The notes beneath the pieces are model-generated. The model had not been told where the DNA came from and did no database searches. It was given only the letters and a program-made list of their open reading frames with translations. A stretch of 64,000 nucleotides of DNA, from the NCBI RefSeq assembly GCF_900129445.1, contig NZ_FQVT01000004.1, positions 62,001-126,000 of the forward strand, in the 5' to 3' direction. Positions 1 to 64,000 of the stretch are shown piece by piece. Source of the DNA: Salegentibacter echinorum. Lineage in GTDB: Bacteria > Bacteroidota > Bacteroidia > Flavobacteriales > Flavobacteriaceae. Each line of letters begins with the position of its first letter. Positions within the stretch are counted from its first letter, which is position 1. The translations under genes and the position numbers were made by a program.

Positions 1-1283
1 ACGAGTTTTTTATCGCTTCTGATGCTTCTCCATTTATTGAGTTCACTAAAAACGCGATTTATCTGGAAGACGGGGAAATGGCGGTGATTAGAAGAAATAA
101 GGAGGTTAAAGTGCGTAAAATTCAGGATGATACTTTGGTAGATCCTTATCTTCAGGAATTACAATTGAACCTGGAGCAGATAGAAAAAGGGGGGTACGAT
201 CATTTTATGCTAAAGGAAATCCACGAACAGCCTACAGCTATAAAAGATACTTACCGCGGAAGAATGTTGCCAGATGAAGGCCTAATTAGAATGGCCGGGG
301 TAGATGATAACCTGGAGCGTATTGCCAATGCCAAGCGTATTCTTATTGTAGCTTGTGGTACCAGTTGGCATGCCGGGCTTGTGGCCGAATATATTTTTGA
401 GGAATTAGCGAGGATTCCGGTTGAGGTAGAATATGCTTCTGAATTTAGGTATCGTAATCCCATTATTTCAGAAAAAGATGTGATTATTGCCATTTCACAA
501 AGTGGAGAAACGGCAGATACTATGGCGGCTATAAAGTTGGCTAAAGAAAAAGGTGCTTTTGCCTTTGGCGTTTGTAACGTAGTTGGTTCTTCTATTTCCA
601 GAGAGACAAATGCGGGTGCCTATACCCACGCTGGTCCAGAGATTGGAGTGGCTTCTACCAAGGCTTTTACCACACAAATCACAGTGCTTACTTTAATGGC
701 ACTAAAGTTGGCAAAACATAACGGTACGATTTCAAATACAGATTTTCGAACTTATTTACAGGAATTGGAGTTAGTGCCAGGGAAAATTGAGAAAGCCCTG
801 GAAGCCGATGAACACATAAAATATATTTCTGATATTTATAAAGATGCCAGGAATTGCCTGTATTTAGGTAGAGGTTTTAACTTTCCGGTAGCTTTAGAAG
901 GCGCACTTAAGCTAAAAGAAATTTCTTATATCCACGCCGAGGGTTACCCGGCAGCCGAAATGAAACATGGTCCTATTGCGCTTATTGACGAAGAAATGCC
1001 GGTGGTGGTAATTGCAACCAAGAAAGGTCATTATGAAAAAGTGGTAAGTAATATCCAGGAAATTAAATCTAGAAAAGGTAAAATCATCGCCATTGTTACT
1101 GAAGGTGATACTGAAGTGAGAGAACTTGCAGATCACGTGATCGAGGTGCCGGAAACTATAGAGCCGCTTACCCCGTTAGTGACTACCATTCCGCTTCAAT
1201 TATTATCCTATCATATTGCGGTAATGCTAGGGAAAAACGTAGATCAGCCACGGAATTTGGCAAAATCGGTTACGGTAGAGTAA
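1..1283 (+). CDS. glmS: Glutamine--fructose-6-phosphate aminotransferase (isomerizing), C-terminal part
   Basis: GlmS makes glucosamine-6-phosphate from fructose-6-phosphate and glutamine, the first step toward peptidoglycan and LPS amino sugars. The frame is open from base 3, so the gene begins upstream of the window and the N-terminal glutaminase domain is missing; the visible 426 residues hold the end of that domain, the linker and both SIS sugar-isomerase domains. Family motifs seen are ACGTSWHAG, SQSGETADT and STKAFTTQ in the first SIS domain, and the conserved C-terminus LAKSVTVE. The Met at base 78 is internal, because the codons before it read as typical GlmS sequence (ASPFIEFTKNAIYL). 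A terminator follows 50 bases downstream. Confidence 0.97.
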   Translation, partial: EFFIASDASPFIEFTKNAIYLEDGEMAVIRRNKEVKVRKIQDDTLVDPYLQELQLNLEQIEKGGYDHFMLKEIHEQPTAIKDTYRGRMLPDEGLIRMAGVDDNLERIANAKRILIVACGTSWHAGLVAEYIFEELARIPVEVEYASEFRYRNPIISEKDVIIAISQSGETADTMAAIKLAKEKGAFAFGVCNVVGSSISRETNAGAYTHAGPEIGVASTKAFTTQITVLTLMALKLAKHNGTISNTDFRTYLQELELVPGKIEKALEADEHIKYISDIYKDARNCLYLGRGFNFPVALEGALKLKEISYIHAEGYPAAEMKHGPIALIDEEMPVVVIATKKGHYEKVVSNIQEIKSRKGKIIAIVTEGDTEVRELADHVIEVPETIEPLTPLVTTIPLQLLSYHIAVMLGKNVDQPRNLAKSVTVE

Positions 1284-1335
1284 TATTTCAGCAATAATCA
1301 TTGGGAAATTATTTTTCGATTGTTGGATAAATTTA

Positions 1336-1379
1336 AAGGTTGAGCCGGGTATTTTTTTAATTCTGGTTCAGCCTTTTTT
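1336..1379 (+). terminator. Rho-independent terminator after glmS
   Basis: AAGGTTGAGCC and GGTTCAGCCTT form a stem of about 12 bp with two G-U pairs, followed by TTTTTT. It sits about 50 bases after the glmS stop codon. Confidence 0.8.
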
Positions 1380-1430
1380 GTTTATGCGAATAGCTGTAGT
1401 TTGAATGAGCTATTATAGCTGCAATCAGCT

Positions 1431-1490
1431 CTCATCCCGAGGTAGGAAGAATCCTTTCTTTTAAAATAAAGATTCTTCCCCGGCCGTCCT
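1431..1490. repeat. Palindromic intergenic repeat
   Basis: GGAAGAATC (1445-1453) and GATTCTTCC (1471-1479) are perfect 9-bp inverted arms inside a larger imperfect inverted region (CCCGAGG at the left, CCTC at the right). It resembles the short extragenic palindromes common in flavobacterial genomes. The rest of the 1380-1660 gap shows no gene. Confidence 0.5.
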
Positions 1491-1661
1491 CAATTTTTAA
1501 ACTTGTTAGCATAAGCTTTTTAGTAAAAATCCGTCTTCATTTTAAGCCTATTTTGATTAAAATATTCAGGTATATATTGTCCTGAAAAGCACGAAATAAA
1601 GCACTTTTTAGAAAGCATAAAAAACTTATTTCACAGAGGGGTGATTTTATAAAGAAAAAAC

Positions 1662-1669
1662 TATCTTTG
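1662..1669 (+). promoter_or_regulatory. -7 promoter box for atpD
   Basis: TATCTTTG matches the Bacteroidota -7 consensus TAnnTTTG exactly. It lies 97 bases before the atpD start, which predicts a long 5' leader. I do not see a clean -33 TTTG. Confidence 0.6.
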
Positions 1670-1763
1670 CAGCCTTAAAATGCCATTTCATGAATTTAAT
1701 TTGTTGTGAATTATTCATTTGGGGTTTTAAGATATTTTAAAATAAGAAACATTAAAGAATTAG

Positions 1764-3287
<1,524 letters not shown>

Positions 3288-3356
3288 AAAATAAAGGAAA
3301 TTGTTAGTGGCATTAGCATATGCTAACTGCAAATTGCAAACTCTAAACCAGAAAAT

Positions 3357-3653
3357 ATGTATTTAGAAATTGTTACTCCTGAAGCAGTAGTCTTTAAAGC
3401 TGAAGTTGATGCGGTAAAGGTTCCCGGAAATGAAGGAGAGTTTCAAATGCTTAACGATCACGCACCTATAGTCTCAACATTAACTAAAGGTGATGTGAAA
3501 ATTCAATTAGCTGCTGCCGCGAATGCAGAATTTGAAGAAGAACTTTCTGATGCTTTTAGAAAAGAATCTGGCAAGGGCAATGTCTATTATTACACTATTA
3601 AAGGTGGAGTATTAGAGATGAAGGATAATAAAGCAATTATTCTGGCCGATTAG
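3357..3653 (+). CDS. atpC: F1Fo ATP synthase epsilon subunit
   Basis: Central-stalk subunit that couples rotation to catalysis and can inhibit ATP hydrolysis. At 98 residues it is a short form containing the N-terminal beta-sandwich (EIVTPEAVVFKAEVDAVKVPGNEGEFQMLNDHAPIV is family-typical in pieces) and lacking the C-terminal two-helix inhibitory arm of longer homologues, as is common in Bacteroidota. It is co-oriented with atpD 69 bases upstream and followed by a strong terminator, so the two form a separate atpDC operon. Confidence 0.93.
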   Translation: MYLEIVTPEAVVFKAEVDAVKVPGNEGEFQMLNDHAPIVSTLTKGDVKIQLAAAANAEFEEELSDAFRKESGKGNVYYYTIKGGVLEMKDNKAIILAD

Positions 3654-3683
3654 CTTTTTGAAAGCATTATCATAATAAATATA

Positions 3684-3707
3684 AGCCGGGCAATCGCCCG
3701 GTTTTTT
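3684..3707 (+). terminator. Rho-independent terminator after atpC
   Basis: CCGGGC (3686-3691) and GCCCGG (3696-3701) form a perfect stem with a 4-base loop, followed by TTTTTT. Confidence 0.9.
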
Positions 3708-3880
3708 AGTTTATGTATTTTAAAAAGGTTTAAAGAAATAGCAATTTTTGCCACTAAAGAGAAACCGGAGAAGTCTGGTTTAAAATTAATTTCAGCTTTT
3801 TATTTCTTCGGAAAAAGTTTTTCTCTAAATCATAATTATTTTGAATAAGAATTTTACCCGCGAACTAAATGTCTTGAGTT

Positions 3881-4810
3881 ATGAAAGAACAAAATAAAGC
3901 TTATTTATATGCCATTATTGCGGTGATACTATGGAGTACGGTTGCTGCAGCAATGAAATTGGCGTTGGGTTATTTTGATTATTTGCAACTCCTCTTTCTT
4001 GCAGTATTTGCATCGCTAATAGCTTTGTTTTTCATTTTAGTTTCGCAAAATAAACTAAAAGAGATTTTTAGGTTTAAGCGTAAAGCTTATTTGAGATCGG
4101 CAGTATTTGGGTTGGTGAATCCCTTTGTTTATTATGTCGTGTTATTTAAGGCTTATTCTTTATTACCGGCCCAGGAAGCCCAGCCATTAAATTACACCTG
4201 GCCCATAATGATAACCTTATTGTCTATTCCAATTTTAAAGCAAAAGATCACCATCAAGAATTTTATTGCCATTGTGATTAGTTTCCTGGGGGTAGCAGTA
4301 ATATCTACAAAAGGTGACATCCTGGGCTTCTCTTTTAGTAACCCTATTGGGGCACTTTTAGGTTTGGCTTCAGCAATAATCTGGGCTTTGTTTTGGATCT
4401 TCAACATTAAAGATAAACGGGATGAGATAAGTAAGTTGTTTCTTAACTTTCTCTTCGGAATGTTTTACATCAGCATATCTCTATTTATATTTTCCGATTT
4501 TCCTGAATTCTCGCCTAAATATTTTGGTGCAGCGGCCTACGTGGGTCTTTTTGAGATGGGTATTACCTTTGCGATATGGTCTTTAGCATTAAAAAAATCT
4601 TCTCATACAGCGAAGGTCAGCAAGTTTATTTACCTGGTGCCTTTTCTCTCATTAATAGTAATCTATTTTGTGTTGGGTGAAAATATCCTCCTTTCTACCG
4701 TTATAGGGCTTGTATTTATAGTTACAGGTTTGATTTTTGATAATATTAATTTCTCCAAATTATTAACGAAAATTAAAAAGAAAAGTAAGCTAAAGCGAAA
4801 GTTGAATTAA
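3881..4810 (+). CDS. EamA/DMT-family transporter
   Basis: A 309-aa integral membrane protein with about ten hydrophobic helices, arranged as two repeated EamA halves (one to about residue 145, the second from about 150), as in drug/metabolite exporters such as RhaT or YdcZ relatives. The basic C-terminus (KIKKKSKLKRKLN) is probably cytoplasmic. The substrate cannot be told from sequence. It stands alone, and its stop codon overlaps by 4 bases the end of the convergent HTH gene. Confidence 0.85.
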   Translation: MKEQNKAYLYAIIAVILWSTVAAAMKLALGYFDYLQLLFLAVFASLIALFFILVSQNKLKEIFRFKRKAYLRSAVFGLVNPFVYYVVLFKAYSLLPAQEAQPLNYTWPIMITLLSIPILKQKITIKNFIAIVISFLGVAVISTKGDILGFSFSNPIGALLGLASAIIWALFWIFNIKDKRDEISKLFLNFLFGMFYISISLFIFSDFPEFSPKYFGAAAYVGLFEMGITFAIWSLALKKSSHTAKVSKFIYLVPFLSLIVIYFVLGENILLSTVIGLVFIVTGLIFDNINFSKLLTKIKKKSKLKRKLN

Positions 4811-5010
4811 GGTTGATACGCTAAAATATCTCCCGGTTGGCAATTTAAAGCTTCGCATATCGCTTCTAAAGTAGAGAATCTTACTGCCTTTGCTTTACCT
4901 GTTTTTAGGATTGAAAGGTTTGCCGTAGTAATACCTATTTTTGCGGCAAGTTCATTACTTTGCATACCTTTTTCTTCTAAAATTAGATCTAGATTTATTA
5001 GAATTGGCAT
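4807..5010 (-). CDS. Small Cro/CI-type HTH transcriptional regulator (YozG-like)
   Basis: A 67-aa protein that is essentially one helix-turn-helix domain (MQSNELAAKIGITTANLSILKTG, then a recognition-helix region and the ending LEAICEALNCQPGDILAYQP). This is the typical size of the YozG/HTH_26 group. It follows the DUF2975 gene with only 2 bases between, and such pairs are recurrent in Firmicutes and Bacteroidota. The HTH protein probably regulates the pair or acts with the membrane partner; that is inference. Confidence 0.85.
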   Translation of the reverse strand: MPILINLDLILEEKGMQSNELAAKIGITTANLSILKTGKAKAVRFSTLEAICEALNCQPGDILAYQP

Positions 5011-5012
5011 AA

Positions 5013-5591
5013 TTAAACGGTTAATTGGTTTTCTTCCATTAAAGTATTTCCTTCTTTAAAAATTTCTGCAAGAATAAAAGCAATTAGAGCAATAAGTATA
5101 ACATCCAGGGGAGCCGCAATGCTACTTTTAGTGTATTTTTCAAAATTCCAGTAATTAAAAAAGGAAAGTACGGCAATGCCCAGGCAATAGTGGCCAATTT
5201 TTCTAAAGGCGCATACATTTATAGCTTTGAAAGTCTTTAATCTCCGCACCGATTGCAATACCTTACCAAATTGATGTATCGCTAAGAAAAACAAGATTAA
5301 AGTAGCTGTGAATTTAAAATAGGTGAAATATAAAGAGATAGTTTTCCACTCTGTTACTTTTAACTTTTCAAAATCTTGAGCATTTTGTCCTAAAAATGCT
5401 TCTGTTTCAAAACGTATCACAGAATCGTTCTCTGGTTTTTCCATACTCCATTCATTATAAAAATCCCTATCAAATTGAAAATGAATAAAAGCTATAGTAA
5501 TAGCAATAATCAAAATTCCAATTAATAATTTGAAGAAATTACAGAAAAAATTAACGATGCTCAATAGGGAGTTTTTATTCATAATCACCAT
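5013..5591 (-). CDS. DUF2975 membrane protein
   Basis: A 192-aa protein with four predicted membrane segments (FFKLLIGILIIAITIAFIHF near the N-terminus, LILFFLAIHQFG, a pair near residues 125-180) and an extracytoplasmic loop between helices 1 and 2. Family function is unknown. It is transcribed with the downstream HTH gene, and the DUF2975 plus small HTH pairing supports both assignments. The first Met (MVIMNKN) is used; the second Met, three codons on, is equally possible. Confidence 0.75.
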   Translation of the reverse strand: MVIMNKNSLLSIVNFFCNFFKLLIGILIIAITIAFIHFQFDRDFYNEWSMEKPENDSVIRFETEAFLGQNAQDFEKLKVTEWKTISLYFTYFKFTATLILFFLAIHQFGKVLQSVRRLKTFKAINVCAFRKIGHYCLGIAVLSFFNYWNFEKYTKSSIAAPLDVILIALIAFILAEIFKEGNTLMEENQLTV

Positions 5592-5794
5592 TATTATCGT
5601 TTATCAATAACAAATATATTTAAAATTATCGAAAAACAGTAATTGTCTATTAAATTAGAATATTTTTCTTTTAATCCTTTAAGAGAAAAATTAAAATTAA
5701 GTCAGCAAAAATCCAGAAATATGTGAAGTTTTGAAATCCGGCATTTTAGTGCTCTAAAGTGATGTTTGGAGTATTAAACTTAAATAATATCTCT

Positions 5795-5802
5795 TATATT
5801 TG
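5795..5802 (+). promoter_or_regulatory. -7 promoter box for the mrp operon
   Basis: TATATTTG matches TAnnTTTG and lies 29 bases before mrpA. A TTTG at 5765-5768 is 26 bases upstream, further than the usual 17-23, so the -33 element is uncertain. Confidence 0.5.
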
Positions 5803-5831
5803 CTGGAAACGGACTTTTTGAGAGAAAATAT

Positions 5832-8141
5832 ATGCTAACAGCAATACTATTAGGTTTTTTATTCGCATTATTCCTGGTCTTTACAGGGAAATTTTTTAGA
5901 GGAAAACTAGCTGTTCTCTCTGCATTAATTCCTGCCGGATTGTTCGCTTATTTTGCAAGTTTTATTTCAAAAATTAGTGCCGGCGAAATTATTACAAAAA
6001 CTTATGAATGGGTGCCGGCCTTTGGGGTGAATTTAAGTTTTAAATTAGACGGACTCTCTTTACTTTTTTCATTGATGATCACCGGGATTGGTTTTCTGGT
6101 TTTTAGTTATACCGCTTCCTATCTTAAAGGACATAAATACTTAGATCGTTTCTATGGGTACCTTAGTGTTTTTATGGCGGCAATGCTTGGCCTGGTGCTT
6201 TCAAATAATATTATTTCGCTTTTTGTTTTTTGGGAATTAACCAGTATTAGCTCCTTTTTTCTAATAGGCTTTAATAACGATAGCGCAGCTTCCAGGAAGT
6301 CGGCTTTAACTGCGCTGGGCATTACCGGGCTGGGTGGTTTTTTCTTATTATCGGGTGTTTTGCTCCTGGGTAGCATGACCGGTACCTATAATATTACCGA
6401 AATGCTTAGCATGCAGGAAGCTATTGCGGGGAGCGAGTATTATATTCTGGCTGCCAGCTTATTTTTTGTTGCTGCGTTTACTAAATCGGCACAATTTCCT
6501 TTCCATTTTTGGTTGCCCGCAGCGATGAAAGCACCAACGCCGGTTTCTACTTATTTGCACTCTGCAACTATGGTTAAAGCGGGAGTCTATTTACTTATGC
6601 GTTTCACTCCAATTTTAGGAGATCATCCTTTTTGGAATAATACCCTTATCATTGTTGGAGGTATTACTATGGTTTACACAGCCATACATTCGCTGTTTAG
6701 AACAGATCTTAAAGGCATATTGGCTTATTCTACTATTTCAGCCCTTGGGATTTTAGTGTTCTTAATTGGGCTGGGTACAAAAGCGGCTTTTTTGGCTGCA
6801 GCTGTTTTTATTATGGTTCACGCGCTTTATAAAGCGACATTGTTTTTAGTTGCCGGTATTATAGACCATCAAGCCGGTACGCGTGATGTGACCAAACTTG
6901 CGGGACTTCGAAAAGTTATGATGCCGGTGGCAATCGCCGGGTTTCTGGCGGCTATTTCCAGTGCCGGGATTCCACCTACTATTGGATTCCTGGGAAAAGA
7001 ACTCACGTATGAAGCGAGTTTAAACTTTGGCACGGGGACGATCATTATCGTGATTGCCATAGTGCTTACAAAAATATTTTTACTTTGGGCCGGCTTTGCA
7101 GCCGGGATAAAACCTTTTATGGGAAAACTCCCCGAAGCACAAAAGGAAACAAAAATGCCTGGTTTATTAATGTGGTTCCCACCTATAATCCTGGCAGTAT
7201 TAAGTATTCTTTTTGGTATATTTCCTTCCTTAATTGAATCGGCAATCGTTAAACCAATGGTTTTTGCCCTTGGTGCAGATGCTTCAGAAGACCACCTGGC
7301 CTTATGGCACGGCTTTAATACCGTATTGTTATTAAGTGCTGTTACCATAGGAGTTGGTTTGTTGCTTTATTTTCTAGTGAGACCTTCTAATAAATTAGAA
7401 CAAAAAGTTGCCAAATTAGAGTTCATTTCTCCGCGTAGTATTATGGAGAAAGGAAATTATTATTTTGTAATATTTTCGCGTTTCTGGACCAATGTTTTTC
7501 AGAATGGATATTTAAGAAATTATGTGACCAGCATTATATTGTTTTTGGTAATTCTTGTAGGTTACATTTTATTTGGGCACCAAAGGTTGGTGATAGATCA
7601 TTCCCAGCTTGCCGAGATAACGGCTTATGAGCTTGTAGTTGCATTGATTCTTGTAGCTGGGGTGCTTTACACAGTTTTTACAAAATCAAGATTGGCTGCC
7701 GTGGCAGCAATGGGCGTGGTAGGTTTGTCTATCTGTCTAATTTTTGTTTTCTATAGTGCGCCAGATTTGGCGATGACGCAATTTTCAATAGATACCTTAA
7801 CGGTAATCCTGTTTGTGCTAGTGCTGTATAGACTGCCAAAATATTTAAGCTTGTCAGATTATAAAATGCGGCTTCGGGATGGAGTACTTTCCCTGGCTCT
7901 TGGTACTATAATATGTGTCCTGGCGCTACAGGTATTGGCAGAACCGGCGAATAATGAAATTGGGGATTTCTATGCTAAAAACGCTTACTTACTGGCACAC
8001 GGAAAAAATGTGGTAAATGTGATCCTGGTAGATTTTAGGGGTACTGATACTTTAATAGAAATTTCGGTATTGGCAATTGCTGCCATAGGCGTATTCGGAC
8101 TTTTAAAATTGCGGTTAAAAAGTACAGATAGAACGCAATAA
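5832..8141 (+). CDS. mrpA: Na+/H+ antiporter subunit A (MrpA/MnhA)
   Basis: Largest subunit of the multisubunit Mrp antiporter, which exports Na+ in exchange for protons. The 769-aa protein has an N-terminal NuoL-like antiporter region followed by the MrpA-specific C-terminal region with a DUF4040/MrpB-like segment (about residues 590-690). Conserved charged membrane residues are visible: Glu135 in FVFWELTSISS and Lys218 in FTKSAQFPFHFWLP, the positions used for proton transfer in MrpA/NuoL. It is the first gene of a seven-gene operon in the standard A-B-C-D-E-F-G order; mrpB follows after 86 bases. Confidence 0.95.
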   Translation: MLTAILLGFLFALFLVFTGKFFRGKLAVLSALIPAGLFAYFASFISKISAGEIITKTYEWVPAFGVNLSFKLDGLSLLFSLMITGIGFLVFSYTASYLKGHKYLDRFYGYLSVFMAAMLGLVLSNNIISLFVFWELTSISSFFLIGFNNDSAASRKSALTALGITGLGGFFLLSGVLLLGSMTGTYNITEMLSMQEAIAGSEYYILAASLFFVAAFTKSAQFPFHFWLPAAMKAPTPVSTYLHSATMVKAGVYLLMRFTPILGDHPFWNNTLIIVGGITMVYTAIHSLFRTDLKGILAYSTISALGILVFLIGLGTKAAFLAAAVFIMVHALYKATLFLVAGIIDHQAGTRDVTKLAGLRKVMMPVAIAGFLAAISSAGIPPTIGFLGKELTYEASLNFGTGTIIIVIAIVLTKIFLLWAGFAAGIKPFMGKLPEAQKETKMPGLLMWFPPIILAVLSILFGIFPSLIESAIVKPMVFALGADASEDHLALWHGFNTVLLLSAVTIGVGLLLYFLVRPSNKLEQKVAKLEFISPRSIMEKGNYYFVIFSRFWTNVFQNGYLRNYVTSIILFLVILVGYILFGHQRLVIDHSQLAEITAYELVVALILVAGVLYTVFTKSRLAAVAAMGVVGLSICLIFVFYSAPDLAMTQFSIDTLTVILFVLVLYRLPKYLSLSDYKMRLRDGVLSLALGTIICVLALQVLAEPANNEIGDFYAKNAYLLAHGKNVVNVILVDFRGTDTLIEISVLAIAAIGVFGLLKLRLKSTDRTQ

Positions 8142-8227
8142 AAATAGGCAAGCTTAGAATGGCCTGATCGGCTAAAAAAATCCAGAATTAAGATTATGTC
8201 TCACTAAGTGAGTAAATTTTTAAAATT

Positions 8228-8641
8228 ATGAAAACCTTAATATTAAAAACCGCTTCTGCTTATCTCTTACCGGTGCTATTGGTGTTTTCCGTATTTATTT
8301 TATTGCGGGGACATTATCTGCCCGGTGGTGGATTTGTAGGCGGACTTATAGCGGCGATCGCCTTTGTGCTTCACGCTTTTGCCAATGGCTTAAAAAACAC
8401 TAAAGGTTTACTTCAGTTTCACCCGGGATTTTTAATGCCGGTAGGTTTAGGGCTCGCATTTTTAAGCGGTCTCGCCCCGGTACTTGGGTTTGATGATCCT
8501 TTTATGACCGGGCTTTGGCTACCTTATGATGTGCCAGTGCTTGGAAGCGTGGGGTCTGCATTATTTTTTGATATAGGAGTCTATTTCGTGGTGATAGGAG
8601 TTACGCTTACTATAATATTTACAATTTCAGAATCAGCTTAA
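8228..8641 (+). CDS. mrpB: Na+/H+ antiporter subunit B (MrpB/MnhB)
   Basis: A 137-aa membrane protein with four hydrophobic segments and the family signature RGHYLPGGGFVGGLIAA near residues 28-44. It is a small membrane subunit of the Mrp complex. The 86-base spacer from mrpA holds a small perfect palindrome (CTCACTAAGTGAG, 8200-8212). mrpC begins 3 bases after the stop. Confidence 0.93.
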   Translation: MKTLILKTASAYLLPVLLVFSVFILLRGHYLPGGGFVGGLIAAIAFVLHAFANGLKNTKGLLQFHPGFLMPVGLGLAFLSGLAPVLGFDDPFMTGLWLPYDVPVLGSVGSALFFDIGVYFVVIGVTLTIIFTISESA

Positions 8642-8644
8642 ACT

Positions 8645-8998
8645 ATGGAAGTTCTTTTAGCGATAATTATTGGAATTCTCTATGCCGCCGGTGTATATAT
8701 GATTCTGCGAAGAAGTTTAGTGAAGCTTATTATCGGGATTATTTTGCTGGGGAATGGGGCGAACCTTCTTATTTTTCTCCTCGGAAGGATTACCGAAGGG
8801 GCACCACCTATTATTCCTGAAGATTCCAGTGTTTTCACCGAAGCTTATGCAGATCCTGTTCCGCAGGCATTAATATTAACCGCAATCGTGATTAGTTTTG
8901 GTTTACAATCTTTTGCCATAATCCTGGTGAAAAGAGCTCACAAAGTAGTGAAAACCGACGATCTAGATGAAATGAACGCAACAGACGAAGATTCATGA
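8645..8998 (+). CDS. mrpC: Na+/H+ antiporter subunit C (MrpC/MnhC, NuoK-like)
   Basis: A 117-aa protein with three membrane helices, homologous to Nuo[19 protein letters not shown] and [17 protein letters not shown] are typical MrpC stretches. The C-terminus is charged and soluble. Its stop codon overlaps the mrpD start by 4 bases (ATGA), indicating translational coupling. Confidence 0.94.
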
Positions 8999-10518
8999 CA
9001 CAACAAATTATTTTATATCCTTTACTGCTGCAATTACTACTGGCTATTTTGCTCATGTTCTTCTGGAACAAAATTAAAGCCCAGCGTGTAATAAGTATGG
9101 TAGGTAGTGCCATTCACTTAGTGGTGAGTATTGTGGTGTTCGCTTATATTTGGAACAATGGCACCCAGACCTTACAGGCGGGTAGCTGGGAAGCTCCATT
9201 TGGGATTACGTTTATTGCCGATACTTTTGCGATAACTATGGTGCTGTTAACTTCTATTGCCGGTTTTGCGGTTTCGGTCTTTTCTGCCGGCTCGGTAATT
9301 AGTGGTCGTTTAAAATTTGGGTATTTTCCCATTTATCATTTTTTATTATTAGGACTAACCGGGGCTTTCCTTACGGGTGATATTTTTAACCTCTATGTAT
9401 GGTTTGAAATTATTATTATTAGCTCTTTTGTTTTAATTACTATTGGTGGGGAAAAAGCCCAGCTGGAAGGAGCTGTGAAATATTTTACGCTCAATTTCCT
9501 GGCTTCAATGATTTTCCTCACGGCAATTGCCGTACTTTATGGCCTAACCGGAAGTTTAAATATGGCCGATCTTGCCAATAAAGTGGCCGCGGTAGAAAAT
9601 AGGGCTTTGGTAGAGATTACTGCGATTTTATTTCTTATTGGCTTCGGAATTAAATCGGCATTGTTTCCCTTGTATTATTGGTTGCCGGCTTCTTATCACA
9701 CTCCACCGTCTGCCGTTTCAGCCATTTTTGGAGGTTTGTTGACTAAAGTTGGCGTTTATGCCCTAATACGTGTCTTCACGCTAATTTTTGTGGAAGATGT
9801 ATTTTTAGATCAAATCCTTTTAGTGCTGGCTATTTTTACGCTGTTTAGCGGTGCATTGGGCGCCCTGGTACAAAACAATATTAGAAAGATTTTCTCTTAC
9901 CTTATCATTTCTCATATAGGTTATATGATTATAGGCTTGGGAATGTACACCGAAGTTGCGATTGCCGGGGGTGTTTTTTATCTAATTCACGATATTATGA
10001 TTAAAACTAACCTGTTTATGGTAAGCGGACTCATATACCGAATTAAAGGATCTAACAGTATGCGGGCGTTGGGCGGTTTTTATGCCAATTATCCTAAACT
10101 TAGTTTGTTGATATTTATCCCCCTGTTTTCCCTTATTGGAATTCCGCCTTTATCTGGTTTTTGGCCTAAAATATCCTTGATAACTGCTACTTTTAATTCT
10201 GAAAGTTACTGGAGTCTGGCAGCAATTATCTTTGCAAGTTTTCTTACCTTGGTGGTTATTGCAAAACTTTGGGCCGAAGTATTTTGGAAAGATGCTCAGG
10301 AAATTCCCGAACGTCCCAGGTTTCGTTATTTTCATAAAGTTAAAAATATAAAAAGAGTAGAGATGGTAGTGCCCATCATATTTCTTAGCTTAGTAACACT
10401 GTATATAGGATTTGGAGCAGAACATGTACAAACACTTTCAGCACGAATTGCTTCAGAATTAATGGATAGTCAGCAATATATAGATGCGGTACTCAACAAC
10501 TCACAAATAACCGAATAA
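8995..10518 (+). CDS. mrpD: Na+/H+ antiporter subunit D (MrpD/MnhD)
   Basis: A 507-aa NuoN/NuoM-like antiporter subunit with about 14 membrane helices. The key membrane carboxylate is present as Glu138 in [14 protein letters not shown], matching the essential MrpD Glu137 studied in Bacillus, and Lys220 sits in [16 protein letters not shown]. It overlaps mrpC by 4 bases and shares one base with mrpE. Confidence 0.95.
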
Positions 10519-10994
10519 TGAAGAGCAGATTTGTATCAAATTTATTACTCACCTTTGTTTGGGTAGCCCTTACAGGAAACTTTACGTTTGCTAATTATTT
10601 TTTCGGCTTTGTACTTAGTTTTTTTATATTATGGGTAATTACCCGGGGAGATAGCGATGCAAAATATTTTACGATCATTCCAAAATTAATAGCATTGTTT
10701 TTCTTCTTTCTTTGGGAACTTTTTAAAGCGAATTTACAGGTGGCATACGAGGTGGTTACACCAAATCTCAAGATGACTCCGGGGATTGTGAAAGTGCCAC
10801 TTACCATACAAAGTGATTTGGGTATTACCATGTTAGGAAATATGATATCCTTAACCCCTGGGACGCTTAGTTTAGACGTCTCTAATGATAAAAAAGTCTT
10901 ATATGTACACGCGATGTATATAACTGATAAGGAGGAGTTTATAGACGGAATAAAAAATGGATTTGAGAAACGTATTTTGGATATATTGAAATGA
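10518..10994 (+). CDS. mrpE: Na+/H+ antiporter subunit E (MrpE/MnhE)
   Basis: A 158-aa protein with two or three N-terminal membrane helices and a soluble C-terminal domain. GNMISLTPGTLSLDVS is the MrpE signature, and the adjacent VLYVHAMYI segment also fits. The start overlaps the mrpD stop by one base, and the stop overlaps mrpF by 4 bases. Confidence 0.93.
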   Translation: MKSRFVSNLLLTFVWVALTGNFTFANYFFGFVLSFFILWVITRGDSDAKYFTIIPKLIALFFFFLWELFKANLQVAYEVVTPNLKMTPGIVKVPLTIQSDLGITMLGNMISLTPGTLSLDVSNDKKVLYVHAMYITDKEEFIDGIKNGFEKRILDILK

Positions 10995-11266
10995 CATTAA
11001 ACGAATACTTATCATATATTATTTTGCCGGTGCTTGGTATCGCGGTCTTGCTTATTGTTTACCGCTTTATTAAAGGCCCCAGTATGGCCGATAAAATTAT
11101 TGCCCTGGATGTATTAATTACTACGGGAATTGGTATTATAGGCGTTTATAGCATCACTCACGGTAGATCTACGTTTTTAGATACTGCTTTAATACTGGCT
11201 CTAATTGCCTTTTTGAGTACGGTTGCATTTTCATATTACCTGGAAAAAAGAAATAGAAAAAAATGA
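10991..11266 (+). CDS. mrpF: Na+/H+ antiporter subunit F (MrpF/MnhF)
   Basis: A 91-aa protein with three membrane helices. RFIKGPSMADKIIALDVL contains the conserved GP-x-x-x-D-R/K-I-x-A-L-D pattern of MrpF. It overlaps mrpE and mrpG by 4 bases each. Confidence 0.93.
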   Translation: MTLNEYLSYIILPVLGIAVLLIVYRFIKGPSMADKIIALDVLITTGIGIIGVYSITHGRSTFLDTALILALIAFLSTVAFSYYLEKRNRKK

Positions 11267-11691
11267 CTTCAATAATTATAGGAATATTGGTAACCCTGGG
11301 AACATTGTTTATCCTACTTTCAGCTATAGGCTTATTGCGTATGCCCGATACTTATTTGAGGATATCGGTGAATACCAAAGCGGCAACCCTTGGGGTTGGG
11401 TTGGTTCTAGTAGGGACGGCAATCTTTTTTAACGATCTTTCCACAACCTCCCGGGCTCTGGTAATTATTCTTTTCGTGTTTTTAACTGCGCCAGTGAGTG
11501 CACATTTAATAGGCAGGGCTTCTTATTTTATGGGAGTGAAATTATGGGATAAATCTGTGATGGATGATCTAAGGGGGAAATATCAAAAACATTCGTACGT
11601 TTTAAAAAGTAAAACCGATGATACGCCACACGATAATATAGATCACACCAAGAATGATATTCATACCCGCATAGATGAAGATGTGAAATAG
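11263..11691 (+). CDS. mrpG: Na+/H+ antiporter subunit G (MrpG/MnhG)
   Basis: A 142-aa subunit with three membrane helices. GLLRMPDTYLRISVNTKAATLGVGL is typical of MrpG, and FLTAPVSAHLIGRASY ends the membrane part. A hydrophilic tail of about 40 residues, rich in Asp and His, follows. Last gene of the operon; it runs convergently into the mgtC-like gene 6 bases away. Confidence 0.93.
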   Translation: MTSIIIGILVTLGTLFILLSAIGLLRMPDTYLRISVNTKAATLGVGLVLVGTAIFFNDLSTTSRALVIILFVFLTAPVSAHLIGRASYFMGVKLWDKSVMDDLRGKYQKHSYVLKSKTDDTPHDNIDHTKNDIHTRIDEDVK

Positions 11692-11697
11692 CTATAA

Positions 11698-12132
11698 TTA
11701 ATCTTCCTGGTGCTTTTTTCCTTTAATCATCTTTTTTTGAATTAAACTGAAGATAATATTTATCAACACGATAGTACCACCCACTATTAATAACTCCCAG
11801 TATAATCCAAGAGCAGCAAGCCCGCCGGCCCCGGCACTGCACCAAATGGTTGCGGCTGTAGTTAATCCTTTTACATTTTTACCGTGTTGTAATATAGTAC
11901 CCGCGCCAATAAAACCAATTCCTGTGACCACCTGGCCTATTACCCGGGTTGAATCTACAAACTCTTCGCCTTCAAACCTAAGAGAAAGCAGTATGAACAC
12001 GCAAGATCCAAGGGCTACTAGAGCATTGGTTTTTAAACCTGCGCTTTTTCCACTAAATTCTCGTTCCATACCTATAAAAAGTCCGGCAATAGCGGCTAAA
12101 CCTATTCTTAGGCTAAATTCTGCGAGTTCCAT
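11698..12132 (-). CDS. MgtC/SapB family membrane protein
   Basis: A 144-aa protein with the MgtC signature: RIGLAAIAGLFIGMEREFSGKSAGLKTNALVALGSCVFILLS near the N-terminus, VVTGIGFIGAGTIL and GLTTAATIWCSAGAGGLAALG. It has four or five membrane segments. Members influence Mg2+ homeostasis or cell-envelope energetics; the exact role here is unknown. It has only the N-terminal membrane domain and lacks the C-terminal ACT-like domain of longer MgtC proteins. Confidence 0.9.
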   Translation of the reverse strand: MELAEFSLRIGLAAIAGLFIGMEREFSGKSAGLKTNALVALGSCVFILLSLRFEGEEFVDSTRVIGQVVTGIGFIGAGTILQHGKNVKGLTTAATIWCSAGAGGLAALGLYWELLIVGGTIVLINIIFSLIQKKMIKGKKHQED

Positions 12133-12287
12133 ATTTCAGTTTTAGAATTACAAAGCTATTTTTTTAAATAAATTTACAAAATATGGATGAATAATTTATC
12201 CATATTTTTAAGTGGGAAATAAACATTGCTTTCGTTTTAAATTAAGACTCAAAAGGTAAAAACTAAAAAGAATTTCTATCTTTAAGA

Positions 12288-12707
12288 ATGAAAAATACTT
12301 TTGTAACCCTGGCCAGGTATCAATATTCCTCTGAAGCACAAATTGTAAAGGGGAAATTACAGTCCGAAGGAATTCCGGTTTTTCTTGTAGATCAGGTTTT
12401 AATAGATACAGACCCTTTAGTAAGTCAGGCGATTGGGGGAATAAAATTAGACGTACGACAGGAAGATGCTGCCAGGGCTAGTGCTATTTTGGAAGACATC
12501 CAAAACTACTCGATTGACGATGCCGGTAATAGCCTTGTTTGTCCCAATTGTAATAGTGATGAGGTTAAAGTTTATACCCACATAAGGGATATGCGATCTT
12601 TCCTGCCGTTTTTATTTTCTTTCTTAACCTTTACGCTTCCTATTCATACCAGCTACGATTACCATTGTGAAAACTGCGGAGAAAATTTTAATTTAGACCG
12701 GGATTAA
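12288..12707 (+). CDS. DUF2007 domain protein with C-terminal zinc ribbon
   Basis: A 139-aa soluble protein. Residues 5-75 match the DUF2007 putative signal-transducing fold (LARYQYSSEAQIVKGKLQSEGIPVFLVD). The C-terminal half has two Cys pairs, CPNC (residues 83-86) and CENC (near residue 130), forming a probable zinc ribbon around a hydrophobic segment FLPFLFSFLTFTLP. A shorter DUF2007 protein without the ribbon is encoded at 16667-16891. No function is established. Confidence 0.75.
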   Translation: MKNTFVTLARYQYSSEAQIVKGKLQSEGIPVFLVDQVLIDTDPLVSQAIGGIKLDVRQEDAARASAILEDIQNYSIDDAGNSLVCPNCNSDEVKVYTHIRDMRSFLPFLFSFLTFTLPIHTSYDYHCENCGENFNLDRD

Positions 12708-12745
12708 AAGCATGGTCTGAAGATATAAAGTGTTGTGAATTGAAT

Positions 12746-13240
12746 CTATTCATTCAGCATAATTAAGATTTTTTCCTTCAAACCTTTATCGATCCATATT
12801 CCTTTATTTTGCATTTCTTCCAAAAGTGGTAAAACATTATTTATTAATTTCATCTTTTTTGCTTTGATTAAAACACCAATAGTTCCGGTAACTATTAAAC
12901 CTGCGTTTTTTGCGAATTTTCTGCCTAGAATTTCATCAATTATCACTAAATCAGCTCTAATTTCCCTGGCAAGAATAATAACTTCAGCTTCCCCAGAATC
13001 TAAATAGTTTAAGTTAGTAACTGCATTTTTGTTTTTTATTTCCATAACCTTAATCCAGTCGAGTTTAGAAATATCAGTATAATAGTCTTTATTTTTACCT
13101 CTTTCTATTTCTTTAAAAACTGCTTCGGGAATAATAATAGATTGGTAAGCTTTATGCAAAATTTCCAATTCATTAATTTTTAATAATGAAATGATCGGGG
13201 TAGTATCAGATATTATATCAGGCATTGGAAATTTCGTCAT
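12746..13240 (-). CDS. DUF3368 PIN-like protein, probable toxin
   Basis: A 164-aa PIN-fold nuclease-like protein. DIISDTTPIISLLKI near the N-terminus carries the first acidic residue, LDSGEAEVIILAREI the second region, and LVIIDEILGRKFAKNAGLIVTGTIGVL the DUF3368 signature with further acidic residues. It overlaps the upstream UPF0175 gene by 23 bases, the usual arrangement of this toxin-antitoxin-like module. A second in-frame Met at 13225 (MPDIISD) is an alternative start. Confidence 0.82.
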   Translation of the reverse strand: MTKFPMPDIISDTTPIISLLKINELEILHKAYQSIIIPEAVFKEIERGKNKDYYTDISKLDWIKVMEIKNKNAVTNLNYLDSGEAEVIILAREIRADLVIIDEILGRKFAKNAGLIVTGTIGVLIKAKKMKLINNVLPLLEEMQNKGIWIDKGLKEKILIMLNE

Positions 13241-13475
13241 TTAGTTCCTTTTCATTCTGAAAATTAAAAATAGAAACTTGATATTTACCAATTAACTCTA
13301 GAAATTCAATGCGATTAATTCCTAAAACTTTTGAAGCCTTTCCAGATGAAACCTTCCCTAATTCATAGAGTTTTACCAAGGATACAATTTTCATCTCATT
13401 CTCAAATTCCTTTTTTGCTAGTTTTAAGGAAGAAGCCAGTGACCTGGGATAAGTGATGGATATGTTTTTTTCCAT
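13218..13475 (-). CDS. UPF0175 family protein, probable antitoxin
   Basis: An 85-aa protein. SLKLAKKEFENEMKIVSLVKLYELGKVSSGKASKVLGINRIEFLELIGKY reads as the UPF0175 domain, with an HTH-like element (KASKVLGINRIEFLELI). Proteins of this family commonly precede DUF3368 PIN-like genes, as here, and probably act as DNA-binding antitoxins; that role is inferred from context. Confidence 0.8.
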   Translation of the reverse strand: MEKNISITYPRSLASSLKLAKKEFENEMKIVSLVKLYELGKVSSGKASKVLGINRIEFLELIGKYQVSIFNFQNEKELNDEISNA

Positions 13476-13980
13476 AATACTTTTTAATAAAATTACAATT
13501 TTTAAAATATAAAGTTACTTATATCCGGTAAAAACAAGATTAATTAACAAAATTTCTCTTATAGGAATCTCTCAAGGGGATTTCATAATATTCCTCTTGC
13601 TATTTGATATCTTCAAAAAAAGTTAGTTGAGAAATATTATTTCTGAAAAACAGAAGTTTTCAGTTAATTACAGCTTAGTCTTTTTTCTTACAGCAAAGCG
13701 TCCCTATAATATCGGATTGGCTCTATAAGCGGACGATAGTGATTCTTTATTAATGGTTAGCTGTTGTAAAGCAATGTCAAAACTACAAGAGATCGTGAAC
13801 TTTTCGCGGTAAAACTTCCCTTTACCGTCTAGTTTTCATTAATTTTGAAGATAAAGATTTGTTGGTAATAACTTTCAGTATAACCGAAATAATTAAAGAG
13901 TTTCTTAATAGCAGGATAGTTCCGGGAAGTCTTTAAAATGTTGAAATGTTTTTACCGTTTTTATTTAAATTCCTATAATT
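13476..13980. other. Intergenic stretch without recognised gene
   Basis: About 500 bases between the divergent UPF0175 and cupin-like genes. I found no ORF with family similarity, no tRNA and no clear terminator. Only the probable promoter of the cupin-like pair at its right end is recognisable. Confidence 0.6.
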
Positions 13981-13983
13981 TTG
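13976..13983 (+). promoter_or_regulatory. -7-like box overlapping the start of the first cupin-like gene
   Basis: The bases TAATTTTG match TAnnTTTG but include the TTG that is the only ordinary start codon for the following gene. If this is the functional promoter, the transcript would begin inside the annotated start region and translation would need an unusual start or a different promoter. Confidence 0.3.
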
Positions 13984-14847
13984 AAATTAGTATTAGAGGA
14001 TATTCCACGAGTAAAGAGCCTTTCAAAGGAAGCGTTCCAGGAAGACTATTTTATCCCCGAAAAACCAGTGGTTTTTGAAAATCTTTCCAAAGATTGGCCT
14101 GCGGTTCAAAAATGGGATTTTGATTACTTTGGAGAAAAAGCGGGTGAGGTGGTAGTCCCACTCTACGACGGAAAACCTGCCAAAGCAAACGAAAACTCCC
14201 ATGGTCCTGTGATGAAGGTGCCTATGAAAGAGTATATTGATATGCTAGAAAAAGGCCCTACAGATTTAAGAATGTTCTTCTTTAACTTGCTTCAAAACTG
14301 CCCCGAATTAATTAACGATTTTGAATATCCAGATTTGGGCGTGAAATTCTTTAAAAAACTTCCGGTTTTATTTGTTGGCGGTGAGGGCAGTAGTGTGGTG
14401 ATGCATTATGATATGGACCTGGCCAACAACTTTCACTTTAATTTTGTTGGCAAAAAGCGGGTGATTTTATATCCACCTTCCCAAACAAAATATTTATATC
14501 ACGTTCCTCATTCTATTGTGAGTATGGAAGTTATAAATATGGATAATCCTAATTTCGAAAAATATCCGGCACTGGCAAAAGCCCGGGGGTTTGAAACCTA
14601 TCTGGGACACGGAGAAGCACTCTACATCCCCAGTAAATGGTGGCATTACATAAAATATGAGTCAGCCAGCCTGTCCATGACTTTAAGATCGTTACCAAAA
14701 AAGCCGGGAAGGATAGTCGAGGTGCTCAAAAACCTTTTGCTTACACGTAACTATGACAATTTAATGCGAAAAATAAAGGGACAGGACTGGATAGATTATA
14801 AAAACGAAAAAGCGGTGAGAGACACACATAAAAATGCGGGAATTTAA
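13981..14847 (+). CDS. Cupin-like (JmjC-type) 2-oxoglutarate/Fe(II) oxygenase, copy 1
   Basis: A 288-aa cupin_8/FIH-like protein. The iron ligands of the facial triad are visible: HYD in VVMHYDMDLANNFHFNF (His and Asp) and the distal His in GHGEALYIPSKWWHYIKY. YPPSQTKYLY is a typical stretch between them. Such proteins hydroxylate proteins or small molecules; the substrate is unknown. The start is TTG, because a stop lies at 13966-13968 and no ATG occurs before about residue 72. A paralogue follows after 2 bases, so the two form a duplicated pair that probably shares one transcript. Confidence 0.8.
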   Translation: MKLVLEDIPRVKSLSKEAFQEDYFIPEKPVVFENLSKDWPAVQKWDFDYFGEKAGEVVVPLYDGKPAKANENSHGPVMKVPMKEYIDMLEKGPTDLRMFFFNLLQNCPELINDFEYPDLGVKFFKKLPVLFVGGEGSSVVMHYDMDLANNFHFNFVGKKRVILYPPSQTKYLYHVPHSIVSMEVINMDNPNFEKYPALAKARGFETYLGHGEALYIPSKWWHYIKYESASLSMTLRSLPKKPGRIVEVLKNLLLTRNYDNLMRKIKGQDWIDYKNEKAVRDTHKNAGI

Positions 14848-14849
14848 TC

Positions 14850-15734
14850 ATGAAAACGAAGAATAAATTACAATTGGCGCCAATTCCAAGGTTGGAGAAT
14901 ATCTCGAAAGAAGATTTTAAGGAGAATTATGTGAAGCCACAAAAGCCGGTTGTGATAAAGCATTTGGTAGATGATTGGCCGGCTACGCAAAAGTGGGATT
15001 TGGATTATATAAAAAAACTTGCTGGAGATAAAGTGGTGCCTCTTTATGACGACAGGCCTATTACTTCAAAGCAAAAGTTTAACGAACCACACACTAAAAT
15101 GAAGATGGCCCAGTACATAGATTTGCTGGAAGCTGGTCCTACCAATTATCGTATATTCCTCTATCATTTACTAAAAGAAGTTCCAGAATTACAGAAGGAT
15201 TTTGACTTTCCAGATCTCGGGATCCGGTTTTTAAAACAACTACCAACCTTATTCTTTGGAGGTGAAAATGCGAAAGTCTTTATGCATTACGATATCGATT
15301 ATGCCAATATTATGCACTTTCATTTCCACGGAAAAAAGCAATGTATTATTTATCCGCCTTCAGAAAGTAAATACTTATACAAAGTGCCGCACGCGTTAAT
15401 TTCCCGCGAAGACATCGATTTTAATAACCCCGATTTTGAAAAATTTCCGGCACTAAAAAATGCAAAAGGTTTTATAACCGAGCTTAATCACGGAGAAGCG
15501 CTGTATATGCCAGAAGGTTATTGGCACCAAATGACCTACCTAACGCCGGGGTTTTCAATGAGCCTTAGGGCAACGCCGCGTAATCTCACCAATTTTTCCA
15601 AAGCAGTTTATAACCTGGTGGTGATGCGCAATTTCGATAATTTTATGCGTAAATGGAAAGGACAAAAGTGGATAGATTATAAAAATGAGCGGGCTGTAAA
15701 AGCCACACATAAAAAGAATAATATTCAGGTTTAA
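14850..15734 (+). CDS. Cupin-like (JmjC-type) 2-oxoglutarate/Fe(II) oxygenase, copy 2
   Basis: A 294-aa paralogue of the preceding gene, collinear along its whole length. Shared stretches include the N-terminal KPVV..L..DWPA.QKWD and the C-terminal RNFDNFMRKWKGQKWIDYKNERAVKATHK pattern. Fe(II) ligands: HYD in FMHYDIDYANIMHFHFHGKK and His in LNHGEALYMPEGYWHQMTY. It begins at ATG 2 bases after copy 1. The two copies differ in the loop before the HYD motif, so they may act on related but distinct substrates; this is inference. Confidence 0.85.
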   Translation: MKTKNKLQLAPIPRLENISKEDFKENYVKPQKPVVIKHLVDDWPATQKWDLDYIKKLAGDKVVPLYDDRPITSKQKFNEPHTKMKMAQYIDLLEAGPTNYRIFLYHLLKEVPELQKDFDFPDLGIRFLKQLPTLFFGGENAKVFMHYDIDYANIMHFHFHGKKQCIIYPPSESKYLYKVPHALISREDIDFNNPDFEKFPALKNAKGFITELNHGEALYMPEGYWHQMTYLTPGFSMSLRATPRNLTNFSKAVYNLVVMRNFDNFMRKWKGQKWIDYKNERAVKATHKKNNIQV

Positions 15735-15842
15735 CTTAGAGATAAAGCCCTTTTGGCGTTAGGATTTATAGTTTTAAAATATAGAACATTAAACTAAAAA
15801 CTTTCTTTGTATCCCAATGGGCGAGGATGGAAGTTGGAAGCG

Positions 15843-15877
15843 TAAAAAAGTTGCCACTAATACACGAATTTTTTTAT
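15843..15877. repeat. Interspersed repeat, GCCACnAATnCACGAATTTTT family, copy 1
   Basis: AAAAAAGTTGCCACTAATAC followed by ACGAATTTTTTTATT closely matches the sequence at 61143-61176 in the same orientation. Both are intergenic. The 15735-15996 gap holds nothing else that I can identify. Confidence 0.55.
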
Positions 15878-15996
15878 TATTAGTAAATGCCAGACTTGTT
15901 TAATGCCATGAGAGGAAAGCTCAAAGATGTACCAAGTTGCTTTGGTATTTTTTAGTGTCGTGGAGTCTTCGTAACAATGAATATGGTTCTATAAAG

Positions 15997-16476
15997 CTAT
16001 GATTTTAAAACCTCATTTACAACATCATAAACCAATGCGCTTTCATAACCCCGGCGCAGCAGGAATTCTATTAATTTGCGCTTTTTCTTGTAGGGGTTCG
16101 GTTCTTTAAGCTGTTCCAATTTCTTTTCGGCAATATCATAAAGCGTTGCAATATATTTTTGCTTATCAATTTCAGTAAGACCTAACTTAATAATAGGCGC
16201 GGAAACCTCCTTAGATTTAAGCTCTTGTGTAATCTTTATTTTTCCCCATTTTTTTATCCTGAACTTTCCTCGCACAAAGCTTCGGGCAAAACGCTCTTCA
16301 TTTAAAAAATCTTCCTGCATGAGCTGAATGATAATTTGCTCCTTAGCTGCGGGAATCATACGCAGTTCGGTTAGCTTTTCTTCAACTTCTTTGTGGCATC
16401 TATCCCTGTAAGCGCAATATTGCATTAATTTTACAGTAGCTTCTTTTACACTATAAGATTTTTGGTTTTCCTTCAA
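15997..16476 (-). CDS. recX: Regulatory protein RecX
   Basis: A 159-aa RecX: three-helix repeats with YCAYRDRCHKEVEEKL, LMQEDFLNEERFARSFVRGKFRIKKWGKIKITQELKSK and a C-terminal LIEFLLRRGYESALVYDVVNEVL. RecX binds RecA filaments and limits homologous recombination. It stands alone here, not beside recA, as is usual in Bacteroidota. Confidence 0.93.
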   Translation of the reverse strand: MKENQKSYSVKEATVKLMQYCAYRDRCHKEVEEKLTELRMIPAAKEQIIIQLMQEDFLNEERFARSFVRGKFRIKKWGKIKITQELKSKEVSAPIIKLGLTEIDKQKYIATLYDIAEKKLEQLKEPNPYKKKRKLIEFLLRRGYESALVYDVVNEVLKS

Positions 16477-16666
16477 AGCTAAATTTGATTATAACACAAG
16501 TTTGCCAACGTGTCGTCTAAAAATAGTGAAAACTTGCGGGCTTGATTGCACGCAGAACCATAATACCCTGTAAGCAGCGAACACAAACTTTCTATGGGAA
16601 ACTGATTTAGCGTGTTTATTTCATCGATAGCTCTCTCAGTGTTTTTTTACCTTTCCTAATCTGCTA

Positions 16667-16891
16667 TTATCCCAGGTTTTTTAATAAAGTGTTAGCCTTG
16701 TTCACATCAGATTCCCTTACTTTTAGACGTATTGTGCTTGGAGTTCCTCCAATGAACCCGCCAATATTCCCCGACTGGAAATCATTCTGAATAATGGATG
16801 GAATTTCTTCTCCCTCCAAAAGGTCTTTTATTCGGAGTACCTCGATTTCGGTTCCAGAATAAAAGTTGATGTAATTGTTTGATCCGCTCAT
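16667..16891 (-). CDS. DUF2007 domain protein
   Basis: A 74-aa single-domain DUF2007 protein (YINFYSGTEIEVLRIKDLLEGEEIPSIIQND, then RLKVRESDVNKANTLLKNLG). It is related to the N-terminal half of the 12288-12707 gene. It is co-oriented with and downstream of metK (54 bases), so it may be co-transcribed. Function unknown. Confidence 0.8.
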   Translation of the reverse strand: MSGSNNYINFYSGTEIEVLRIKDLLEGEEIPSIIQNDFQSGNIGGFIGGTPSTIRLKVRESDVNKANTLLKNLG

Positions 16892-16944
16892 TTCATTAAG
16901 GGTTTAACAGGAATATTTGTGTCAACGTAAAGTGTCTTTAAATT

Positions 16945-18201
16945 TTACAACTCAAAAACCTCTTTTATTTTATCTACGTAATCCAGTTTTTCCCAGGTAA
17001 ATAATTCCACTTCCTTTTTAACTTCCCCAGAGTAAGGGCTTTTAAAAATCTTTGTAACAGTTCTCGGGTCTTTACCCATATGGCCATATGCCGCTGTCTC
17101 ACGGTAGATAGGATTCCTAAGTTTTAAGCGTTCCTCAATCGCAGCGGGGCGCATATCAAAGATTTCGGTAACCTTTTTGGCGATCTCTCCGTCTTTCAGT
17201 TTTACGTTAGAAGTGCCGTTGGTTTCCACTGAAATTGAAGTGGGTTCTACCACGCCAATCGCATAAGAAACCTGCACCAGTACCTCATCGGCAAGTCCTG
17301 CAGCTACAAGGTTTTTTGCAATATGCCTGGAGGCATAAGCGGCAGATCTATCTACTTTACTTGGGTCTTTTCCAGAGAAAGCTCCTCCGCCGTGGGCGCC
17401 TTTTCCGCCGTAGGTATCAACAATAATTTTTCTTCCCGTAAGCCCCGCGTCCCCATGGGGGCCGCCAATTACAAATTTTCCGGTTGGGTTGATATGAAAA
17501 GTGATATCGTCATTAAATAATTTCTGAACGTATTCCGGGAATTGATCTTTAACCCGAGGAATAAGAATCTCTTCAACGTCTTTTCTAATTTGTTTCAGCA
17601 TAACCTCATCATCCTCATCAAATTCGTCATGCTGGGTAGAGACAACAATGGCTACGATCTTTTGCGGTACATTTTCATCGCTGTATTCAATGGTTACCTG
17701 GCTTTTAGAGTCTGGTCTTAGATAAGGGATTTCTTTACCTTCCCGTCTCAATTTGGCCAATTCTATTAAAATCTTGTGAGAAATATCTAAAGCCAGGGGC
17801 ATATAGTTTTCGGTCTCATTAGTGGCGTAGCCAAACATCATGCCCTGGTCGCCGGCTCCCTGTTCCTGTTTCTCCTTTTTATCTACTCCCTGGTAAATAT
17901 CATCAGATTGTTCGTGGATTAAAGAGATCACGCCACAGGAATCCCCACTAAATTTATAAGCTCCTTTAGTGTAGCCTATGTCATTTATTACCTCGCGGGC
18001 AATGTGTTGTACATCTATATAGGTGTCACTACGCACCTCCCCGGCAAGTACTACCTGGCCGGTAGTTACAAGGGTTTCACAGGCAACTTTAGAGTTAGTG
18101 TCAAACGCAAGAAAATTATCGAGTAGTGTATCGCTTATTTGATCGGCGATTTTATCTGGGTGTCCTTCAGAAACACTTTCTGAAGTAAATAAGTAAGCCA
18201 T
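16945..18201 (-). CDS. metK: S-adenosylmethionine synthetase
   Basis: Makes S-adenosylmethionine from methionine and ATP. The 418-aa protein contains GHPDKIADQISD (from residue 13), the GDQGMMFGYA nucleotide-binding signature, and the phosphate loop GGGAFSGKDPSKVDRSAAY. It is divergent from the metY attenuator region 475 bases away, so methionine synthesis and its conversion to SAM face each other across one intergenic region. I see no SAM riboswitch or leader peptide on the metK side. Confidence 0.97.
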   Translation of the reverse strand: MAYLFTSESVSEGHPDKIADQISDTLLDNFLAFDTNSKVACETLVTTGQVVLAGEVRSDTYIDVQHIAREVINDIGYTKGAYKFSGDSCGVISLIHEQSDDIYQGVDKKEKQEQGAGDQGMMFGYATNETENYMPLALDISHKILIELAKLRREGKEIPYLRPDSKSQVTIEYSDENVPQKIVAIVVSTQHDEFDEDDEVMLKQIRKDVEEILIPRVKDQFPEYVQKLFNDDITFHINPTGKFVIGGPHGDAGLTGRKIIVDTYGGKGAHGGGAFSGKDPSKVDRSAAYASRHIAKNLVAAGLADEVLVQVSYAIGVVEPTSISVETNGTSNVKLKDGEIAKKVTEIFDMRPAAIEERLKLRNPIYRETAAYGHMGKDPRTVTKIFKSPYSGEVKKEVELFTWEKLDYVDKIKEVFEL

Positions 18202-18624
18202 ATTTTAAATTATAATTGATTTAAAAATACGGGCTGAATTTGACGGGAAAAGCAAAGCTGAAGTTATTACTGCTTTAGCATTTTTAATACGCATTTATGC
18301 ATATTTCAGGGTTGCAATCAGTCAAATCCTTCCCTTAAATAATTCATTTGCAAATGTATGAAAATAAGCAGAACCCAAACTTGCTTTAACGTTATTTTTT
18401 ATTTTGATAAGGTTGGCTAGCTTCTCTAGAGAGATAGTTGGGATTAGATTCAAAATGCGACCAGGTTTTTTATAGCTGTTGGACAAAAATTAAAGCCTGT
18501 TGTTAGTAAGCTGAAGAATATGAAGCTGCAAAGAATACATAATTCTCATTAAGAAGGCTGTTTGAGTATTAAAATGCAAATAAAATGATTTCAAATAAAA
18601 TTATTCGTAAAAATGCACTTCCGG
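18202..18624. other. Intergenic region between metK and the metY attenuators
   Basis: About 420 bases without a recognisable gene. It must hold the metK promoter (minus strand), but I could not point to a clear TAnnTTTG box for it. Confidence 0.5.
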
Positions 18625-18657
18625 TTTGGATATTAAAAAAATCTACCCTTATCTTTG
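18625..18657 (+). promoter_or_regulatory. Promoter of the metY attenuator-controlled operon
   Basis: TTTG at 18625-18628 and TATCTTTG at 18650-18657 form a Bacteroidota -33/-7 pair with a 21-base spacer. The start ATG of the first leader peptide follows 18 bases after the -7 box. I see no further consensus promoter before metY, so both attenuators probably lie on one transcript. Confidence 0.72.
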
Positions 18658-18675
18658 TGTCAAACAAAACGAAAA

Positions 18676-18747
18676 ATGTACCAGGTAATTAACAATATGA
18701 TGCGAATGATGATGTGGATGACTTCCGCAGCGCGCTCTATTGCTTAA
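18676..18747 (+). CDS. Met-rich leader peptide 1 (attenuator of the metY operon)
   Basis: A 23-codon ORF with ATG start and TAA stop. Met occurs at residues 1, 8, 9, 11, 12, 13 and 15, that is six internal Met codons within eight positions, with a Trp at 14. It starts 18 bases after a good -7 box and ends 26 bases before an intrinsic terminator. Bases 18727-18732 (GCAGCG, in the codons right after the Met cluster) are complementary to 18776-18781, the 5' arm of that terminator. A ribosome stalled on the Met codons would leave this segment free to block the terminator. This fits ribosome-mediated attenuation sensing charged tRNA-Met; the peptide itself probably has no other function. Confidence 0.85.
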   Translation: MYQVINNMMRMMMWMTSAARSIA

Positions 18748-18773
18748 TCCTGAAACGATATAAATTGCAAAAA

Positions 18774-18800
18774 GCCGCTGCCTACCGCAGCGGTTTTTTT
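18774..18800 (+). terminator. Attenuator terminator 1, upstream of metY
   Basis: CCGCTGC (18775-18781) and GCAGCGG (18787-18793) form a perfect 7-bp stem with a 5-base loop, followed by seven T. Its 5' arm can instead pair with GCAGCG at 18727-18732 within leader peptide 1, giving a 6-bp antiterminator. Confidence 0.88.
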
Positions 18801-18893
18801 ATGAGTAAAAGTTAAAAGTAGATTTTTATAGAGAAAATCTAAAGTGAAATAAAATCGAGTAAGATTTAAAAATTAAAAATTAAAAATTAAAAA

Positions 18894-18986
18894 ATGAAAA
18901 ATATAATGGCAATGCAAAATATGATGATGCGCAACACTATGATGATGTGTATGCAAATGACGCGCTATTGCCAAAACAGGATCTAA
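18894..18986 (+). CDS. Met-rich leader peptide 2 (second attenuator of the metY operon)
   Basis: A 30-codon ORF, ATG to TAA, with Met at residues 1, 5, 7, 10, 11, 12, 16, 17, 18, 20 and 22 (11 of 30) and Cys at 19 and 26. It follows attenuator terminator 1 by about 94 bases, including a TTAAAAA-type tandem repeat, and precedes a second intrinsic terminator. Bases 18964-18974, immediately downstream of the last Met codon, can form an 11-bp helix (one G-U) with 19020-19030, the loop and top of terminator 2. The complementarity is long and well placed, which strongly supports an attenuator rather than a chance ORF. Confidence 0.86.
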   Translation: MKNIMAMQNMMMRNTMMMCMQMTRYCQNRI

Positions 18987-19011
18987 CTTACTTTGTTTAG
19001 AGTTTGATTTT

Positions 19012-19049
19012 AAGTCCCCTTGGTAATAGCTACTTAAGGGGACTTTTTT
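19012..19049 (+). terminator. Attenuator terminator 2, upstream of metY
   Basis: AAGTCCCCTT (19012-19021) and AAGGGGACTT (19036-19045) form a perfect 10-bp stem followed by a T run. The loop (GGTAATAGCTACTT) is complementary to the end of leader ORF 2. The 19050-19143 leader to metY contains a small GCTTCT/AGAAGC hairpin and no further leader ORF. Confidence 0.88.
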
Positions 19050-19143
19050 ATTTAGCAAATTTTCACTTTCGCAAATGCGGAAATCAAAAAAAAAGAATCA
19101 AGCTTCTTTAAAATAGAAGCAAAACTTAAAAAAAATAGAAATT

Positions 19144-20436
19144 ATGAGTAAGCCAAATTTTTCAACAGATGCCCTTCACGCCGGTCACGATTTTAACGCC
19201 CACGCCGGCACCCGTGCGGTACCATTATACCTCACCACTTCTTATGTTTTTAAGAATGCCGATCACGCCGCAAATGTGTTTTCCCTGGCCGAGCCCGGTT
19301 ATATTTACACGCGCTTAAACAATCCTACCAACGATATTTTAGAACAACGTCTCGCAGCTTTAGAAAAAGGAATAGGTGCAGTAGTTACTGCCTCGGGAAT
19401 GGCTGCCATAAATACCACATTGTTAACGCTATTAAAAGCCGGTGATCATATTGTGGCTTCTAACAGTTTATACGGTGGTACTTACAACCTGCTTAATGTA
19501 ACCCTGCCCAGGTTTGGAATTACTACAACTTTTGTAAACCCCGAAAATCCTGAGAATTTCAAAAAAGCTGCAAAGGAAAATACCCGCGCTTTTTTCGTAG
19601 AATCACTTGGGAACCCCAAGCTGGATGTGCTAGACCTTAAAGCGATTTCTGCGGAAGCCAAAGCCTTTAAAGTACCTTTTATTGTTGACAATACCGTAGC
19701 GACCCCGGCATTATTGAAGCCAATAGAACACGGGGCAGATATTGTTATAGAATCCCTTACTAAGTATATTAATGGAAACGGTACTGCCCTGGGAGGAGCT
19801 ATTATTGACGCCGGTAATTTCGACTGGGCTAATGGCAAGTTCCCGGAGTTCACCGAACCCTCTCCCGGTTACCACGGCCTGATATATCACGATGCATTAA
19901 AAGAAGCAGCTTTTATTGCAAAAGTGAGGGTAGAAGGCTTAAGAGATCACGGCGCAGCTTTAAGTCCGTTTAATGCTTTTCAAATTATACAGGGGCTGGA
20001 AACTTTAAGTGTACGGGTAAAACAACACAGTGAGAACGCCCTGGAGCTGGCAGAATGGCTTGAACAGCAGGAGCAGGTGAAGTGGGTTAATTACCCCGGT
20101 TTAAAAAGTAGTAAATACAATAGCCTGGCGCAGGAATATCTTCCTAAAGGCCAAAGTGGGATTGTAACCTTTGGACTGGAAGGTGGCTTTGAGTCGGCGA
20201 AAACGGTTGCCGATGAAACTAAAATCTTTTCCTTACTGGCCAATATTGGTGACACCAAATCGCTAATAATCCATCCCGCCAGTACTACCCACCAACAATT
20301 AGATGAACAACAACAGGCATCTACCGGCGTAACCCAGGATCTGGTTAGGCTTTCTGTGGGACTGGAGGATATTGAAGATTTAAAAGATGATCTTAAAGAA
20401 GCATTTAAAAGTATTAAAAATCTAAAAACTGTTTAA
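19144..20436 (+). CDS. metY: O-acetylhomoserine sulfhydrylase
   Basis: PLP enzyme of the Cys/Met metabolism family that makes homocysteine (or cysteine from O-acetylserine) using sulfide. It has 430 aa; Lys207 in ESLTKYINGNG binds PLP, and the YIYTRLNNPTNDILEQRLAALE and GDTKSLIIHPASTTH stretches are typical of O-acetylhomoserine sulfhydrylases. First structural gene of metY-osmC-metX-hom-metZ, controlled by two tandem Met leader-peptide attenuators upstream. Direct sulfhydrylation here fits with the nearby sulfite reductase, which supplies sulfide. Confidence 0.95.
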   Translation: MSKPNFSTDALHAGHDFNAHAGTRAVPLYLTTSYVFKNADHAANVFSLAEPGYIYTRLNNPTNDILEQRLAALEKGIGAVVTASGMAAINTTLLTLLKAGDHIVASNSLYGGTYNLLNVTLPRFGITTTFVNPENPENFKKAAKENTRAFFVESLGNPKLDVLDLKAISAEAKAFKVPFIVDNTVATPALLKPIEHGADIVIESLTKYINGNGTALGGAIIDAGNFDWANGKFPEFTEPSPGYHGLIYHDALKEAAFIAKVRVEGLRDHGAALSPFNAFQIIQGLETLSVRVKQHSENALELAEWLEQQEQVKWVNYPGLKSSKYNSLAQEYLPKGQSGIVTFGLEGGFESAKTVADETKIFSLLANIGDTKSLIIHPASTTHQQLDEQQQASTGVTQDLVRLSVGLEDIEDLKDDLKEAFKSIKNLKTV

Positions 20437-20440
20437 AAAA

Positions 20441-20899
20441 ATGGGACTTACAAATATAAATATATCGGCAAATGCAAAGCCAAATGAGCAATTGGTTGTA
20501 AATGCACAAAATTTTGAAATTAGAATTGGGGAAAACCGGGAAAATGCAGACCTGGATGCACCCTGTCCTGTTGAGTATATCCTAGCCGGCCTCGCGGGTT
20601 GCCTAAACATAGTTGGTGGGATAGTTGCCAAAGAACTCAATATTGAAATTGAATCATTAAAGATTTCGATATCGGGAGATTTAAATACAGATAAATACCT
20701 TGGTTTGGGATCTAAAGAACGTGCCGGTTTTCAGAAAATCGAGGTTAATGTGCAACCCGTTTCAAACGCTTCCAGTGAAGCGATAAATGAGTGGATAGAG
20801 ATTGTTGAAAGTAGATGTCCTGTTCAGGATAATCTTTTAAATGCAACGCCAATCTCCCTTAAACTTGGGCGCCAACCAAAAGAACCTGCATTAGCGTAA
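20441..20899 (+). CDS. OsmC family protein
   Basis: A 152-aa OsmC/Ohr-fold protein. CPVEYILAGLAGCLNIVGGIVAKELNIEIESLKISISGDLN matches the family; one conserved Cys is in AGC, and a second is in the C-terminal SRCPVQDNL, consistent with a Cys-based peroxidase or persulfide/thiol-handling protein. It lies 4 bases after metY in the methionine operon, which suggests a role with reactive sulfur or homocysteine-related thiols; that is inference. A second, different OsmC protein precedes the metH operon (36054-36476). Confidence 0.88.
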   Translation: MGLTNINISANAKPNEQLVVNAQNFEIRIGENRENADLDAPCPVEYILAGLAGCLNIVGGIVAKELNIEIESLKISISGDLNTDKYLGLGSKERAGFQKIEVNVQPVSNASSEAINEWIEIVESRCPVQDNLLNATPISLKLGRQPKEPALA

Positions 20900-20961
20900 A
20901 GCTTTGCCGGGTCTTATTCGTTTTGTGAAAATAAATAGGAAAAGAAAAGGATTTTTTTCCG

Positions 20962-21008
20962 GTTGTTATAGCAGGCGATTATCACACTAATTGCCTGCTA
21001 AAAACAAC
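20962..21008 (+). other. Intercistronic stem-loop before metX
   Basis: TAGCAGGC (20969-20976) and GCCTGCTA (20993-21000) form a perfect 8-bp stem, extended below by GTTGTT (20962-20967) with AACAAC (21003-21008). No T run follows, so it is not an ordinary terminator. It could stabilise or process the mRNA between osmC and metX. Confidence 0.55.
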
Positions 21009-21025
21009 TTCCAAAAAATAATAAA

Positions 21026-22066
21026 ATGCTTCAGGAACTCTATATTACAAACTTTAAAAACGCTGCGGGAACGGTACAGGATATCTCTTTAAGTTTTCAG
21101 CAATTTGGAAGGGATCCCCATGATGCGCCGGTGGTTTTAGTGAACCACGCTCTTACCGGAAACTCACAGGTTACCGGGAAACTCGGTTGGTGGTCTAACC
21201 TGGTAGGGCCTAAAAAAGCCATTAATACCAAAGAATTTAGTATTCTGGCTTTTAATATTCCGGGAAATGGTTTTAACGGAAAAAAAGAGAATCTAATAGA
21301 TAATTACAAAGAATTTACTTTAGGTGATATTGCGAGGATACAGGCCCTGGCTTTAGAAAAACTTAAAATAGAAAAATTGTTCGCTATTATTGGTGGATCT
21401 ATTGGCGGTGCCCTGGCCTGGGAATTGGCTGCTTTAAAACCAGAGCTTGCTACTCATATTATCCCAATCGCGACAGATTATAAGGCTACAGACTGGGTTC
21501 TGGCTAATTGCCAGGTGCAGGCGCAAATTTTAAATAACTCTACCACGCCGGTGAAAGATGCCAGGATGCACGCAATGACTTTTTATCGCACCCCACAGTC
21601 GTTAAGTAAGAAATTTAACAGGACTAAGGAAGATGTTAAGCCCTGCTATAAAGTTGAAGGCTGGTTACAATATCACGGGGATAAGTTAGAAGAACGTTTT
21701 CAATTGGCTTCCTACAAATTTATGAACCACCTTTTAACGACAATCGATATTAGCAAAGGCAGCGGGAAATACCTGGAAACTGCAAAGAAAATTGAAGGGG
21801 ATATCCATATAGTTACTGTAAATTCAGACTGGTTTTTCCTGGCAGATGAAAACTGGGATACTTATGTAAACTTATCTTTAATAAAAGAGAATGTGAGTAT
21901 TCATGAAATACGTTCTATTCACGGGCACGATGCCTTTTTAATAGAAGCTTCGCAGCTGGCCAGGTTTTTAAAGCCAATTTTTATAAACAATAATAACAAT
22001 ACTAAAGCAAATGAATCCGGTCTAAAGCTGGGAGCAAAAAGTTTTAATCGCGGGGCAATAGCCTAG
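21026..22066 (+). CDS. metX: Homoserine O-acetyltransferase (alpha/beta hydrolase fold)
   Basis: Activates homoserine with acetyl-CoA for sulfhydrylation by MetY/MetZ. The 346-aa protein has the nucleophile elbow GGSIGGALAWELA, the acid region VTVNSDWFFLADENW and the catalytic His in HGHDAFLIEASQLA, all as in MetX. The N-terminal HALTGNSQV stretch is also family-typical. Its setting between metY and hom supports MetX over other acyltransferases; acetyl specificity is inferred from the family. Confidence 0.9.
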   Translation: MLQELYITNFKNAAGTVQDISLSFQQFGRDPHDAPVVLVNHALTGNSQVTGKLGWWSNLVGPKKAINTKEFSILAFNIPGNGFNGKKENLIDNYKEFTLGDIARIQALALEKLKIEKLFAIIGGSIGGALAWELAALKPELATHIIPIATDYKATDWVLANCQVQAQILNNSTTPVKDARMHAMTFYRTPQSLSKKFNRTKEDVKPCYKVEGWLQYHGDKLEERFQLASYKFMNHLLTTIDISKGSGKYLETAKKIEGDIHIVTVNSDWFFLADENWDTYVNLSLIKENVSIHEIRSIHGHDAFLIEASQLARFLKPIFINNNNNTKANESGLKLGAKSFNRGAIA

Positions 22067-22210
22067 GGTTTAATTCCCCGGGGCTGGCCTCGAAATATAA
22101 GATTTTTTCCGGAAGCATACCTTGTATCCTGGTTCGAGGTTGTTGTTTAAACAGGTTTCTGTAAATAGTTTTGTTACAAATTCCCAAATTTGGGGTTAAA
22201 TTTTAAATTA
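22067..22210 (+). other. Spacer between metX and hom with inverted repeat
   Basis: Contains CCTCGAA (near 22089) and TTCGAGG (near 22133) as inverted arms about 40 bases apart, and AATTCCCCGGGGCT, which partly resembles the C/G-rich repeat family of this window. No leader ORF rich in Thr, Ile or Met was found. Function unclear. Confidence 0.35.
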
Positions 22211-23281
22211 ATGAAGAAAGTAAACATCATCTTGTTTGGAATAGGTAATGTAGGTAGTACCTTAATTGAGCAATTATTTGACACAAAAAAACAATGGGAG
22301 GAACATTTTGGAGCTTCTATAAATATCCCGGTAATCGCAAATTCTACGAAGGCTCTATTTAAAGCTGAAGGAATTAATGAAAACTGGGAAAAGGATTTCA
22401 AAAAATCTGCCGAAGCTTACAAACTGGAAGATATCCTGGACTTTACCAAAGAAAATGATTTTGAGCATCTCATCGCTATAGATGCTACAGCGAGTAAAGA
22501 GTTTGTAGAGATCTACATTCGGTTGGTGCAAAATGGCTTTAGCCTTGTGGCTGCCAATAAAGTGGCGAATACATTATCGGCCGATTTTTATAAGAAATTA
22601 CGCAAAGAATTGGAGTATCACGGCAAACATTTTCTTTATGAAACAAATGTTGGCGCCGGTTTACCTATTGTACAAACTATACAGGGATTGCACCAGGCAG
22701 GAGAAAAAATCACTAAAGTACGCGGGGTTTTCTCTGGTTCTTTAAGCTATATTTTCAATACTTTTTCTACCAATAAAGAGCGTTTTTCTGAAGTTCTGCA
22801 GAAAGCCGATAAGCTGGGTTACACCGAGCCAGACCCACGGGAAGATCTTTCGGGAAATGATGTGGGAAGAAAACTTTTAATTTTGGCCCGGGAGCTTCAG
22901 CTGGAAAAAGAATTTGAAGAAGTGGAGATCCAATCGCTTATTCCAGAGCACTTAAACGGGGAGACTTCCGCAGAAGAATTTCAGGAGAATTTAGGGGATT
23001 TGGATGAAATATTCCAACAGCGAAAAAAAGATCAGGATACAGATCACGTGCTGCGTTATATTGGCGAAATAGAAGTGAAAAAGGCGGCTTTGGAAGCCAA
23101 ATTAATTTCAGAGCCAAAGAATACTGCACTGGGACAAATTAAAGGCGCCGATAATATTTTTGAAATTTATACTGAATCTTATGGTGACCAGCCGCTGGTA
23201 ATCCAGGGAGCGGGCGCCGGCGCAGCTGTGACGGCAAGAGGCGTGGTAAGTGATGTATTGAAAATCGCACAACAACTATAA
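22211..23281 (+). CDS. hom: Homoserine dehydrogenase
   Basis: NADP-dependent reduction of aspartate semialdehyde to homoserine, the branch-point metabolite consumed by MetX. Starting at ATG 22211 (MKKVNIILFGIGNVGSTLIEQL, an N-terminal Rossmann motif) the protein has 356 aa; an in-frame TTG 21 bases upstream is less likely. GVFSGSLSYIFNTFS and GYTEPDPREDLSGNDVGRKLLILARE are the catalytic-domain signatures with the conserved Lys and Asp residues. It has no fused aspartokinase and no C-terminal ACT domain, so it appears devoted to the methionine operon. Confidence 0.92.
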   Translation: MKKVNIILFGIGNVGSTLIEQLFDTKKQWEEHFGASINIPVIANSTKALFKAEGINENWEKDFKKSAEAYKLEDILDFTKENDFEHLIAIDATASKEFVEIYIRLVQNGFSLVAANKVANTLSADFYKKLRKELEYHGKHFLYETNVGAGLPIVQTIQGLHQAGEKITKVRGVFSGSLSYIFNTFSTNKERFSEVLQKADKLGYTEPDPREDLSGNDVGRKLLILARELQLEKEFEEVEIQSLIPEHLNGETSAEEFQENLGDLDEIFQQRKKDQDTDHVLRYIGEIEVKKAALEAKLISEPKNTALGQIKGADNIFEIYTESYGDQPLVIQGAGAGAAVTARGVVSDVLKIAQQL

Positions 23282-23295
23282 AATTTAGAAAATCA

Positions 23296-24459
23296 ATGCA
23301 TTTTGAAACCGAAGCCATAAGAACACAAAGTGAACGCACCCAGTTCCAGGAGCATTCTACGCCCTTATTTTTAACATCCAGCTATGTTTTTGAGGATGCC
23401 GAAGAGATGAGGGCTTCATTTTCTGAAGAAAAAGAACGTAATATTTACAGCCGCTTTACAAATCCCAATACTTCAGAATTTGTTGAAAAGATGGCAAAGA
23501 TGGAAGGTGCGCAGGCCGGTTTTGCTTTTGCTACAGGAATGAGTGCGGTGTTTTCTACCCTGGCAGCTCTTTTAAATAGTGATGATCATATCATTTCTGC
23601 ACGTTCTATTTTTGGATCTACCCATAGCTTGTTTACTAAGTTTTTTCCTAAATGGAATATCTCACACGACTATTTTAAGGTAGATGAGGTCGATAAGATT
23701 GAAAGCTTAATTACGCCAAAAACAAAGATTATTTTTGCTGAAACCCCAACGAATCCCGGGGTAGATGTATTGGATTTGGAGCGGCTGGGAGAAATTGCTA
23801 AAAAACATCAACTTATTTTGATTATAGATAATTGTTTCGCTACGCCTTGGTTGCAAAATCCTATAAAATTTGGTGCAGATTTAGTGATTCATTCGGCTAC
23901 AAAATTAATCGATGGGCAGGGCAGGGTGCTTGGCGGCGTTACCGTGGGGAATGCAGAATTAATTAGGGAGATTTACCTGTTTTCAAGAAATACCGGGCCG
24001 GCTTTGTCGCCGTTTAATGCCTGGGTTTTATCCAAGAGTCTGGAGACTTTGCCGGTGCGATTAGACAAGCATTGTGATAATGCTTTAAAAGTTGCAGAGT
24101 TTCTGGAAACCGAACCGAATGCTGAAAATATAAAATATCCTTTTTTAAAGTCGCATCCACAATATAAAATTGCTAAAAAACAAATGAAAAAAGGTGGGAA
24201 TGTGGTTTCATTTGAAATTAAAGGTGGAATTGAAGCAGGCAGAAAGTTTATAAATGCGATAAAGCTTTGCTCGAGATCGGCTAACCTGGGAGATACCCGC
24301 AGTATAGTGACGCATCCTGCTTCGACAACCCACGGCAGGCTTAGTGAAGAAGATAGGTTGGAGGCCGGGATCAAACCGGGTTTAGTGAGAGTTTCGGTAG
24401 GGCTGGAGCACGTAGATGATATTATTGCAGATTTACAGCAGGCTTTAAAATTAATTTGA
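23296..24459 (+). CDS. Cys/Met metabolism PLP enzyme (MetZ/MetB-like)
   Basis: A 387-aa trans-sulfuration family enzyme. PLP Lys203 lies in VIHSATKLIDGQGRVLGG, and NIYSRFTNPNTSEFVEKMAKMEGAQAG is typical of O-succinylhomoserine sulfhydrylase (MetZ). GDTRSIVTHPASTTHGRLSEEDR is close to the C-terminal signature. Cystathionine gamma-synthase (MetB) is the main alternative; sequence reading alone does not separate them. It is the second homocysteine-forming PLP enzyme in the operon besides MetY, and begins 14 bases after hom. Confidence 0.85.
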   Translation: MHFETEAIRTQSERTQFQEHSTPLFLTSSYVFEDAEEMRASFSEEKERNIYSRFTNPNTSEFVEKMAKMEGAQAGFAFATGMSAVFSTLAALLNSDDHIISARSIFGSTHSLFTKFFPKWNISHDYFKVDEVDKIESLITPKTKIIFAETPTNPGVDVLDLERLGEIAKKHQLILIIDNCFATPWLQNPIKFGADLVIHSATKLIDGQGRVLGGVTVGNAELIREIYLFSRNTGPALSPFNAWVLSKSLETLPVRLDKHCDNALKVAEFLETEPNAENIKYPFLKSHPQYKIAKKQMKKGGNVVSFEIKGGIEAGRKFINAIKLCSRSANLGDTRSIVTHPASTTHGRLSEEDRLEAGIKPGLVRVSVGLEHVDDIIADLQQALKLI

Positions 24460-24552
24460 GTGAGAGAATTGTAGCGATCCCGGTTTTGATATAATTGCGG
24501 TGAGAATGTATTTTAAAATGCTGAAAAGTCAAACTTTAAGTATATTCGCTGT

Positions 24553-24969
24553 ATGCTTTCAAAAAAGACTAAATACGGAATTAAAGCCCTGGCGTTTATT
24601 GCCAGGAAAAAAGATAGAAAACCAGTACAGACTTCAGAAATTGCTAAAAGTGAGAATATTTCTCAAAAGTTTTTGGAGAGTATTTTATTAGAATTGAGAA
24701 AATCTGGATTTCTAGGCTCTAAAAAAGGAAAAGGTGGAGGATATTATCTTATACAAGAGCCCGAAGATATCGGTATGACAGCGGTGATAAGGGTGCTGGA
24801 AGGACCAATAGCGATGGTACCTTGTGTGAGTCTTAATTACTATGAAAAGTGTGACGACTGTCCCGATGAAAAAGCCTGCTCTGTAAATAAGTTGATGGTG
24901 CAGGTTAGAGATAGTACTTTAAAAGTGCTGGGCGATAACACTTTAGCCGATGTTGCTGCTACAAAATAA
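24553..24969 (+). CDS. Rrf2-family transcriptional regulator (CymR/IscR-like)
   Basis: A 138-aa Rrf2 protein. The winged HTH is in residues 1-65 (LSKKTKYGIKALAFIARKK, then SEIAKSENISQKFLESILLELRKSGFLGSKKGKGGGYYL). The C-terminal half has Cys residues in PCVSLNYYEKCDDCPDEKAC, similar to the cluster or effector region of IscR/NsrR, although spacing differs. It sits between the methionine operon and the sulfate-assimilation operon. A perfect palindrome lies just downstream of the promoter of the latter, so a cysteine-repressor role like CymR is likely but inferred. Confidence 0.88.
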   Translation: MLSKKTKYGIKALAFIARKKDRKPVQTSEIAKSENISQKFLESILLELRKSGFLGSKKGKGGGYYLIQEPEDIGMTAVIRVLEGPIAMVPCVSLNYYEKCDDCPDEKACSVNKLMVQVRDSTLKVLGDNTLADVAATK

Positions 24970-25014
24970 GCCAGCGGGAAAGATGTTAAATTTATAAATT
25001 AACCTAAAAATTAA

Positions 25015-25073
25015 TTGGTGTACTAAAAAAACAAAATTACTTTTGAGTCTAATTCCTAGTAAACCTATAGGTT
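25015..25073 (+). promoter_or_regulatory. Promoter and putative Rrf2 operator of the cys operon
   Basis: TTGG (25015-25018) and TACTTTTG (25038-25045) form a -33/-7 promoter with a 19-base spacer. A perfect 12-bp palindrome AACCTATAGGTT lies at 25062-25073, where it would overlap the first transcribed bases. Near-symmetric TAATTC (left) and GAATTA (right) flank it. Position and symmetry fit an operator for the Rrf2 regulator encoded immediately upstream. Confidence 0.6.
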
Positions 25074-25095
25074 AATAGAATTAAATAGAATAATA

Positions 25096-25344
25096 ATGAT
25101 ATTGGATCACCTAAAAACGAAAAGCACTTATAAAAAGGACCGCACTTCAGAAAAACCACTGCGCAGTATTTTAAAAACGGTGAGTTGGAGAATTATAGGG
25201 ACTATAGATACTGTTGTGATATCGTGGGTGCTTACCGGGCAAATTGAAACTGCGCTAGCCATTGGTTCGGTAGAATTGGTGACTAAAATGATCCTGTATT
25301 TTGCGCACGAGCGGGTTTGGAATTTAATTCCTTTTGGAAAATAA
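25096..25344 (+). CDS. DUF2061 small membrane protein
   Basis: An 82-aa protein with two membrane helices. SILKTVSWRIIGTIDTVVISWVLTGQIETALAIGSVELVTKMILYFAHERVWNLI is the DUF2061 domain almost entirely. In many Bacteroidota and Proteobacteria the family sits with cysDN/cysH genes, as here. Its role in sulfate assimilation is unknown; possibly a sulfate or sulfite membrane factor. Confidence 0.85.
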   Translation: MILDHLKTKSTYKKDRTSEKPLRSILKTVSWRIIGTIDTVVISWVLTGQIETALAIGSVELVTKMILYFAHERVWNLIPFGK

Positions 25345-25372
25345 AAATTATCCATTTAAGAAAACTAGAAAA

Positions 25373-26002
25373 ATGAAACGATATAACGAGAAAGAGTTAA
25401 AGGTTTTAAATCAGCAATTTAAAGGGATTACTCCGGCAGAAATTGTACAGTGGGTGATATCTAATGCGGCAAAGCCAGTGGTAACCACAAATTTTAGACC
25501 TTATGAAGCGGCACTTCTGCACGCGGTTTCAGAAATAGATGAGGCTATAAAAGTAATTTGGTGTGACACCGGTTATAATACCCCGCAAACCTATAAACAC
25601 GCCAGGCAGTTGATTGATCAGTTAGGTTTAAATGTAAAACTTTACACCCCAAAGCAAACGGCTGCCTACCGGGATGCACTATTTGGAGGTATCCCAGATA
25701 TTAATAATCCGCAACACGAAGAGTTTACGAGACAGGTAAAACTAGAACCTTTTCAACGTGCCATGCGTCAACAAGATCCCGATGTTTGGTTTACCAACCT
25801 AAGAAAGGGGCAGACCAATTTTAGGGATAGCATAGATATTTTAAGCTATAGCAAAGACGGTATTTTAAAAGTGAGTCCATTTTATCACTGGAGTGATGAG
25901 AAATTGGATAAATACCTGGAGCAGTACAGCTTACCCAACGAGTTTAAATATTTTGATCCTACCAAAGTATTAGATAATAGAGAATGTGGTTTACACGCAT
26001 AA
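25373..26002 (+). CDS. cysH: Phosphoadenylyl-/adenylyl-sulfate reductase (CysH)
   Basis: Reduces activated sulfate to sulfite. Starting at ATG 25373 gives 209 aa; an in-frame ATG at 25334 would overlap the DUF2061 gene and adds an unconserved basic stretch. Visible motifs are VIWCDTGYNTPQTYKHA and the C-terminal RECGLHA with the catalytic Cys. The two Cys pairs that bind a 4Fe-4S cluster in typical APS reductases are absent (the region reads MRQQDPDVWFTNLRKGQTNFR). By family rule this points to the thioredoxin-type PAPS form, yet no APS kinase (cysC) is seen in this cluster. Confidence 0.9.
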   Translation: MKRYNEKELKVLNQQFKGITPAEIVQWVISNAAKPVVTTNFRPYEAALLHAVSEIDEAIKVIWCDTGYNTPQTYKHARQLIDQLGLNVKLYTPKQTAAYRDALFGGIPDINNPQHEEFTRQVKLEPFQRAMRQQDPDVWFTNLRKGQTNFRDSIDILSYSKDGILKVSPFYHWSDEKLDKYLEQYSLPNEFKYFDPTKVLDNRECGLHA

Positions 26003-26013
26003 ATTAAAGATAT

Positions 26014-26913
26014 ATGAATTCAATTTTAAATCAAAATTCACTTGAAAGCGAGGCGATTTATATCCTTCGGGAAGTAGTGGCACAATTTGACAATCCTGTC
26101 TTATTATTTTCGGGAGGGAAAGATTCTATTAGCCTGGTAAGGTTGGCTCAAAAAGCTTTTTATCCGGCAAAAATTCCTTTTCCTCTTATGCATATAGACA
26201 CGGGACATAATTTTCCAGAAACTATCAAGTTTCGGGATCAGCTTGTTGAAGAGCTGGGGTTGCGACTTATTGTTCGCAGCGTTCAGGATGATATAGATCG
26301 AGGTATTTCTGTGGAGGAAAAAGGAAAATACTCCAGCAGGAATTTACTTCAAACCAATACACTATTAAATGCTATAGACGAATTTAAGTTTGATGCTTGC
26401 ATTGGGGGAGCACGCCGCGATGAGGAAAAGGCAAGGGCAAAAGAGCGAATTTTTTCCATAAGAAATGATTTTGGAGAGTGGGATGAAAAGAATCAACGTC
26501 CGGAAGTTTTTGATATGCTAAATGGAAAGATAGATATAGGACAGAATGTTAGGGTGTTTCCAATTTCAAACTGGACCGAATTAGATGTTTGGGAGTACAT
26601 AAAACGGGAAAATATTGAGATACCTTCAATTTATTTTGCCCATGATAGGGAGGTTTTCGAAAGGGATGGATTGATATGGACCGCTTCTAAATATGTGTAT
26701 AAAGATGAAGATGAAATTACAAAAACCAAAAGGGTGAGATTTCGAACTGTGGGGGATATTAGTTGTACCGCTGCTGTAGAATCCAATGCAGATTCCATCG
26801 AGAAAATAATTGAAGAGATAAGGGATTCAGCAATATCAGAACGCGGTGCCAGGATAGATGATAAAAGATCTGAAGCCGCAATGGAAACCAGAAAACAACA
26901 AGGTTATTTCTAA
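26014..26913 (+). CDS. cysD: Sulfate adenylyltransferase subunit 2
   Basis: PP-loop ATPase subunit that forms adenylyl sulfate from ATP and sulfate together with CysN. The 299-aa protein has the SGGKDS motif (LLFSGGKDSISLVRL, residues 31 onward) and HIDTGHNFPETIKFRD; the C-terminal RGARIDDKRSEAAMETRKQQGYF is CysD-typical. It follows cysH by 11 bases and precedes cysN by 12. Confidence 0.97.
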   Translation: MNSILNQNSLESEAIYILREVVAQFDNPVLLFSGGKDSISLVRLAQKAFYPAKIPFPLMHIDTGHNFPETIKFRDQLVEELGLRLIVRSVQDDIDRGISVEEKGKYSSRNLLQTNTLLNAIDEFKFDACIGGARRDEEKARAKERIFSIRNDFGEWDEKNQRPEVFDMLNGKIDIGQNVRVFPISNWTELDVWEYIKRENIEIPSIYFAHDREVFERDGLIWTASKYVYKDEDEITKTKRVRFRTVGDISCTAAVESNADSIEKIIEEIRDSAISERGARIDDKRSEAAMETRKQQGYF

Positions 26914-26925
26914 AAAAAAATTGAT

Positions 26926-28170
26926 ATGGAAGTTTTAAAAATAGCAACAGCAGGCAGTGTAGATGATGGTAAAAGCACTTTAATAGGAAGACTGCTTTAC
27001 GATACTAAATCATTAACTTTAGATAAAATTGAAGCCATAGATAGGCTAAGCAAAAAGAATGGTCTGGATTATTTAGACTTCTCTTTGGCAACAGATGGCC
27101 TGGTAGCCGAAAGAGAGCAGGGAATTACCATAGATGTCGCCCATATTTACTTTTCTACCCCAAAAAAAAGCTACATAATTGCAGATACCCCGGGACATAT
27201 TGAATATACCCGAAACATGGTGACGGGAGCATCTACCTCTCAAGCCTCTATTATTCTCATAGATGCGAGAAAGGGAGTAATTGAACAAACCTATAGGCAT
27301 TTTTATATCAATAATTTGTTGAGGGTTAAAGAGGTGATTGTGGCTATTAACAAGATGGATCTTGTTAACTATTCCGAAGAGGTTTTTAATAACATTATTC
27401 AGGATTTTGAGGAATTGAAGGCCAGGAGTGATTTTAAAGATCAGAAGCTTACTTTCATACCGGTAAGTGCATTATGGGGAGAAAATATTGCTGAAAAATC
27501 TAATGCGATGTCATGGTACGATGGTCAAACCATTCTTGAACATTTAGAAGATCTAAAAACAGAAGATTTTGTAGAGCAAACCCAGGCAAGATTTCCGGTG
27601 CAAACAGTAGTTAGACCAAAAACCGACGAATTTCACGATTATCGAGGCTACGCCGGGAAAATTAGTGGAAACAGTTTTCATATTGGTGATGAGGTAACTG
27701 TACTGCCTTCCGGGACTAAATCTACAATAAAAGAAATTCATTTCTTCAACGAATCCTTTAAGGAAGCTCCTGCAGGAAGCTCGGTAACCATTAGTCTTAC
27801 AGACGATATTAATGTCGCCAGGGGAGATATGTTAGTGAAAACTTCAGAAGTTCCCAATGAAAAGAAATTACTGGATGCCACCGTTTGCTGGATGGATAAC
27901 AAACCGCTAATCCCAGGTGCAAAATATGTAATACAGCACAATACTAATAGCGTTCTTGCAAAGATTGATAAGGTTGAAGGAAATGTAAATACAAATCCAG
28001 AAGTAGTAAGCCAGGAACCTAATCTTAAATTGAATGATATTGGCAATGTAAGGCTAAAATTAAGCAAATGTATTTTTGCTGATAGTTATAATTCAAATCG
28101 CGCCAACGGAAGATTTATTTTAGTAGATACCCAAACCAACACCACTGCCGGAGTAGGTTTTATTAAATAG
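26926..28170 (+). CDS. cysN: Sulfate adenylyltransferase subunit 1 (GTPase)
   Basis: GTPase subunit that drives sulfate adenylylation by CysD. The G1 motif is SVDDGKSTLIGRLLYD (residue 11 onward), with DTPGH and NKMD also present, followed by EF-Tu-like beta-barrel domains. At 414 aa it is the CysN form without a fused APS kinase domain. The next downstream element, 11 bases after the stop, is a leader peptide with terminator, so transcription from here into the sulfite reductase genes appears conditional. Confidence 0.97.
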   Translation: MEVLKIATAGSVDDGKSTLIGRLLYDTKSLTLDKIEAIDRLSKKNGLDYLDFSLATDGLVAEREQGITIDVAHIYFSTPKKSYIIADTPGHIEYTRNMVTGASTSQASIILIDARKGVIEQTYRHFYINNLLRVKEVIVAINKMDLVNYSEEVFNNIIQDFEELKARSDFKDQKLTFIPVSALWGENIAEKSNAMSWYDGQTILEHLEDLKTEDFVEQTQARFPVQTVVRPKTDEFHDYRGYAGKISGNSFHIGDEVTVLPSGTKSTIKEIHFFNESFKEAPAGSSVTISLTDDINVARGDMLVKTSEVPNEKKLLDATVCWMDNKPLIPGAKYVIQHNTNSVLAKIDKVEGNVNTNPEVVSQEPNLKLNDIGNVRLKLSKCIFADSYNSNRANGRFILVDTQTNTTAGVGFIK

Positions 28171-28181
28171 TTTAGATAAAA

Positions 28182-28244
28182 ATGAAAATAATAATGATGA
28201 ACATTTTGTCTTACATGCGTATGTGTTATTTATCTAACACTTAA
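28182..28244 (+). CDS. Met/Cys leader peptide (attenuator of the sulfite reductase genes)
   Basis: A 20-codon ORF, ATG to TAA, with Met at residues 1, 5, 6, 12 and 14 and Cys at 15. It begins 11 bases after the cysN stop and is followed by an intrinsic terminator 30 bases later. Bases 28240-28247 (CTTAAAAG, spanning the leader stop codon) are complementary over 8 bp to 28277-28284 in the terminator 5' arm and loop. A ribosome stalled on the Met-Arg-Met-Cys codons would leave that segment exposed. The architecture is the same as in the metY leaders, so I infer that Met (perhaps with Cys) supply controls read-through to the sulfite reductase. Confidence 0.78.
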   Translation: MKIIMMNILSYMRMCYLSNT

Positions 28245-28271
28245 AAGTCCATTTTATAAATTCAATTATAA

Positions 28272-28309
28272 AAGCCCTTTTAAGAAATTTCTAAAAAGGG
28301 CTTTTTTTT
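28272..28309 (+). terminator. Attenuator terminator between cysN and the sulfite reductase gene
   Basis: AAGCCCTTTT (28272-28281) and AAAAGGGCTT (28294-28303) form a perfect 10-bp stem, with a loop that contains the palindrome AGAAATTTCT, followed by eight T. It stands 15 bases before the sulfite reductase ATG, so it must be conditionally bypassed or the gene needs its own promoter, which I do not see. Confidence 0.88.
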
Positions 28310-28323
28310 AAATCATAAATATT

Positions 28324-30417
28324 ATGCAAAGCTTTAGAACTGAATTGGAAAACCCAATTGTAGAAGAAGAAATCCTGGAACTGGAAAAAAGGATTAGAGC
28401 TTTTAAAGAAGGAAAAGAAAGCGACGACAAATTTAAGAGCCTACGGTTGGCACGAGGCGTTTACGGTCAACGCCAGGCCGGGGTGCAAATGGTGCGCATA
28501 AAATTGCCGTTTGGAAGGGTAACTTCAGAGCAGCTTCATAAAATATGCAATGTATCTGATGAGTATTCGCGGGGACGGTTGCACATTACCACCCGCCAGG
28601 ATATTCAAATACATCACGTGAGTTTGGAACGAACCCCGCAACTGTGGGAAGAACTTGCTAAAGACGATGTGACAATAAGGGAAGCCTGCGGCAACACGGT
28701 AAGAAATGTAACCGCTTCTCCTACCGCTGGGATAGATGTGAACGAACCATTTGATGTTTCGGCCTATGCCCGGGCTACTTTTCAGTTTTTTCTAAGAAAT
28801 CCCATTTGCCAGGAAATGGGCAGGAAATTTAAAATTTCCTTTTCTTCTTCTGAAGAGGATACAGCGCTAAGTTATATTCACGATTTAGGTTTTATTGCTA
28901 AGCTAAAAGATGGAAAACGCGGCTTTAAAGTGGTTTTGGGTGGCGGACTCGGCTCGCAACCAAGACACGCCGATGAGCTTTATGATTTTATAGAAGCCAA
29001 AAAAATAATTGAATTAATAGAAGGGGTAATAAGGGTTTTTGATCGTTATGGAGAACGTTCTAAGCGTATGAAAGCAAGAATGAAATTCCTTATCAAAGAA
29101 ATTGGGAAAGATGCTTTTATGAAATTGGTGGAAGAGCAGAAAACAGCCCTTTCGGGGGTAGTGCCAAAATTTGAAACCGAAAAATATGAAGCTGCACCGC
29201 CTCTGCAGGATGTGACGGTACCCGCAGTGAAAATAGATGACGACGAAGCATTTAAAACCTGGAAAAGCACTAATGTAATTCCGCAAAAACAGCAAGGCTT
29301 GTTTGCTATTGGAATTAGGGTTTCCCTGGGCGATTTTTACACCCCCGAAGCTAGAAAGTTGGCCGATTTAATTAAAAAATATGCAGGGAATGAGATGCGG
29401 TTTACCCTGCGCCAGGATATTCTCTTGCGCCATGTGCGGGAAGAATTTCTGCCTTTTTTTTATACCGAGCTTAAAAAACTGGGATTTGCAGAAGCCGGTT
29501 ATAATAAAACCGTAGATATTACCGCCTGCCCGGGTACCGATACCTGTAATTTGGGAATTGCAAGTAGCACCGGGATTGCCGCTGTTTTAGAAGATCTCTT
29601 AAAAGAGGAATATCCGCATTTTGTAAATGGACGGGACATTACCATAAAAATAAGCGGTTGTATGAATGCCTGTGGCCAGCATAATATGGCCGAAATTGGT
29701 TTTCAGGGAATGACAGTGAAATCGGGCAAGAGCGTGGCGCCTGCACTTCAAGTCTTGTTGGGTGGCGGACAATTTGGAGACGGAAAAGGACGCTTTGCCG
29801 ACAAAGTAATAAAAATACCCAGTAAACGTGGCCCCCATGCGTTTAGGAGATTGCTTAACGATTTTGAAAAGGAGTCTGGAGAAGGTGAACGTTTTACCGA
29901 ATATTACGAAAGACAGGGCAAAACTTATTTTTACGATTTATTAAAGGACCTGTCCGATACTTCTAAGTTAAGTCAGGATGAATTTATAGACTGGGGACAC
30001 GATGCGCCTTATATAAAAGCTATTGGGGTTGGCGAATGTGCCGGTGTGGTAATAGATCTTATCGCAACATTGCTTTTTGAAAGTGAAGAAAAGATAGATA
30101 ATGCCAAAACAGCCTTGCAAAGAAAATCCTGGGCAGACAGTATTTACCATTCCTACACTTCTATTGTGAATTCAGCCAAGGCTTTATTGTTGGCCGAAGA
30201 TGTAAAGACCAATACACAGGCCGGAATCATTTCTCAGTTCGACGAGTTATTTGTGCAAACCGGTAAAATAGAATTATCAACTTCCTTTAAAGAATTTGCT
30301 TATCAAATGAACGAAAATGAACCCGGCGAAACTTTCGCAAACAAATATTTAGAAGACGCGCATTTATTTTTGAAAAGGGTAGATGCTTATAGAACAAAGG
30401 AGGTACAGGATGCTTAA
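28324..30417 (+). CDS. Ferredoxin-type sulfite (nitrite/sulfite) reductase with C-terminal HEPN-like domain
   Basis: Six-electron reduction of sulfite to sulfide. The 697-aa protein has the two-fold siroheme reductase repeat (RLHITTRQDIQIHHV near residue 85, MRFTLRQDILLRHV near 358). The siroheme/4Fe-4S ligands are Cys402, Cys408 (C-X5-C in TACPGTDTCNLG) and Cys446, Cys450 (C-X3-C in SGCMNACGQ). About 150 C-terminal residues beyond the reductase fold form a helical HEPN-like domain, seen in Bacteroidota homologues. Nitrite as substrate cannot be excluded, but the neighbours (cysHDN, siroheme genes) point to sulfite. Confidence 0.9.
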   Translation: MQSFRTELENPIVEEEILELEKRIRAFKEGKESDDKFKSLRLARGVYGQRQAGVQMVRIKLPFGRVTSEQLHKICNVSDEYSRGRLHITTRQDIQIHHVSLERTPQLWEELAKDDVTIREACGNTVRNVTASPTAGIDVNEPFDVSAYARATFQFFLRNPICQEMGRKFKISFSSSEEDTALSYIHDLGFIAKLKDGKRGFKVVLGGGLGSQPRHADELYDFIEAKKIIELIEGVIRVFDRYGERSKRMKARMKFLIKEIGKDAFMKLVEEQKTALSGVVPKFETEKYEAAPPLQDVTVPAVKIDDDEAFKTWKSTNVIPQKQQGLFAIGIRVSLGDFYTPEARKLADLIKKYAGNEMRFTLRQDILLRHVREEFLPFFYTELKKLGFAEAGYNKTVDITACPGTDTCNLGIASSTGIAAVLEDLLKEEYPHFVNGRDITIKISGCMNACGQHNMAEIGFQGMTVKSGKSVAPALQVLLGGGQFGDGKGRFADKVIKIPSKRGPHAFRRLLNDFEKESGEGERFTEYYERQGKTYFYDLLKDLSDTSKLSQDEFIDWGHDAPYIKAIGVGECAGVVIDLIATLLFESEEKIDNAKTALQRKSWADSIYHSYTSIVNSAKALLLAEDVKTNTQAGIISQFDELFVQTGKIELSTSFKEFAYQMNENEPGETFANKYLEDAHLFLKRVDAYRTKEVQDA

Positions 30418-31195
30418 TATTCCAAAATTAAGCGTAGTAGGCGCAGGGCCTGGAGACCCGGAATTGATCACGATTAAAGCACTAAATACTTTAAAAGATG
30501 CCAAAGTGGTGCTTTATGATGCGCTTATTAATCGCGAATTACTAGAATACGCGCCTCAAGCCGAGCATATTTTTGTTGGAAAACGAAAGGATAAACACAG
30601 GTATTCCCAGGATGAGATCAACAAACTTATCGTGAAATATGCTTTGGAAAGAGGTCACGTGGTAAGATTAAAAGGTGGTGATCCTTTTGTCTTCGGAAGG
30701 GGTTCTGAAGAGTTAGCTTTTGCTAAACGCAAAGGTTTGGAAACCGCAGTAATCTCGGGGATTACTTCTTCAATTGCAGTACCGGCAAATGTTGGAATTC
30801 CGCTTACGCAACGAGGAGTTTCAGAAAGTTTCTGGGTAATCACGGGAACTACTTCACGACGTAAATTGTCTAATGATGTTAAGCTGGCTGCACAGTCAAC
30901 CGCAACGGTGGTAATCCTCATGGGAATGGGAAAACTGGGAGAGATTGTAAAGGTTTTTAACCACTTCGGAAAGGAAAATATTCCGGTAGGCATTATTCAA
31001 AATGGCACTACCGATAATGAGAAGTCGGGTTTTGGAACGATTAAAAGTATAGAAAAAGTAGTTGCTGAAAAACAACTTACCGCGCCGTCAATTATCGTTA
31101 TTGGCGAAGTAGTTCGGGAAAGCGGAAAATTAGAGGCGGTAATGCAGAACGCAATTCAGGAATCAGTAATTATAAATTCCCCCTTTGGGGGCTAG
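30410..31195 (+). CDS. cobA: Uroporphyrinogen-III C-methyltransferase
   Basis: Makes precorrin-2 for siroheme, the cofactor of the sulfite reductase just upstream. The family motifs are VGAGPGDPELITIKAL at the N-terminus, RLKGGDPFVFGRGSEE and GIPLTQRGVS. I place the start at 30410, overlapping the reductase stop by 8 bases, because AGGAGG at 30398-30403 is an unusually good Shine-Dalgarno for this phylum; an upstream in-frame ATG at 30383 is less likely. The last five codons (SPFGG) and the stop are formed by a copy of the C/G-rich palindromic repeat. Confidence 0.94.
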   Translation: MLNIPKLSVVGAGPGDPELITIKALNTLKDAKVVLYDALINRELLEYAPQAEHIFVGKRKDKHRYSQDEINKLIVKYALERGHVVRLKGGDPFVFGRGSEELAFAKRKGLETAVISGITSSIAVPANVGIPLTQRGVSESFWVITGTTSRRKLSNDVKLAAQSTATVVILMGMGKLGEIVKVFNHFGKENIPVGIIQNGTTDNEKSGFGTIKSIEKVVAEKQLTAPSIIVIGEVVRESGKLEAVMQNAIQESVIINSPFGG

Positions 31196-31203
31196 GGGTG
31201 GCT
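31176..31203. repeat. C/G-rich palindromic repeat (copy R1) forming the end of cobA
   Basis: ATTCCCCCTTTGGGGGCTAG followed by GGGTGGCT matches the arms flanking the MetH insertion and the copy at 44751-44778. The cobA stop codon TAG (31193-31195) is inside it. Confidence 0.75.
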
Positions 31204-31204
31204 T

Positions 31205-31798
31205 ATGGAAGATAGAAACGAATTATACCCGGTTTTTTTAAAGGTAAACAAGTTGAATATCCTGGTAGTTGGCGGCGGAAATGTAGGACAGGAAAAGCTT
31301 CATTTCTTGTTTAAATCCAGCCCCAATGCGAAGGTGGAAGTTGTAGCAAAACACTTTTTACCGGAAACCGAAGAACTGGCAAAAAAGCACGGCGCAAAAC
31401 TCGTTAAAGGTCGTTATAAAAAGAAATATCTAAAGAAAAAACACTTTGTCATTGCGGCCACCAATGATGCTAAACTGAACAAAAAGGTACACCGCCATGC
31501 TAAAAAGCGTTATTTGCTGGCCAATATCGCAGATACGCCAGAGCTTTGTGATTTTTATATGGGTGGGATTGTAAATAAAGGGCATGTGAAAATTGGTATT
31601 TCTACCAATGGAAAATCCCCAACGGCAGCCAAACGGTTGCGTCAGTTTTTTGAGGAGGTGATTCCGGAAAATGTAAACGAGATGGTAGAAAACCTCAATG
31701 AATACCGAAGTACCATAAAAGGCGATTTTGAAGCCAAAGTAGAACAAATGAATAATATAACCGAAACTTTAAAAGTTAAAAATAAGCGTGATGATTAA
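31205..31798 (+). CDS. Siroheme synthase (precorrin-2 dehydrogenase/ferrochelatase, CysG N-terminal type)
   Basis: Oxidises precorrin-2 to sirohydrochlorin and inserts iron, completing siroheme. The 197-aa protein corresponds to the N-terminal CysG/Met8p domain: NILVVGGGNVGQEKLHFL (Rossmann), FVIAATNDAKLNKKVH, NIADTPELCDFYMGGIVNKGHVKIGISTNGKSPTAAKRLR. The methyltransferase half is the separate cobA gene upstream. It overlaps the next gene by 11 bases. Confidence 0.93.
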   Translation: MEDRNELYPVFLKVNKLNILVVGGGNVGQEKLHFLFKSSPNAKVEVVAKHFLPETEELAKKHGAKLVKGRYKKKYLKKKHFVIAATNDAKLNKKVHRHAKKRYLLANIADTPELCDFYMGGIVNKGHVKIGISTNGKSPTAAKRLRQFFEEVIPENVNEMVENLNEYRSTIKGDFEAKVEQMNNITETLKVKNKRDD

Positions 31799-32852
31799 AA
31801 CTGATATTCTAATAATAGGAGCCGGTCCAACCGGATTATTTACCGTTTTTGAAGCGGGTTTACTAAAATTAAAAACTCATTTGATAGACGCCCTGCCACA
31901 GCCGGGCGGACAATGTTCTGAAATTTATCCCAAAAAACCAATTTACGATATTCCCGCTTTTCCCGAAATTCTGGCGGGGGATTTGGTAGGAAACCTTATG
32001 GAACAGATAAAGCCTTTTGAACCGGGATTTACTTTGGGTGAACGCGCCGAAACTTTAGAAAAATTAGATGATGGTACTTTTATCGTGACCACCAATAAAG
32101 GAACCCAACATCACTCTAAAGTAGTGGCCATTGCAGGAGGTTTAGGTTCTTTTGAACCCAGAAAACCCCCAATTTCAAATATCACCGATTTTGAAGACAA
32201 AGGCGTGTCTTATTTTATAAAAGACCCGGAAGTTTACCGCGATAAAAAAGTAGTGATTGCCGGTGGCGGGGATTCGGCCTTAGATTGGGCGATTTACCTG
32301 GCCGATGTTGCTGCAGAGGTTGCCCTGGTACACCGCAGGGCAGAGTTTCGCGGTGCATTGGATTCTGTAGAACAGGTTTCTGAACTGTCTAAACTTGGGA
32401 AAATAGAAATGATTACCAATGCCGAGGTGGTTGGTTTAAGAGGGGAGGATAAACTGGAGCAAGTAGTAATTAGGCATAAAGATGAAGCACGTGGGGAAGA
32501 GTTTCGTGAAATAGATGATTTTATCCCGCTCTTCGGACTTTCTCCTAAGCTTGGTCCGCTGGGAAGTTGGGGGCTGGAGATTGAAAAGAATGCCATAAAA
32601 GTTGATAATTCTTACGATTACCAAACTAATATCCCGGGAGTTTATGCCATTGGGGATGTAAACACGTATAAAGGAAAACTTAAACTTATCCTTTCCGGTT
32701 TCCATGAAGCTGCGATTATGTGCCAAAGTGCTTATCAGCGAATTTTTCCAGATAAAAAATATGTACTTAAATATACCACCGTGGGTGGCGTAACCGGATT
32801 TGACGGCTCTAAAAAAGAAGCCAAAAAAGAAGTGGTGCAGAGTATTGGATAG
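31788..32852 (+). CDS. Ferredoxin--NADP+ reductase, thioredoxin-reductase type
   Basis: A 354-aa FAD/NAD(P) oxidoreductase. FAD motif DILIIGAGPTGLFTVFEAGLL at the N-terminus, PQPGGQCSEIYPKKPIYDIPAFPEI (the YumC-type FNR signature without a CxxC redox pair), NADPH motif VVIAGGGDSALDWAIYLA, and GVYAIGDVNTYKGKLKLILSGFHEAA at the C-terminus. Last gene of the sulfite reductase transcript, it most likely reduces the ferredoxin that feeds the sulfite reductase. Two adjacent ATG codons (31788, 31791) are both possible starts. Confidence 0.92.
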   Translation: MMIKTDILIIGAGPTGLFTVFEAGLLKLKTHLIDALPQPGGQCSEIYPKKPIYDIPAFPEILAGDLVGNLMEQIKPFEPGFTLGERAETLEKLDDGTFIVTTNKGTQHHSKVVAIAGGLGSFEPRKPPISNITDFEDKGVSYFIKDPEVYRDKKVVIAGGGDSALDWAIYLADVAAEVALVHRRAEFRGALDSVEQVSELSKLGKIEMITNAEVVGLRGEDKLEQVVIRHKDEARGEEFREIDDFIPLFGLSPKLGPLGSWGLEIEKNAIKVDNSYDYQTNIPGVYAIGDVNTYKGKLKLILSGFHEAAIMCQSAYQRIFPDKKYVLKYTTVGGVTGFDGSKKEAKKEVVQSIG

Positions 32853-32899
32853 GCCCCTGGCCTCCCGAAGTAAATTCGGGACAGGCTCCGAAGGGGGAA
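32852..32899. repeat. C/G-rich repeat copy R2 carrying a nested palindrome
   Basis: GGCCCCTGGCCTC at the left and GGCTCCGAAGGGGGAAT at the right correspond to one repeat copy. Between them, CCCGAAGTAAATTCGGG is a separate palindrome, apparently nested in the first. It begins right after the ferredoxin reductase stop. Confidence 0.55.
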
Positions 32900-32935
32900 T
32901 TAATTAAATAAGTAAGATTTTTTTAAAGCTTATTA

Positions 32936-32977
32936 GCTCCCCTTCTTTTTAAGAAGGGGTTGTCGATAGGCCGGGGT
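32936..32977. repeat. C/G-rich repeat copy R3
   Basis: CTCCCCTTCTTTTTAAGAAG followed by GGG is a long hairpin and AGGCCGGGGTG the tail, a diverged form of the same repeat family. Together with R2 it fills most of the gap between the sulfur operon and the methylase cassette. Confidence 0.5.
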
Positions 32978-33069
32978 GTTTAAGCCTTTCAATTAGTCAG
33001 TTTAATTATTTTCTTTCTAACGGTTCCGGCTATTTGCTATTAACCGATGTAAGCAGTTTTGAAAAGATA

Positions 33070-34308
33070 TTAATCCAACATATAGTTTTCCTTATGCTGA
33101 TATACCAAATCTTTAAATAACTGACTTTGCCCACTAGAACCAGGTTTGTAAAATTCTGTTGTGAATTGTGTATCGGGAATGTCGATAAGTTCTAATTGTT
33201 CCGAAAATTCACTTTCCGACATATTTTCGTCAACTTTATTTTTGTAGTTATATAAATATCTCATAAATCTAAATAAAGCTACTATTCCGGTTGATTTTTT
33301 TAAAATATTCTTTTCAATAATTGGATAATTTTTCCAAGCTCTGGACCATTTTCTTGAAACAGCATTGTAGAAGTTGTTAATAATAAAATATATCGTGTCA
33401 TCATCCTCTTCAATAAATAAATTTCTAAAAATTCTTCTTTCTAACTCCTTTCTATCTGTCTCCTTTTTTAATCCGGAAGAATTAAAAATTGATTTTTTCC
33501 TTAACAAATTTCTATCAACCATTGGCTGTTTTGAAATACTATCAATGATTAATTCTGCTAATGTTGCTTGAGCTATAGTTTCAAGTTCCTTGTCCTTTGC
33601 TGTTCCTAAAATTTTCACACTTTTATATAAAGCACTCTTTTCGGATTTATTTAAAACTCGAACTATATCGTGAGCTGTTTTCTGTGGACTTCTGTGCTTT
33701 GCATATTCATACAGATCATAAACTAGAGATTTGTTAACTTTAGTTTGAGCTTTGTTGATAACAGAAAATATTTGAGCTTGATCATCTAAGTCTAAGTCGA
33801 CAAAAACAGTAACGTTAAAGTCAAAATCTTCTATTGTCTCACCATTATCAATTGCGTTTCGAAATCCCTCAATTCGATGCTGGCCATCTAAAATTTTTGC
33901 TATTTGCTCACTCCGTCTAATGTAAATTTTGTTATCCTCAATTTTCACATTAGTCATTTCTTCAATTTCGCTTTCATTATCTTGAATAAATTGATCATCA
34001 TAGTTTTCAAGGAGTTCACCTTTGTGGAATAATGAGGTTGATCTAATATGTAAAATAATTGAAGTAGGAAAAGTTGCGTCCAAATTCGTGACATAGCTGG
34101 AAATCTCTTTTATTCTGCCTTTTGAGACTTTCCTTTGAATACCTAGGTAGTCGTCAAATTCACTATTCTTACTTGATTCGTCAATATCCCTTATATCCGC
34201 GTAGGATATATCTATCAATTGTTGCCATGACATTTTGCAGACGTAAAATGTACCTATTGGTTGTTGGATTTTTATAAAAGGAACTTCGATGTATTCTGAG
34301 TTGTTCAT
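33070..34308 (-). CDS. DGQHR-domain protein
   Basis: A 412-aa protein with the DGQHR motif at residues 141-145 (KILDGQHRIEGFRNAI), an N-terminal region like DndB/ParB-related DGQHR proteins (QRKVSKGRIKEISSYV, PTSIILHIR) and a helical C-terminal half. DGQHR proteins are found with DNA modification systems: DndB of phosphorothioation is a relative. It is the last gene of a three-gene unit, overlapping the membrane protein gene by 4 bases. Its role may be sensing or controlling modification; that is inference. Confidence 0.85.
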   Translation of the reverse strand: MNNSEYIEVPFIKIQQPIGTFYVCKMSWQQLIDISYADIRDIDESSKNSEFDDYLGIQRKVSKGRIKEISSYVTNLDATFPTSIILHIRSTSLFHKGELLENYDDQFIQDNESEIEEMTNVKIEDNKIYIRRSEQIAKILDGQHRIEGFRNAIDNGETIEDFDFNVTVFVDLDLDDQAQIFSVINKAQTKVNKSLVYDLYEYAKHRSPQKTAHDIVRVLNKSEKSALYKSVKILGTAKDKELETIAQATLAELIIDSISKQPMVDRNLLRKKSIFNSSGLKKETDRKELERRIFRNLFIEEDDDTIYFIINNFYNAVSRKWSRAWKNYPIIEKNILKKSTGIVALFRFMRYLYNYKNKVDENMSESEFSEQLELIDIPDTQFTTEFYKPGSSGQSQLFKDLVYQHKENYMLD

Positions 34309-34898
34309 TTTTCTACTCTTTTTTGTAGGTTATTTACGGCTTTAGATCTTTCCTCAACAAATCTTATGTCCATTTTGTCAAATATTCTTGAGACAAATAC
34401 GGCAACAACAATCCAAATAAAAAATCCTATTGAAAAGGTAACAATTCTATTTTGACCTTTTTCGGCTGCAGAAATTTCATTTTCCGCTTTTTCTTCTCTT
34501 GTGAAGGAAGTATTATATCTACCAGATTCATAACCTTGAGAATACTCTGTGTTATTATGGGAATTAGCAATATATATATCCATAAGTGAGGATGTGTAAA
34601 TTGAAACTCCAATTATAAATAGTAATAATGTTGGCCAAAAAATTAAATGAAGTCCAAAATAAGAAGCTGTTTTATAAACTGCACTTCCAATTTTGTAGGC
34701 GTTACCAATTAATGTATAAATCACTCCAATTCCGAGACTAATACAAACGATTGCTAATTCTCCATTACCAATCAATTTTCTATATTCTGGAATATCCTGT
34801 CCATTAAAGTAAATTAGAGCAGCTAGAAGAAGGAATGGTATGATACTACCAATGACACTAACGGTTGTATATAAAATAGATTCCCAAGTATTACTCAT
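34305..34898 (-). CDS. Four-helix membrane protein of the DGQHR/Dam cassette
   Basis: A 197-aa protein I do not recognise. It has four clear membrane segments (SVIGSIIPFLLLAALIYF, LAIVCISLGIGVIYTLIG, FWPTLLLFIIGVSIYT, FSIGFFIWIVVAVFVS), a polar loop of about 45 residues between helices 3 and 4, and a basic C-terminal tail (RSKAVNNLQKRVEK). It overlaps both neighbours by 4 bases, so the three genes are translationally coupled. A small membrane protein with a methylase and a DGQHR protein suggests an effector-type component of a defence or modification system. Confidence 0.75.
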   Translation of the reverse strand: MSNTWESILYTTVSVIGSIIPFLLLAALIYFNGQDIPEYRKLIGNGELAIVCISLGIGVIYTLIGNAYKIGSAVYKTASYFGLHLIFWPTLLLFIIGVSIYTSSLMDIYIANSHNNTEYSQGYESGRYNTSFTREEKAENEISAAEKGQNRIVTFSIGFFIWIVVAVFVSRIFDKMDIRFVEERSKAVNNLQKRVEK

Positions 34899-35707
34899 AT
34901 CGCATTTGTAATTATAATCTCATTATACTTTGACCTTTTTGCACCCTTACCACCAATTAGGCTAGAACGACTAACATTGTGAATGTTCCCTATTCCTTGA
35001 TATAAGTGCTCAATAGAGATATGTTTTGCGTTTGTGAGGATGTAGTTTACACCTCTATTATCAAGTCTTTCAACCATATCTTTTAATCTAATTTGATCCT
35101 CCCATGAGAAGATTTTTTGGTTGTATTTTACAAAGCCATTATTCTCGTGTGCTACGGTATAGGGAGGATCAAGAAACACAAGATCATCTCTTTCTGCAAA
35201 ATTATCGATGTGAGCGAAATCTTCATTTTCAAAAAGTGTATTTTGAAATATTTCGCTCAAATAATAGATTTGATCGTAATCAAATAATTGATCGTATGAC
35301 TTTTTACCGTAAGGCACATTATATTCACCTTTTAAATTTTCACGATAAATTCCATTGAAGGATGTTCTATTTAGATACAAAAATTTTGCAGCTCTAGTAT
35401 GATTTGTTCTTCTATTTTTTGCCCTCTCTTTGTAATAATTATCTTCTGTATTTTTAAAGGATTTGAGTGAATTTATTAATCTCTCAGGATCCTGTTTAAG
35501 AGTATTATAAAAATTGATAAGATGTGGATTGGTATCAGATGCAGTTGATATATTTCTAATTTTTTGATTATTTAACAAATAAATTAGTATAGATAATCCT
35601 CCAGCAAATGGTTCATAATAATTATTGATATTCCCTGGGAGATAATCGTTAATTTGTTTGATAAGCCACCTTTTACCTCCTGCCCATCTTAAAATAGGTT
35701 TTGTCAT
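34895..35707 (-). CDS. DNA adenine methyltransferase (Dam/D12 class)
   Basis: A 270-aa N6-adenine methyltransferase. Motif X TKPILRWAGGKRWLIKQI at the N-terminus, SAM motif I YYEPFAGGLSILIYLL (residues 30-45), catalytic motif IV DPPY at 180-183 and FLYLNRTSFNGIYRENLKGEYNVPYG typical of the D12 class. The target site is not known; GATC is plausible for the class. First gene of an AT-rich cassette whose codon use differs from the neighbouring sulfur genes, suggesting horizontal gain. No restriction endonuclease is recognisable beside it. Confidence 0.92.
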   Translation of the reverse strand: MTKPILRWAGGKRWLIKQINDYLPGNINNYYEPFAGGLSILIYLLNNQKIRNISTASDTNPHLINFYNTLKQDPERLINSLKSFKNTEDNYYKERAKNRRTNHTRAAKFLYLNRTSFNGIYRENLKGEYNVPYGKKSYDQLFDYDQIYYLSEIFQNTLFENEDFAHIDNFAERDDLVFLDPPYTVAHENNGFVKYNQKIFSWEDQIRLKDMVERLDNRGVNYILTNAKHISIEHLYQGIGNIHNVSRSSLIGGKGAKRSKYNEIIITNAI

Positions 35708-36053
35708 ATTGAACTATAGGTTTAGAAGTCTTCCATTCATATCAGGGTTAATATCAATTTTTAAAAATTATTTTTAGACGACCTCAAAGTTAGATTAATT
35801 ATTCTAAAAGTAAAACTTTGTTCAATGGCACCGTTTCTACAATAGTTCAAATTATTAACAATTTCTTTTATCCCCAGCTTTTCCAAACTATAGAAAAGTT
35901 CGTATTCAGAATAAAAGTTTTTATTCTAAGCTTTCTGTAAATCTATTAAAAATTTGTTAATGGCCTTTATAGAAAACCCTAAATGGGTATAAGCTTTAGA
36001 ACTATGAGGTTTTCTAATTTGCTTTACTTAAATTTGTTTAAAACACGATTCCT
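35708..36053. promoter_or_regulatory. Divergent intergenic region of dam and osmC-like genes
   Basis: About 345 bases. TAAATTTG at 36029-36036 is a -7 box for the downstream OsmC gene, 17 bases before its ATG. Nothing else was recognised. Confidence 0.5.
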
Positions 36054-36476
36054 ATGAAAGTTACACTTAAAAGACTCAATAAAGATTATCATTTTGAAAC
36101 TGTAAACGAACGCGGAGATATTGTTCAATTAGACAATAAAACCGATGCCGAACCAAAAGGAGCCAGTCCTATGGACCTGTTGCTTCGCGCTATTGCCGGG
36201 TGCAGTAGTATCGATATTGTAATGATTTTAAGAAAGCAACATCTAGAATTAGACGATCTCCAGGTAGAGGTGGAGGGCTTTAGAGAAGACGGTGCTATTC
36301 CCAATGTTTTTAAGAAGATTCAACTTAATTTTGTGTTAAAAGGAGATTTACCATCAGCCAAAGTAAAACGGGCTGTAGATCTTTCTATGGAAAAGTACTG
36401 TTCGGTTTCTAAAATGCTCGAAAAATCGGCCGAAATTAATTACGCGATTATTCTTAACGACGAGTTTATAAATTAA
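36054..36476 (+). CDS. OsmC family protein
   Basis: A 140-aa OsmC/Ohr-fold protein: GASPMDLLLRAIAGCSSIDIVMILRKQHLELDDLQVEVEGFREDG and the C-terminal MEKYCSVSKMLEKSAEINY place the two Cys in the family positions. It is not closely similar to the OsmC protein of the metY operon. It stands just before the metH riboswitch, the second time an OsmC-type gene accompanies methionine genes in this window. Confidence 0.88.
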   Translation: MKVTLKRLNKDYHFETVNERGDIVQLDNKTDAEPKGASPMDLLLRAIAGCSSIDIVMILRKQHLELDDLQVEVEGFREDGAIPNVFKKIQLNFVLKGDLPSAKVKRAVDLSMEKYCSVSKMLEKSAEINYAIILNDEFIN

Positions 36477-36488
36477 AATTAGTATTGT

Positions 36489-36665
36489 CTGGTTAGAGCA
36501 ATCCCGATAGCCTTCGGGGACGCTGCAAGACAAAAGAGCAAAGCCTAAAGTATTACTTACTGAGAATTTTGCTTTTTCATTTATAAAATAAACGAAACCG
36601 CATTACATTAGCCCTTACAGTCTCCCATAGCTATCGGGACTGTGAGGACTCTCATACTCAGGTCT
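36489..36665. repeat. Cluster of short palindromes between osmC and the SAM riboswitch
   Basis: CCCGATAGCCTTCGGGG near 36502 and ACAGTCTCCCATAGCTATCG followed by GGACTGT (36617-36643, arms ACAGTC/GACTGT) are hairpin repeats of the CCCGATAGCTATCGGG type. The 36477-36840 gap holds no gene. Confidence 0.5.
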
Positions 36666-36840
36666 TTTGTAGCGGCTTTAGAATAGAAAAACTTTATAAG
36701 TTTTATTGCCATTCGCAGATATTCAGTAAAAATTCAATATAAAAAGTATAAGACTTATTCTTTCTAAAAGTTCTGTTGAATAACTTGCAAATTAGGAGCT
36801 TAGTCTTATCTTTGAAAATTCAGTTCATTTTTATAATATC

Positions 36841-36944
36841 GTTATCAAGAAAGGTTGAGGGATTGGACCCAATGAAGCCTTGGCAACCCTCCTGTAATGG
36901 GAGAAGGTGCTACCTTCTACTTCGTTTTGGCGAAGATAGATAAC
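36841..36944 (+). promoter_or_regulatory. SAM-I (S-box) riboswitch controlling metH-metF
   Basis: The conserved SAM-I core is present: GTTATCAAGA at the 5' side of P1, GAGGGATTGGACCCAATGAA, GCC and TGGCAACC, then the P3 and P4 hairpins and the P1 closing strand GATAAC at 36939-36944. It lies 56 bases before metH. By established knowledge it binds S-adenosylmethionine and shuts off expression when SAM is high. The expression platform is not a strong GC-rich terminator: an alternative helix between 36847-36854 (AAGAAAGG) and 36960-36967 (CCTTTCTT) would compete with the aptamer and lies next to a run of T; that mechanism is inference. Confidence 0.95.
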
Positions 36945-36999
36945 AGAAAAGAATACTTTCCTTTCTTCTTTTTTTGATAGTGAATATAATTGTAATTAT

Positions 37000-38016
37000 A
37001 TGTCGAAATTAGAAGAACAACTTCATAAAAAAATACTCATTTTAGACGGTGCTATGGGTACCATGCTTCAGGATTTTAAATTTTCTGAAGAAGATTTCCG
37101 TGGAAAACGTTTTACAGACTGGCCGGTTTCAGTTAAAGGAAATAACGATTTGTTATCCCTTACCCAGCCCGAAGCGATTGAGGAAATACACCGTAAATTC
37201 TTTGCCGCAGGGGCCGATATTGTAGAAACCAATACTTTTTCTGCTACCACTATCGCAATGGCCGATTATGAAATGCAGGAGTTGGTAGATGAACTTAACT
37301 ACGAGTCGGCTAAAATTGCAAAAAAAGTAGCCTTAGAACTCACTGCACAAAACCCCGATAAACCCCGTTTTGTCGCCGGCGCCATGGGACCAACCAATAA
37401 AACGGCCAGTATGAGCCCAGATGTGAACGATCCCGGCTTCAGAGCTATTTCTTTTAATGAATTGCGTAAGGCTTATAAACAGCAGGCCCGTGCCCTAATT
37501 AAAGGGGGCGTGGATATCTTATTGGTAGAAACTGTTTTTGATACTTTAAACGCCAAAGCTGCCCTTTTTGCCATAGACGAGCTAAAAGAGGAACTTCAGT
37601 TAGATATTCCCATTATGGTAAGCGGTACAATTACAGATGCTTCGGGACGTACGCTTTCCGGGCAAACCGCCGAAGCCTTTTTAATTTCGGTTTCCCATAT
37701 TCCACTATTGAGTATTGGTTTTAATTGTGCTTTGGGGGCGAAACAACTCACCCCTCATCTTGAAGTTTTAAACCGGTTTGCCAGCTCGGGCGTTTCGGCC
37801 TATCCCAATGCAGGATTGCCAAATGCCTTTGGGGAATACGACCAGGATGCGCAAGAAATGGCGAGCCAGGTAAAAGAATATTTAGAAAAAGGCCTGGTGA
37901 ATATTTTAGGCGGCTGTTGTGGTACCACGCCAGAGCATATAGCCGAAATTTCAAAACTCGCCGAACAGTATGAGCCAAGAAAATTACATGAACCAGATTA
38001 CTCTACCGTTTTATGA
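37000..38016 (+). CDS. metH: Methionine synthase, homocysteine-binding domain (separate polypeptide)
   Basis: A 338-aa homocysteine S-methyltransferase domain. It has [10 protein letters not shown] at the N-terminus, [13 protein letters not shown], and the zinc-binding Cys residues in GFNCALGA and [11 protein letters not shown]. It corresponds to the first domain of E. coli MetH, encoded here as a separate protein, as is usual in Flavobacteriia. Its stop codon overlaps the start of the second MetH gene by 4 bases (ATGA), so the two parts are translationally coupled. The SAM-I riboswitch upstream controls the pair. Confidence 0.95.
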
Positions 38017-41000
38017 TTGTTGAAAAAGATAAAAATAAGACCTCTGAAGAAATTATTTCTTCCAAAAAATTGAAAGCAGATATTCGTCCGCTAAAATTAT
38101 CTGGATTGGAACCCCTGGTAATTACGCCAGATAGTAATTTTGTAAATGTTGGAGAACGAACCAATGTGGCGGGGTCTAAGAAATTCCTTCGGTTAATTAA
38201 AGAAGAAAAGTTTGAAGAAGCCCTGGAGGTAGCCAGAGACCAGGTAGAAGGAGGCGCCCAGATTATAGATATCAATATGGACGATGGCCTTATTGAGGGA
38301 AGAGAGGTCATGGTAAAGTTCCTAAACCTTATTGTTTCTGAACCCGATATTGCCCGTGTTCCTATTATGATAGATAGTTCGAAATGGGAAATTATAGAAG
38401 CCGGGCTACAGGTGGTACAGGGAAAATGCATTGTAAATTCCATTAGTTTAAAAGAAGGAGAAGCTGAATTCCTGGAGCATGCCAAAAAAATAAAGCGTTA
38501 TGGCGCTGCAGTTATTGTCATGGCCTTCGACGAAGTGGGGCAAGCCGATAATTATGAACGCCGGGTAGAAATTGCTAAACGTTCTTATGATATTTTGGTC
38601 AACAAAGTGAATTTCCCTCCCGAAGACATCATTTTCGATCTTAATATTTTCCCGGTAGGAACCGGGATGGATGAGCATAAGAGAAATGCTATAGATTTTA
38701 TTGAAGGTACGCGCTGGGTAAAAGAAAATTTACCGCATTGTAGTATAAGCGGGGGCGTGAGCAATGTTTCTTTTTCTTTCCGCGGAAATAATCCCGTGCG
38801 GGAAGCTATGCATTCTGTTTTTCTGTACCATGCGATTAAGGCCGGGATGAATATGGGAATTGTAAATCCTGCCTTGTTGGAGGTTTATGATAATATCCCA
38901 AAAGATCTTTTAGAACATGTAGAAGATGTGATCCTGGACAGACGCGAAGATGCTACCGAGCGCTTATTGAATTTTGCGGAAACTGTAGTAGGTTCTAAAA
39001 AAGCTAAGAAAGCCGATCTTTCCTGGAGGGAAAATCCGCTTCAGGATAGAATTACCCACGCCCTGGTGAAGGGTATTGATTCTTATATAATTGAGGATAT
39101 AGAAGAAGCGAGGCTGGCTGCTACCAAACCCATAGAAGTTATTGAAGGTAATTTGATGATTGGAATGAATGTAGTGGGCGATCTATTTGGAAGTGGAAAA
39201 ATGTTCTTACCCCAGGTAGTGAAATCGGCGCGGGTAATGAAAAAAGCAGTGGCTTACCTACTTCCTTATATTGAAGAAGCGAAAGAAGCCCCCCAGCCCC
39301 CAAAGGGGGAGCAATACTGGCAAAAGACTGACCCGGAATTGCACGAAACGATGAAGAGGTTTGCCCAGGATAGAAGAAATAATAATCCTACAGATGCGGA
39401 AACTGTACTTTGGAATGCTTTAAGTAATAAACAACTGGAAGGATATTCGTTTAAAAAACAACAAATAATTGGAAGCTATATTGCCGATTTCGTCTGTCTG
39501 GAAGAGAAGCTTATCATTGAAATAGAAGGTCTAATTCATCAATTACCAGAGAATAAAAAAAGTGATAAAGAAAGAGCGGATTGGTTAAGACAACAGGAAT
39601 TCAGGGTAATCAAATTTAGCAGGAATGAGGTGCTTTCCAATTTGGATGATGTATTGAGTAAGATTTTTCGCACACTGAAAAAGGCTCCCCCTTCGGGGGC
39701 GGGGGGGGCAGGCAAAGTTCTAATGGCCACCGTAAAAGGAGATGTACACGATATTGGAAAAAATATTGTGAGCGTAGTTTTGGGCTGTAATAATTATGAA
39801 ATCATCGATTTGGGCGTAATGGTACCTCCTGAAAAAATTATTGATACTGCCAAAGCCGAAAATGTAGATGCGATTGGTTTAAGTGGACTAATTACACCTT
39901 CTTTGGATGAAATGGTGTTTTTGGCCAAAGAAATGCAGCGACAGGAATTTGATGTTCCGCTTTTAATTGGCGGGGCAACAACTTCACGGGCACATACTGC
40001 GGTAAAGATAGACCCGCAATATGGAAATGCCGTGGCCCATGTAAATGATGCTTCCCGCGCGGTTACGGTAATTGGCGATCTTTTAAAAGAAGATACCCGC
40101 AAGAAATACATGAGCGATCTTAAAGCCGAATATGATAAATTCAGGGTTAATTTTAAAAAACGAAGTAAAGTAAAATCTTACCTGCCAATTGAAGAAGCCC
40201 GAAAAAACAGGTATCAAATTAATTGGGAAGAAACTTCTATTAAGAAGCCTAATAAGTTAGGAATCCAGGTAATTGATGATTTCGACTTATATAAATTACT
40301 GGATTTTATTGATTGGAGCCCATTTTTTAGAAGTTGGGATTTACACGGTAAGTACCCAAATATTTTGGAAGATGAGGTTGTTGGGGAACAGGCAACTTTG
40401 TTGTTTGAAGATGTGAAAAAGCTATTGCAAAAAGTTTTGGATGAAAAGCTGTTAAAAGCAAAGGCTATATTTGGGCTTTTTGAGGCGAATACCATTAATA
40501 ATGATGATATTGAAATAAAGTATCAGGAGGGGTCTGAAGAAAAAGTAATGGTTTTTAGAACCCTGCGGCAGCAACTAAAGAAATATGGTGAAAAACCAAA
40601 TTTCGCATTAGCAGATTTTATTGCTCCAAAGGGAAATGAACTTCAGGATTATATGGGTTGTTTTTGTGTAACAACAGGTTTTGGTACTGCAGAATTGGCC
40701 AAAAAATTTGAAGAGGATCTGGACGATTATAATGCCATAATGATTAAAGCCCTTGCCGATAGGCTGGCAGAAGCTTTCGCTGAGTATCTTCATAAGCAAG
40801 TAAGAATAGAAGAGTGGGGGTATGCTTCCGAAGAAAATTTAAGCAATGAAGAATTAATCAAAGAAAGTTATAAAGGCATTCGCCCGGCGCCCGGCTATCC
40901 TGCCTGTCCAGATCATTTGGAGAAAATAAGCATTTGGGAAGTGTTAAAGGTAAAGGAGAAAATAGGTGTTGAAATCACCGAAAGTCTTGCCATGTGGCCA

Positions 41001-41156
41001 GCAGCCAGCGTGAGTGGTTATTATTTTGCAAACCCTGAAGCCAGGTATTTTGGCCTCGGAAAAATTAAGGAGGACCAGGTTAAAGATTACGCAACGCGAA
41101 AAGGCATTTCCTTAAAAAAGGCCGAAAAGTGGTTAAACCCTAATATTGCAGATTAA
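38013..41156 (+). CDS. metH: Methionine synthase, folate/cobalamin/reactivation domains, with a DUF559 insertion
   Basis: Transfers the methyl group from 5-methyltetrahydrofolate via cobalamin to homocysteine bound by the separate N-terminal protein. Order of domains in the 1047 aa: pterin-binding barrel (about 45-300), cap helices (about 320-425), an inserted segment (426-567), cobalamin-binding Rossmann domain (from 568, with the axial-ligand motif GDVHDIG, His579), and the AdoMet-binding reactivation domain (about 715-1047, [15 protein letters not shown]). The inserted 142 residues are foreign to MetH: they form a DUF559 endonuclease-like domain flanked by Pro/Gly-rich linkers encoded by an inverted repeat. 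The frame is open throughout, so the enzyme is probably made with the extra domain. Confidence 0.95.
39286..39713 (+). mobile_element. DUF559-encoding element inserted in frame in metH
   Basis: Left arm AGCCCCCCAGCCCCCAAAGG followed by GGGAG, and right arm GCTCCCCCTTCGGGGGCGGG followed by GGGGGC, are near-perfect inverted repeats. Between them residues 433-557 of MetH read as a DUF559/Vsr-like domain: [20 protein letters not shown], then GSYIADFVC (Asp492) and [11 protein letters not shown] (Glu503, Glu505, His509), then [15 protein letters not shown]. The arms translate as APQPPKGE and [10 protein letters not shown], that is flexible linkers. Homologous MetH proteins pass directly from the cap helices to K-V[13 protein letters not shown]. 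The length, 426 bases (142 codons), keeps the frame. Active-site completeness of the nuclease is uncertain because the usual Asp in EIDG is Glu here. Confidence 0.85.
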
Positions 41157-41158
41157 AA

Positions 41159-41190
41159 AGCCCCACCTAACCTCCCCAAAGGGGAGGAAT
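41159..41190. repeat. C/G-rich palindromic repeat (copy R5) after metH
   Basis: AGCCCCACCTAACCTCCCCA followed by AAGGGGAGGAAT is the reverse orientation of the R1/R6 repeat, beginning 3 bases after the metH stop codon. Confidence 0.65.
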
Positions 41191-41248
41191 GAAAATAGTA
41201 TAATTAAATTATAGTTTACACTATATAGTATTCAGTTTACCACAATAT

Positions 41249-42202
41249 ATGAAAGTTACCGAGCATATAGAAAAAGCAAATGGGAAAACCTTGTTTTCCT
41301 TCGAGATCATTCCGCCAAAAAAAGGTAAGAATATTCAGGAATTATATGATAATATAGATCCGTTAATGGAATTCAAACCGCCGTTTATAGATGTTACCAC
41401 CTCTCGGGAAGAGTATGTTTACCTGGAGAAAGATGGTTTGTTAGATAGGCATATTACGAGGATGCGACCCGGTACGGTGGGGATTTGTGCGGCTATTAAA
41501 CATAAATATAATGTAGATACCGTGCCACATGTTTTATGTGGTGGATTTAGCAAAGAGGAAACCGAGTACCTCCTGGTAGATTGTCATTACCTGGGGATAG
41601 AAAATGTGATGGCCTTAAGAGGAGACGCGATGAGCCATCAAAAATATTTTGAACCGTCTAAAGGCGGGCATAATTATGCCTGCGAATTGGTACGCCAAAT
41701 AAGGGGGATTAATAATGGAAAATACCTGCACGATGTAGTGGAAGTAGATCATAAATCAGATTTTTGTGTTGGGGTGGCCGGATATCCCGAAAAACATTTG
41801 GAGGCACCTTCCTTAAAGACAGATATGAAACGTTTAAAAGAGAAGGTTGAAGAGGGGGCAGATTATATTGTGACACAAATGTTTTTTGACAATTCAAAGT
41901 TTTTCAAGTTTGTAGAAGATGCGAGAGAGGCGGGGATTAGCGTACCTATTATTCCGGGGATCAAACCAATAGCCGTTAAACGTCACCTTCAAATATTACC
42001 ACAGGTTTTTAAAATAGACCTACCGGAGGAACTCATCTTTGAAGTCGAAAAATGCAAGTCAAATGCCGAAGTGCGACAGGTGGGGGTTGAATGGTGCATT
42101 CAGCAATCTAAAGAACTAATGGAATTTGGTGCGCCGGTACTACATTATTATTCTATGGGAAAAAGTAGTAATATCCAGAAAATTGCAAAGGAAGTATTTT
42201 AA
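41249..42202 (+). CDS. metF: 5,10-methylenetetrahydrofolate reductase
   Basis: Flavoenzyme that supplies 5-methyltetrahydrofolate to MetH. The 317-aa TIM-barrel protein shows TLFSFEIIPPKKGKNIQELY (with the catalytic Glu), ENVMALRGDAM, and DYIVTQMFFDNSKFFKF. It lies 92 bases after metH, separated by a repeat copy, and is presumably read from the riboswitch-controlled transcript. Confidence 0.96.
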   Translation: MKVTEHIEKANGKTLFSFEIIPPKKGKNIQELYDNIDPLMEFKPPFIDVTTSREEYVYLEKDGLLDRHITRMRPGTVGICAAIKHKYNVDTVPHVLCGGFSKEETEYLLVDCHYLGIENVMALRGDAMSHQKYFEPSKGGHNYACELVRQIRGINNGKYLHDVVEVDHKSDFCVGVAGYPEKHLEAPSLKTDMKRLKEKVEEGADYIVTQMFFDNSKFFKFVEDAREAGISVPIIPGIKPIAVKRHLQILPQVFKIDLPEELIFEVEKCKSNAEVRQVGVEWCIQQSKELMEFGAPVLHYYSMGKSSNIQKIAKEVF

Positions 42203-42268
42203 AAAATACCGGGGAGAAATAAACCATATCGTTATTTTTAGCGTAATTATAGTAGATTTGCTCCCCGT

Positions 42269-43372
42269 ATGAAAAAACTTTTACTGCTCCTTTTCTTATT
42301 TTCCTGTTTTATAAATTTTGGGCAAGAAAAATCCAGGAAATATTATGCTTTCGATGCCAATTATTTCTACGGAAGCATTCTGGAACACAATCCAGATATA
42401 GCCCATCTTATTACTGGTCATCCTACCGGGGTGATCCTTGGTTTTCAGCAAAAAACTTATGGGCTCAAAGCTTGGGAGCGTCGCTATAATTACCCCGATT
42501 TTGGTTACTCCTTTACGTATCAGGATATGAAAAATAAATACCTGGGAGAGAATTATGGTCTATACGCGCATTTTAACTTCTATGCTCTAAATCGAAAATT
42601 AATGCTGCGCATAGGTCAGGGACTGGCTTATGCTACCAATCCTTATCATCCCGATAAGAATTACATTAACAATGCCTATGGTTCACGCATTTTGAGTTCC
42701 ACCTATTTAATGGCCAATTATTATAAAAAGAATATATTTAAAGGTTTTGGCTTACAGGCCGGGGTTTCGGTGATCCATTACTCTAACGCCGATTTTAAAT
42801 CGCCCAATAATAGTACTAATACTTTTACTTTTAACCTGGGGGTGAATTATCTTTTAGAGCACGAAAATGAACCGGCTTATGTTCCAAAAGACCCTAAAGA
42901 AAAAAGATATACCGAACCCATACATTACAATTTTGTATTGCGGGGAGGAATAAATACTACCGGGGTTATTGGTTCTGCGCAGTATCCATTTTTTACAGCT
43001 GCCGCTTTTGCAGATAAGGTGATCAATAAAAAAAGTACTTTACAGGCGGGGGCAGAATTCTTTTACTCCCGGGCTTTAGAAGAGTATATTTATTACCAAT
43101 CGGTAGCATTTCCTTCCGGTCATACCAGTGGCGATGAGGATGCAAATAGAGTTGGAATTTTTGTAGGGCATCAATTAAATTTTAATAAAATGTCCCTAAT
43201 TACCCAGCTTGGTTTTTATGTGTATTATCCATATACAGAATACGTAGATCAATTGTATAATCGAGTAGGATTAAGAAGGAAACTTACAGAAAATTGGTGG
43301 ACTTCGATTACGGTAAGGTCCCACGGCGCGAATGCCGAAGCGGTAGAACTTTCTTTAGGCTATAGATTGTAA
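42269..43372 (+). CDS. Acyloxyacyl hydrolase/PagL-like outer-membrane protein
   Basis: A 367-aa protein with a signal peptide (MKKLLLLLFLFSCFINFGQ) and an outer-membrane beta-barrel pattern of alternating aromatic strands. The central part matches the lipid A deacylase PagL family used for many Bacteroidota proteins (GFGLQAGVSVIHYSNADF, with the His-x-Ser pair of the PagL active site). The C-terminus ends in an aromatic/Arg beta strand (SLGYRL). Lipid A as substrate is inferred; the protein is about twice the size of classical PagL, with an additional barrel-like C-terminal half. Confidence 0.75.
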   Translation: MKKLLLLLFLFSCFINFGQEKSRKYYAFDANYFYGSILEHNPDIAHLITGHPTGVILGFQQKTYGLKAWERRYNYPDFGYSFTYQDMKNKYLGENYGLYAHFNFYALNRKLMLRIGQGLAYATNPYHPDKNYINNAYGSRILSSTYLMANYYKKNIFKGFGLQAGVSVIHYSNADFKSPNNSTNTFTFNLGVNYLLEHENEPAYVPKDPKEKRYTEPIHYNFVLRGGINTTGVIGSAQYPFFTAAAFADKVINKKSTLQAGAEFFYSRALEEYIYYQSVAFPSGHTSGDEDANRVGIFVGHQLNFNKMSLITQLGFYVYYPYTEYVDQLYNRVGLRRKLTENWWTSITVRSHGANAEAVELSLGYRL

Positions 43373-43377
43373 GAAGT

Positions 43378-44139
43378 ATGATAAAAAAGATTTTTTCCAT
43401 AGGAATTATTTTAAGTTTTGTGCTGGGATGTAGTCCAGATGAAGCCGGGACTTGTTTAAAAGGTGCAGGGGATATTGTAACCTATGAAGTTGAGGTAGCA
43501 CCGTTTAATGAAATCATGGTTTATGAGCGGGTAAAACTTTTTATTGAACAGGGAGACAAACAAAAGATAAAAATAGAGACCGGGAAAAATTTAAAAGAAG
43601 AAGTTTCAGTGGAAGTAACAGACTCCCGCTTGAATATTCGCAACAATAATGCCTGTAACCTGTTTAGGGATTATGAAGTGACCAAAGTGTATGTGACGGT
43701 AACCAATTTAACCTGGTTGCAAAATAGCAGCGGTAGTGCCATAGAAACTTTAAATACTTTAAAGCAGGAAAATTTGTGGTTGCGATCGGTAAACCAGGAA
43801 GACGATTTATCCATTCATACCGATGGCGATTTCAAACTGAGCCTGGATGTAGGGAATTTAAGGATTACCAACGATAACTATTCCAATTATTTTCTGAAGG
43901 GAGTCGTGGAGAATTTTAATGTTTTTTTCGCCGCCGGAGATGGTAGGTTGGAAGCAAGGGAACTTGCGGTTCAGCATTACGATATTTTTCACCGTGGCAC
44001 TAATAAAATGTTTCTGAATCCAATAAAAACGCTTTCCGGGGAAATTAGAAGTAGTGGTGATGTAATTAGTATAAACCGCCCTACTGAAGTTTCCGTAGAA
44101 AGTTTTTATACCGGAAAGCTTATTTTTGAGACGCCATAA
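43378..44139 (+). CDS. DUF2807 (head GIN domain) lipoprotein
   Basis: A 253-aa lipoprotein: signal MIKKIFSIGIILSFVLGCS with lipobox LGC. The rest is a beta-helix-like DUF2807 domain (VAPFNEIMVYERVKLFIEQGDKQKIKIETGKNL, then VTVTNLTWLQNSSGSAI). Family function is unknown. It begins 5 bases after the PagL-like gene and is probably co-transcribed, suggesting both act at the outer membrane. Confidence 0.85.
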   Translation: MIKKIFSIGIILSFVLGCSPDEAGTCLKGAGDIVTYEVEVAPFNEIMVYERVKLFIEQGDKQKIKIETGKNLKEEVSVEVTDSRLNIRNNNACNLFRDYEVTKVYVTVTNLTWLQNSSGSAIETLNTLKQENLWLRSVNQEDDLSIHTDGDFKLSLDVGNLRITNDNYSNYFLKGVVENFNVFFAAGDGRLEARELAVQHYDIFHRGTNKMFLNPIKTLSGEIRSSGDVISINRPTEVSVESFYTGKLIFETP

Positions 44140-44203
44140 CTTAGTTCAGGATTTGTTCGTAGTTTTGTTTATATTTATGAACTAAGGAAAAATAAGGAGC
44201 GAT

Positions 44204-44458
44204 ATGGTGACGATAGAAGTAAACGAAAGAACAAAGGCCGGAAAAGCTATTTTAGAACTGGTAAAGCTTTTTTCTGATAAAGAAAAAGGAGTGAAAATTG
44301 TTGAACCGGTAAATAATCCCAGCGCGAAAGAATACCCCGTTTCTAAAAATACCCCGAATGCCATAACGCGCAAAGGAATGAAGGAAGCTGAAAAAGGGAT
44401 TGGGGTCTCTGAACCAAAAGAGGTAGATGAGTTCCTAAAAGAAATGGATAGTTGGTAA
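44204..44458 (+). CDS. DUF2683-like antitoxin
   Basis: An 84-aa hydrophilic protein (MVTIEVNERTKAGKAILELVKLFSD, ending VDEFLKEMDSW), resembling the small antitoxins that precede YafQ/RelE-type toxins in Bacteroidota. The stop codon overlaps by one base the ATG of the toxin remnant (TAATG), a typical toxin-antitoxin junction. The antitoxin is intact while the toxin frame is broken. Confidence 0.7.
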   Translation: MVTIEVNERTKAGKAILELVKLFSDKEKGVKIVEPVNNPSAKEYPVSKNTPNAITRKGMKEAEKGIGVSEPKEVDEFLKEMDSW

Positions 44459-44734
44459 TGTATAAAATTACAAATCAAAATCGTTTTAAAAAAGGATCTA
44501 AAAATTTGTAAAAAAAAGAGGGTATGAGTATGCCCTATTAAGAAAAACGGTTTTAAAACTAGCTGAAAAAGGTAAACTGCCAAACAGCTACAAGCCACAT
44601 AAATTAAGCGGAAATTATAAAGGGTACTGGGAATGCCATATTAAACCAGACTGGCTGTTAATTTGGTTACAGGATGATGAAACAAAGAAATTACCTTAGT
44701 GCGCACCGACACACACAGCGACCTTTTTAAGTAG
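44458..44734 (+). pseudogene. YafQ/RelE-type toxin, frameshifted
   Basis: Reading across frames gives a full YafQ-like protein: MYKITNQNRFKK, then KICKKRGYEYALLRKTVLK, LAEKGKLPNSYKPHKLSGNY, KGYWECHIKPDWLLIWLQDD, and LVRTDTHSDLF before TAG at 44732-44734. Three frame changes are needed: an extra base near 44494, an extra A in the eight-A run at 44510-44517, and a missing base near 44691-44695. Two lie in or beside homopolymer runs, so sequencing error is possible, but three within 280 bases argues for real decay. The catalytic region (W-E-C-H-I-x-P-D-W-L-L-I-W) is still recognisable. Confidence 0.75.
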
Positions 44735-44750
44735 AAGTAAGCATTGCAGT

Positions 44751-44778
44751 GATTCCCCCTTTGGGGGTTAGGGGGCTA
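44751..44778. repeat. C/G-rich palindromic repeat (copy R6) forming the end of gldA
   Basis: GATTCCCCCTTTGGGGGTTA followed by GGGGGCTA matches R1 and the MetH arms. Read on the minus strand it supplies the last codons (ATIAP) and the TAA stop of the ABC transporter gene. Confidence 0.75.
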
Positions 44779-45685
44779 TTGTTGCTTTAGTCAATTCGGC
44801 AAAAAGGCTTTCGAGGTTTTTAGTTTTTTGATTTAGCTGAAGGGTTTTTAATCCGTTATCGTGAGCAAAATCGAAGACAACAGGACGCATATCCTTTTGT
44901 GTGTTGAAGGTGAGTTCATAAGCAAAGCCGCCAACATTTTTAGAATTTACAAGGTTAGGTAACCTATTTAAGGCAATTTGCTCAATGCGATAATCAAACT
45001 CTACAAGAATTACCTGCTCGTTATTTTGCCGTAGCTCTTCTAATTTTTTGTCGGCAACTACTTTTCCTTTATTAATAATAATCACCCGGTCACAAAGCGC
45101 CTCTACTTCTTGCATAATATGGGTAGAAAGAAAAATGGTTTTGCCCGATTTTTCTTTTCCAATATTTTTAATAAGGTTTCTAATTTCCACGAGTTGGTTA
45201 GGATCTAATCCCGTTGTGGGTTCGTCCAGGATTAAAACCTGGGGATCGTGAAGAAGTGCGGTAGTTAGGCCAACTCGTTGCCGATAACCTTTAGAAAGTT
45301 GTTCTATTTTTTTATTGGCCTCTGGTTTTAATCCGGTAAGCTCAATCACTTCTTCGATTCTGGAAGTATCGGTTTTATAAACTTTCGCATTAAAATTTAA
45401 ATATTCCCGCACATACATTTCGGTGTATAAGGGATTGTGCTCGGGTAAATAACCAATTTGCTGCTGAATTTTATGTAAATCTTCTTCCAGGGAAATTCCG
45501 TTTACAATTGCTTTTCCTTCTGAAGCAGAGAGGTATCCGGTTAAGATTTTCATTAAAGTTGATTTTCCGGCACCGTTGGGTCCCAAAAAACCAACTATTT
45601 CTCCTTTATTCAGCTTAAAAGAAACTGAATCAAGCGCCTTTTGCTCGCCATAAAATTTAGAAATCGCTTCAACAGAAATAGACAT
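44768..45685 (-). CDS. gldA: Gliding-motility-type ABC transporter ATP-binding protein
   Basis: A 305-aa ABC ATPase of the GldA type. Walker A GPNGAGKST (residues 35-43), the GldA-like IGYLPEHNPLYTEMYVREYLNFNAKVY, signature LSKGYRQRVG and Walker B VLILDEPTTGLDP are all seen. In Flavobacterium GldA works with GldF and GldG in gliding; those genes are not in this window, so the assignment rests on sequence resemblance. The C-terminal end (ATIAP) is derived from a repeat copy. It is transcribed away from the pheA operon. Confidence 0.88.
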   Translation of the reverse strand: MSISVEAISKFYGEQKALDSVSFKLNKGEIVGFLGPNGAGKSTLMKILTGYLSASEGKAIVNGISLEEDLHKIQQQIGYLPEHNPLYTEMYVREYLNFNAKVYKTDTSRIEEVIELTGLKPEANKKIEQLSKGYRQRVGLTTALLHDPQVLILDEPTTGLDPNQLVEIRNLIKNIGKEKSGKTIFLSTHIMQEVEALCDRVIIINKGKVVADKKLEELRQNNEQVILVEFDYRIEQIALNRLPNLVNSKNVGGFAYELTFNTQKDMRPVVFDFAHDNGLKTLQLNQKTKNLESLFAELTKATIAP

Positions 45686-46063
45686 AAAACATTTTTTTCA
45701 AAAGTAAGGATTTTTGTTGCTATTAAAGACAAAGCTTATTTTCATAAATATCAAATCATTTTTTAAGACTAAATAAAGTAATCTAATTTATTTGGTTAAC
45801 GCAATCTGCTGTCTAGAATATTTATTTTGGTTTAAATCGCTACTATATTGTTTTCAATACTTTAAATTCGATTGACAGTTTCAATTTTGGTTCGAAGCTT
45901 TATTGTAATTTTCAGAATCCATCCCCTATATTTTTAGCTAAAATTATATAATCCTTAATTTTATAGTCAAAAACAAAATACTTCACTAAAAATTTAAAAA
46001 AGTAAGAGAAATGGTTTTTCATTAGGAAATTATATTCTAATTTAGCCCTGTAACAAAGAAGTA
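45686..46063. promoter_or_regulatory. Divergent promoter region of gldA and the pheA leader
   Basis: About 380 AT-rich bases without a gene. TAATTTAG at 46038-46045 is a one-mismatch -7 box, 18 bases before the leader-peptide ATG. Confidence 0.45.
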
Positions 46064-46141
46064 ATGAACAGCTTAATTAATTGGAACGCATTTTATTTTT
46101 TTTATTTCTATTTCTGGAATAGGAACGGGAATGCTATGTAA
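46064..46141 (+). CDS. Aromatic leader peptide (attenuator of the pheA operon)
   Basis: A 25-codon ORF, ATG to TAA, with Phe or Tyr at every residue from 10 to 17 (five Phe, three Tyr) and Trp at 7 and 18. It ends 23 bases before an intrinsic terminator that precedes pheA. Bases 46126-46130 (CGGGA, just downstream of the aromatic run) can pair with 46167-46171 in the terminator 5' arm, giving a short antiterminator. The composition matches the products of the operon (Phe and Tyr synthesis), as in the PheA leader of enterobacteria, but the sequence is unrelated. Confidence 0.9.
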   Translation: MNSLINWNAFYFFYFYFWNRNGNAM

Positions 46142-46164
46142 TTAATTAAGAAATTATATTTAAG

Positions 46165-46195
46165 AGTCCCGATGTGAAATCGGGACTTTTTTTTT
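46165..46195 (+). terminator. Attenuator terminator upstream of pheA
   Basis: AGTCCCGAT (46165-46173) and ATCGGGACT (46179-46187) form a perfect 9-bp stem with a GTGAA loop, followed by about nine T. It lies 31 bases before the pheA ATG. Confidence 0.92.
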
Positions 46196-46225
46196 AGCAC
46201 TAAGTGAGATTTATAAAAGAATTAA

Positions 46226-47050
46226 ATGGAAAAAATTATCGCAATTCAGGGAGTGCAAGGCTCATTTCATCATCTGGTAGCCCAGCAATACTATGGCAGG
46301 GAAATTCCGGTTTTAGAATGTATGTCTTTTTCAGAACTCACTAAAAGCCTTATGGAAAACAAAGCAGCAGAAGGGGTGATGGCTATAGAAAACTCGATCG
46401 CCGGCTCTATTTTACCAAATTATGCGCTTATAGATGAAAATAAGTTAAAGGTGGTAGGCGAACACTACATTCCCATCGATATGAATCTTATGGCAGTGCC
46501 GGGACAAAACATTTCAGAGATCAAAAAAGTGTATTCACACCCTATGGCCTTATTGCAATGTAAGGAGTTTTTTAAAAAACACCCGCATATCAAATTAATT
46601 GAGGACGCCGATACTGCAGAAGTGGCCCGTAGAATTGCCGAAAAAGGAAGTACCAAAGTAGCGGCAGTAGCGAGTAAAGCCGCGGCACATCTCTTTGATT
46701 TGGAGATTCTTGCTGAAAGTATTCACACCAAAAAGAGCAATGCAACTCGATTTTTAATAATTAGCAAGCAGAAAAAAGAGCCTAATGGTGAAAAAATAGA
46801 TAAAGCTTCTTTAAAATTTGAATTGGAAAGTAAGCGAGGCAGCCTGGTTTCAGTATTAAACATTTTAAGGGATTTTAATCTCGATATGTCCAAGATCCAG
46901 AGTATGCCTATTATAGAATTTCCCTGGAAATATTCATTTTTTATAGATGTGACCTTTGATGATTACACCGAATTTGAAAAGGCAATGAAGATTCTGGAAG
47001 TGATGACCGAACGATTAACAATATTAGGAACCTACAAAAATAGTTTGTAA
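46226..47050 (+). CDS. pheA: Prephenate dehydratase
   Basis: Converts prephenate to phenylpyruvate for phenylalanine. The 274-aa protein has the dehydratase domain (IAIQGVQGSFHHLVAQQYYG, GVMAIENSIAGS, and the catalytic TRF in NATRFLIIS) and a C-terminal ACT domain (SLKFELESKRGSLVSVLNILRDFNLDMSKIQSMPI) for Phe feedback. No chorismate mutase domain is fused; that activity is supplied by the DAHP synthase fusion downstream. Its stop overlaps the aminotransferase start by one base. Confidence 0.96.
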   Translation: MEKIIAIQGVQGSFHHLVAQQYYGREIPVLECMSFSELTKSLMENKAAEGVMAIENSIAGSILPNYALIDENKLKVVGEHYIPIDMNLMAVPGQNISEIKKVYSHPMALLQCKEFFKKHPHIKLIEDADTAEVARRIAEKGSTKVAAVASKAAAHLFDLEILAESIHTKKSNATRFLIISKQKKEPNGEKIDKASLKFELESKRGSLVSVLNILRDFNLDMSKIQSMPIIEFPWKYSFFIDVTFDDYTEFEKAMKILEVMTERLTILGTYKNSL

Positions 47051-48198
47051 TGATAGCACAGGCCAACAGGTTAAACCAGGTAAAAGAGTACTATTTTTCT
47101 TCAAAACTAAGAGAAGTACGTGCTATGGCAGCCGCCGGAAAAGATATAATTAACCTGGGCATTGGTAGTCCAGACCTACCGCCACCGCCACAAGTGATTT
47201 CGGCTTTAAACGAAGCATTGGTAAATAACGGCGCCCATCAATATCAACCCTATAAAGGAACTGCGGATTTTCGTGAGGCCATTGCCGAATTTTACCAAAA
47301 TCATTATCAGGTACAATTAGATCCAGACAAAGAAATTTTACCTTTAATGGGAAGTAAAGAGGGGATTACCCATATTTCTATGGCTTTTCTAAATGAAGGC
47401 GACGAGGTATTGATCCCCAATCCCGGGTATCCTACTTATTCCTCGGTTACCGAACTGGTTGGTGCGAAGGCTGTTTATTACGATTTGAATGCCGAAGGTA
47501 ATTGGATGCCCAATCTAAAAGACCTGGCGCAAAAAGATTTAAGCAAGGTAAAAATCATGTGGGTAAATTACCCGAATATGCCTACCGGGGCTTCTGGAAA
47601 CGATTCACTTTTTGAAGAATTGGTGGCTTTTGCCAAAGCGCATGAAATTCTCATTGTAAACGACAATCCATATAGTTTTATCCTTAACGATAATCCTAAA
47701 AGTATTTTGAAGGCTAAGGGAGCAAAAGAAGTGGTACTGGAGCTCAATTCTTTGAGCAAAAGTTTTAATATGGCTGGCTGGCGAATAGGGATGCTCTGCG
47801 GAAGTGAGAAAAACCTAAACACCGTTTTAAAAGTAAAGACCAATATGGATAGCGGTATGTTTTATCCATTGCAGGCGGGGGCGGCTTCAGCGCTACGGCT
47901 TAATGGTAATTGGTTTAGTTCTCAAAATGAAATCTATCAACAACGAAAAAATAAAGTTTTAGAACTAGCGAAAGCTTTAGATTGTGTGCCAGAAAAAGAC
48001 CAAATTGGTATGTTCGTTTGGGCTAAAATTCCGCAGGGAAAAACGGCAGAAGGATTTGTAGATTTTCTACTGAACAAATATCACATTTTTACCGCACCAG
48101 GGTTTATTTTTGGAAGTAATGGAGAAGATTATATTAGATTTTCCCTGTGTGCCACCGAAGAGAATATTGAGCGGGCAATTAAAAGAATAGAAAAATGA
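47050..48198 (+). CDS. Pyridoxal-phosphate aminotransferase (class I/II)
   Basis: A 382-aa fold-type I aminotransferase. The PLP Lys is in LELNSLSKSFNMAGWRIGM; other motifs are LGIGSPDLPPPPQV and NPGYPTYSSVTELVGAKAVYYDL. Placed between pheA and tyrA, it most likely transaminates phenylpyruvate and 4-hydroxyphenylpyruvate (or prephenate). It overlaps both neighbours by 1 and 4 bases. Confidence 0.92.
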   Translation: MIAQANRLNQVKEYYFSSKLREVRAMAAAGKDIINLGIGSPDLPPPPQVISALNEALVNNGAHQYQPYKGTADFREAIAEFYQNHYQVQLDPDKEILPLMGSKEGITHISMAFLNEGDEVLIPNPGYPTYSSVTELVGAKAVYYDLNAEGNWMPNLKDLAQKDLSKVKIMWVNYPNMPTGASGNDSLFEELVAFAKAHEILIVNDNPYSFILNDNPKSILKAKGAKEVVLELNSLSKSFNMAGWRIGMLCGSEKNLNTVLKVKTNMDSGMFYPLQAGAASALRLNGNWFSSQNEIYQQRKNKVLELAKALDCVPEKDQIGMFVWAKIPQGKTAEGFVDFLLNKYHIFTAPGFIFGSNGEDYIRFSLCATEENIERAIKRIEK

Positions 48199-49043
48199 AA
48201 GTTCATATAATTGGAATAGGACTTATTGGTGGCTCGTTTGCACTGGCCATGAGAGCGGCATTTCCCGAAACAGAAATTTATGGCAGCGATGCCAGTGAAG
48301 AAAATCTCCAAAAAGCGAAAGAGCTTAAGTTGATAGATCAATTTTCTACCACTAAAGAATTACAGGATGCAGATGTTGTTTTTATAGCGGTACCTGTGAA
48401 TGTTGCAACCAAGGTTGTTAGCGAAACGCTGGATAAGGTTGGGGATCAAAGCCTGGTGCTCGATGCAGGATCTACAAAATCTGGACTTTGTAAAGCTATT
48501 GCAAATCATAAAAACAGGCGCAATTTTTTAGCAGCGCATCCTATTGCCGGAACAGAGTTTTCTGGTCCCCAGGCAGCAATACCAGATCTTTACAGGAATA
48601 AAACAAACATTATTTGTGAAGTTGAAAAAACTGCTTTTAGGTTACAGGAAAGGGCCCTTAATATTTTTCAAAATCTTGGAATGAGAATTCGCTATATGGA
48701 TCCTGTATCTCACGACAGGCATATCGCGTATGTTTCACATCTTTCGCATATTAGCTCCTTTATGCTAGGGAAAACGGTACTGGATAAAGAGCGAAACGAA
48801 CGGGATATTTTCGACCTGGCCGGCAGTGGATTTGAATCTACCGTACGGCTGGCAAAAAGTTCCCCCGCGATGTGGTCTCCCATTTTTGAAGAAAATAAAG
48901 AAAATGTTTTAGAAACTTTAAATGAATACATAAATAACCTCACGCATTTTAAAGAGCTGATAGAAAATGAAGATTTTCAGGAGGTTTACAATGAGATGCA
49001 AAGAACCAATCATATAAAATCAATTTTAAACGGAATTAACTAA
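48195..49043 (+). CDS. tyrA: Prephenate dehydrogenase
   Basis: NAD(P)-dependent oxidative decarboxylation of prephenate toward tyrosine. The 282-aa protein has the Rossmann motif VHIIGIGLIGGSFALAM at the N-terminus, the AAHPIAGTEFSGP catalytic region, and HDRHIAYVSHLSHISSFML. No chorismate mutase or ACT domain is fused. Overlaps the aminotransferase gene by 4 bases. Confidence 0.95.
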   Translation: MKVHIIGIGLIGGSFALAMRAAFPETEIYGSDASEENLQKAKELKLIDQFSTTKELQDADVVFIAVPVNVATKVVSETLDKVGDQSLVLDAGSTKSGLCKAIANHKNRRNFLAAHPIAGTEFSGPQAAIPDLYRNKTNIICEVEKTAFRLQERALNIFQNLGMRIRYMDPVSHDRHIAYVSHLSHISSFMLGKTVLDKERNERDIFDLAGSGFESTVRLAKSSPAMWSPIFEENKENVLETLNEYINNLTHFKELIENEDFQEVYNEMQRTNHIKSILNGIN

Positions 49044-49063
49044 TCAGGATTAAATTTTAAATT

Positions 49064-50146
49064 ATGGAAAACAAGAAAGAACTTAGAAACTGGCTGGACG
49101 ATTTTAAATTAGACCATCCTTTGGTAATCGCGGGACCTTGTAGCGCAGAAACCGAAGAACAGGTATTAAAAATTGCTCATCAATTAAAAGACAGCGATGC
49201 TACGGTATTAAGAGCAGGAATTTGGAAACCCAGAACCAGGCCCGGAAACTTTGAAGGCGTAGGTGCCCTTGGGTTAAAATGGCTTAAAAAAGCGAAAGAA
49301 GAAACCGGTATGTTAACCACTACCGAAGTAGCAAATCCGCATCACGTTGACCTGGCTTTAGAAAATGATATAGATATTCTTTGGTTGGGCGCCAGGACCA
49401 CGGTTTCTCCTTTTATTGTACAGGAAATCGCCGATGCGCTGAAAGGCACAGATAAAACGGTATTGGTTAAAAACCCCGTAAACCCAGACCTTTCCTTGTG
49501 GTTGGGCGCTGTAGAGCGATTATACACGGCCGATATCAAGAACTTGGGGGTAATTCACCGCGGATTTTCTGCTTACGAAAAGACCAAATACAGAAACAAC
49601 CCGGAATGGCAAATTGCGATAGAACTGCAAAATAAATTTCCAGATCTTCCGCTAATCCTGGATCCGTCACATATTGCCGGTCGCAGAGATATTATTTTTG
49701 ATCTCTGTCAAACCGCTTTAGACCTTAATTATGACGGCCTAATGGTAGAAACACATCATACGCCAGATGATGCCTGGAGCGATGCTGCACAGCAAATCAC
49801 GCCGGCCAGACTTATCCAAATCATGAAAGATTTAAAGATTAGAAAGGAAGTTTCAGAAAGTGAAGAGTTTCAGAATAAATTAAGCAATCTAAGAGCGAGA
49901 ATCGATGTAGCCGATAATACACTTATTGAGTTAATGGCTAAACGAATGAAAATTTCAGATGAGATTGGTCGGGTTAAAAAATCTCAAAATGTATCGGTGT
50001 TACAAACCAAAAGATGGAATGAGATTCTTGGAAAAATGGTACTGGAAGGGGAACAACACGGTTTAAGTGAGGAGTTTATTTTACGTTTGTTTAAAGCCGT
50101 TCACCAGGAATCTATTAATCACCAGGAAAAAATTATGAAGTCTTAA
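49064..50146 (+). CDS. Bifunctional DAHP synthase / type II chorismate mutase
   Basis: The first step of the shikimate pathway fused to the first step of Phe/Tyr synthesis. Residues 1-250 are a KDPG/DAHP synthase domain (VIAGPCSAETEEQ, DPSHIAGRRDIIFDL, DGLMVETHHTPDDAWSDAAQQ). Residues 265-355 are an AroQ chorismate mutase helical domain (LSNLRARIDVADNTLIELMAKRMKISDEIGRVK). Such fusions are typical of Bacteroidota. Last gene of the attenuated aromatic operon, so the leader couples pathway entry to Phe/Tyr supply. Confidence 0.94.
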   Translation: MENKKELRNWLDDFKLDHPLVIAGPCSAETEEQVLKIAHQLKDSDATVLRAGIWKPRTRPGNFEGVGALGLKWLKKAKEETGMLTTTEVANPHHVDLALENDIDILWLGARTTVSPFIVQEIADALKGTDKTVLVKNPVNPDLSLWLGAVERLYTADIKNLGVIHRGFSAYEKTKYRNNPEWQIAIELQNKFPDLPLILDPSHIAGRRDIIFDLCQTALDLNYDGLMVETHHTPDDAWSDAAQQITPARLIQIMKDLKIRKEVSESEEFQNKLSNLRARIDVADNTLIELMAKRMKISDEIGRVKKSQNVSVLQTKRWNEILGKMVLEGEQHGLSEEFILRLFKAVHQESINHQEKIMKS

Positions 50147-50234
50147 GGTATCAAAACCGGAATATCAGCTTAAGATTTTGTAAATTGATAAGGAATTAAT
50201 GAAGTTTATCCGCAAAAATCGTATGGATAAGGTT

Positions 50235-50264
50235 AAACCTGCCCGCCTTACAACGGGTGGGTTT
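50235..50264 (+). terminator. Stem-loop after the aromatic operon
   Basis: AAACCTGCCCG (50235-50245) and CGGGTGGGTTT (50254-50264) form an 11-bp stem with two G-U pairs and an 8-base loop. Only three T end the stem, so it is a weak terminator or a structural element. Confidence 0.5.
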
Positions 50265-50309
50265 ACATAGAGAATACTTGCTTTGGAAGTTAAACCAAAT
50301 TTTAAAACT

Positions 50310-50537
50310 ATGAAATCTTTAAATATTCAAATTTCAGAAGCGGAATTCGATCAATTAGGTTTGGATAAGACGGAAGTTTCTTTTTCTGAACTTGTGGAGC
50401 TTATAGAGCGAAAAATTAACAAGCGAACTTTAAAAAATAGTATTCGATTAGCCGATAAATACGAACTTTCCAATATGACTATGCAAGAAATTAGTGAGGA
50501 AGTAAGAGCTTATCGACATGCAGAGGATCATTCTTGA
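50310..50537 (+). CDS. Probable antitoxin of a PIN toxin pair
   Basis: A 75-aa hydrophilic protein from ATG 50310 (MKSLNIQISEAEFDQLGL); an upstream in-frame TTG is less likely. It overlaps the following PIN-domain gene by 20 bases, the usual arrangement of such pairs. I do not recognise its family, and the antitoxin role is from position and size. Confidence 0.65.
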   Translation: MKSLNIQISEAEFDQLGLDKTEVSFSELVELIERKINKRTLKNSIRLADKYELSNMTMQEISEEVRAYRHAEDHS

Positions 50538-50928
50538 TACTAACGTATTGATCTCGTCCCTCATTCAAAAGAATTATCCTCATTTGATTGTTGAACATTG
50601 TTTTGACAAAAACGCAATTATTTGTCTTTCGGAAGCGATTTTAAAGGAATATTTTGAAGTGCTCCAAAGACCAAAGTTTGCCAGATTTCCTGATTTTAAA
50701 AATAATGCTGAATTTTTATTGATGCGTTTAAGTGAGATTGCTGAGATATATAAACCTAAGAAACGAATACAACTCATAAAAGATGATCCCGATAATAGGT
50801 TTTTAGAATTGGCACATATTTCTAAAGCCAGTTTTATTATAACGGGAAACACTAGGGATTTCAACTTTGAATCTTATCACGCTACAAGAATTGTCACTCC
50901 CAGGACATATTGGTTTAAGTATAAATAA
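50518..50928 (+). CDS. PIN-domain toxin (PIN_3 family)
   Basis: A 136-aa PIN nuclease-like protein. IILDTNVLISSLI has the first catalytic Asp, LSEAILKEYFEVLQRPKF the Glu region, and IKDDPDNRFLELAHISKASFIITGNTRDF the remaining acidic residues, as in putative toxin components of the PIN_3 family. Probable RNase toxin controlled by the small gene upstream. Confidence 0.88.
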   Translation: MQRIILDTNVLISSLIQKNYPHLIVEHCFDKNAIICLSEAILKEYFEVLQRPKFARFPDFKNNAEFLLMRLSEIAEIYKPKKRIQLIKDDPDNRFLELAHISKASFIITGNTRDFNFESYHATRIVTPRTYWFKYK

Positions 50929-51009
50929 ATCTATAAGGAAGTTAAATTGTATAATAATTTTATCGGAATTGGCTGAACATTAATTCTTGCTTTTGCTATT
51001 TTAGCAAAT

Positions 51010-51042
51010 CTCACAGTCTCGATTAGTTATTGGGCCTGTGAG
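51010..51042. other. Stem-loop upstream of rsgA
   Basis: CTCACAG (51010-51016) and CTGTGAG (51036-51042) are perfect arms, extended by A-T pairs outside. No strong T run on either strand. A second small hairpin TTTGCT/AGCAAA is at 50992-51008. Function unclear. Confidence 0.4.
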
Positions 51043-51065
51043 GTTTAATAAAACCCACATTGTGA

Positions 51066-52016
51066 ATGAAAGGAACCGTGTACAAATCTACCGGCAGTTG
51101 GTATCAGGTAAAAAGTGAGGAAGGAAAATTTTATAATTGCCGAATTAAAGGTAAGTTTAGAATTCAGGGTATTAAAAGTACCAATCCCGTGGCTGTAGGC
51201 GATCGCGTAGAATTTGATCTTGAAGATAAAGATGCCGAGGCCCAGGGAGTGATCAAAGAAATTGAGGCCCGTGAGAATTATATAATTCGTAAATCGGTAA
51301 ATCTTTCTAAGCAAGTGCATATTATCGCAGCCAATATAGACCAGGTTTTCCTGTTGGTAACATTGAACAATCCGCCTACTTTAACCACATTTATAGACCG
51401 GTTTTTAGTCACTGCGGAAGCCTATGGTGTAAAAGCTGTAATTCTGTTTAATAAAACAGATACATATAACGAAGAAGAGTTGATAGAGGTTAAATACCTC
51501 GCGGCAATCTACAGAAATGCCGGTTATGAATGTATAGGGATCTCAGCAAAAAATGGCAAAAATGTAGCTAAGGTCAAAGAATTGATGCTAGGGCAAACCA
51601 GTATGTTTGCCGGGCATAGTGGCACGGGAAAATCTACACTCATCAATGCCATTGCACCGGGGTTAAATTTAAAGACTTCGGCGCTTTCAGAGCAGCATAA
51701 ACAAGGGCAGCATACTACTACTTTTGCAGAAATGTTCGATTTAAAATTTGATGCAAGGATTATTGACACCCCGGGAATTAAAGGTTTTGGTGTAGTAGAG
51801 ATAGACCGTGATGAGCTGGGAGATTATTTTCCGGAATTTTTTAGTAGAAAGCAAAATTGTAAATTTAATAATTGTCTGCACCTGGAAGAGCCTAAATGTG
51901 CGGTTAAAGAAGACCTGGAAGCCGGGGAGATCGCCTGGAGCAGGTATAAAAGTTATTTGCAGATTCTGGAAGGAGAAGAAGACAATTATAGAACAGATAT
52001 TTATCCAAAAAAATGA
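51066..52016 (+). CDS. rsgA: Ribosome small-subunit-dependent GTPase
   Basis: Circularly permuted GTPase that matures the 30S ribosome. The 316-aa protein has an N-terminal OB fold, G4 LFNKTD, G1 GHSGTGKSTLINAIAPG, G3 DTPGIKGFG, and a C-terminal zinc site with the conserved CKFNNCLHLEEPKCAV. Its stop overlaps the dtd start by 4 bases. Confidence 0.96.
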   Translation: MKGTVYKSTGSWYQVKSEEGKFYNCRIKGKFRIQGIKSTNPVAVGDRVEFDLEDKDAEAQGVIKEIEARENYIIRKSVNLSKQVHIIAANIDQVFLLVTLNNPPTLTTFIDRFLVTAEAYGVKAVILFNKTDTYNEEELIEVKYLAAIYRNAGYECIGISAKNGKNVAKVKELMLGQTSMFAGHSGTGKSTLINAIAPGLNLKTSALSEQHKQGQHTTTFAEMFDLKFDARIIDTPGIKGFGVVEIDRDELGDYFPEFFSRKQNCKFNNCLHLEEPKCAVKEDLEAGEIAWSRYKSYLQILEGEEDNYRTDIYPKK

Positions 52017-52465
52017 GAGTAGTTTTACAAAGAGTTTCAAAAGCATCGGTAAGTGTAAACCAGGAAATTAATGCGGTCATGCGCCAGGGCTTGTTGATTT
52101 TATTGGGTATAGAAGCAGAAGATACGCAAGAGGACATCGATTGGCTGTGCAACAAGATTGTAAAAATGCGTATTTTTAATGATGACGACGATGCTATGAA
52201 CCTTAGTTTATTAGATGTTGAGGGCGATGCCATTGTAGTGAGTCAATTTACATTACACGCTTCCACAAAAAAAGGGAACAGGCCAAGTTTTATAAAAGCT
52301 GCAAAACCAGATATGGCATTTTCTCTCTATGAAGATTTTGCAAAGAAGTTAAAAGAATGCCTGGGAAAAGAAGTGGGAACCGGGAAATTTGGTGCCCATA
52401 TGAATGTAGAATTAATCAATGATGGCCCCGTGACAATCATTATAGATTCAAAACAAAGAGAATAA
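52013..52465 (+). CDS. dtd: D-aminoacyl-tRNA deacylase
   Basis: Hydrolyses D-aminoacyl-tRNAs. The 150-aa protein has VVLQRVSKASVSV at the N-terminus, the SQFTLHAST motif (SQ-x-T-L) and the C-terminal GAHMNVELINDGPVTI with the Gly-Pro motif that enforces chirality. Second gene of the rsgA-dtd-mazG cluster. Confidence 0.96.
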   Translation: MRVVLQRVSKASVSVNQEINAVMRQGLLILLGIEAEDTQEDIDWLCNKIVKMRIFNDDDDAMNLSLLDVEGDAIVVSQFTLHASTKKGNRPSFIKAAKPDMAFSLYEDFAKKLKECLGKEVGTGKFGAHMNVELINDGPVTIIIDSKQRE

Positions 52466-52466
52466 A

Positions 52467-52793
52467 ATGAAAATAGAAAATGCCCAGCAAGCGGTTGATG
52501 ACTGGATAAATGAACACGGCGTTCGTTATTTTAATGAGTTAACCAATATGGCACAACTCACCGAAGAAGTGGGTGAAGTTGCGCGTATTATCGCAAGACG
52601 TTATGGAGAACAGAGTGAAAAAGAATCAGATAAAAACAAAGACCTGGGAGAGGAGTTGGCAGATGTTATGTTTGTAGTGCTTTGCCTGGCAAATCAAACC
52701 GGGGTAAACCTACAGGAAGCTTTTGATAAAAAGCTGGATATTAAAACAAAAAGGGATCACGACAGGCATCATAATAACGAAAAGTTAAAGTAA
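52467..52793 (+). CDS. MazG-like nucleotide pyrophosphohydrolase
   Basis: A 108-aa single-domain MazG-fold protein. The metal-binding E-x-x-E12-28-E-x-x-D pattern is visible in LTEEVGEVARIIARRYGEQS and GEELADVMFVVLCLANQ. It probably cleaves non-canonical NTPs or dCTP-like substrates. One base separates it from dtd, and it overlaps the next gene by one base. Confidence 0.9.
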   Translation: MKIENAQQAVDDWINEHGVRYFNELTNMAQLTEEVGEVARIIARRYGEQSEKESDKNKDLGEELADVMFVVLCLANQTGVNLQEAFDKKLDIKTKRDHDRHHNNEKLK

Positions 52794-53059
52794 TGAAGTT
52801 CAAAGAAATGATTGCTAAAAAAGCTTTTTGGAAATCGGTGGTGCTCCTGGGAGTGGGGTTTCTTATCGTTTATAATTTGGTAAGTATGCTGTTTGAATAT
52901 GGGGGGTTTGATTTTAACCGCTTTTTCACCGAACGTACTGAAAATGGAAAACTTTTCCGTTTTATCCTGGGACAACTTTTAGCAGCTTTTTCCTACGGAT
53001 TTATCATTGCGTTTGGTCAATTTAGAATGAGGGGCAAGAAAGATAAAGATAAAAAATAG
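52793..53059 (+). CDS. Small two-helix membrane protein
   Basis: An 88-aa protein with two hydrophobic segments (VVLLGVGFLIVYNLVSMLF and FILGQLLAAFSYGFIIAFG) and a basic C-terminus (RMRGKKDKDKK). I do not recognise a named family. It is a conserved-looking member of the rsgA-aroA gene string between the MazG-like gene and aroA, 6 bases before aroA. Confidence 0.7.
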   Translation: MKFKEMIAKKAFWKSVVLLGVGFLIVYNLVSMLFEYGGFDFNRFFTERTENGKLFRFILGQLLAAFSYGFIIAFGQFRMRGKKDKDKK

Positions 53060-53065
53060 TCTGTA

Positions 53066-54295
53066 ATGAATGTGAAGATTTCAAATGCTGAAAAAAATCT
53101 TTCCGGAAATATTAAAATTACCGGTTCTAAAAGTGAATCAAATAGATTGCTTATTTTACAGGCATTATATCCTACTTTAAGAATTAGTAATCTTTCTAAT
53201 AGCGATGATACAAAATACCTGCAACAAGCGCTACAAAGTGAAGCAGAGCTTATAGATATTCATCACGCCGGTACCGCGATGCGTTTCCTCACGGCCTATT
53301 ATGCAATTGCTGAAGGCCGGGAAGTTGTGCTCACAGGAAGTAAGAGGATGACAGAGCGTCCTGTAAAGTTACTTGTTGATGCTTTAAAAAGTATGGGAGC
53401 CGAAATTGCTTATGAAGAGAATGAAGGTTATCCTCCCATAAGAATAAAGGGTAAAAAACTGGACGTGGCGAAAGTTTGTTTGCGCGCCAATATTAGCAGC
53501 CAGTATATTTCGGCTTTAATGCTTATAGCGCCTGCTTTAGAGAACGGCCTGGAAATAAAATTAAAAGGTGATGTAACTTCAACGCCTTATATTAAAATGA
53601 CGCTGCAAATTCTTAAACGAGCCGGCGTAAAAGGATTTTTTAATGGCGATACCATTATTATTGAGCCTACGCAGGAATTACCAGAGAAAGAACTGGCTGT
53701 AGAGTCAGACTGGAGTTCGGCTTCCTACTTTTACAGTTTGGCTGCGATAAGTGATTCGGCGAGTTTTAAATTAACCACTTATAAAGAAGATAGCCTGCAG
53801 GGAGATTCCTGCCTGGCACAAATATATAAGCAATTTGGAGTTCATACTACTTTTAATTCCGATAGTATTCTTTTGGAAAAACGCCCGGGAAAAAGGCCTA
53901 TACGCTTAGAAGAAAATCTGCAAAACTCTCCAGATATCGCCCAAACCCTGGCTGTTACCTGTTTAGCTTTAAACACTCCTTGTTTCCTTACAGGTTTACA
54001 CACGCTTAAAATTAAAGAAACCGATAGGTTAGTGGCTTTAAAGACCGAAATTGAGAAATTTGGCAGTAAAGTAAAAGTCACTCAAAATAGTTTGGAGCTT
54101 TTACCTTCAAAAGATTTTGCCAGAGAAGTTGAGGTTGCGACTTATAACGACCATCGTATGGCTATGGCATTTGCTCCATTGGGATTGAAAGTTCCTTTTA
54201 AAATTAATGATGCTGAAGTAGTTTCTAAATCCTATCCCGGCTTTTGGGAAGATTTTAAGAAGCTAAGCTTTAAGATCATAAAATCTCATGAATAA
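53066..54295 (+). CDS. aroA: 3-Phosphoshikimate 1-carboxyvinyltransferase (EPSP synthase)
   Basis: Sixth step of the shikimate pathway. The 409-aa protein has the shikimate-3-phosphate motif KITGSKSESNRLLILQAL, the GTAMRFLTAYYAI region, ESDWSSASYFYSLAA and the C-terminal NDHRMAMAFAPLGL. At 409 aa it is slightly short and diverges from enterobacterial AroA, as is common in Flavobacteriia. It is not under the pheA attenuator. Confidence 0.95.
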   Translation: MNVKISNAEKNLSGNIKITGSKSESNRLLILQALYPTLRISNLSNSDDTKYLQQALQSEAELIDIHHAGTAMRFLTAYYAIAEGREVVLTGSKRMTERPVKLLVDALKSMGAEIAYEENEGYPPIRIKGKKLDVAKVCLRANISSQYISALMLIAPALENGLEIKLKGDVTSTPYIKMTLQILKRAGVKGFFNGDTIIIEPTQELPEKELAVESDWSSASYFYSLAAISDSASFKLTTYKEDSLQGDSCLAQIYKQFGVHTTFNSDSILLEKRPGKRPIRLEENLQNSPDIAQTLAVTCLALNTPCFLTGLHTLKIKETDRLVALKTEIEKFGSKVKVTQNSLELLPSKDFAREVEVATYNDHRMAMAFAPLGLKVPFKINDAEVVSKSYPGFWEDFKKLSFKIIKSHE

Positions 54296-54431
54296 TGCTT
54301 CATCTAATGTAGATTATTAAGGTGGGAATCGAGATGAATTCTTGTAGCGAGTTTTAATCGAGAATCGAAGTGTAAATACTGCGTTCCGATAGTAATCTGA
54401 TGCTTGGAAATCAAAATAACCTTCCTCAATA

Positions 54432-54466
54432 ATATCTCGTCTCGCTCCGTGGGAGTTATATGCCCC
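54432..54466. repeat. Interspersed repeat of the GCTCC/GGAGC family, copy E
   Basis: ATATCTCGTCTCGCTCCGTG followed by GGAGTTATATGCCCC is related to the copies at 55867-56104. The rest of the 54296-54644 gap shows no gene. Confidence 0.45.
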
Positions 54467-54620
54467 TTAAATAGAACTAAAGAAGTTCAACTATAATCTA
54501 ATTTGGGGAGTGATACTTAAGATCATTCCAAATGTTTAGGATAATTTGGGATTAACCGACCTAAGAAATCACTTCTCAATACTAATCTAAATTATGCGCA
54601 TTAAATAAACCGTTAAATAC

Positions 54621-54652
54621 TTGACAACGCCTATCTTGAGATTGTATATTTG
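54621..54652 (+). promoter_or_regulatory. Promoter of queA
   Basis: TTGA (54621-54624) and TATATTTG (54645-54652) are a -33/-7 pair with a 20-base spacer; the ATG follows 20 bases later. Confidence 0.65.
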
Positions 54653-54672
54653 CCGCTTCTAAAAATGAAATT

Positions 54673-55728
54673 ATGGGAATGAAACTTTCAAACTTCAATT
54701 TTGAACTTCCACCAGAACTTCTTGCGGAGTATCCTTCAGAAAACAGGGATGAAGCCAGGCTAATGGTTCTCAATAGGAAAGAACAAACAATTGAACATAA
54801 ACAATTTAAAGATATCCTTGATTATTTTGAGCCGGAAGATGTGATGGTATTGAACAATACTAAAGTTTTTCCAGCTCGCTTGTATGGGAATAAAGAAAAG
54901 ACAGGGGCCAGGATTGAGGTTTTTCTGTTGAGGGAATTAAATCCCGAAACCAAGCTATGGGATGTTCTTGTAGATCCCGCCCGTAAGATAAGAATTGGGA
55001 ATAAGCTTTATTTTGGAGAAGATGAGAGTTTAGTGGCCGAAGTTATAGATAACACTACTTCCCGTGGGCGAACTTTGCGTTTTCTGTATGACGGTTCTTA
55101 TGAAGATTTCAGAATAAAACTAAAAGAACTGGGAGAAACACCGCTACCAAAATATATAAAGAGGGATGTACAGCCCGAAGACCAGGAGCGTTACCAAACA
55201 ATTTATGCAAAGAACGAAGGGGCGGTAGCAGCACCAACTGCGGGGCTACATTTTTCCAAGCATCTTCTAAAACGTTTGGAGATTAAAGGTATTGATTTTG
55301 CTGAAGTTACCCTACATGTGGGACTGGGAACTTTTAGTCCAGTTGAGGTAGAAGACCTTTCTAAGCATAAAATGGATAGTGAAGAAGCTTTTATTGAAAA
55401 GAGAGCTACTGAAACCATCAATAAAGCTCAAAAAGAAAACAGAAAAATTTGCGCGGTAGGTACTACTGTAATGCGTGTGATGGAAAGTGCAGTTTCTTCT
55501 AACCATACTTTAAATGAATTTAGTGGCTGGACCAATAAATTCATCTTCCCGCCTTACGATTTTAGTATTGCTAATTGTATGATCACTAATTTTCATACGC
55601 CAAAATCAACGCTTCTTATGATGATTTCGGCATTTGCCGGGCATGATTTTATGAAGCGGGCTTACGAAGAAGCGGTAAAAGAGAAATACAAATTCTACAC
55701 CTATGGTGATGCGATGTTGATTATCTAG
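54673..55728 (+). CDS. queA: tRNA preQ1(34) S-adenosylmethionine ribosyltransferase-isomerase
   Basis: Adds the epoxycyclopentane moiety in queuosine synthesis, using SAM as ribosyl donor. The 351-aa protein has [28 protein letters not shown] at the N-terminus, [28 protein letters not shown] and [19 protein letters not shown]. The first Met (MGMKLSN) is used; Met3 is an equal alternative. A terminator follows. Confidence 0.96.
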
Positions 55729-55749
55729 CTTTACGAAGTTTTTAAATGC

Positions 55750-55788
55750 TAAGAGCCTCAACCTTTTAATATGGTTGTGGCTCTTTTT
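55750..55788 (+). terminator. Rho-independent terminator after queA
   Basis: AAGAGCCTCAACC and GGTTGTGGCTCTT pair with one mismatch, followed by TTTTTATTTTT. Confidence 0.85.
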
Positions 55789-55866
55789 ATTTTTAGTTAA
55801 AAAATAAAATCAGAGTTCAAATTCTAAAAATTTGTATCTGCATGGATTCACACTTTTTAAAATATT

Positions 55867-56104
55867 CCGCTCCTCTGGAGCTTTTATCTCATACTAAAGT
55901 ATCTTTCTAGAAATATCTCGCTTCGCTGAAGCTCCCAGAATTTCATCTTTTTCATTAGGTTTGATGATATTATTGAATTATGTAGGTTTAAGTGAATCTC
56001 AAAAAATATAGGAGGTAGAAATCTTTAGAATCTCCCAGCCTCGTCGAGGCGATATGTTTGTAGTAACGTAAATAAAATTTCTAAGAGCTCCAGCGGAGCG
56101 GTAT
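55867..56104. repeat. Cluster of four GCTCC/GGAGC palindromic repeats, outer pair inverted
   Basis: Copies: A CCGCTCCTCTGGAGCT (55867-55882), B ATCTCGCTTCGCTGAAGCTC (55914 on), C CCCAGCCTCGTCGAGGCGAT (56034-56053), D AAGAGCTCCAGCGGAGCGGT (56083-56102). A and D are nearly exact inverted copies and bound the unit; each copy is itself a small hairpin. The block lies between the queA terminator and the rlmN promoter and carries no ORF. Confidence 0.65.
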
Positions 56105-56185
56105 AACTTTTTCAATTAACCAAATAATACCACTTGACAATTAATAACTTAGCATCGTTCTTACCTAAAATCCTTTATTTCTTTA

Positions 56186-56193
56186 TACTTTTG
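56186..56193 (+). promoter_or_regulatory. -7 promoter box of rlmN
   Basis: TACTTTTG matches TAnnTTTG and lies only 4 bases before the GTG start codon, so the rlmN transcript would be nearly leaderless. Confidence 0.55.
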
Positions 56194-56197
56194 CAGC

Positions 56198-57241
56198 GTG
56201 AAAAATAAGAAGAAAGACATACGGGCGCTAACTAAAGCACAGCTTCAGGAGTTTTTTGTTGAAAACGGTGATAAATCCTTTCGCGGAAGCCAGGTTTATG
56301 AATGGCTATGGAATAAAGGTGCGCATAGTTTTGAAGCAATGACCAATATCTCTAAAGCTACCCGGGGAATGCTGGATGAGAACTTTGTCATTAATCATAT
56401 TCGTGTAGATCGCATGCAGCGCAGTAGCGACGGCACTATAAAAAATGCGGTAAAATTGCATGACCAATTAACCGTAGAATCGGTTTTAATTCCCACAGCT
56501 ACCCGAACCACAGCTTGTGTTTCTTCCCAGGTAGGTTGCAGTTTAGATTGTCAGTTTTGTGCCACGGCAAGGCTTAAACGTATGCGTAACTTAAACCCCG
56601 ATGAAATTTACGATCAGGTAGTGGCGATAGATAATGAAAGTCGGTTATATTTTGACAGGCCACTTAGCAATATTGTTTTTATGGGCATGGGCGAACCGCT
56701 TATGAACTATAAAAACGTGATGAAAGCGGTAGAGAAAATCACCTCCCCGGAAGGTTTGGGCATGTCTCCCAAAAGAATTACCATTTCCACCTCTGGAGTA
56801 CCAAAGATTATTAAGAAACTCGCCGATGACGAGGCTAAAATTAAATTGGCTGTTTCCTTACATTCTGCAATTAACGAGGTAAGAACGCAAATCATGCCTT
56901 TTAATGCGACCTTTCCTTTAGAAGACCTTAGGGAGTCGTTAGAATATTGGTATTCAAAAACCAAAAGCCGAATTACCTACGAGTATATTGTATGGAAAGA
57001 TATTAACGATACCCGCAAAGATGCTGAAGCTTTGGTTCGCTTTTGTAATTATGTGCCTTGTAAAGTAAACCTCATTGAGTATAACCCCATAGACGATGGA
57101 AACTTTCAGCAGGCATCTGGAAAAGCTACAGATATGTACCAGAATATGTTGGAGCGCAATGGAATTACCGTAACCGTGAGGCGTTCTCGCGGGAAAGACA
57201 TAGACGCCGCCTGTGGCCAATTAGCTAACAAGTCGGCTTAA
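56198..57241 (+). CDS. rlmN: 23S rRNA (adenine2503-C2)-methyltransferase
   Basis: Radical-SAM enzyme that methylates A2503 of 23S rRNA and A37 of some tRNAs. The 347-aa protein has the cluster motif CSLDCQFC (C-x3-C-x2-C), GMGEPLMNYKNV and the C-terminal catalytic Cys in DIDAACGQL. The start is GTG (KNKKKDIRALTK follows); no upstream in-frame ATG is available close by, and the -7 box just before it supports this start. Confidence 0.96.
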   Translation: MKNKKKDIRALTKAQLQEFFVENGDKSFRGSQVYEWLWNKGAHSFEAMTNISKATRGMLDENFVINHIRVDRMQRSSDGTIKNAVKLHDQLTVESVLIPTATRTTACVSSQVGCSLDCQFCATARLKRMRNLNPDEIYDQVVAIDNESRLYFDRPLSNIVFMGMGEPLMNYKNVMKAVEKITSPEGLGMSPKRITISTSGVPKIIKKLADDEAKIKLAVSLHSAINEVRTQIMPFNATFPLEDLRESLEYWYSKTKSRITYEYIVWKDINDTRKDAEALVRFCNYVPCKVNLIEYNPIDDGNFQQASGKATDMYQNMLERNGITVTVRRSRGKDIDAACGQLANKSA

Positions 57242-57325
57242 TTTATAATACGGTTGCTTATTTTATAGAAAAATTTCTGAATTTTCTTTCAAAAAAGTGT
57301 ATCAGGGAATATTGGGATAATTAAC

Positions 57326-57333
57326 TATCTTTG
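57326..57333 (+). promoter_or_regulatory. -7 promoter box of the polyprenyl synthase gene
   Basis: TATCTTTG, an exact TAnnTTTG match, 8 bases before the ATG. Confidence 0.6.
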
Positions 57334-57341
57334 CAGGCTTA

Positions 57342-58319
57342 ATGAAAGTAATTTCCCAAATAAAGCTACCGGTAGAGAAAGAGATGGACCTTTTTGAAAA
57401 AAAGTTCCTGGAATCGATGTCTTCCAAAGTAGCGCTTTTAAACAGGATCACACATTATATTGTTAATCGCAAAGGAAAGCAAATGCGACCTATGTTTGTT
57501 TTCCTGGTTGCAAAAATGGTTTCTGATGGTAGCGTGAACGAGCGCACCTATCGGGGCGCCGCGGTTATCGAGTTAATTCATACCGCAACTTTGGTGCACG
57601 ATGATGTAGTGGACGATTCCAATCGCAGACGTGGTTTTTTTAGCATAAACGCACTGTGGAAAAATAAAATTGCTGTTTTAGTCGGGGATTATTTACTGTC
57701 TAAGGGACTATTACTTTCTATAGATAATAATGATTTTGATCTGCTAAAGATTATTTCGGTTGCGGTGCGGGAAATGAGCGAAGGAGAGTTGTTACAAATT
57801 GAAAAAGCACGGCGCCTGGATATTACCGAAACCGTTTATTACGATATTATTAGACAAAAAACAGCTACGCTTATTGCCGCGTGTTGCGCACTGGGAGCTG
57901 CTTCAGTAAAACCCGAATCTGATGAGATCGCCAAAATGCGACGTTTTGGAGAGTTAATTGGAATGGCATTTCAAATAAAAGACGATCTTTTTGATTATGG
58001 TAATGAAAAGATTGGAAAGCCTACCGGAATCGATATCAAGGAACAAAAAATGACCCTGCCTTTAATATATGCGCTAAATAATTCCTCGAAGAAAGAGAAA
58101 GATTGGGTAATTAACTCAGTGAAAAATCATAATAAAGATAGAAAACGCGTAAAAGAAGTCATTCAATTTGTAAAAGATAAAGACGGACTCAAATATGCAG
58201 TGAAGAGAATGAAAGAGTTTCAACAGGAAGCTTTGGTTATCCTGGAGAGCTACCCAGAATCTCCGTTTAAAGATTCCCTGGAGCTTATGGTTAATTATGT
58301 AATCGATAGAAAAAAATAA
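57342..58319 (+). CDS. Long-chain polyprenyl diphosphate synthase
   Basis: Makes the isoprenoid side chain of menaquinone. The 325-aa trans-prenyltransferase has the first Asp-rich motif in LVHDDVVDDSNRRRG and the second in FQIKDDLFDYG, with GKQMRPMFVFLVA at the N-terminal side. It matches the IspB/octaprenyl-type group; chain length is not determinable by reading. Confidence 0.94.
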   Translation: MKVISQIKLPVEKEMDLFEKKFLESMSSKVALLNRITHYIVNRKGKQMRPMFVFLVAKMVSDGSVNERTYRGAAVIELIHTATLVHDDVVDDSNRRRGFFSINALWKNKIAVLVGDYLLSKGLLLSIDNNDFDLLKIISVAVREMSEGELLQIEKARRLDITETVYYDIIRQKTATLIAACCALGAASVKPESDEIAKMRRFGELIGMAFQIKDDLFDYGNEKIGKPTGIDIKEQKMTLPLIYALNNSSKKEKDWVINSVKNHNKDRKRVKEVIQFVKDKDGLKYAVKRMKEFQQEALVILESYPESPFKDSLELMVNYVIDRKK

Positions 58320-58355
58320 AAGCCATAAAGCAACAGAATTTGTAGTTTATGGCTT
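58320..58355. terminator. Weak bidirectional stem-loop after the polyprenyl synthase gene
   Basis: AAGCCATAAA and TTTATGGCTT are perfect 10-bp arms (58320-58329, 58346-58355). The T run is on the minus-strand side, so it may serve the convergent lipoprotein gene as well. Confidence 0.55.
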
Positions 58356-58446
58356 GGTATTCCAAATCAGCAGAGTTGTTCCTATTTTATTGGATTCGTA
58401 AAATCAGACTTTAGCCTGCTGGGTGCATTTATCGTACAAAGTGAAC

Positions 58447-58689
58447 CTAGTGATCACTTTTATCATCTATTTTTTCAATTTCTTCATCGATTTCTTTTCC
58501 AACTTTCCTGGCACCATCTTCCACTTTTTCGGCACCTTCTTTAACTTTATCGGTGGCTTTATTTACATTGTTTTCAATGTCTTTACCAAATGCTTCAACG
58601 GCTTCCTCAGTTTTTTCCTGGGTATTCTCACGGCAGGAATAAAGAGTTGTAATAGCCACGCACATTAGTGCTAAAACTGTTTTTTTCAT
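58447..58689 (-). CDS. Small charged lipoprotein, copy 1
   Basis: An 80-aa protein with a lipoprotein signal (MKKTVLALMCVAITTLYSC, lipobox LYSC then Arg-Glu) followed by an amphipathic, highly charged helix with repeated K-E-G-A-E-K-V pattern (DKVKEGAEKVEDGARKVGKE). It resembles the next gene upstream at both the signal and the RE(N/T)T(Q/E)EKTE start of the mature part, so the two are paralogues. Likely membrane-anchored coiled helix; function unknown. Confidence 0.75.
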   Translation of the reverse strand: MKKTVLALMCVAITTLYSCRENTQEKTEEAVEAFGKDIENNVNKATDKVKEGAEKVEDGARKVGKEIDEEIEKIDDKSDH

Positions 58690-58702
58690 AATTTAAATTT
58701 TA

Positions 58703-58738
58703 CAAAAAAAGCCACAATTGTAACAAAAGTGGCTTTAA
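58703..58738 (-). terminator. Terminator between the two small lipoprotein genes (minus strand)
   Basis: On the minus strand AAAGCCAC and GTGGCTTT form a stem followed by TTTTT. It follows the 58759-58962 gene, so the two lipoprotein genes are separate transcripts or attenuated. Confidence 0.75.
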
Positions 58739-58758
58739 ATCATCATTTTAAAAAACGA

Positions 58759-58962
58759 TTACATATTATCGTCTTCCTGTACTTCCTGCTCAACTTCGTC
58801 AGCAGCATTGTCGATAGCATCACCTGTTTCATCGGCAGCCTCTTCAATATCTTCTCCTGCAGATTCCATTGCATCTTCAGTTTTCTCTTCTGTTGTTTCT
58901 CTACAAGAATAGATGGAAAGCGACATGGTCGCTACAGCAAATAATAAAAATACCTTTTTCAT
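58759..58962 (-). CDS. Small acidic lipoprotein, copy 2
   Basis: A 67-aa protein with a lipoprotein signal (MKKVFLLFAVATMSLSIYSC, then RETTEEKTEDAM) and a very acidic mature part (EDIEEAADETGDAIDNAADEVEQEVQEDD). A paralogue of the 58447-58689 protein that is acidic where the other is mixed-charge. Function unknown; an envelope stress or ion-binding role is only a guess. Confidence 0.75.
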   Translation of the reverse strand: MKKVFLLFAVATMSLSIYSCRETTEEKTEDAMESAGEDIEEAADETGDAIDNAADEVEQEVQEDDNM

Positions 58963-59007
58963 TTTGAATTTGTTTAATTAGTTGAAGCGACAAATTTAAA
59001 CTATTTT

Positions 59008-59787
59008 TTAAATATGCAAGGGATTCTTTTCAATCAAGTATTGCCAGTATCTTTTGGGAACGTGTTGGTGGTGTAGCTTCTTGTTAATGCGGGATTTAAT
59101 AGTTGTAGATTGAAAATACTCCTTCCATAAATGCTGAAATTCTATTTCTGAAGCATCAAAAAAACCTTCATTTTTTGAGGTTGAGCTCCATTCTGCAGAA
59201 AAATCTAAACTGATAACTTCAGTCTTTTTTAGATCGTAGTAAAGTCCGAATTTTCGTTTGATATCATAGATTAACCATTGTTGATCGCTGTAACGCGTAG
59301 TAAAATGACTTTTTATAACGGGTAATACATTAAAATCTGGATTTATAGTAGCAAAATAGATATCATCTTTAGTCAATTTAAATCTTACAAAAGCCTCCAT
59401 TCTATGTTTTTCCCTTCCTAACTGTTTGGCTGCTTTGGCAATCTTTAAAACGTGCATATTCGTATAATCCCCATCGATACTCGCTTTTAGATAAAAAGTA
59501 TGTTCCAAATATTTTAGAATATCTATTTCCATACCCGAAGTTTCAGTAAGGTATGCGTAATAAATATTCTGCTGTCCCGTCGTTGTAGCTATTCTTTTAA
59601 AAGCTTTCCAAACCCGTTTAGCTTGTTCTGGATTCGTCTGGATTTCGGTAACTTCAGCAAACATATCATTTTGTGAACTTCCGGGTGGTTGAATACTGGT
59701 AACCTTCAGCTTCTGCTCAAAGCTCGCAAAAACACAGGTGAGCAAACCATTAAAACTGCCGTCATAAATAAGGGAGCTGGTTTTCAT
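59008..59787 (-). CDS. TIGR03915/DUF4130 family putative DNA metabolism protein
   Basis: A 259-aa protein: LIYDGSFNGLLTCVFASFEQKL at the N-terminus and KAAKQLGREKHRMEAFVRFKLTKDDIYFATINPDFNVLPVIKSHFTTRYSDQQWLIYDIKR in the middle, ending HVPKRYWQYLIEKNPLHI. These are DUF4130 signatures. It follows the radical-SAM gene directly (no gap), the standard pairing for a putative DNA modification/repair system. Confidence 0.9.
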   Translation of the reverse strand: MKTSSLIYDGSFNGLLTCVFASFEQKLKVTSIQPPGSSQNDMFAEVTEIQTNPEQAKRVWKAFKRIATTTGQQNIYYAYLTETSGMEIDILKYLEHTFYLKASIDGDYTNMHVLKIAKAAKQLGREKHRMEAFVRFKLTKDDIYFATINPDFNVLPVIKSHFTTRYSDQQWLIYDIKRKFGLYYDLKKTEVISLDFSAEWSSTSKNEGFFDASEIEFQHLWKEYFQSTTIKSRINKKLHHQHVPKRYWQYLIEKNPLHI

Positions 59788-61044
59788 CTAAAATAAACTT
59801 AATTGACTGCTATAATCCTTTCTAAATTTTCCTTCAGAATTTCTTAAAATCAAGCTTTTGATTTTTGCTGAAGTAAGATCCCTGGTTTCCCAGCCTCGGG
59901 AATCACAAATAATAAAATACCTGGCCCGGTTTAAGGCAACACCAATACTTTTTAAATGTTGAAAATTTAGTTTTCTGAATCGTCTTGCTTTTATGATTTT
60001 TGAAACTGATTTCAAGCCAATGCCGGGAACTCTTAAAAGCATTTCTTTTCCTGCGCGATTAATATCTAGCGGAAACTGATCCATATTTCTTAATGCCCAA
60101 CTCAATTTTGGATCTACCTCTACATCTAAATTTGGAAATTGTGTATTGAGAAGTTCATTTACGTTAAAGCCATAGAAGCGCATGAGCCAATCGGTTTGAT
60201 ATAACCTGTTTTCTCTAAGCATTGGTACTTGCGCACCCAGCGATGGTAACCTGGGATCCATGCTTATGGGGACATAGCCCGAGTAATAAACCCGTTTCAT
60301 ATTATAATTTTTATAATAATGATTGGCAGATAACATAATTTCCCGATCGCTCTCTCCCGATGCGCCAACAATCATTTGGGTGCTTTGTCCTGCCGGTGCA
60401 TATTTGGGCGTGCTTTTTATCAATTTTTTCTCAGATTTATAAAGTATAATTTCATTTTTAACTTTGGTCATTGGTTTGGTAAAGTCGCTATGCTCTTTCT
60501 CTGGCGCTAACTTTTTTAGCCCGGAAATTGTGGGGATTTCAATATTTACGCTTAGTCGATCTGCATAAAGGCCTGCTTCCCGCATGAGCTCGTCACTCGC
60601 GCCGGGAATGGATTTTAAATGAATATAACCATTAAAGTTTTCTTCCAGCCTAAGCTTTTTAGCTACCCTTATTAACCGCTCCATCGTAAAGTCTGGACTT
60701 TTGAAGATCCCGGAACTTAAAAACAGACCTTCAATATAATTTCTTCGATAAAAATTAATGGTGAGGTCTACTACTTCCTGTACTTTAAACGCAGCGCGTT
60801 TAATATCATTACTACGCCGGGTAACGCAGTAAGCACAATCGAAAATACAGTGATTGGTAAGAAGGATCTTTAACAGGGAAACACAACGCCCATCTTCGGT
60901 GTAGGAATGGCAAATACCCATACCATCTGAATTTCCAAGTCCGTTTTTTGTGTTTTTTCTATTACTGCCACTACTGGAACAGGAAACATCATACTTGGCG
61001 GCATCGGCGAGAATGTTGAGTTTCTCCTTAATTCGATCAAACAT
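59788..61044 (-). CDS. Putative DNA modification/repair radical SAM protein
   Basis: A 418-aa radical-SAM protein. Family start MFDRIKEKLNILADAAKYDVSCSSSGS; the cluster motif is CIFDCAYC (C-x3-C-x2-C). Near the C-terminus a helix-hairpin-helix DNA-binding motif reads LLRVPGIGLKSVSKIIKARRFRKL. An upstream Met (61104) would add 20 hydrophobic residues not typical of the family, so I prefer 61044 (61047 equally possible). Stop and next start abut, so it is coupled to the DUF4130 gene. Predicted to act on damaged or modified DNA, possibly as a SplB-like lyase; not proven. Confidence 0.9.
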   Translation of the reverse strand: MFDRIKEKLNILADAAKYDVSCSSSGSNRKNTKNGLGNSDGMGICHSYTEDGRCVSLLKILLTNHCIFDCAYCVTRRSNDIKRAAFKVQEVVDLTINFYRRNYIEGLFLSSGIFKSPDFTMERLIRVAKKLRLEENFNGYIHLKSIPGASDELMREAGLYADRLSVNIEIPTISGLKKLAPEKEHSDFTKPMTKVKNEIILYKSEKKLIKSTPKYAPAGQSTQMIVGASGESDREIMLSANHYYKNYNMKRVYYSGYVPISMDPRLPSLGAQVPMLRENRLYQTDWLMRFYGFNVNELLNTQFPNLDVEVDPKLSWALRNMDQFPLDINRAGKEMLLRVPGIGLKSVSKIIKARRFRKLNFQHLKSIGVALNRARYFIICDSRGWETRDLTSAKIKSLILRNSEGKFRKDYSSQLSLF

Positions 61045-61142
61045 CATAACTTTAAAAGTTTCCTCAAAAATAGGAAAAAATCCCATTAGTTGGATAAAAT
61101 ACAATATTGAATATTTTTACTATAGCGAAAAAGGGCTTAAGT

Positions 61143-61176
61143 GAAAAAAATTGCCACGAATGCACGAATTTTTTTT
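61143..61176. repeat. Interspersed repeat, GCCACnAATnCACGAATTTTT family, copy 2
   Basis: GAAAAAAATTGCCACGAATG followed by CACGAATTTTTTTT matches the copy at 15843-15877. The 61105-61426 gap otherwise has no gene. Confidence 0.55.
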
Positions 61177-61426
61177 AGAACTTTTACGTAATTCAGTAAT
61201 TTTAGTAAAAGTCTCCGCTTATGAGCCACTAGAGTATTTGTGGTCGCTTTTAATTTTCTAGCGTTGGTTTTGGAAATGATAGTAATAAGAAGAGTAAAAC
61301 CGGTTGAATCTTAGGGATTGTTGAATAAAATATTCAGGTGAAATGTAAATGTTTCAGGTCAAAAAATTGTCAAATTCGATCTGAAACAGTTTTATTCTTA
61401 TTTAAAATTTTTAGAGCTTCCAGAGA

Positions 61427-61455
61427 TAAAAAAAAGCGCAACCGAAGCTGCGCTT
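61427..61455 (-). terminator. Terminator after the sulfatase gene (minus strand)
   Basis: On the minus strand AAGCGCAGC and GTTGCGCTT pair with a TTCG-like tetraloop, followed by eight T. It lies 60 bases beyond the sulfatase stop. Confidence 0.88.
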
Positions 61456-61515
61456 ATTAAAAATATTATTCGATAATCGGTATCTATACGTTCCGAAGTA
61501 TCTTACTTAAGAAGA

Positions 61516-63225
61516 TTACTTCTTTTCTTCTTTTTTCTTCTCATTCCTAAAAGCTGGATATTTATCTGGATCTTTACCGGCCAGTCTGGCAAAATTTCGA
61601 TAAACTCTATCGATTTTTTCTTCCGAAGATGTGGCAAATTCTTCTTCAGTTACGTTATATTTTTCCTGTAAAGACTCCAGTTTATTATGTAGTCGCTTTT
61701 GTACATCGGCATAATCTTTATTGCCGTAAATATTGTTCATTTCATTGGGGTCATTCTTTAGGTCATACATTTCCCATTCGTCAATATCATCGTAGAAATG
61801 TATTAATTTATACCTATGGGTCCTTACTCCATAATGTCTTTTCACCATATGAAACGCCGGGAAGTCATAGTAATGGTAATAAACGGCGTCGCGAAAATCT
61901 TTATCGGCAATAGCATCAGTCAATAACGGTTTAAGTGATTTACCCTGCATATCCTCTGGAATTTCGGCTTGCGCCAGGTCTAGAAATGTTGGTGCAAAGT
62001 CTAAGTTTTGGGTTAGGGCATCTATTTCACTTCCGGGTTCTATCACGCCGGGTAGTTGCATAAGCATTGGCATGGCGAGGGATTCCTCATACATAAAACG
62101 TTTGTCAAAAAACCCTTTTTCCCCTAAATAGAAACCTTGATCTGTGGTGTAAACAACCAGTGTATTTTCAGCTAATCCAGACTCTTCAAGATAATCTAAA
62201 ATTTTTCCCACACCATCATCAACCGCAGCAACTGTAGCCATATAATCTCTTATATAGCGTTGTCCTTTCCATCTAGCAAGTTCTTTTCCGCTTAAATTGG
62301 CCTCGTGAAAAGCGTCATTTTTAGGTCGGTAGCCTTCATTCCAGGTGGCACGTTGTTCATCGGTCATTCTTCTAAAATCTGTTTTCCAAGGATTGTGTTT
62401 AAGGGAATCACTTCCTTTCGCAACCGTCATTTTTAGGTCGTGACCTTCATACATATCCCTGTAGATTGTTTGTAGTTGCTGTTGTGCTGCAACCTGTCCT
62501 TCGTGATCGGCAAAATAGCTATCGGGAAGTGGAAATTCTACCGAGTCATATTTGTTTATATGTCTTAAAGGTGGCATCCAGTTTCTATGCGGCGCTTTAT
62601 GCTGCACCATAAGCATAAATGGCTTATCTTTTTCTCTTTTGTTTTTTATCCAATCCAGACCTTTATCGGTAATAATATCTGTAGCATAACCTTTAATGCG
62701 AGTAGTATCTTTTCCATCAATAAAATCTGGGTTGTAATAATTCCCCTGATCTACCAATATATTCCAATAATCGAATCCTTGTGGCAGGCCGTGTAAATGC
62801 CATTTTCCAATAAGGGCAGTTTGATAACCTGCTTCTTCCAAATATTTTGGAAGGGTAGGTTGGGAGCCGTCAAAAACTTCACCGTTCATCCTAAAACCAT
62901 TAACGTGACTGTGTTTCCCCGTTAATATTACAGCACGGCTGGGACCACAAATAGAATTAGTCACAAAATTATGATTGAACTTTACACCATTTTCGGCAAT
63001 CCTGTCAATATTAGGAGTTGGAGCAAGTTGACTTATGGGATGACCATAAGCACTAATTGCCTGGGCGGCGTGATCATCGGTCATGATGAAAACGATATTG
63101 GGTTTCTTCTGTTTTTCTTTTTGGTCTTCTTTATTTCCTTCAGAAGAATTCTTACAGGAATTGAAAAGTAAAAGAGAAAACATCAAAAAGAAAACTAAGT
63201 TGAGTGGGGATTTTTTACAGCGCAT
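61516..63225 (-). CDS. Secreted lipoprotein sulfatase (S1 family)
   Basis: A 569-aa arylsulfatase-type enzyme. Lipoprotein signal with Cys24 (SLLLFNSC), metal-binding Asp pair IVFIMTDDHAAQ (residues 50-51) and the formylglycine motif C-x-P-S-R at Cys93 (SICGPSRAVILTGKHSH). The C-terminal DIDEWEMYDLKNDPNEMNNIYG is typical. It would remove sulfate from polysaccharides at the cell surface after activation by a formylglycine-generating enzyme elsewhere. It lies divergent to a propeller-type regulator gene, suggesting polysaccharide-inducible control. Confidence 0.95.
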   Translation of the reverse strand: MRCKKSPLNLVFFLMFSLLLFNSCKNSSEGNKEDQKEKQKKPNIVFIMTDDHAAQAISAYGHPISQLAPTPNIDRIAENGVKFNHNFVTNSICGPSRAVILTGKHSHVNGFRMNGEVFDGSQPTLPKYLEEAGYQTALIGKWHLHGLPQGFDYWNILVDQGNYYNPDFIDGKDTTRIKGYATDIITDKGLDWIKNKREKDKPFMLMVQHKAPHRNWMPPLRHINKYDSVEFPLPDSYFADHEGQVAAQQQLQTIYRDMYEGHDLKMTVAKGSDSLKHNPWKTDFRRMTDEQRATWNEGYRPKNDAFHEANLSGKELARWKGQRYIRDYMATVAAVDDGVGKILDYLEESGLAENTLVVYTTDQGFYLGEKGFFDKRFMYEESLAMPMLMQLPGVIEPGSEIDALTQNLDFAPTFLDLAQAEIPEDMQGKSLKPLLTDAIADKDFRDAVYYHYYDFPAFHMVKRHYGVRTHRYKLIHFYDDIDEWEMYDLKNDPNEMNNIYGNKDYADVQKRLHNKLESLQEKYNVTEEEFATSSEEKIDRVYRNFARLAGKDPDKYPAFRNEKKKEEKK

Positions 63226-63272
63226 ATTTAAATATTTGTTTCAAATAGGAGAGCTAAAATACAAAAACTGTG

Positions 63273-63280
63273 TAATTTTG
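63273..63280 (+). promoter_or_regulatory. -7 promoter box of the propeller regulator gene
   Basis: TAATTTTG matches TAnnTTTG, 40 bases before the ATG. Confidence 0.55.
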
Positions 63281-63320
63281 TTAGAGAATTCACCTATACA
63301 AAAACTGCACAAAGCCATAA

Positions 63321-64000
63321 ATGAAGTATCTCAACGCCCATATTGTTTTATTTATAAATCTTTTGTTACTAAGTTTTTATGGCTTTTCACAAGAGCTTAC
63401 GCCACCTATACATAATTATACATCTACAAATTATAAGGCAGCTAGCCAAAATTGGGGAATTGATGTTTCTTCAAATGGGATTATCTATGTAGCGAACAAT
63501 CAGGGTTTACTAAGTTTTGATGGACAGACCTGGGAGTTGCATCCTTTACCTAATGGAGGTATTGTTCGATCTGTATTTGTGAATGAGAATAGAATTTACA
63601 CGGGATCCTATAAAGAATTTGGTTATTGGACAGAAGATGCTACCGGGGCCCTTTATTATACTTCCCTAATTCCCAGTGTAGAAAAAAATAGTATGAAGAG
63701 CGAAGAAATATGGGGAATTCTTTCTTATAAGGGAAGGATTTACTTTAGGTCTTTCGGCGGGATTTATAAATATGAAGATGATAAAATAAAAGAAATTGAT
63801 AATGTAGTAAGCAATAAAATGATCGTTTACCGGGATAGCTTAATAGTTGCGGTGCGAAATAAAGGCTTGTTTTATTTAAACGATGAAGATAAGCTGAAAC
63901 CAATGGCTAATCAAAAACTACTTCAGGATCAATTAATCGTAGATATGGCTGTGGATAATGAAGCACTGCTTATTGGAACCCGGGAGGCGTTATACACTTA
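63321..64000 (+). CDS. Two-component-regulator propeller protein, N-terminal part
   Basis: The frame from ATG 63321 is open to the window end (226 codons). It has a signal peptide (MKYLNAHIVLFINLLLLSFYGFSQ) and beta-propeller repeats: NWGIDVSSNGIIYVANNQGLLSFDGQTWEL, then VFVNENRIYTGSYKEFGYW. This is the sensor domain of LuxR-type or hybrid regulators of Bacteroidota (triple-tyrosine plus HTH or histidine kinase further on). The rest is outside the window, so the output domain is unknown. It is divergent from the sulfatase and may regulate it in response to a sulfated glycan. Confidence 0.82.
   Translation, partial: MKYLNAHIVLFINLLLLSFYGFSQELTPPIHNYTSTNYKAASQNWGIDVSSNGIIYVANNQGLLSFDGQTWELHPLPNGGIVRSVFVNENRIYTGSYKEFGYWTEDATGALYYTSLIPSVEKNSMKSEEIWGILSYKGRIYFRSFGGIYKYEDDKIKEIDNVVSNKMIVYRDSLIVAVRNKGLFYLNDEDKLKPMANQKLLQDQLIVDMAVDNEALLIGTREALYT

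Follow-up and report, generated by a model that had tools for sequence, protein, structure and literature searches.

Two Met-rich leader peptides with terminators and antiterminators precede metY in Salegentibacter echinorum: predicted tandem attenuators for sulfur amino acids

Transcription attenuation by leader peptides is known classically from the trp, his, leu, ilv, thr and phe operons. Bacteroid-trp (RF01692), which we take to be a Trp leader, belongs in the same context. It is listed as a Bacteroidetes motif (PMC2864571, in the part available). For Flavobacterium psychrophilum, a member of the same family as the organism studied here, 'strong clues' of leader-peptide attenuation upstream of amino-acid operons have been reported (PMC9723704); methionine and metY are absent from the main text of that paper, and an overlap through its Table S7 is possible. 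In the available text on Salmonella mgtCBR, the leader carries tandem attenuators, mgtM and mgtP, whose signals are ATP and proline and whose effects are additive (PMC3641672). Mycobacterial polycysteine leaders stand before cys operons, and their control is termed translation attenuation in the excerpted text of PMC13236596. Methionine genes appear in the parts of the literature at hand under SAM riboswitches, Met T-boxes or repressors: SAM-I or SAM-II occurs ahead of metY, and a tandem arrangement of SAM-I and T-box-Met ahead of metX and metY (PMC9481103, in excerpt), while the excerpted text of PMC1262725 gives no conserved RNA structures ahead of methionine operons in Actinobacteria and cites the S-box for methionine elsewhere. 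The sensing system has changed at the same gene in other cases (PMC2965389, in excerpt).

The window, the whole 64,000-nt stretch of Salegentibacter echinorum DNA analysed here, contains a metY gene preceded by two short Met-rich ORFs. The features of this upstream region (18625-19143) are the following.

18625..18657, + strand: Bacteroidota-type promoter TTTG-N21-TATCTTTG (TTTG 18625-18628, 21 nt spacer, TATCTTTG 18650-18657)
18676..18747, + strand: ORF of leader peptide 1, MYQVINNMMRMMMWMTSAARSIA, 23 aa, 7 Met, 0 Cys
18713..18729, + strand: weak small hairpin of leader 1, UGUGGA (18713-18718) with UCCGCA (18724-18729), a possible 1:2 protector competing with the antiterminator
18727..18736, + strand: antiterminator arm of leader 1, GCAGCG, bulged C, GCU; 18727-18732 and 18734-18736 pair with 18773-18781
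18772..18800, + strand: terminator 1, stem 18772-18796, U run to 18800, -15.7 kcal/mol; 18773-18781 doubles as antiterminator partner
18894..18986, + strand: ORF of leader peptide 2, MKNIMAMQNMMMRNTMMMCMQMTRYCQNRI, 30 aa, 11 Met, 2 Cys
18964..18974, + strand: antiterminator arm of leader 2, GCUAUUGCCAA, pairing with 19020-19030 in 11 pairs, one of them G-U
19012..19049, + strand: terminator 2, stem 19012-19045, U run to 19049, -17.7 kcal/mol; 19020-19030 doubles as antiterminator partner
19144..20436, + strand: metY, O-acetylhomoserine sulfhydrylase, the first structural gene (TIGR01326, above cut-off)

An earlier note, made from the letters of this DNA, had placed a promoter, two Met-rich ORFs and a terminator after each at this locus, and all of these are found there. 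The promoter agrees at 10/10 scored positions with TTTG-N-TAnnTTTG, which we assumed as the consensus. In 53 tandem loci a promoter score of 9-10 is reached ahead of leader 1 in 48 (2 after shuffling), and ahead of leader 2 in 11. The note's figure of about 2% Met in ordinary protein is close to the background in the long ORFs of the window (1.94% of residues for Met, 0.63% for Cys), against which 7 of 23 and 11 of 30 residues in the two leaders stand out. Both terminators fold better than their shuffled versions (z -4.67 and -4.39), with 0/200 shuffles as good in either case. Each leader shows two marks of an attenuator, a cluster of codons for the product of the pathway and, ahead of the first structural gene, an intrinsic terminator. 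When the 700 nt that precede metY in the window were dinucleotide-shuffled, 0/1000 versions had a terminator behind a Met/Cys-rich ORF, and the same was true of 0/1080 shuffles of 54 tandem loci (20 each; the window's locus included). Searches with the two peptides gave no match in NCBIfam and a single one in Pfam, to Apq12, with 14.5 bits against a cut-off of 25. A second genomic copy of the exact Met-block pattern, on contig C19, overlaps, in another frame, an ORF that encodes an Asp-rich protein; it was taken as unrelated.

Each leader also has an antiterminator, which the earlier note had overlooked. The antiterminator arm lies within the ORF in both leaders, 12 nt ahead of the stop codon in leader 1 and 9 nt in leader 2. 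Its partner is the 5' arm of the terminator, which makes the two folds mutually exclusive. With the 3' arm of the terminator omitted, the leader-1 antiterminator fold reaches -16.3 kcal/mol against -15.7 for its terminator (z -3.62), and that of leader 2 reaches -20.4 against -17.7 (z -3.46), 1/200 shuffles being as good in each case. The geometry fits an arm that is covered by a ribosome at the stop codon and free when the ribosome is stalled at the regulatory codons; the fit is loose in leader 2. Arms and partners taken from different loci pair as strongly as the proper combination in 28.7% (leader 1) and 38.9% (leader 2) of cases, since relatives share their arms. The small hairpin of leader 1 is paired in 89.9% of cells (28 rows), with a mean z of -1.41 (46 segments), and stands modestly above shuffles (paired cells 1/500, covariation 3/500, other measures 36 to 120/500); in the window alone its z is -0.79, with 37/200 shuffles as good. 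An equivalent 1:2 hairpin sought in leader 2 was unsupported (mean z -0.32).

Covariation was examined in two alignments hand-picked for diversity, A1 with 28 of the 59 leader-1 units and A2 with 30 of the 104 leader-2 units, near-copies and units of deviating layout (L023, L025, L209, L211, L213) being omitted. In A1 the six core antiterminator pairs are standard in every lettered cell, and covariation scores are 0.250 for the antiterminator (0.112 shuffled) and 0.396 for the terminator (0.207 shuffled). The corresponding values in A2 are 0.172 against 0.113 for the antiterminator, with 85.6% of cells paired, and 0.472 against 0.276 for the terminator, with 97.7% paired. None of these four scores is reached by any of 500 shuffles. 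At the fifth core pair of leader 1 the antiterminator shows AU in 13 rows, CG in 12, GC in 2 and GU in 1, while the base it shares with the terminator forms there GC in 12, UA in 10, UG in 4 and CG in 2. A single base has thus retained both of its alternative partners while substitutions accumulated, as must be the case for structures that exclude each other. Sliding the alignments by 1 to 3 columns always reduced both the number of paired cells and the covariation score; the nearest slid version is the leader-2 terminator at +1 (83.3% and 0.290), the arms containing single-base runs. Counts of pairs or of pair types give a weaker signal, the numbers of shuffles at least as high, out of 500, being 47 and 79 for the leader-1 antiterminator, 4 and 48 for the leader-1 terminator, 21 and 4 for the leader-2 antiterminator, and 6 and 473 (pair types) for the leader-2 terminator. 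The leader-2 antiterminator has 5 doubly changed pairs, and slid versions reach 4. Outer antiterminator pairs frequently fail, two of those in leader 1 being unpaired in 17/28 and 18/28 rows.

The leader bodies contain 28.6% Met in 52 distinct leader-1 peptides and 29.9% in 90 distinct leader-2 peptides, as compared with the background of the window. Cys, whose strong enrichment in relatives also escaped the earlier note, makes up 11.9% and 13.2%, which is 18.9- and 21.0-fold above background; these enrichments are partly built in, because units were picked by their Met + Cys content, while codon position was not so selected. Cys is encoded by TGT and TGC in ratios of 52/36 (leader 1) and 224/193 (leader 2), and its content is similar in the two leaders across relatives, so that no division of labour is visible. 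In leader 1 the closest Met codon lies 15 nt before the arm in 47/59 loci, and among the 52 distinct peptides Met or Cys occupies codon -7 in 46, -6 in 46 and -5 in 51, dropping to 7 at codon -4, 1 at -3 and 0 at both -2 and -1. Given the size of the ribosome footprint, this edge is where a ribosome stalled with a sulfur codon in its A site would need it. Codon -7 is Cys in 24 and Met in 22 of the 52; as ATG differs from TGT and TGC at all three bases, the exchange points to amino-acid identity. In the window, the last codon of the Met triplet of leader 1 is 15 nt before the arm, with an extra Met codon at 9 nt (the sole case among 59). Leader-2 spacing is loose: the distance from the closest Met to the arm ranges from 0 to 28 nt. 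The arm UCCGCAGAG falls in a different reading frame in L193 and L200 (PQR, PQS, not SAE) while the Met block is still in frame, indicating that the tail is kept as RNA and the Met block as codons.

Conservation, whose absence the earlier note had named as one of the outcomes that would refute its proposal, is found within the genus and beyond it. Both leader ORFs are present in all 15 Salegentibacter genomes (the window's included) and both terminators pass the score in 14; in the other (L012) the second hairpin can be seen but has a mismatch. The tandem pair is also present in Gillisia, Christiangramia, Mesonia, Salinimicrobium and many Flavobacterium, and sporadically in other families, with examples in another family (L025) and another order (L214). 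Units were counted with a filter of at least three Met and at least 20% Met + Cys, identical upstream regions being counted once and L210 left out because it lacks upstream DNA. Two, one and no units were found in 28, 41 and 6 of the 75 distinct upstream regions on named contigs, a set that is mostly Flavobacterium, whose one-unit cases are nearly all of leader-2 type and which the filter under-calls (3 of the 41 one-unit loci, L125, L167 and L185, also have a leader-1-type terminator). The corresponding numbers are 5, 3 and 72 of 80 distinct regions in the family set, which comprises the best 80 of the metY places (171 genomes have one) and leans to close relatives; 1, 1 and 7 of 9 in the nearest family genera; 1, 0 and 2 of 3, and 4, 9 and 8 of 21, in two order samples, the second being largely same-family genomes; and 1, 0 and 21 of 22 in the class sample. 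Salinimicrobium scored as having no unit because its leaders sit on another contig: the pair (G021; L253:1477-2431) has metK on one side and, at a contig end, a transposase gene on the other, and a different contig opens with metY. An insertion may have separated switch and operon there, or the assembly may be broken. In four of five one-unit loci whose upstream DNA was inspected (L119, L120, L129, L190; L174 is too short) the upstream neighbour is the end of an unrelated protein, not divergent metK, which we read as the locus having moved.

Among 199 genomes drawn evenly from the family, a covariance model of leader 1 (R1) had matches at E <= 1e-5 in 20, of which 16 were accepted on inspection (15 genera), and a leader-2 model had matches in 9; the models were built partly from the genomes searched, and strict filters lose weak members. 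The R1 matches in G024, G073, G208 and G256 were not clear Met leaders on inspection, and several weaker places consisted of a terminator only. The system is widespread, yet a minority within Flavobacteriaceae.

No SAM-I (RF00162), SAM-II (RF01726) or T-box was found on the metY strand of 18625-19143 in a search of Rfam, in which the T-box family is present. No Rfam family reached its gathering score in that region, and the matches up to E 5 are all far below, among them the leader families Phe_leader (19.3 against 55 bits), Thr_leader (17.5 against 55) and PyrG_leader (23 against 65). A set of 90 chosen metY loci was scanned with Rfam, one being excluded as it had no upstream DNA. A same-strand SAM riboswitch within 900 nt upstream of metY occurs in 0/35 loci with at least one unit and in 46/54 loci without units, 8/54 having neither element; sharing ancestry, the 89 loci are not independent tests. 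At the scanned metY loci, the leaders replace the SAM riboswitch. Another arrangement is seen in distant Bacteroidota (L215, L216, L218, L219, L223, L225, L230, L233), where a SAM-I riboswitch is followed, about 280 to 120 nt upstream of metY, by a longer ORF with a Cys/Met run at its end, such as MMMCCMCCCMY or MCMCCCCMC, with no terminator scored after it; this is possibly a Cys-sensing leader stacked on a riboswitch.

The surroundings of the leaders in the window contain the following features.

16945-18201, - strand: metK, divergent, upstream of the leaders
18265-18341, - strand: SAM-II riboswitch, toward metK
20441..24969, + strand: OsmC-like, metX-like, homoserine dehydrogenase, metZ-like sulfhydrylase and Rrf2 regulator genes (metX, hom and metZ are family matches below curated cut-offs)
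25096..32852, + strand: DUF2061, cysH, cysD, cysN, nitrite/sulfite reductase family protein, cobA and cysG parts, thioredoxin-reductase-like gene (sulfate assimilation)
36839-36946: SAM-I riboswitch, before metH
37000-41156: metH, two ORFs, the next pathway step

Judging from their close spacing on one strand, metY through Rrf2 probably form a single operon, and the sulfate-assimilation genes may be co-transcribed as well. The same-strand genes after the leaders span the path from sulfate through sulfide to homocysteine. Three kinds of RNA control (leaders, SAM-I at metH, SAM-II at metK) thus lie on the methionine pathway within 20 kb.

In other genomes, the leaders examined precede metY, metX, cysH or an OsmC-like gene. 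In L257 (G285, another family of the order), tandem leaders (L257:1480-1793) stand before DUF2061 and cysH, and, start codon aside, the second contains 9 Cys and 2 Met. Met leaders also occur ahead of genes that align to the window's metX with 45% (L262, G026), 48% (L289, G252) and 51% (L295, G171) identity; Pfam finds only an alpha/beta hydrolase in the first two, and in L295 aspartokinase and homoserine dehydrogenase domains further along the ORF. In two loci of the Flavobacterium group (L276, about 1294-1608; L277, about 1302-1605) another pair of leader ORFs, again with terminators, lies between metY and a metX gene that is 52% identical to that of the window. These ORFs have far fewer Met codons, and the pair may be a copy that has decayed or been re-purposed. 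In a genome without a metY match (L264:1138-1331), two terminators flank a Met-rich ORF, and a gene read as OsmC-like follows. A leader-1-like terminator ahead of a threonine dehydratase gene (L287:497-524) is perhaps part of another amino-acid attenuator.

We consider it very likely that the region contains two ribosome-mediated transcription attenuators in series, which would read the charging of Met-tRNA and, in many relatives, probably that of Cys-tRNA. RNA polymerase would start at 18625-18657 and a ribosome would begin leader 1. A shortage of charged elongator Met-tRNA would stall the ribosome in the Met block, leaving the arm free to pair with the 5' arm of the terminator, and the polymerase would pass. 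With ample Met, the ribosome would reach the stop codon and cover the arm, and the terminator would form. A polymerase past switch 1 would then meet switch 2, so that read-through would multiply and the OFF state would be tight. The Met-sensing attenuation put forward in the earlier note draws support from antiterminator pairing, spacing and covariation, but Cys is enriched as well. Because leaders of relatives are Cys-rich and sulfate-assimilation genes lie downstream, the signal is better called sulfur amino acids, probably with Met first; with Cys codons in the same blocks and genes making sulfide and homocysteine, shortage of Cys is probably a second input in many species. As the leader itself needs initiator Met-tRNA to start, severe Met starvation may abolish its translation, and the weak 1:2 hairpin of leader 1 might, speculatively, then favour termination.

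A variant of the two-attenuator reading, to which we give slightly less than an even chance, holds that Met and Cys are sensed on equal terms and that the two attenuators form an AND/OR gate; as it refines that reading, the chances of the two overlap. The fold enrichment of Cys in the leader bodies, the exchange of Cys and Met at codon -7, the Cys-dominated second leader ahead of cysH in L257, and sulfate reduction among the downstream genes all speak for it. In the window, however, leader 1 lacks Cys codons and leader 2 has just two, so that a shortage of Cys alone could not open switch 1 here, and across relatives the two leaders are alike in Cys, giving no sign that they divide the work.

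A metabolite-binding riboswitch with incidental ORFs would be in keeping with the SAM-I or SAM-II usual before metY in relatives, and riboswitches also use terminator/antiterminator folds, but this is very improbable: the region reaches the gathering score of no Rfam family, the Met/Cys codons are frame-specific, and what is conserved is the Met/Cys block and the switching arms, with no further core visible in A1 or A2. Just as improbable is that small functional peptides, for instance metal-binding ones, are followed by ordinary terminators. Met/Cys-rich motifs can bind copper, but the C-terminal tails follow the RNA pairing to the point of changing frame (L193, L200), every examined leader stands before one of the same four kinds of gene, and the peptides match no NCBIfam family and the one Pfam family only below its cut-off. 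That Met-rich ORFs arose by chance in AT-rich DNA deserves almost no credence; short ORFs are indeed common (15 of at least 20 aa on both strands of 18400-19300), but 0/2080 shuffles reproduced such a unit, and conservation and covariation contradict it.

We see roughly equal chances for and against the wider proposal, that this is an undescribed attenuator class which reads Met and Cys tRNA charging through two stacked leaders and has been traded with SAM riboswitches in Flavobacteriia, probably repeatedly. In that case the whole sulfate-to-homocysteine pathway would be under a sharp, tRNA-based gate, which has to sense Met though its own translation starts with Met. How a leader needing Met-tRNA to start reports a shortage of Met is a puzzle. 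Stacked leader-peptide control in place of a SAM riboswitch at the same gene suggests that lineages can switch the sensed molecule, from SAM to charged tRNA, with the targets unchanged. The units are small, modular and easily recognised, which makes wide annotation and use as reporters in Bacteroidota possible.

Leader-peptide attenuation and tandem attenuators are each known. The earlier note had called a tandem pair unusual, for which mgtCBR is a precedent, while its view of Met specificity stands: no Met leader-peptide attenuator was recognised among the matches listed in the open-licence literature, the scope of the search. The locus resembles classical attenuators in its codon-rich short ORFs, antiterminators overlapping them, intrinsic terminators and biosynthetic genes downstream, and differs from them in its Met (and Cys) codons and in having two complete units in series. 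SAM riboswitches and T-box-Met also act on the same genes in cis through RNA that responds to Met status, and they too include tandem elements, but as described in the excerpts they are RNA aptamers or a tRNA-binding RNA without a leader peptide. Mycobacterial polycysteine leaders likewise have a leader ORF with codons for a sulfur amino acid ahead of sulfur genes; in the available text of PMC1262725 they are Cys only and lack conserved terminator hairpins. The leaders of the window have no polycysteine run, while runs do occur in relatives (e.g. L066, L257). With mgtCBR, as far as its excerpted description goes, the locus shares two leader ORFs in one leader, one of those in mgtCBR sensing an amino acid (Pro) through charged tRNA. 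In contrast to mgtCBR, both units here carry Met codons, each has its own terminator, and they stand before genes of amino-acid biosynthesis.
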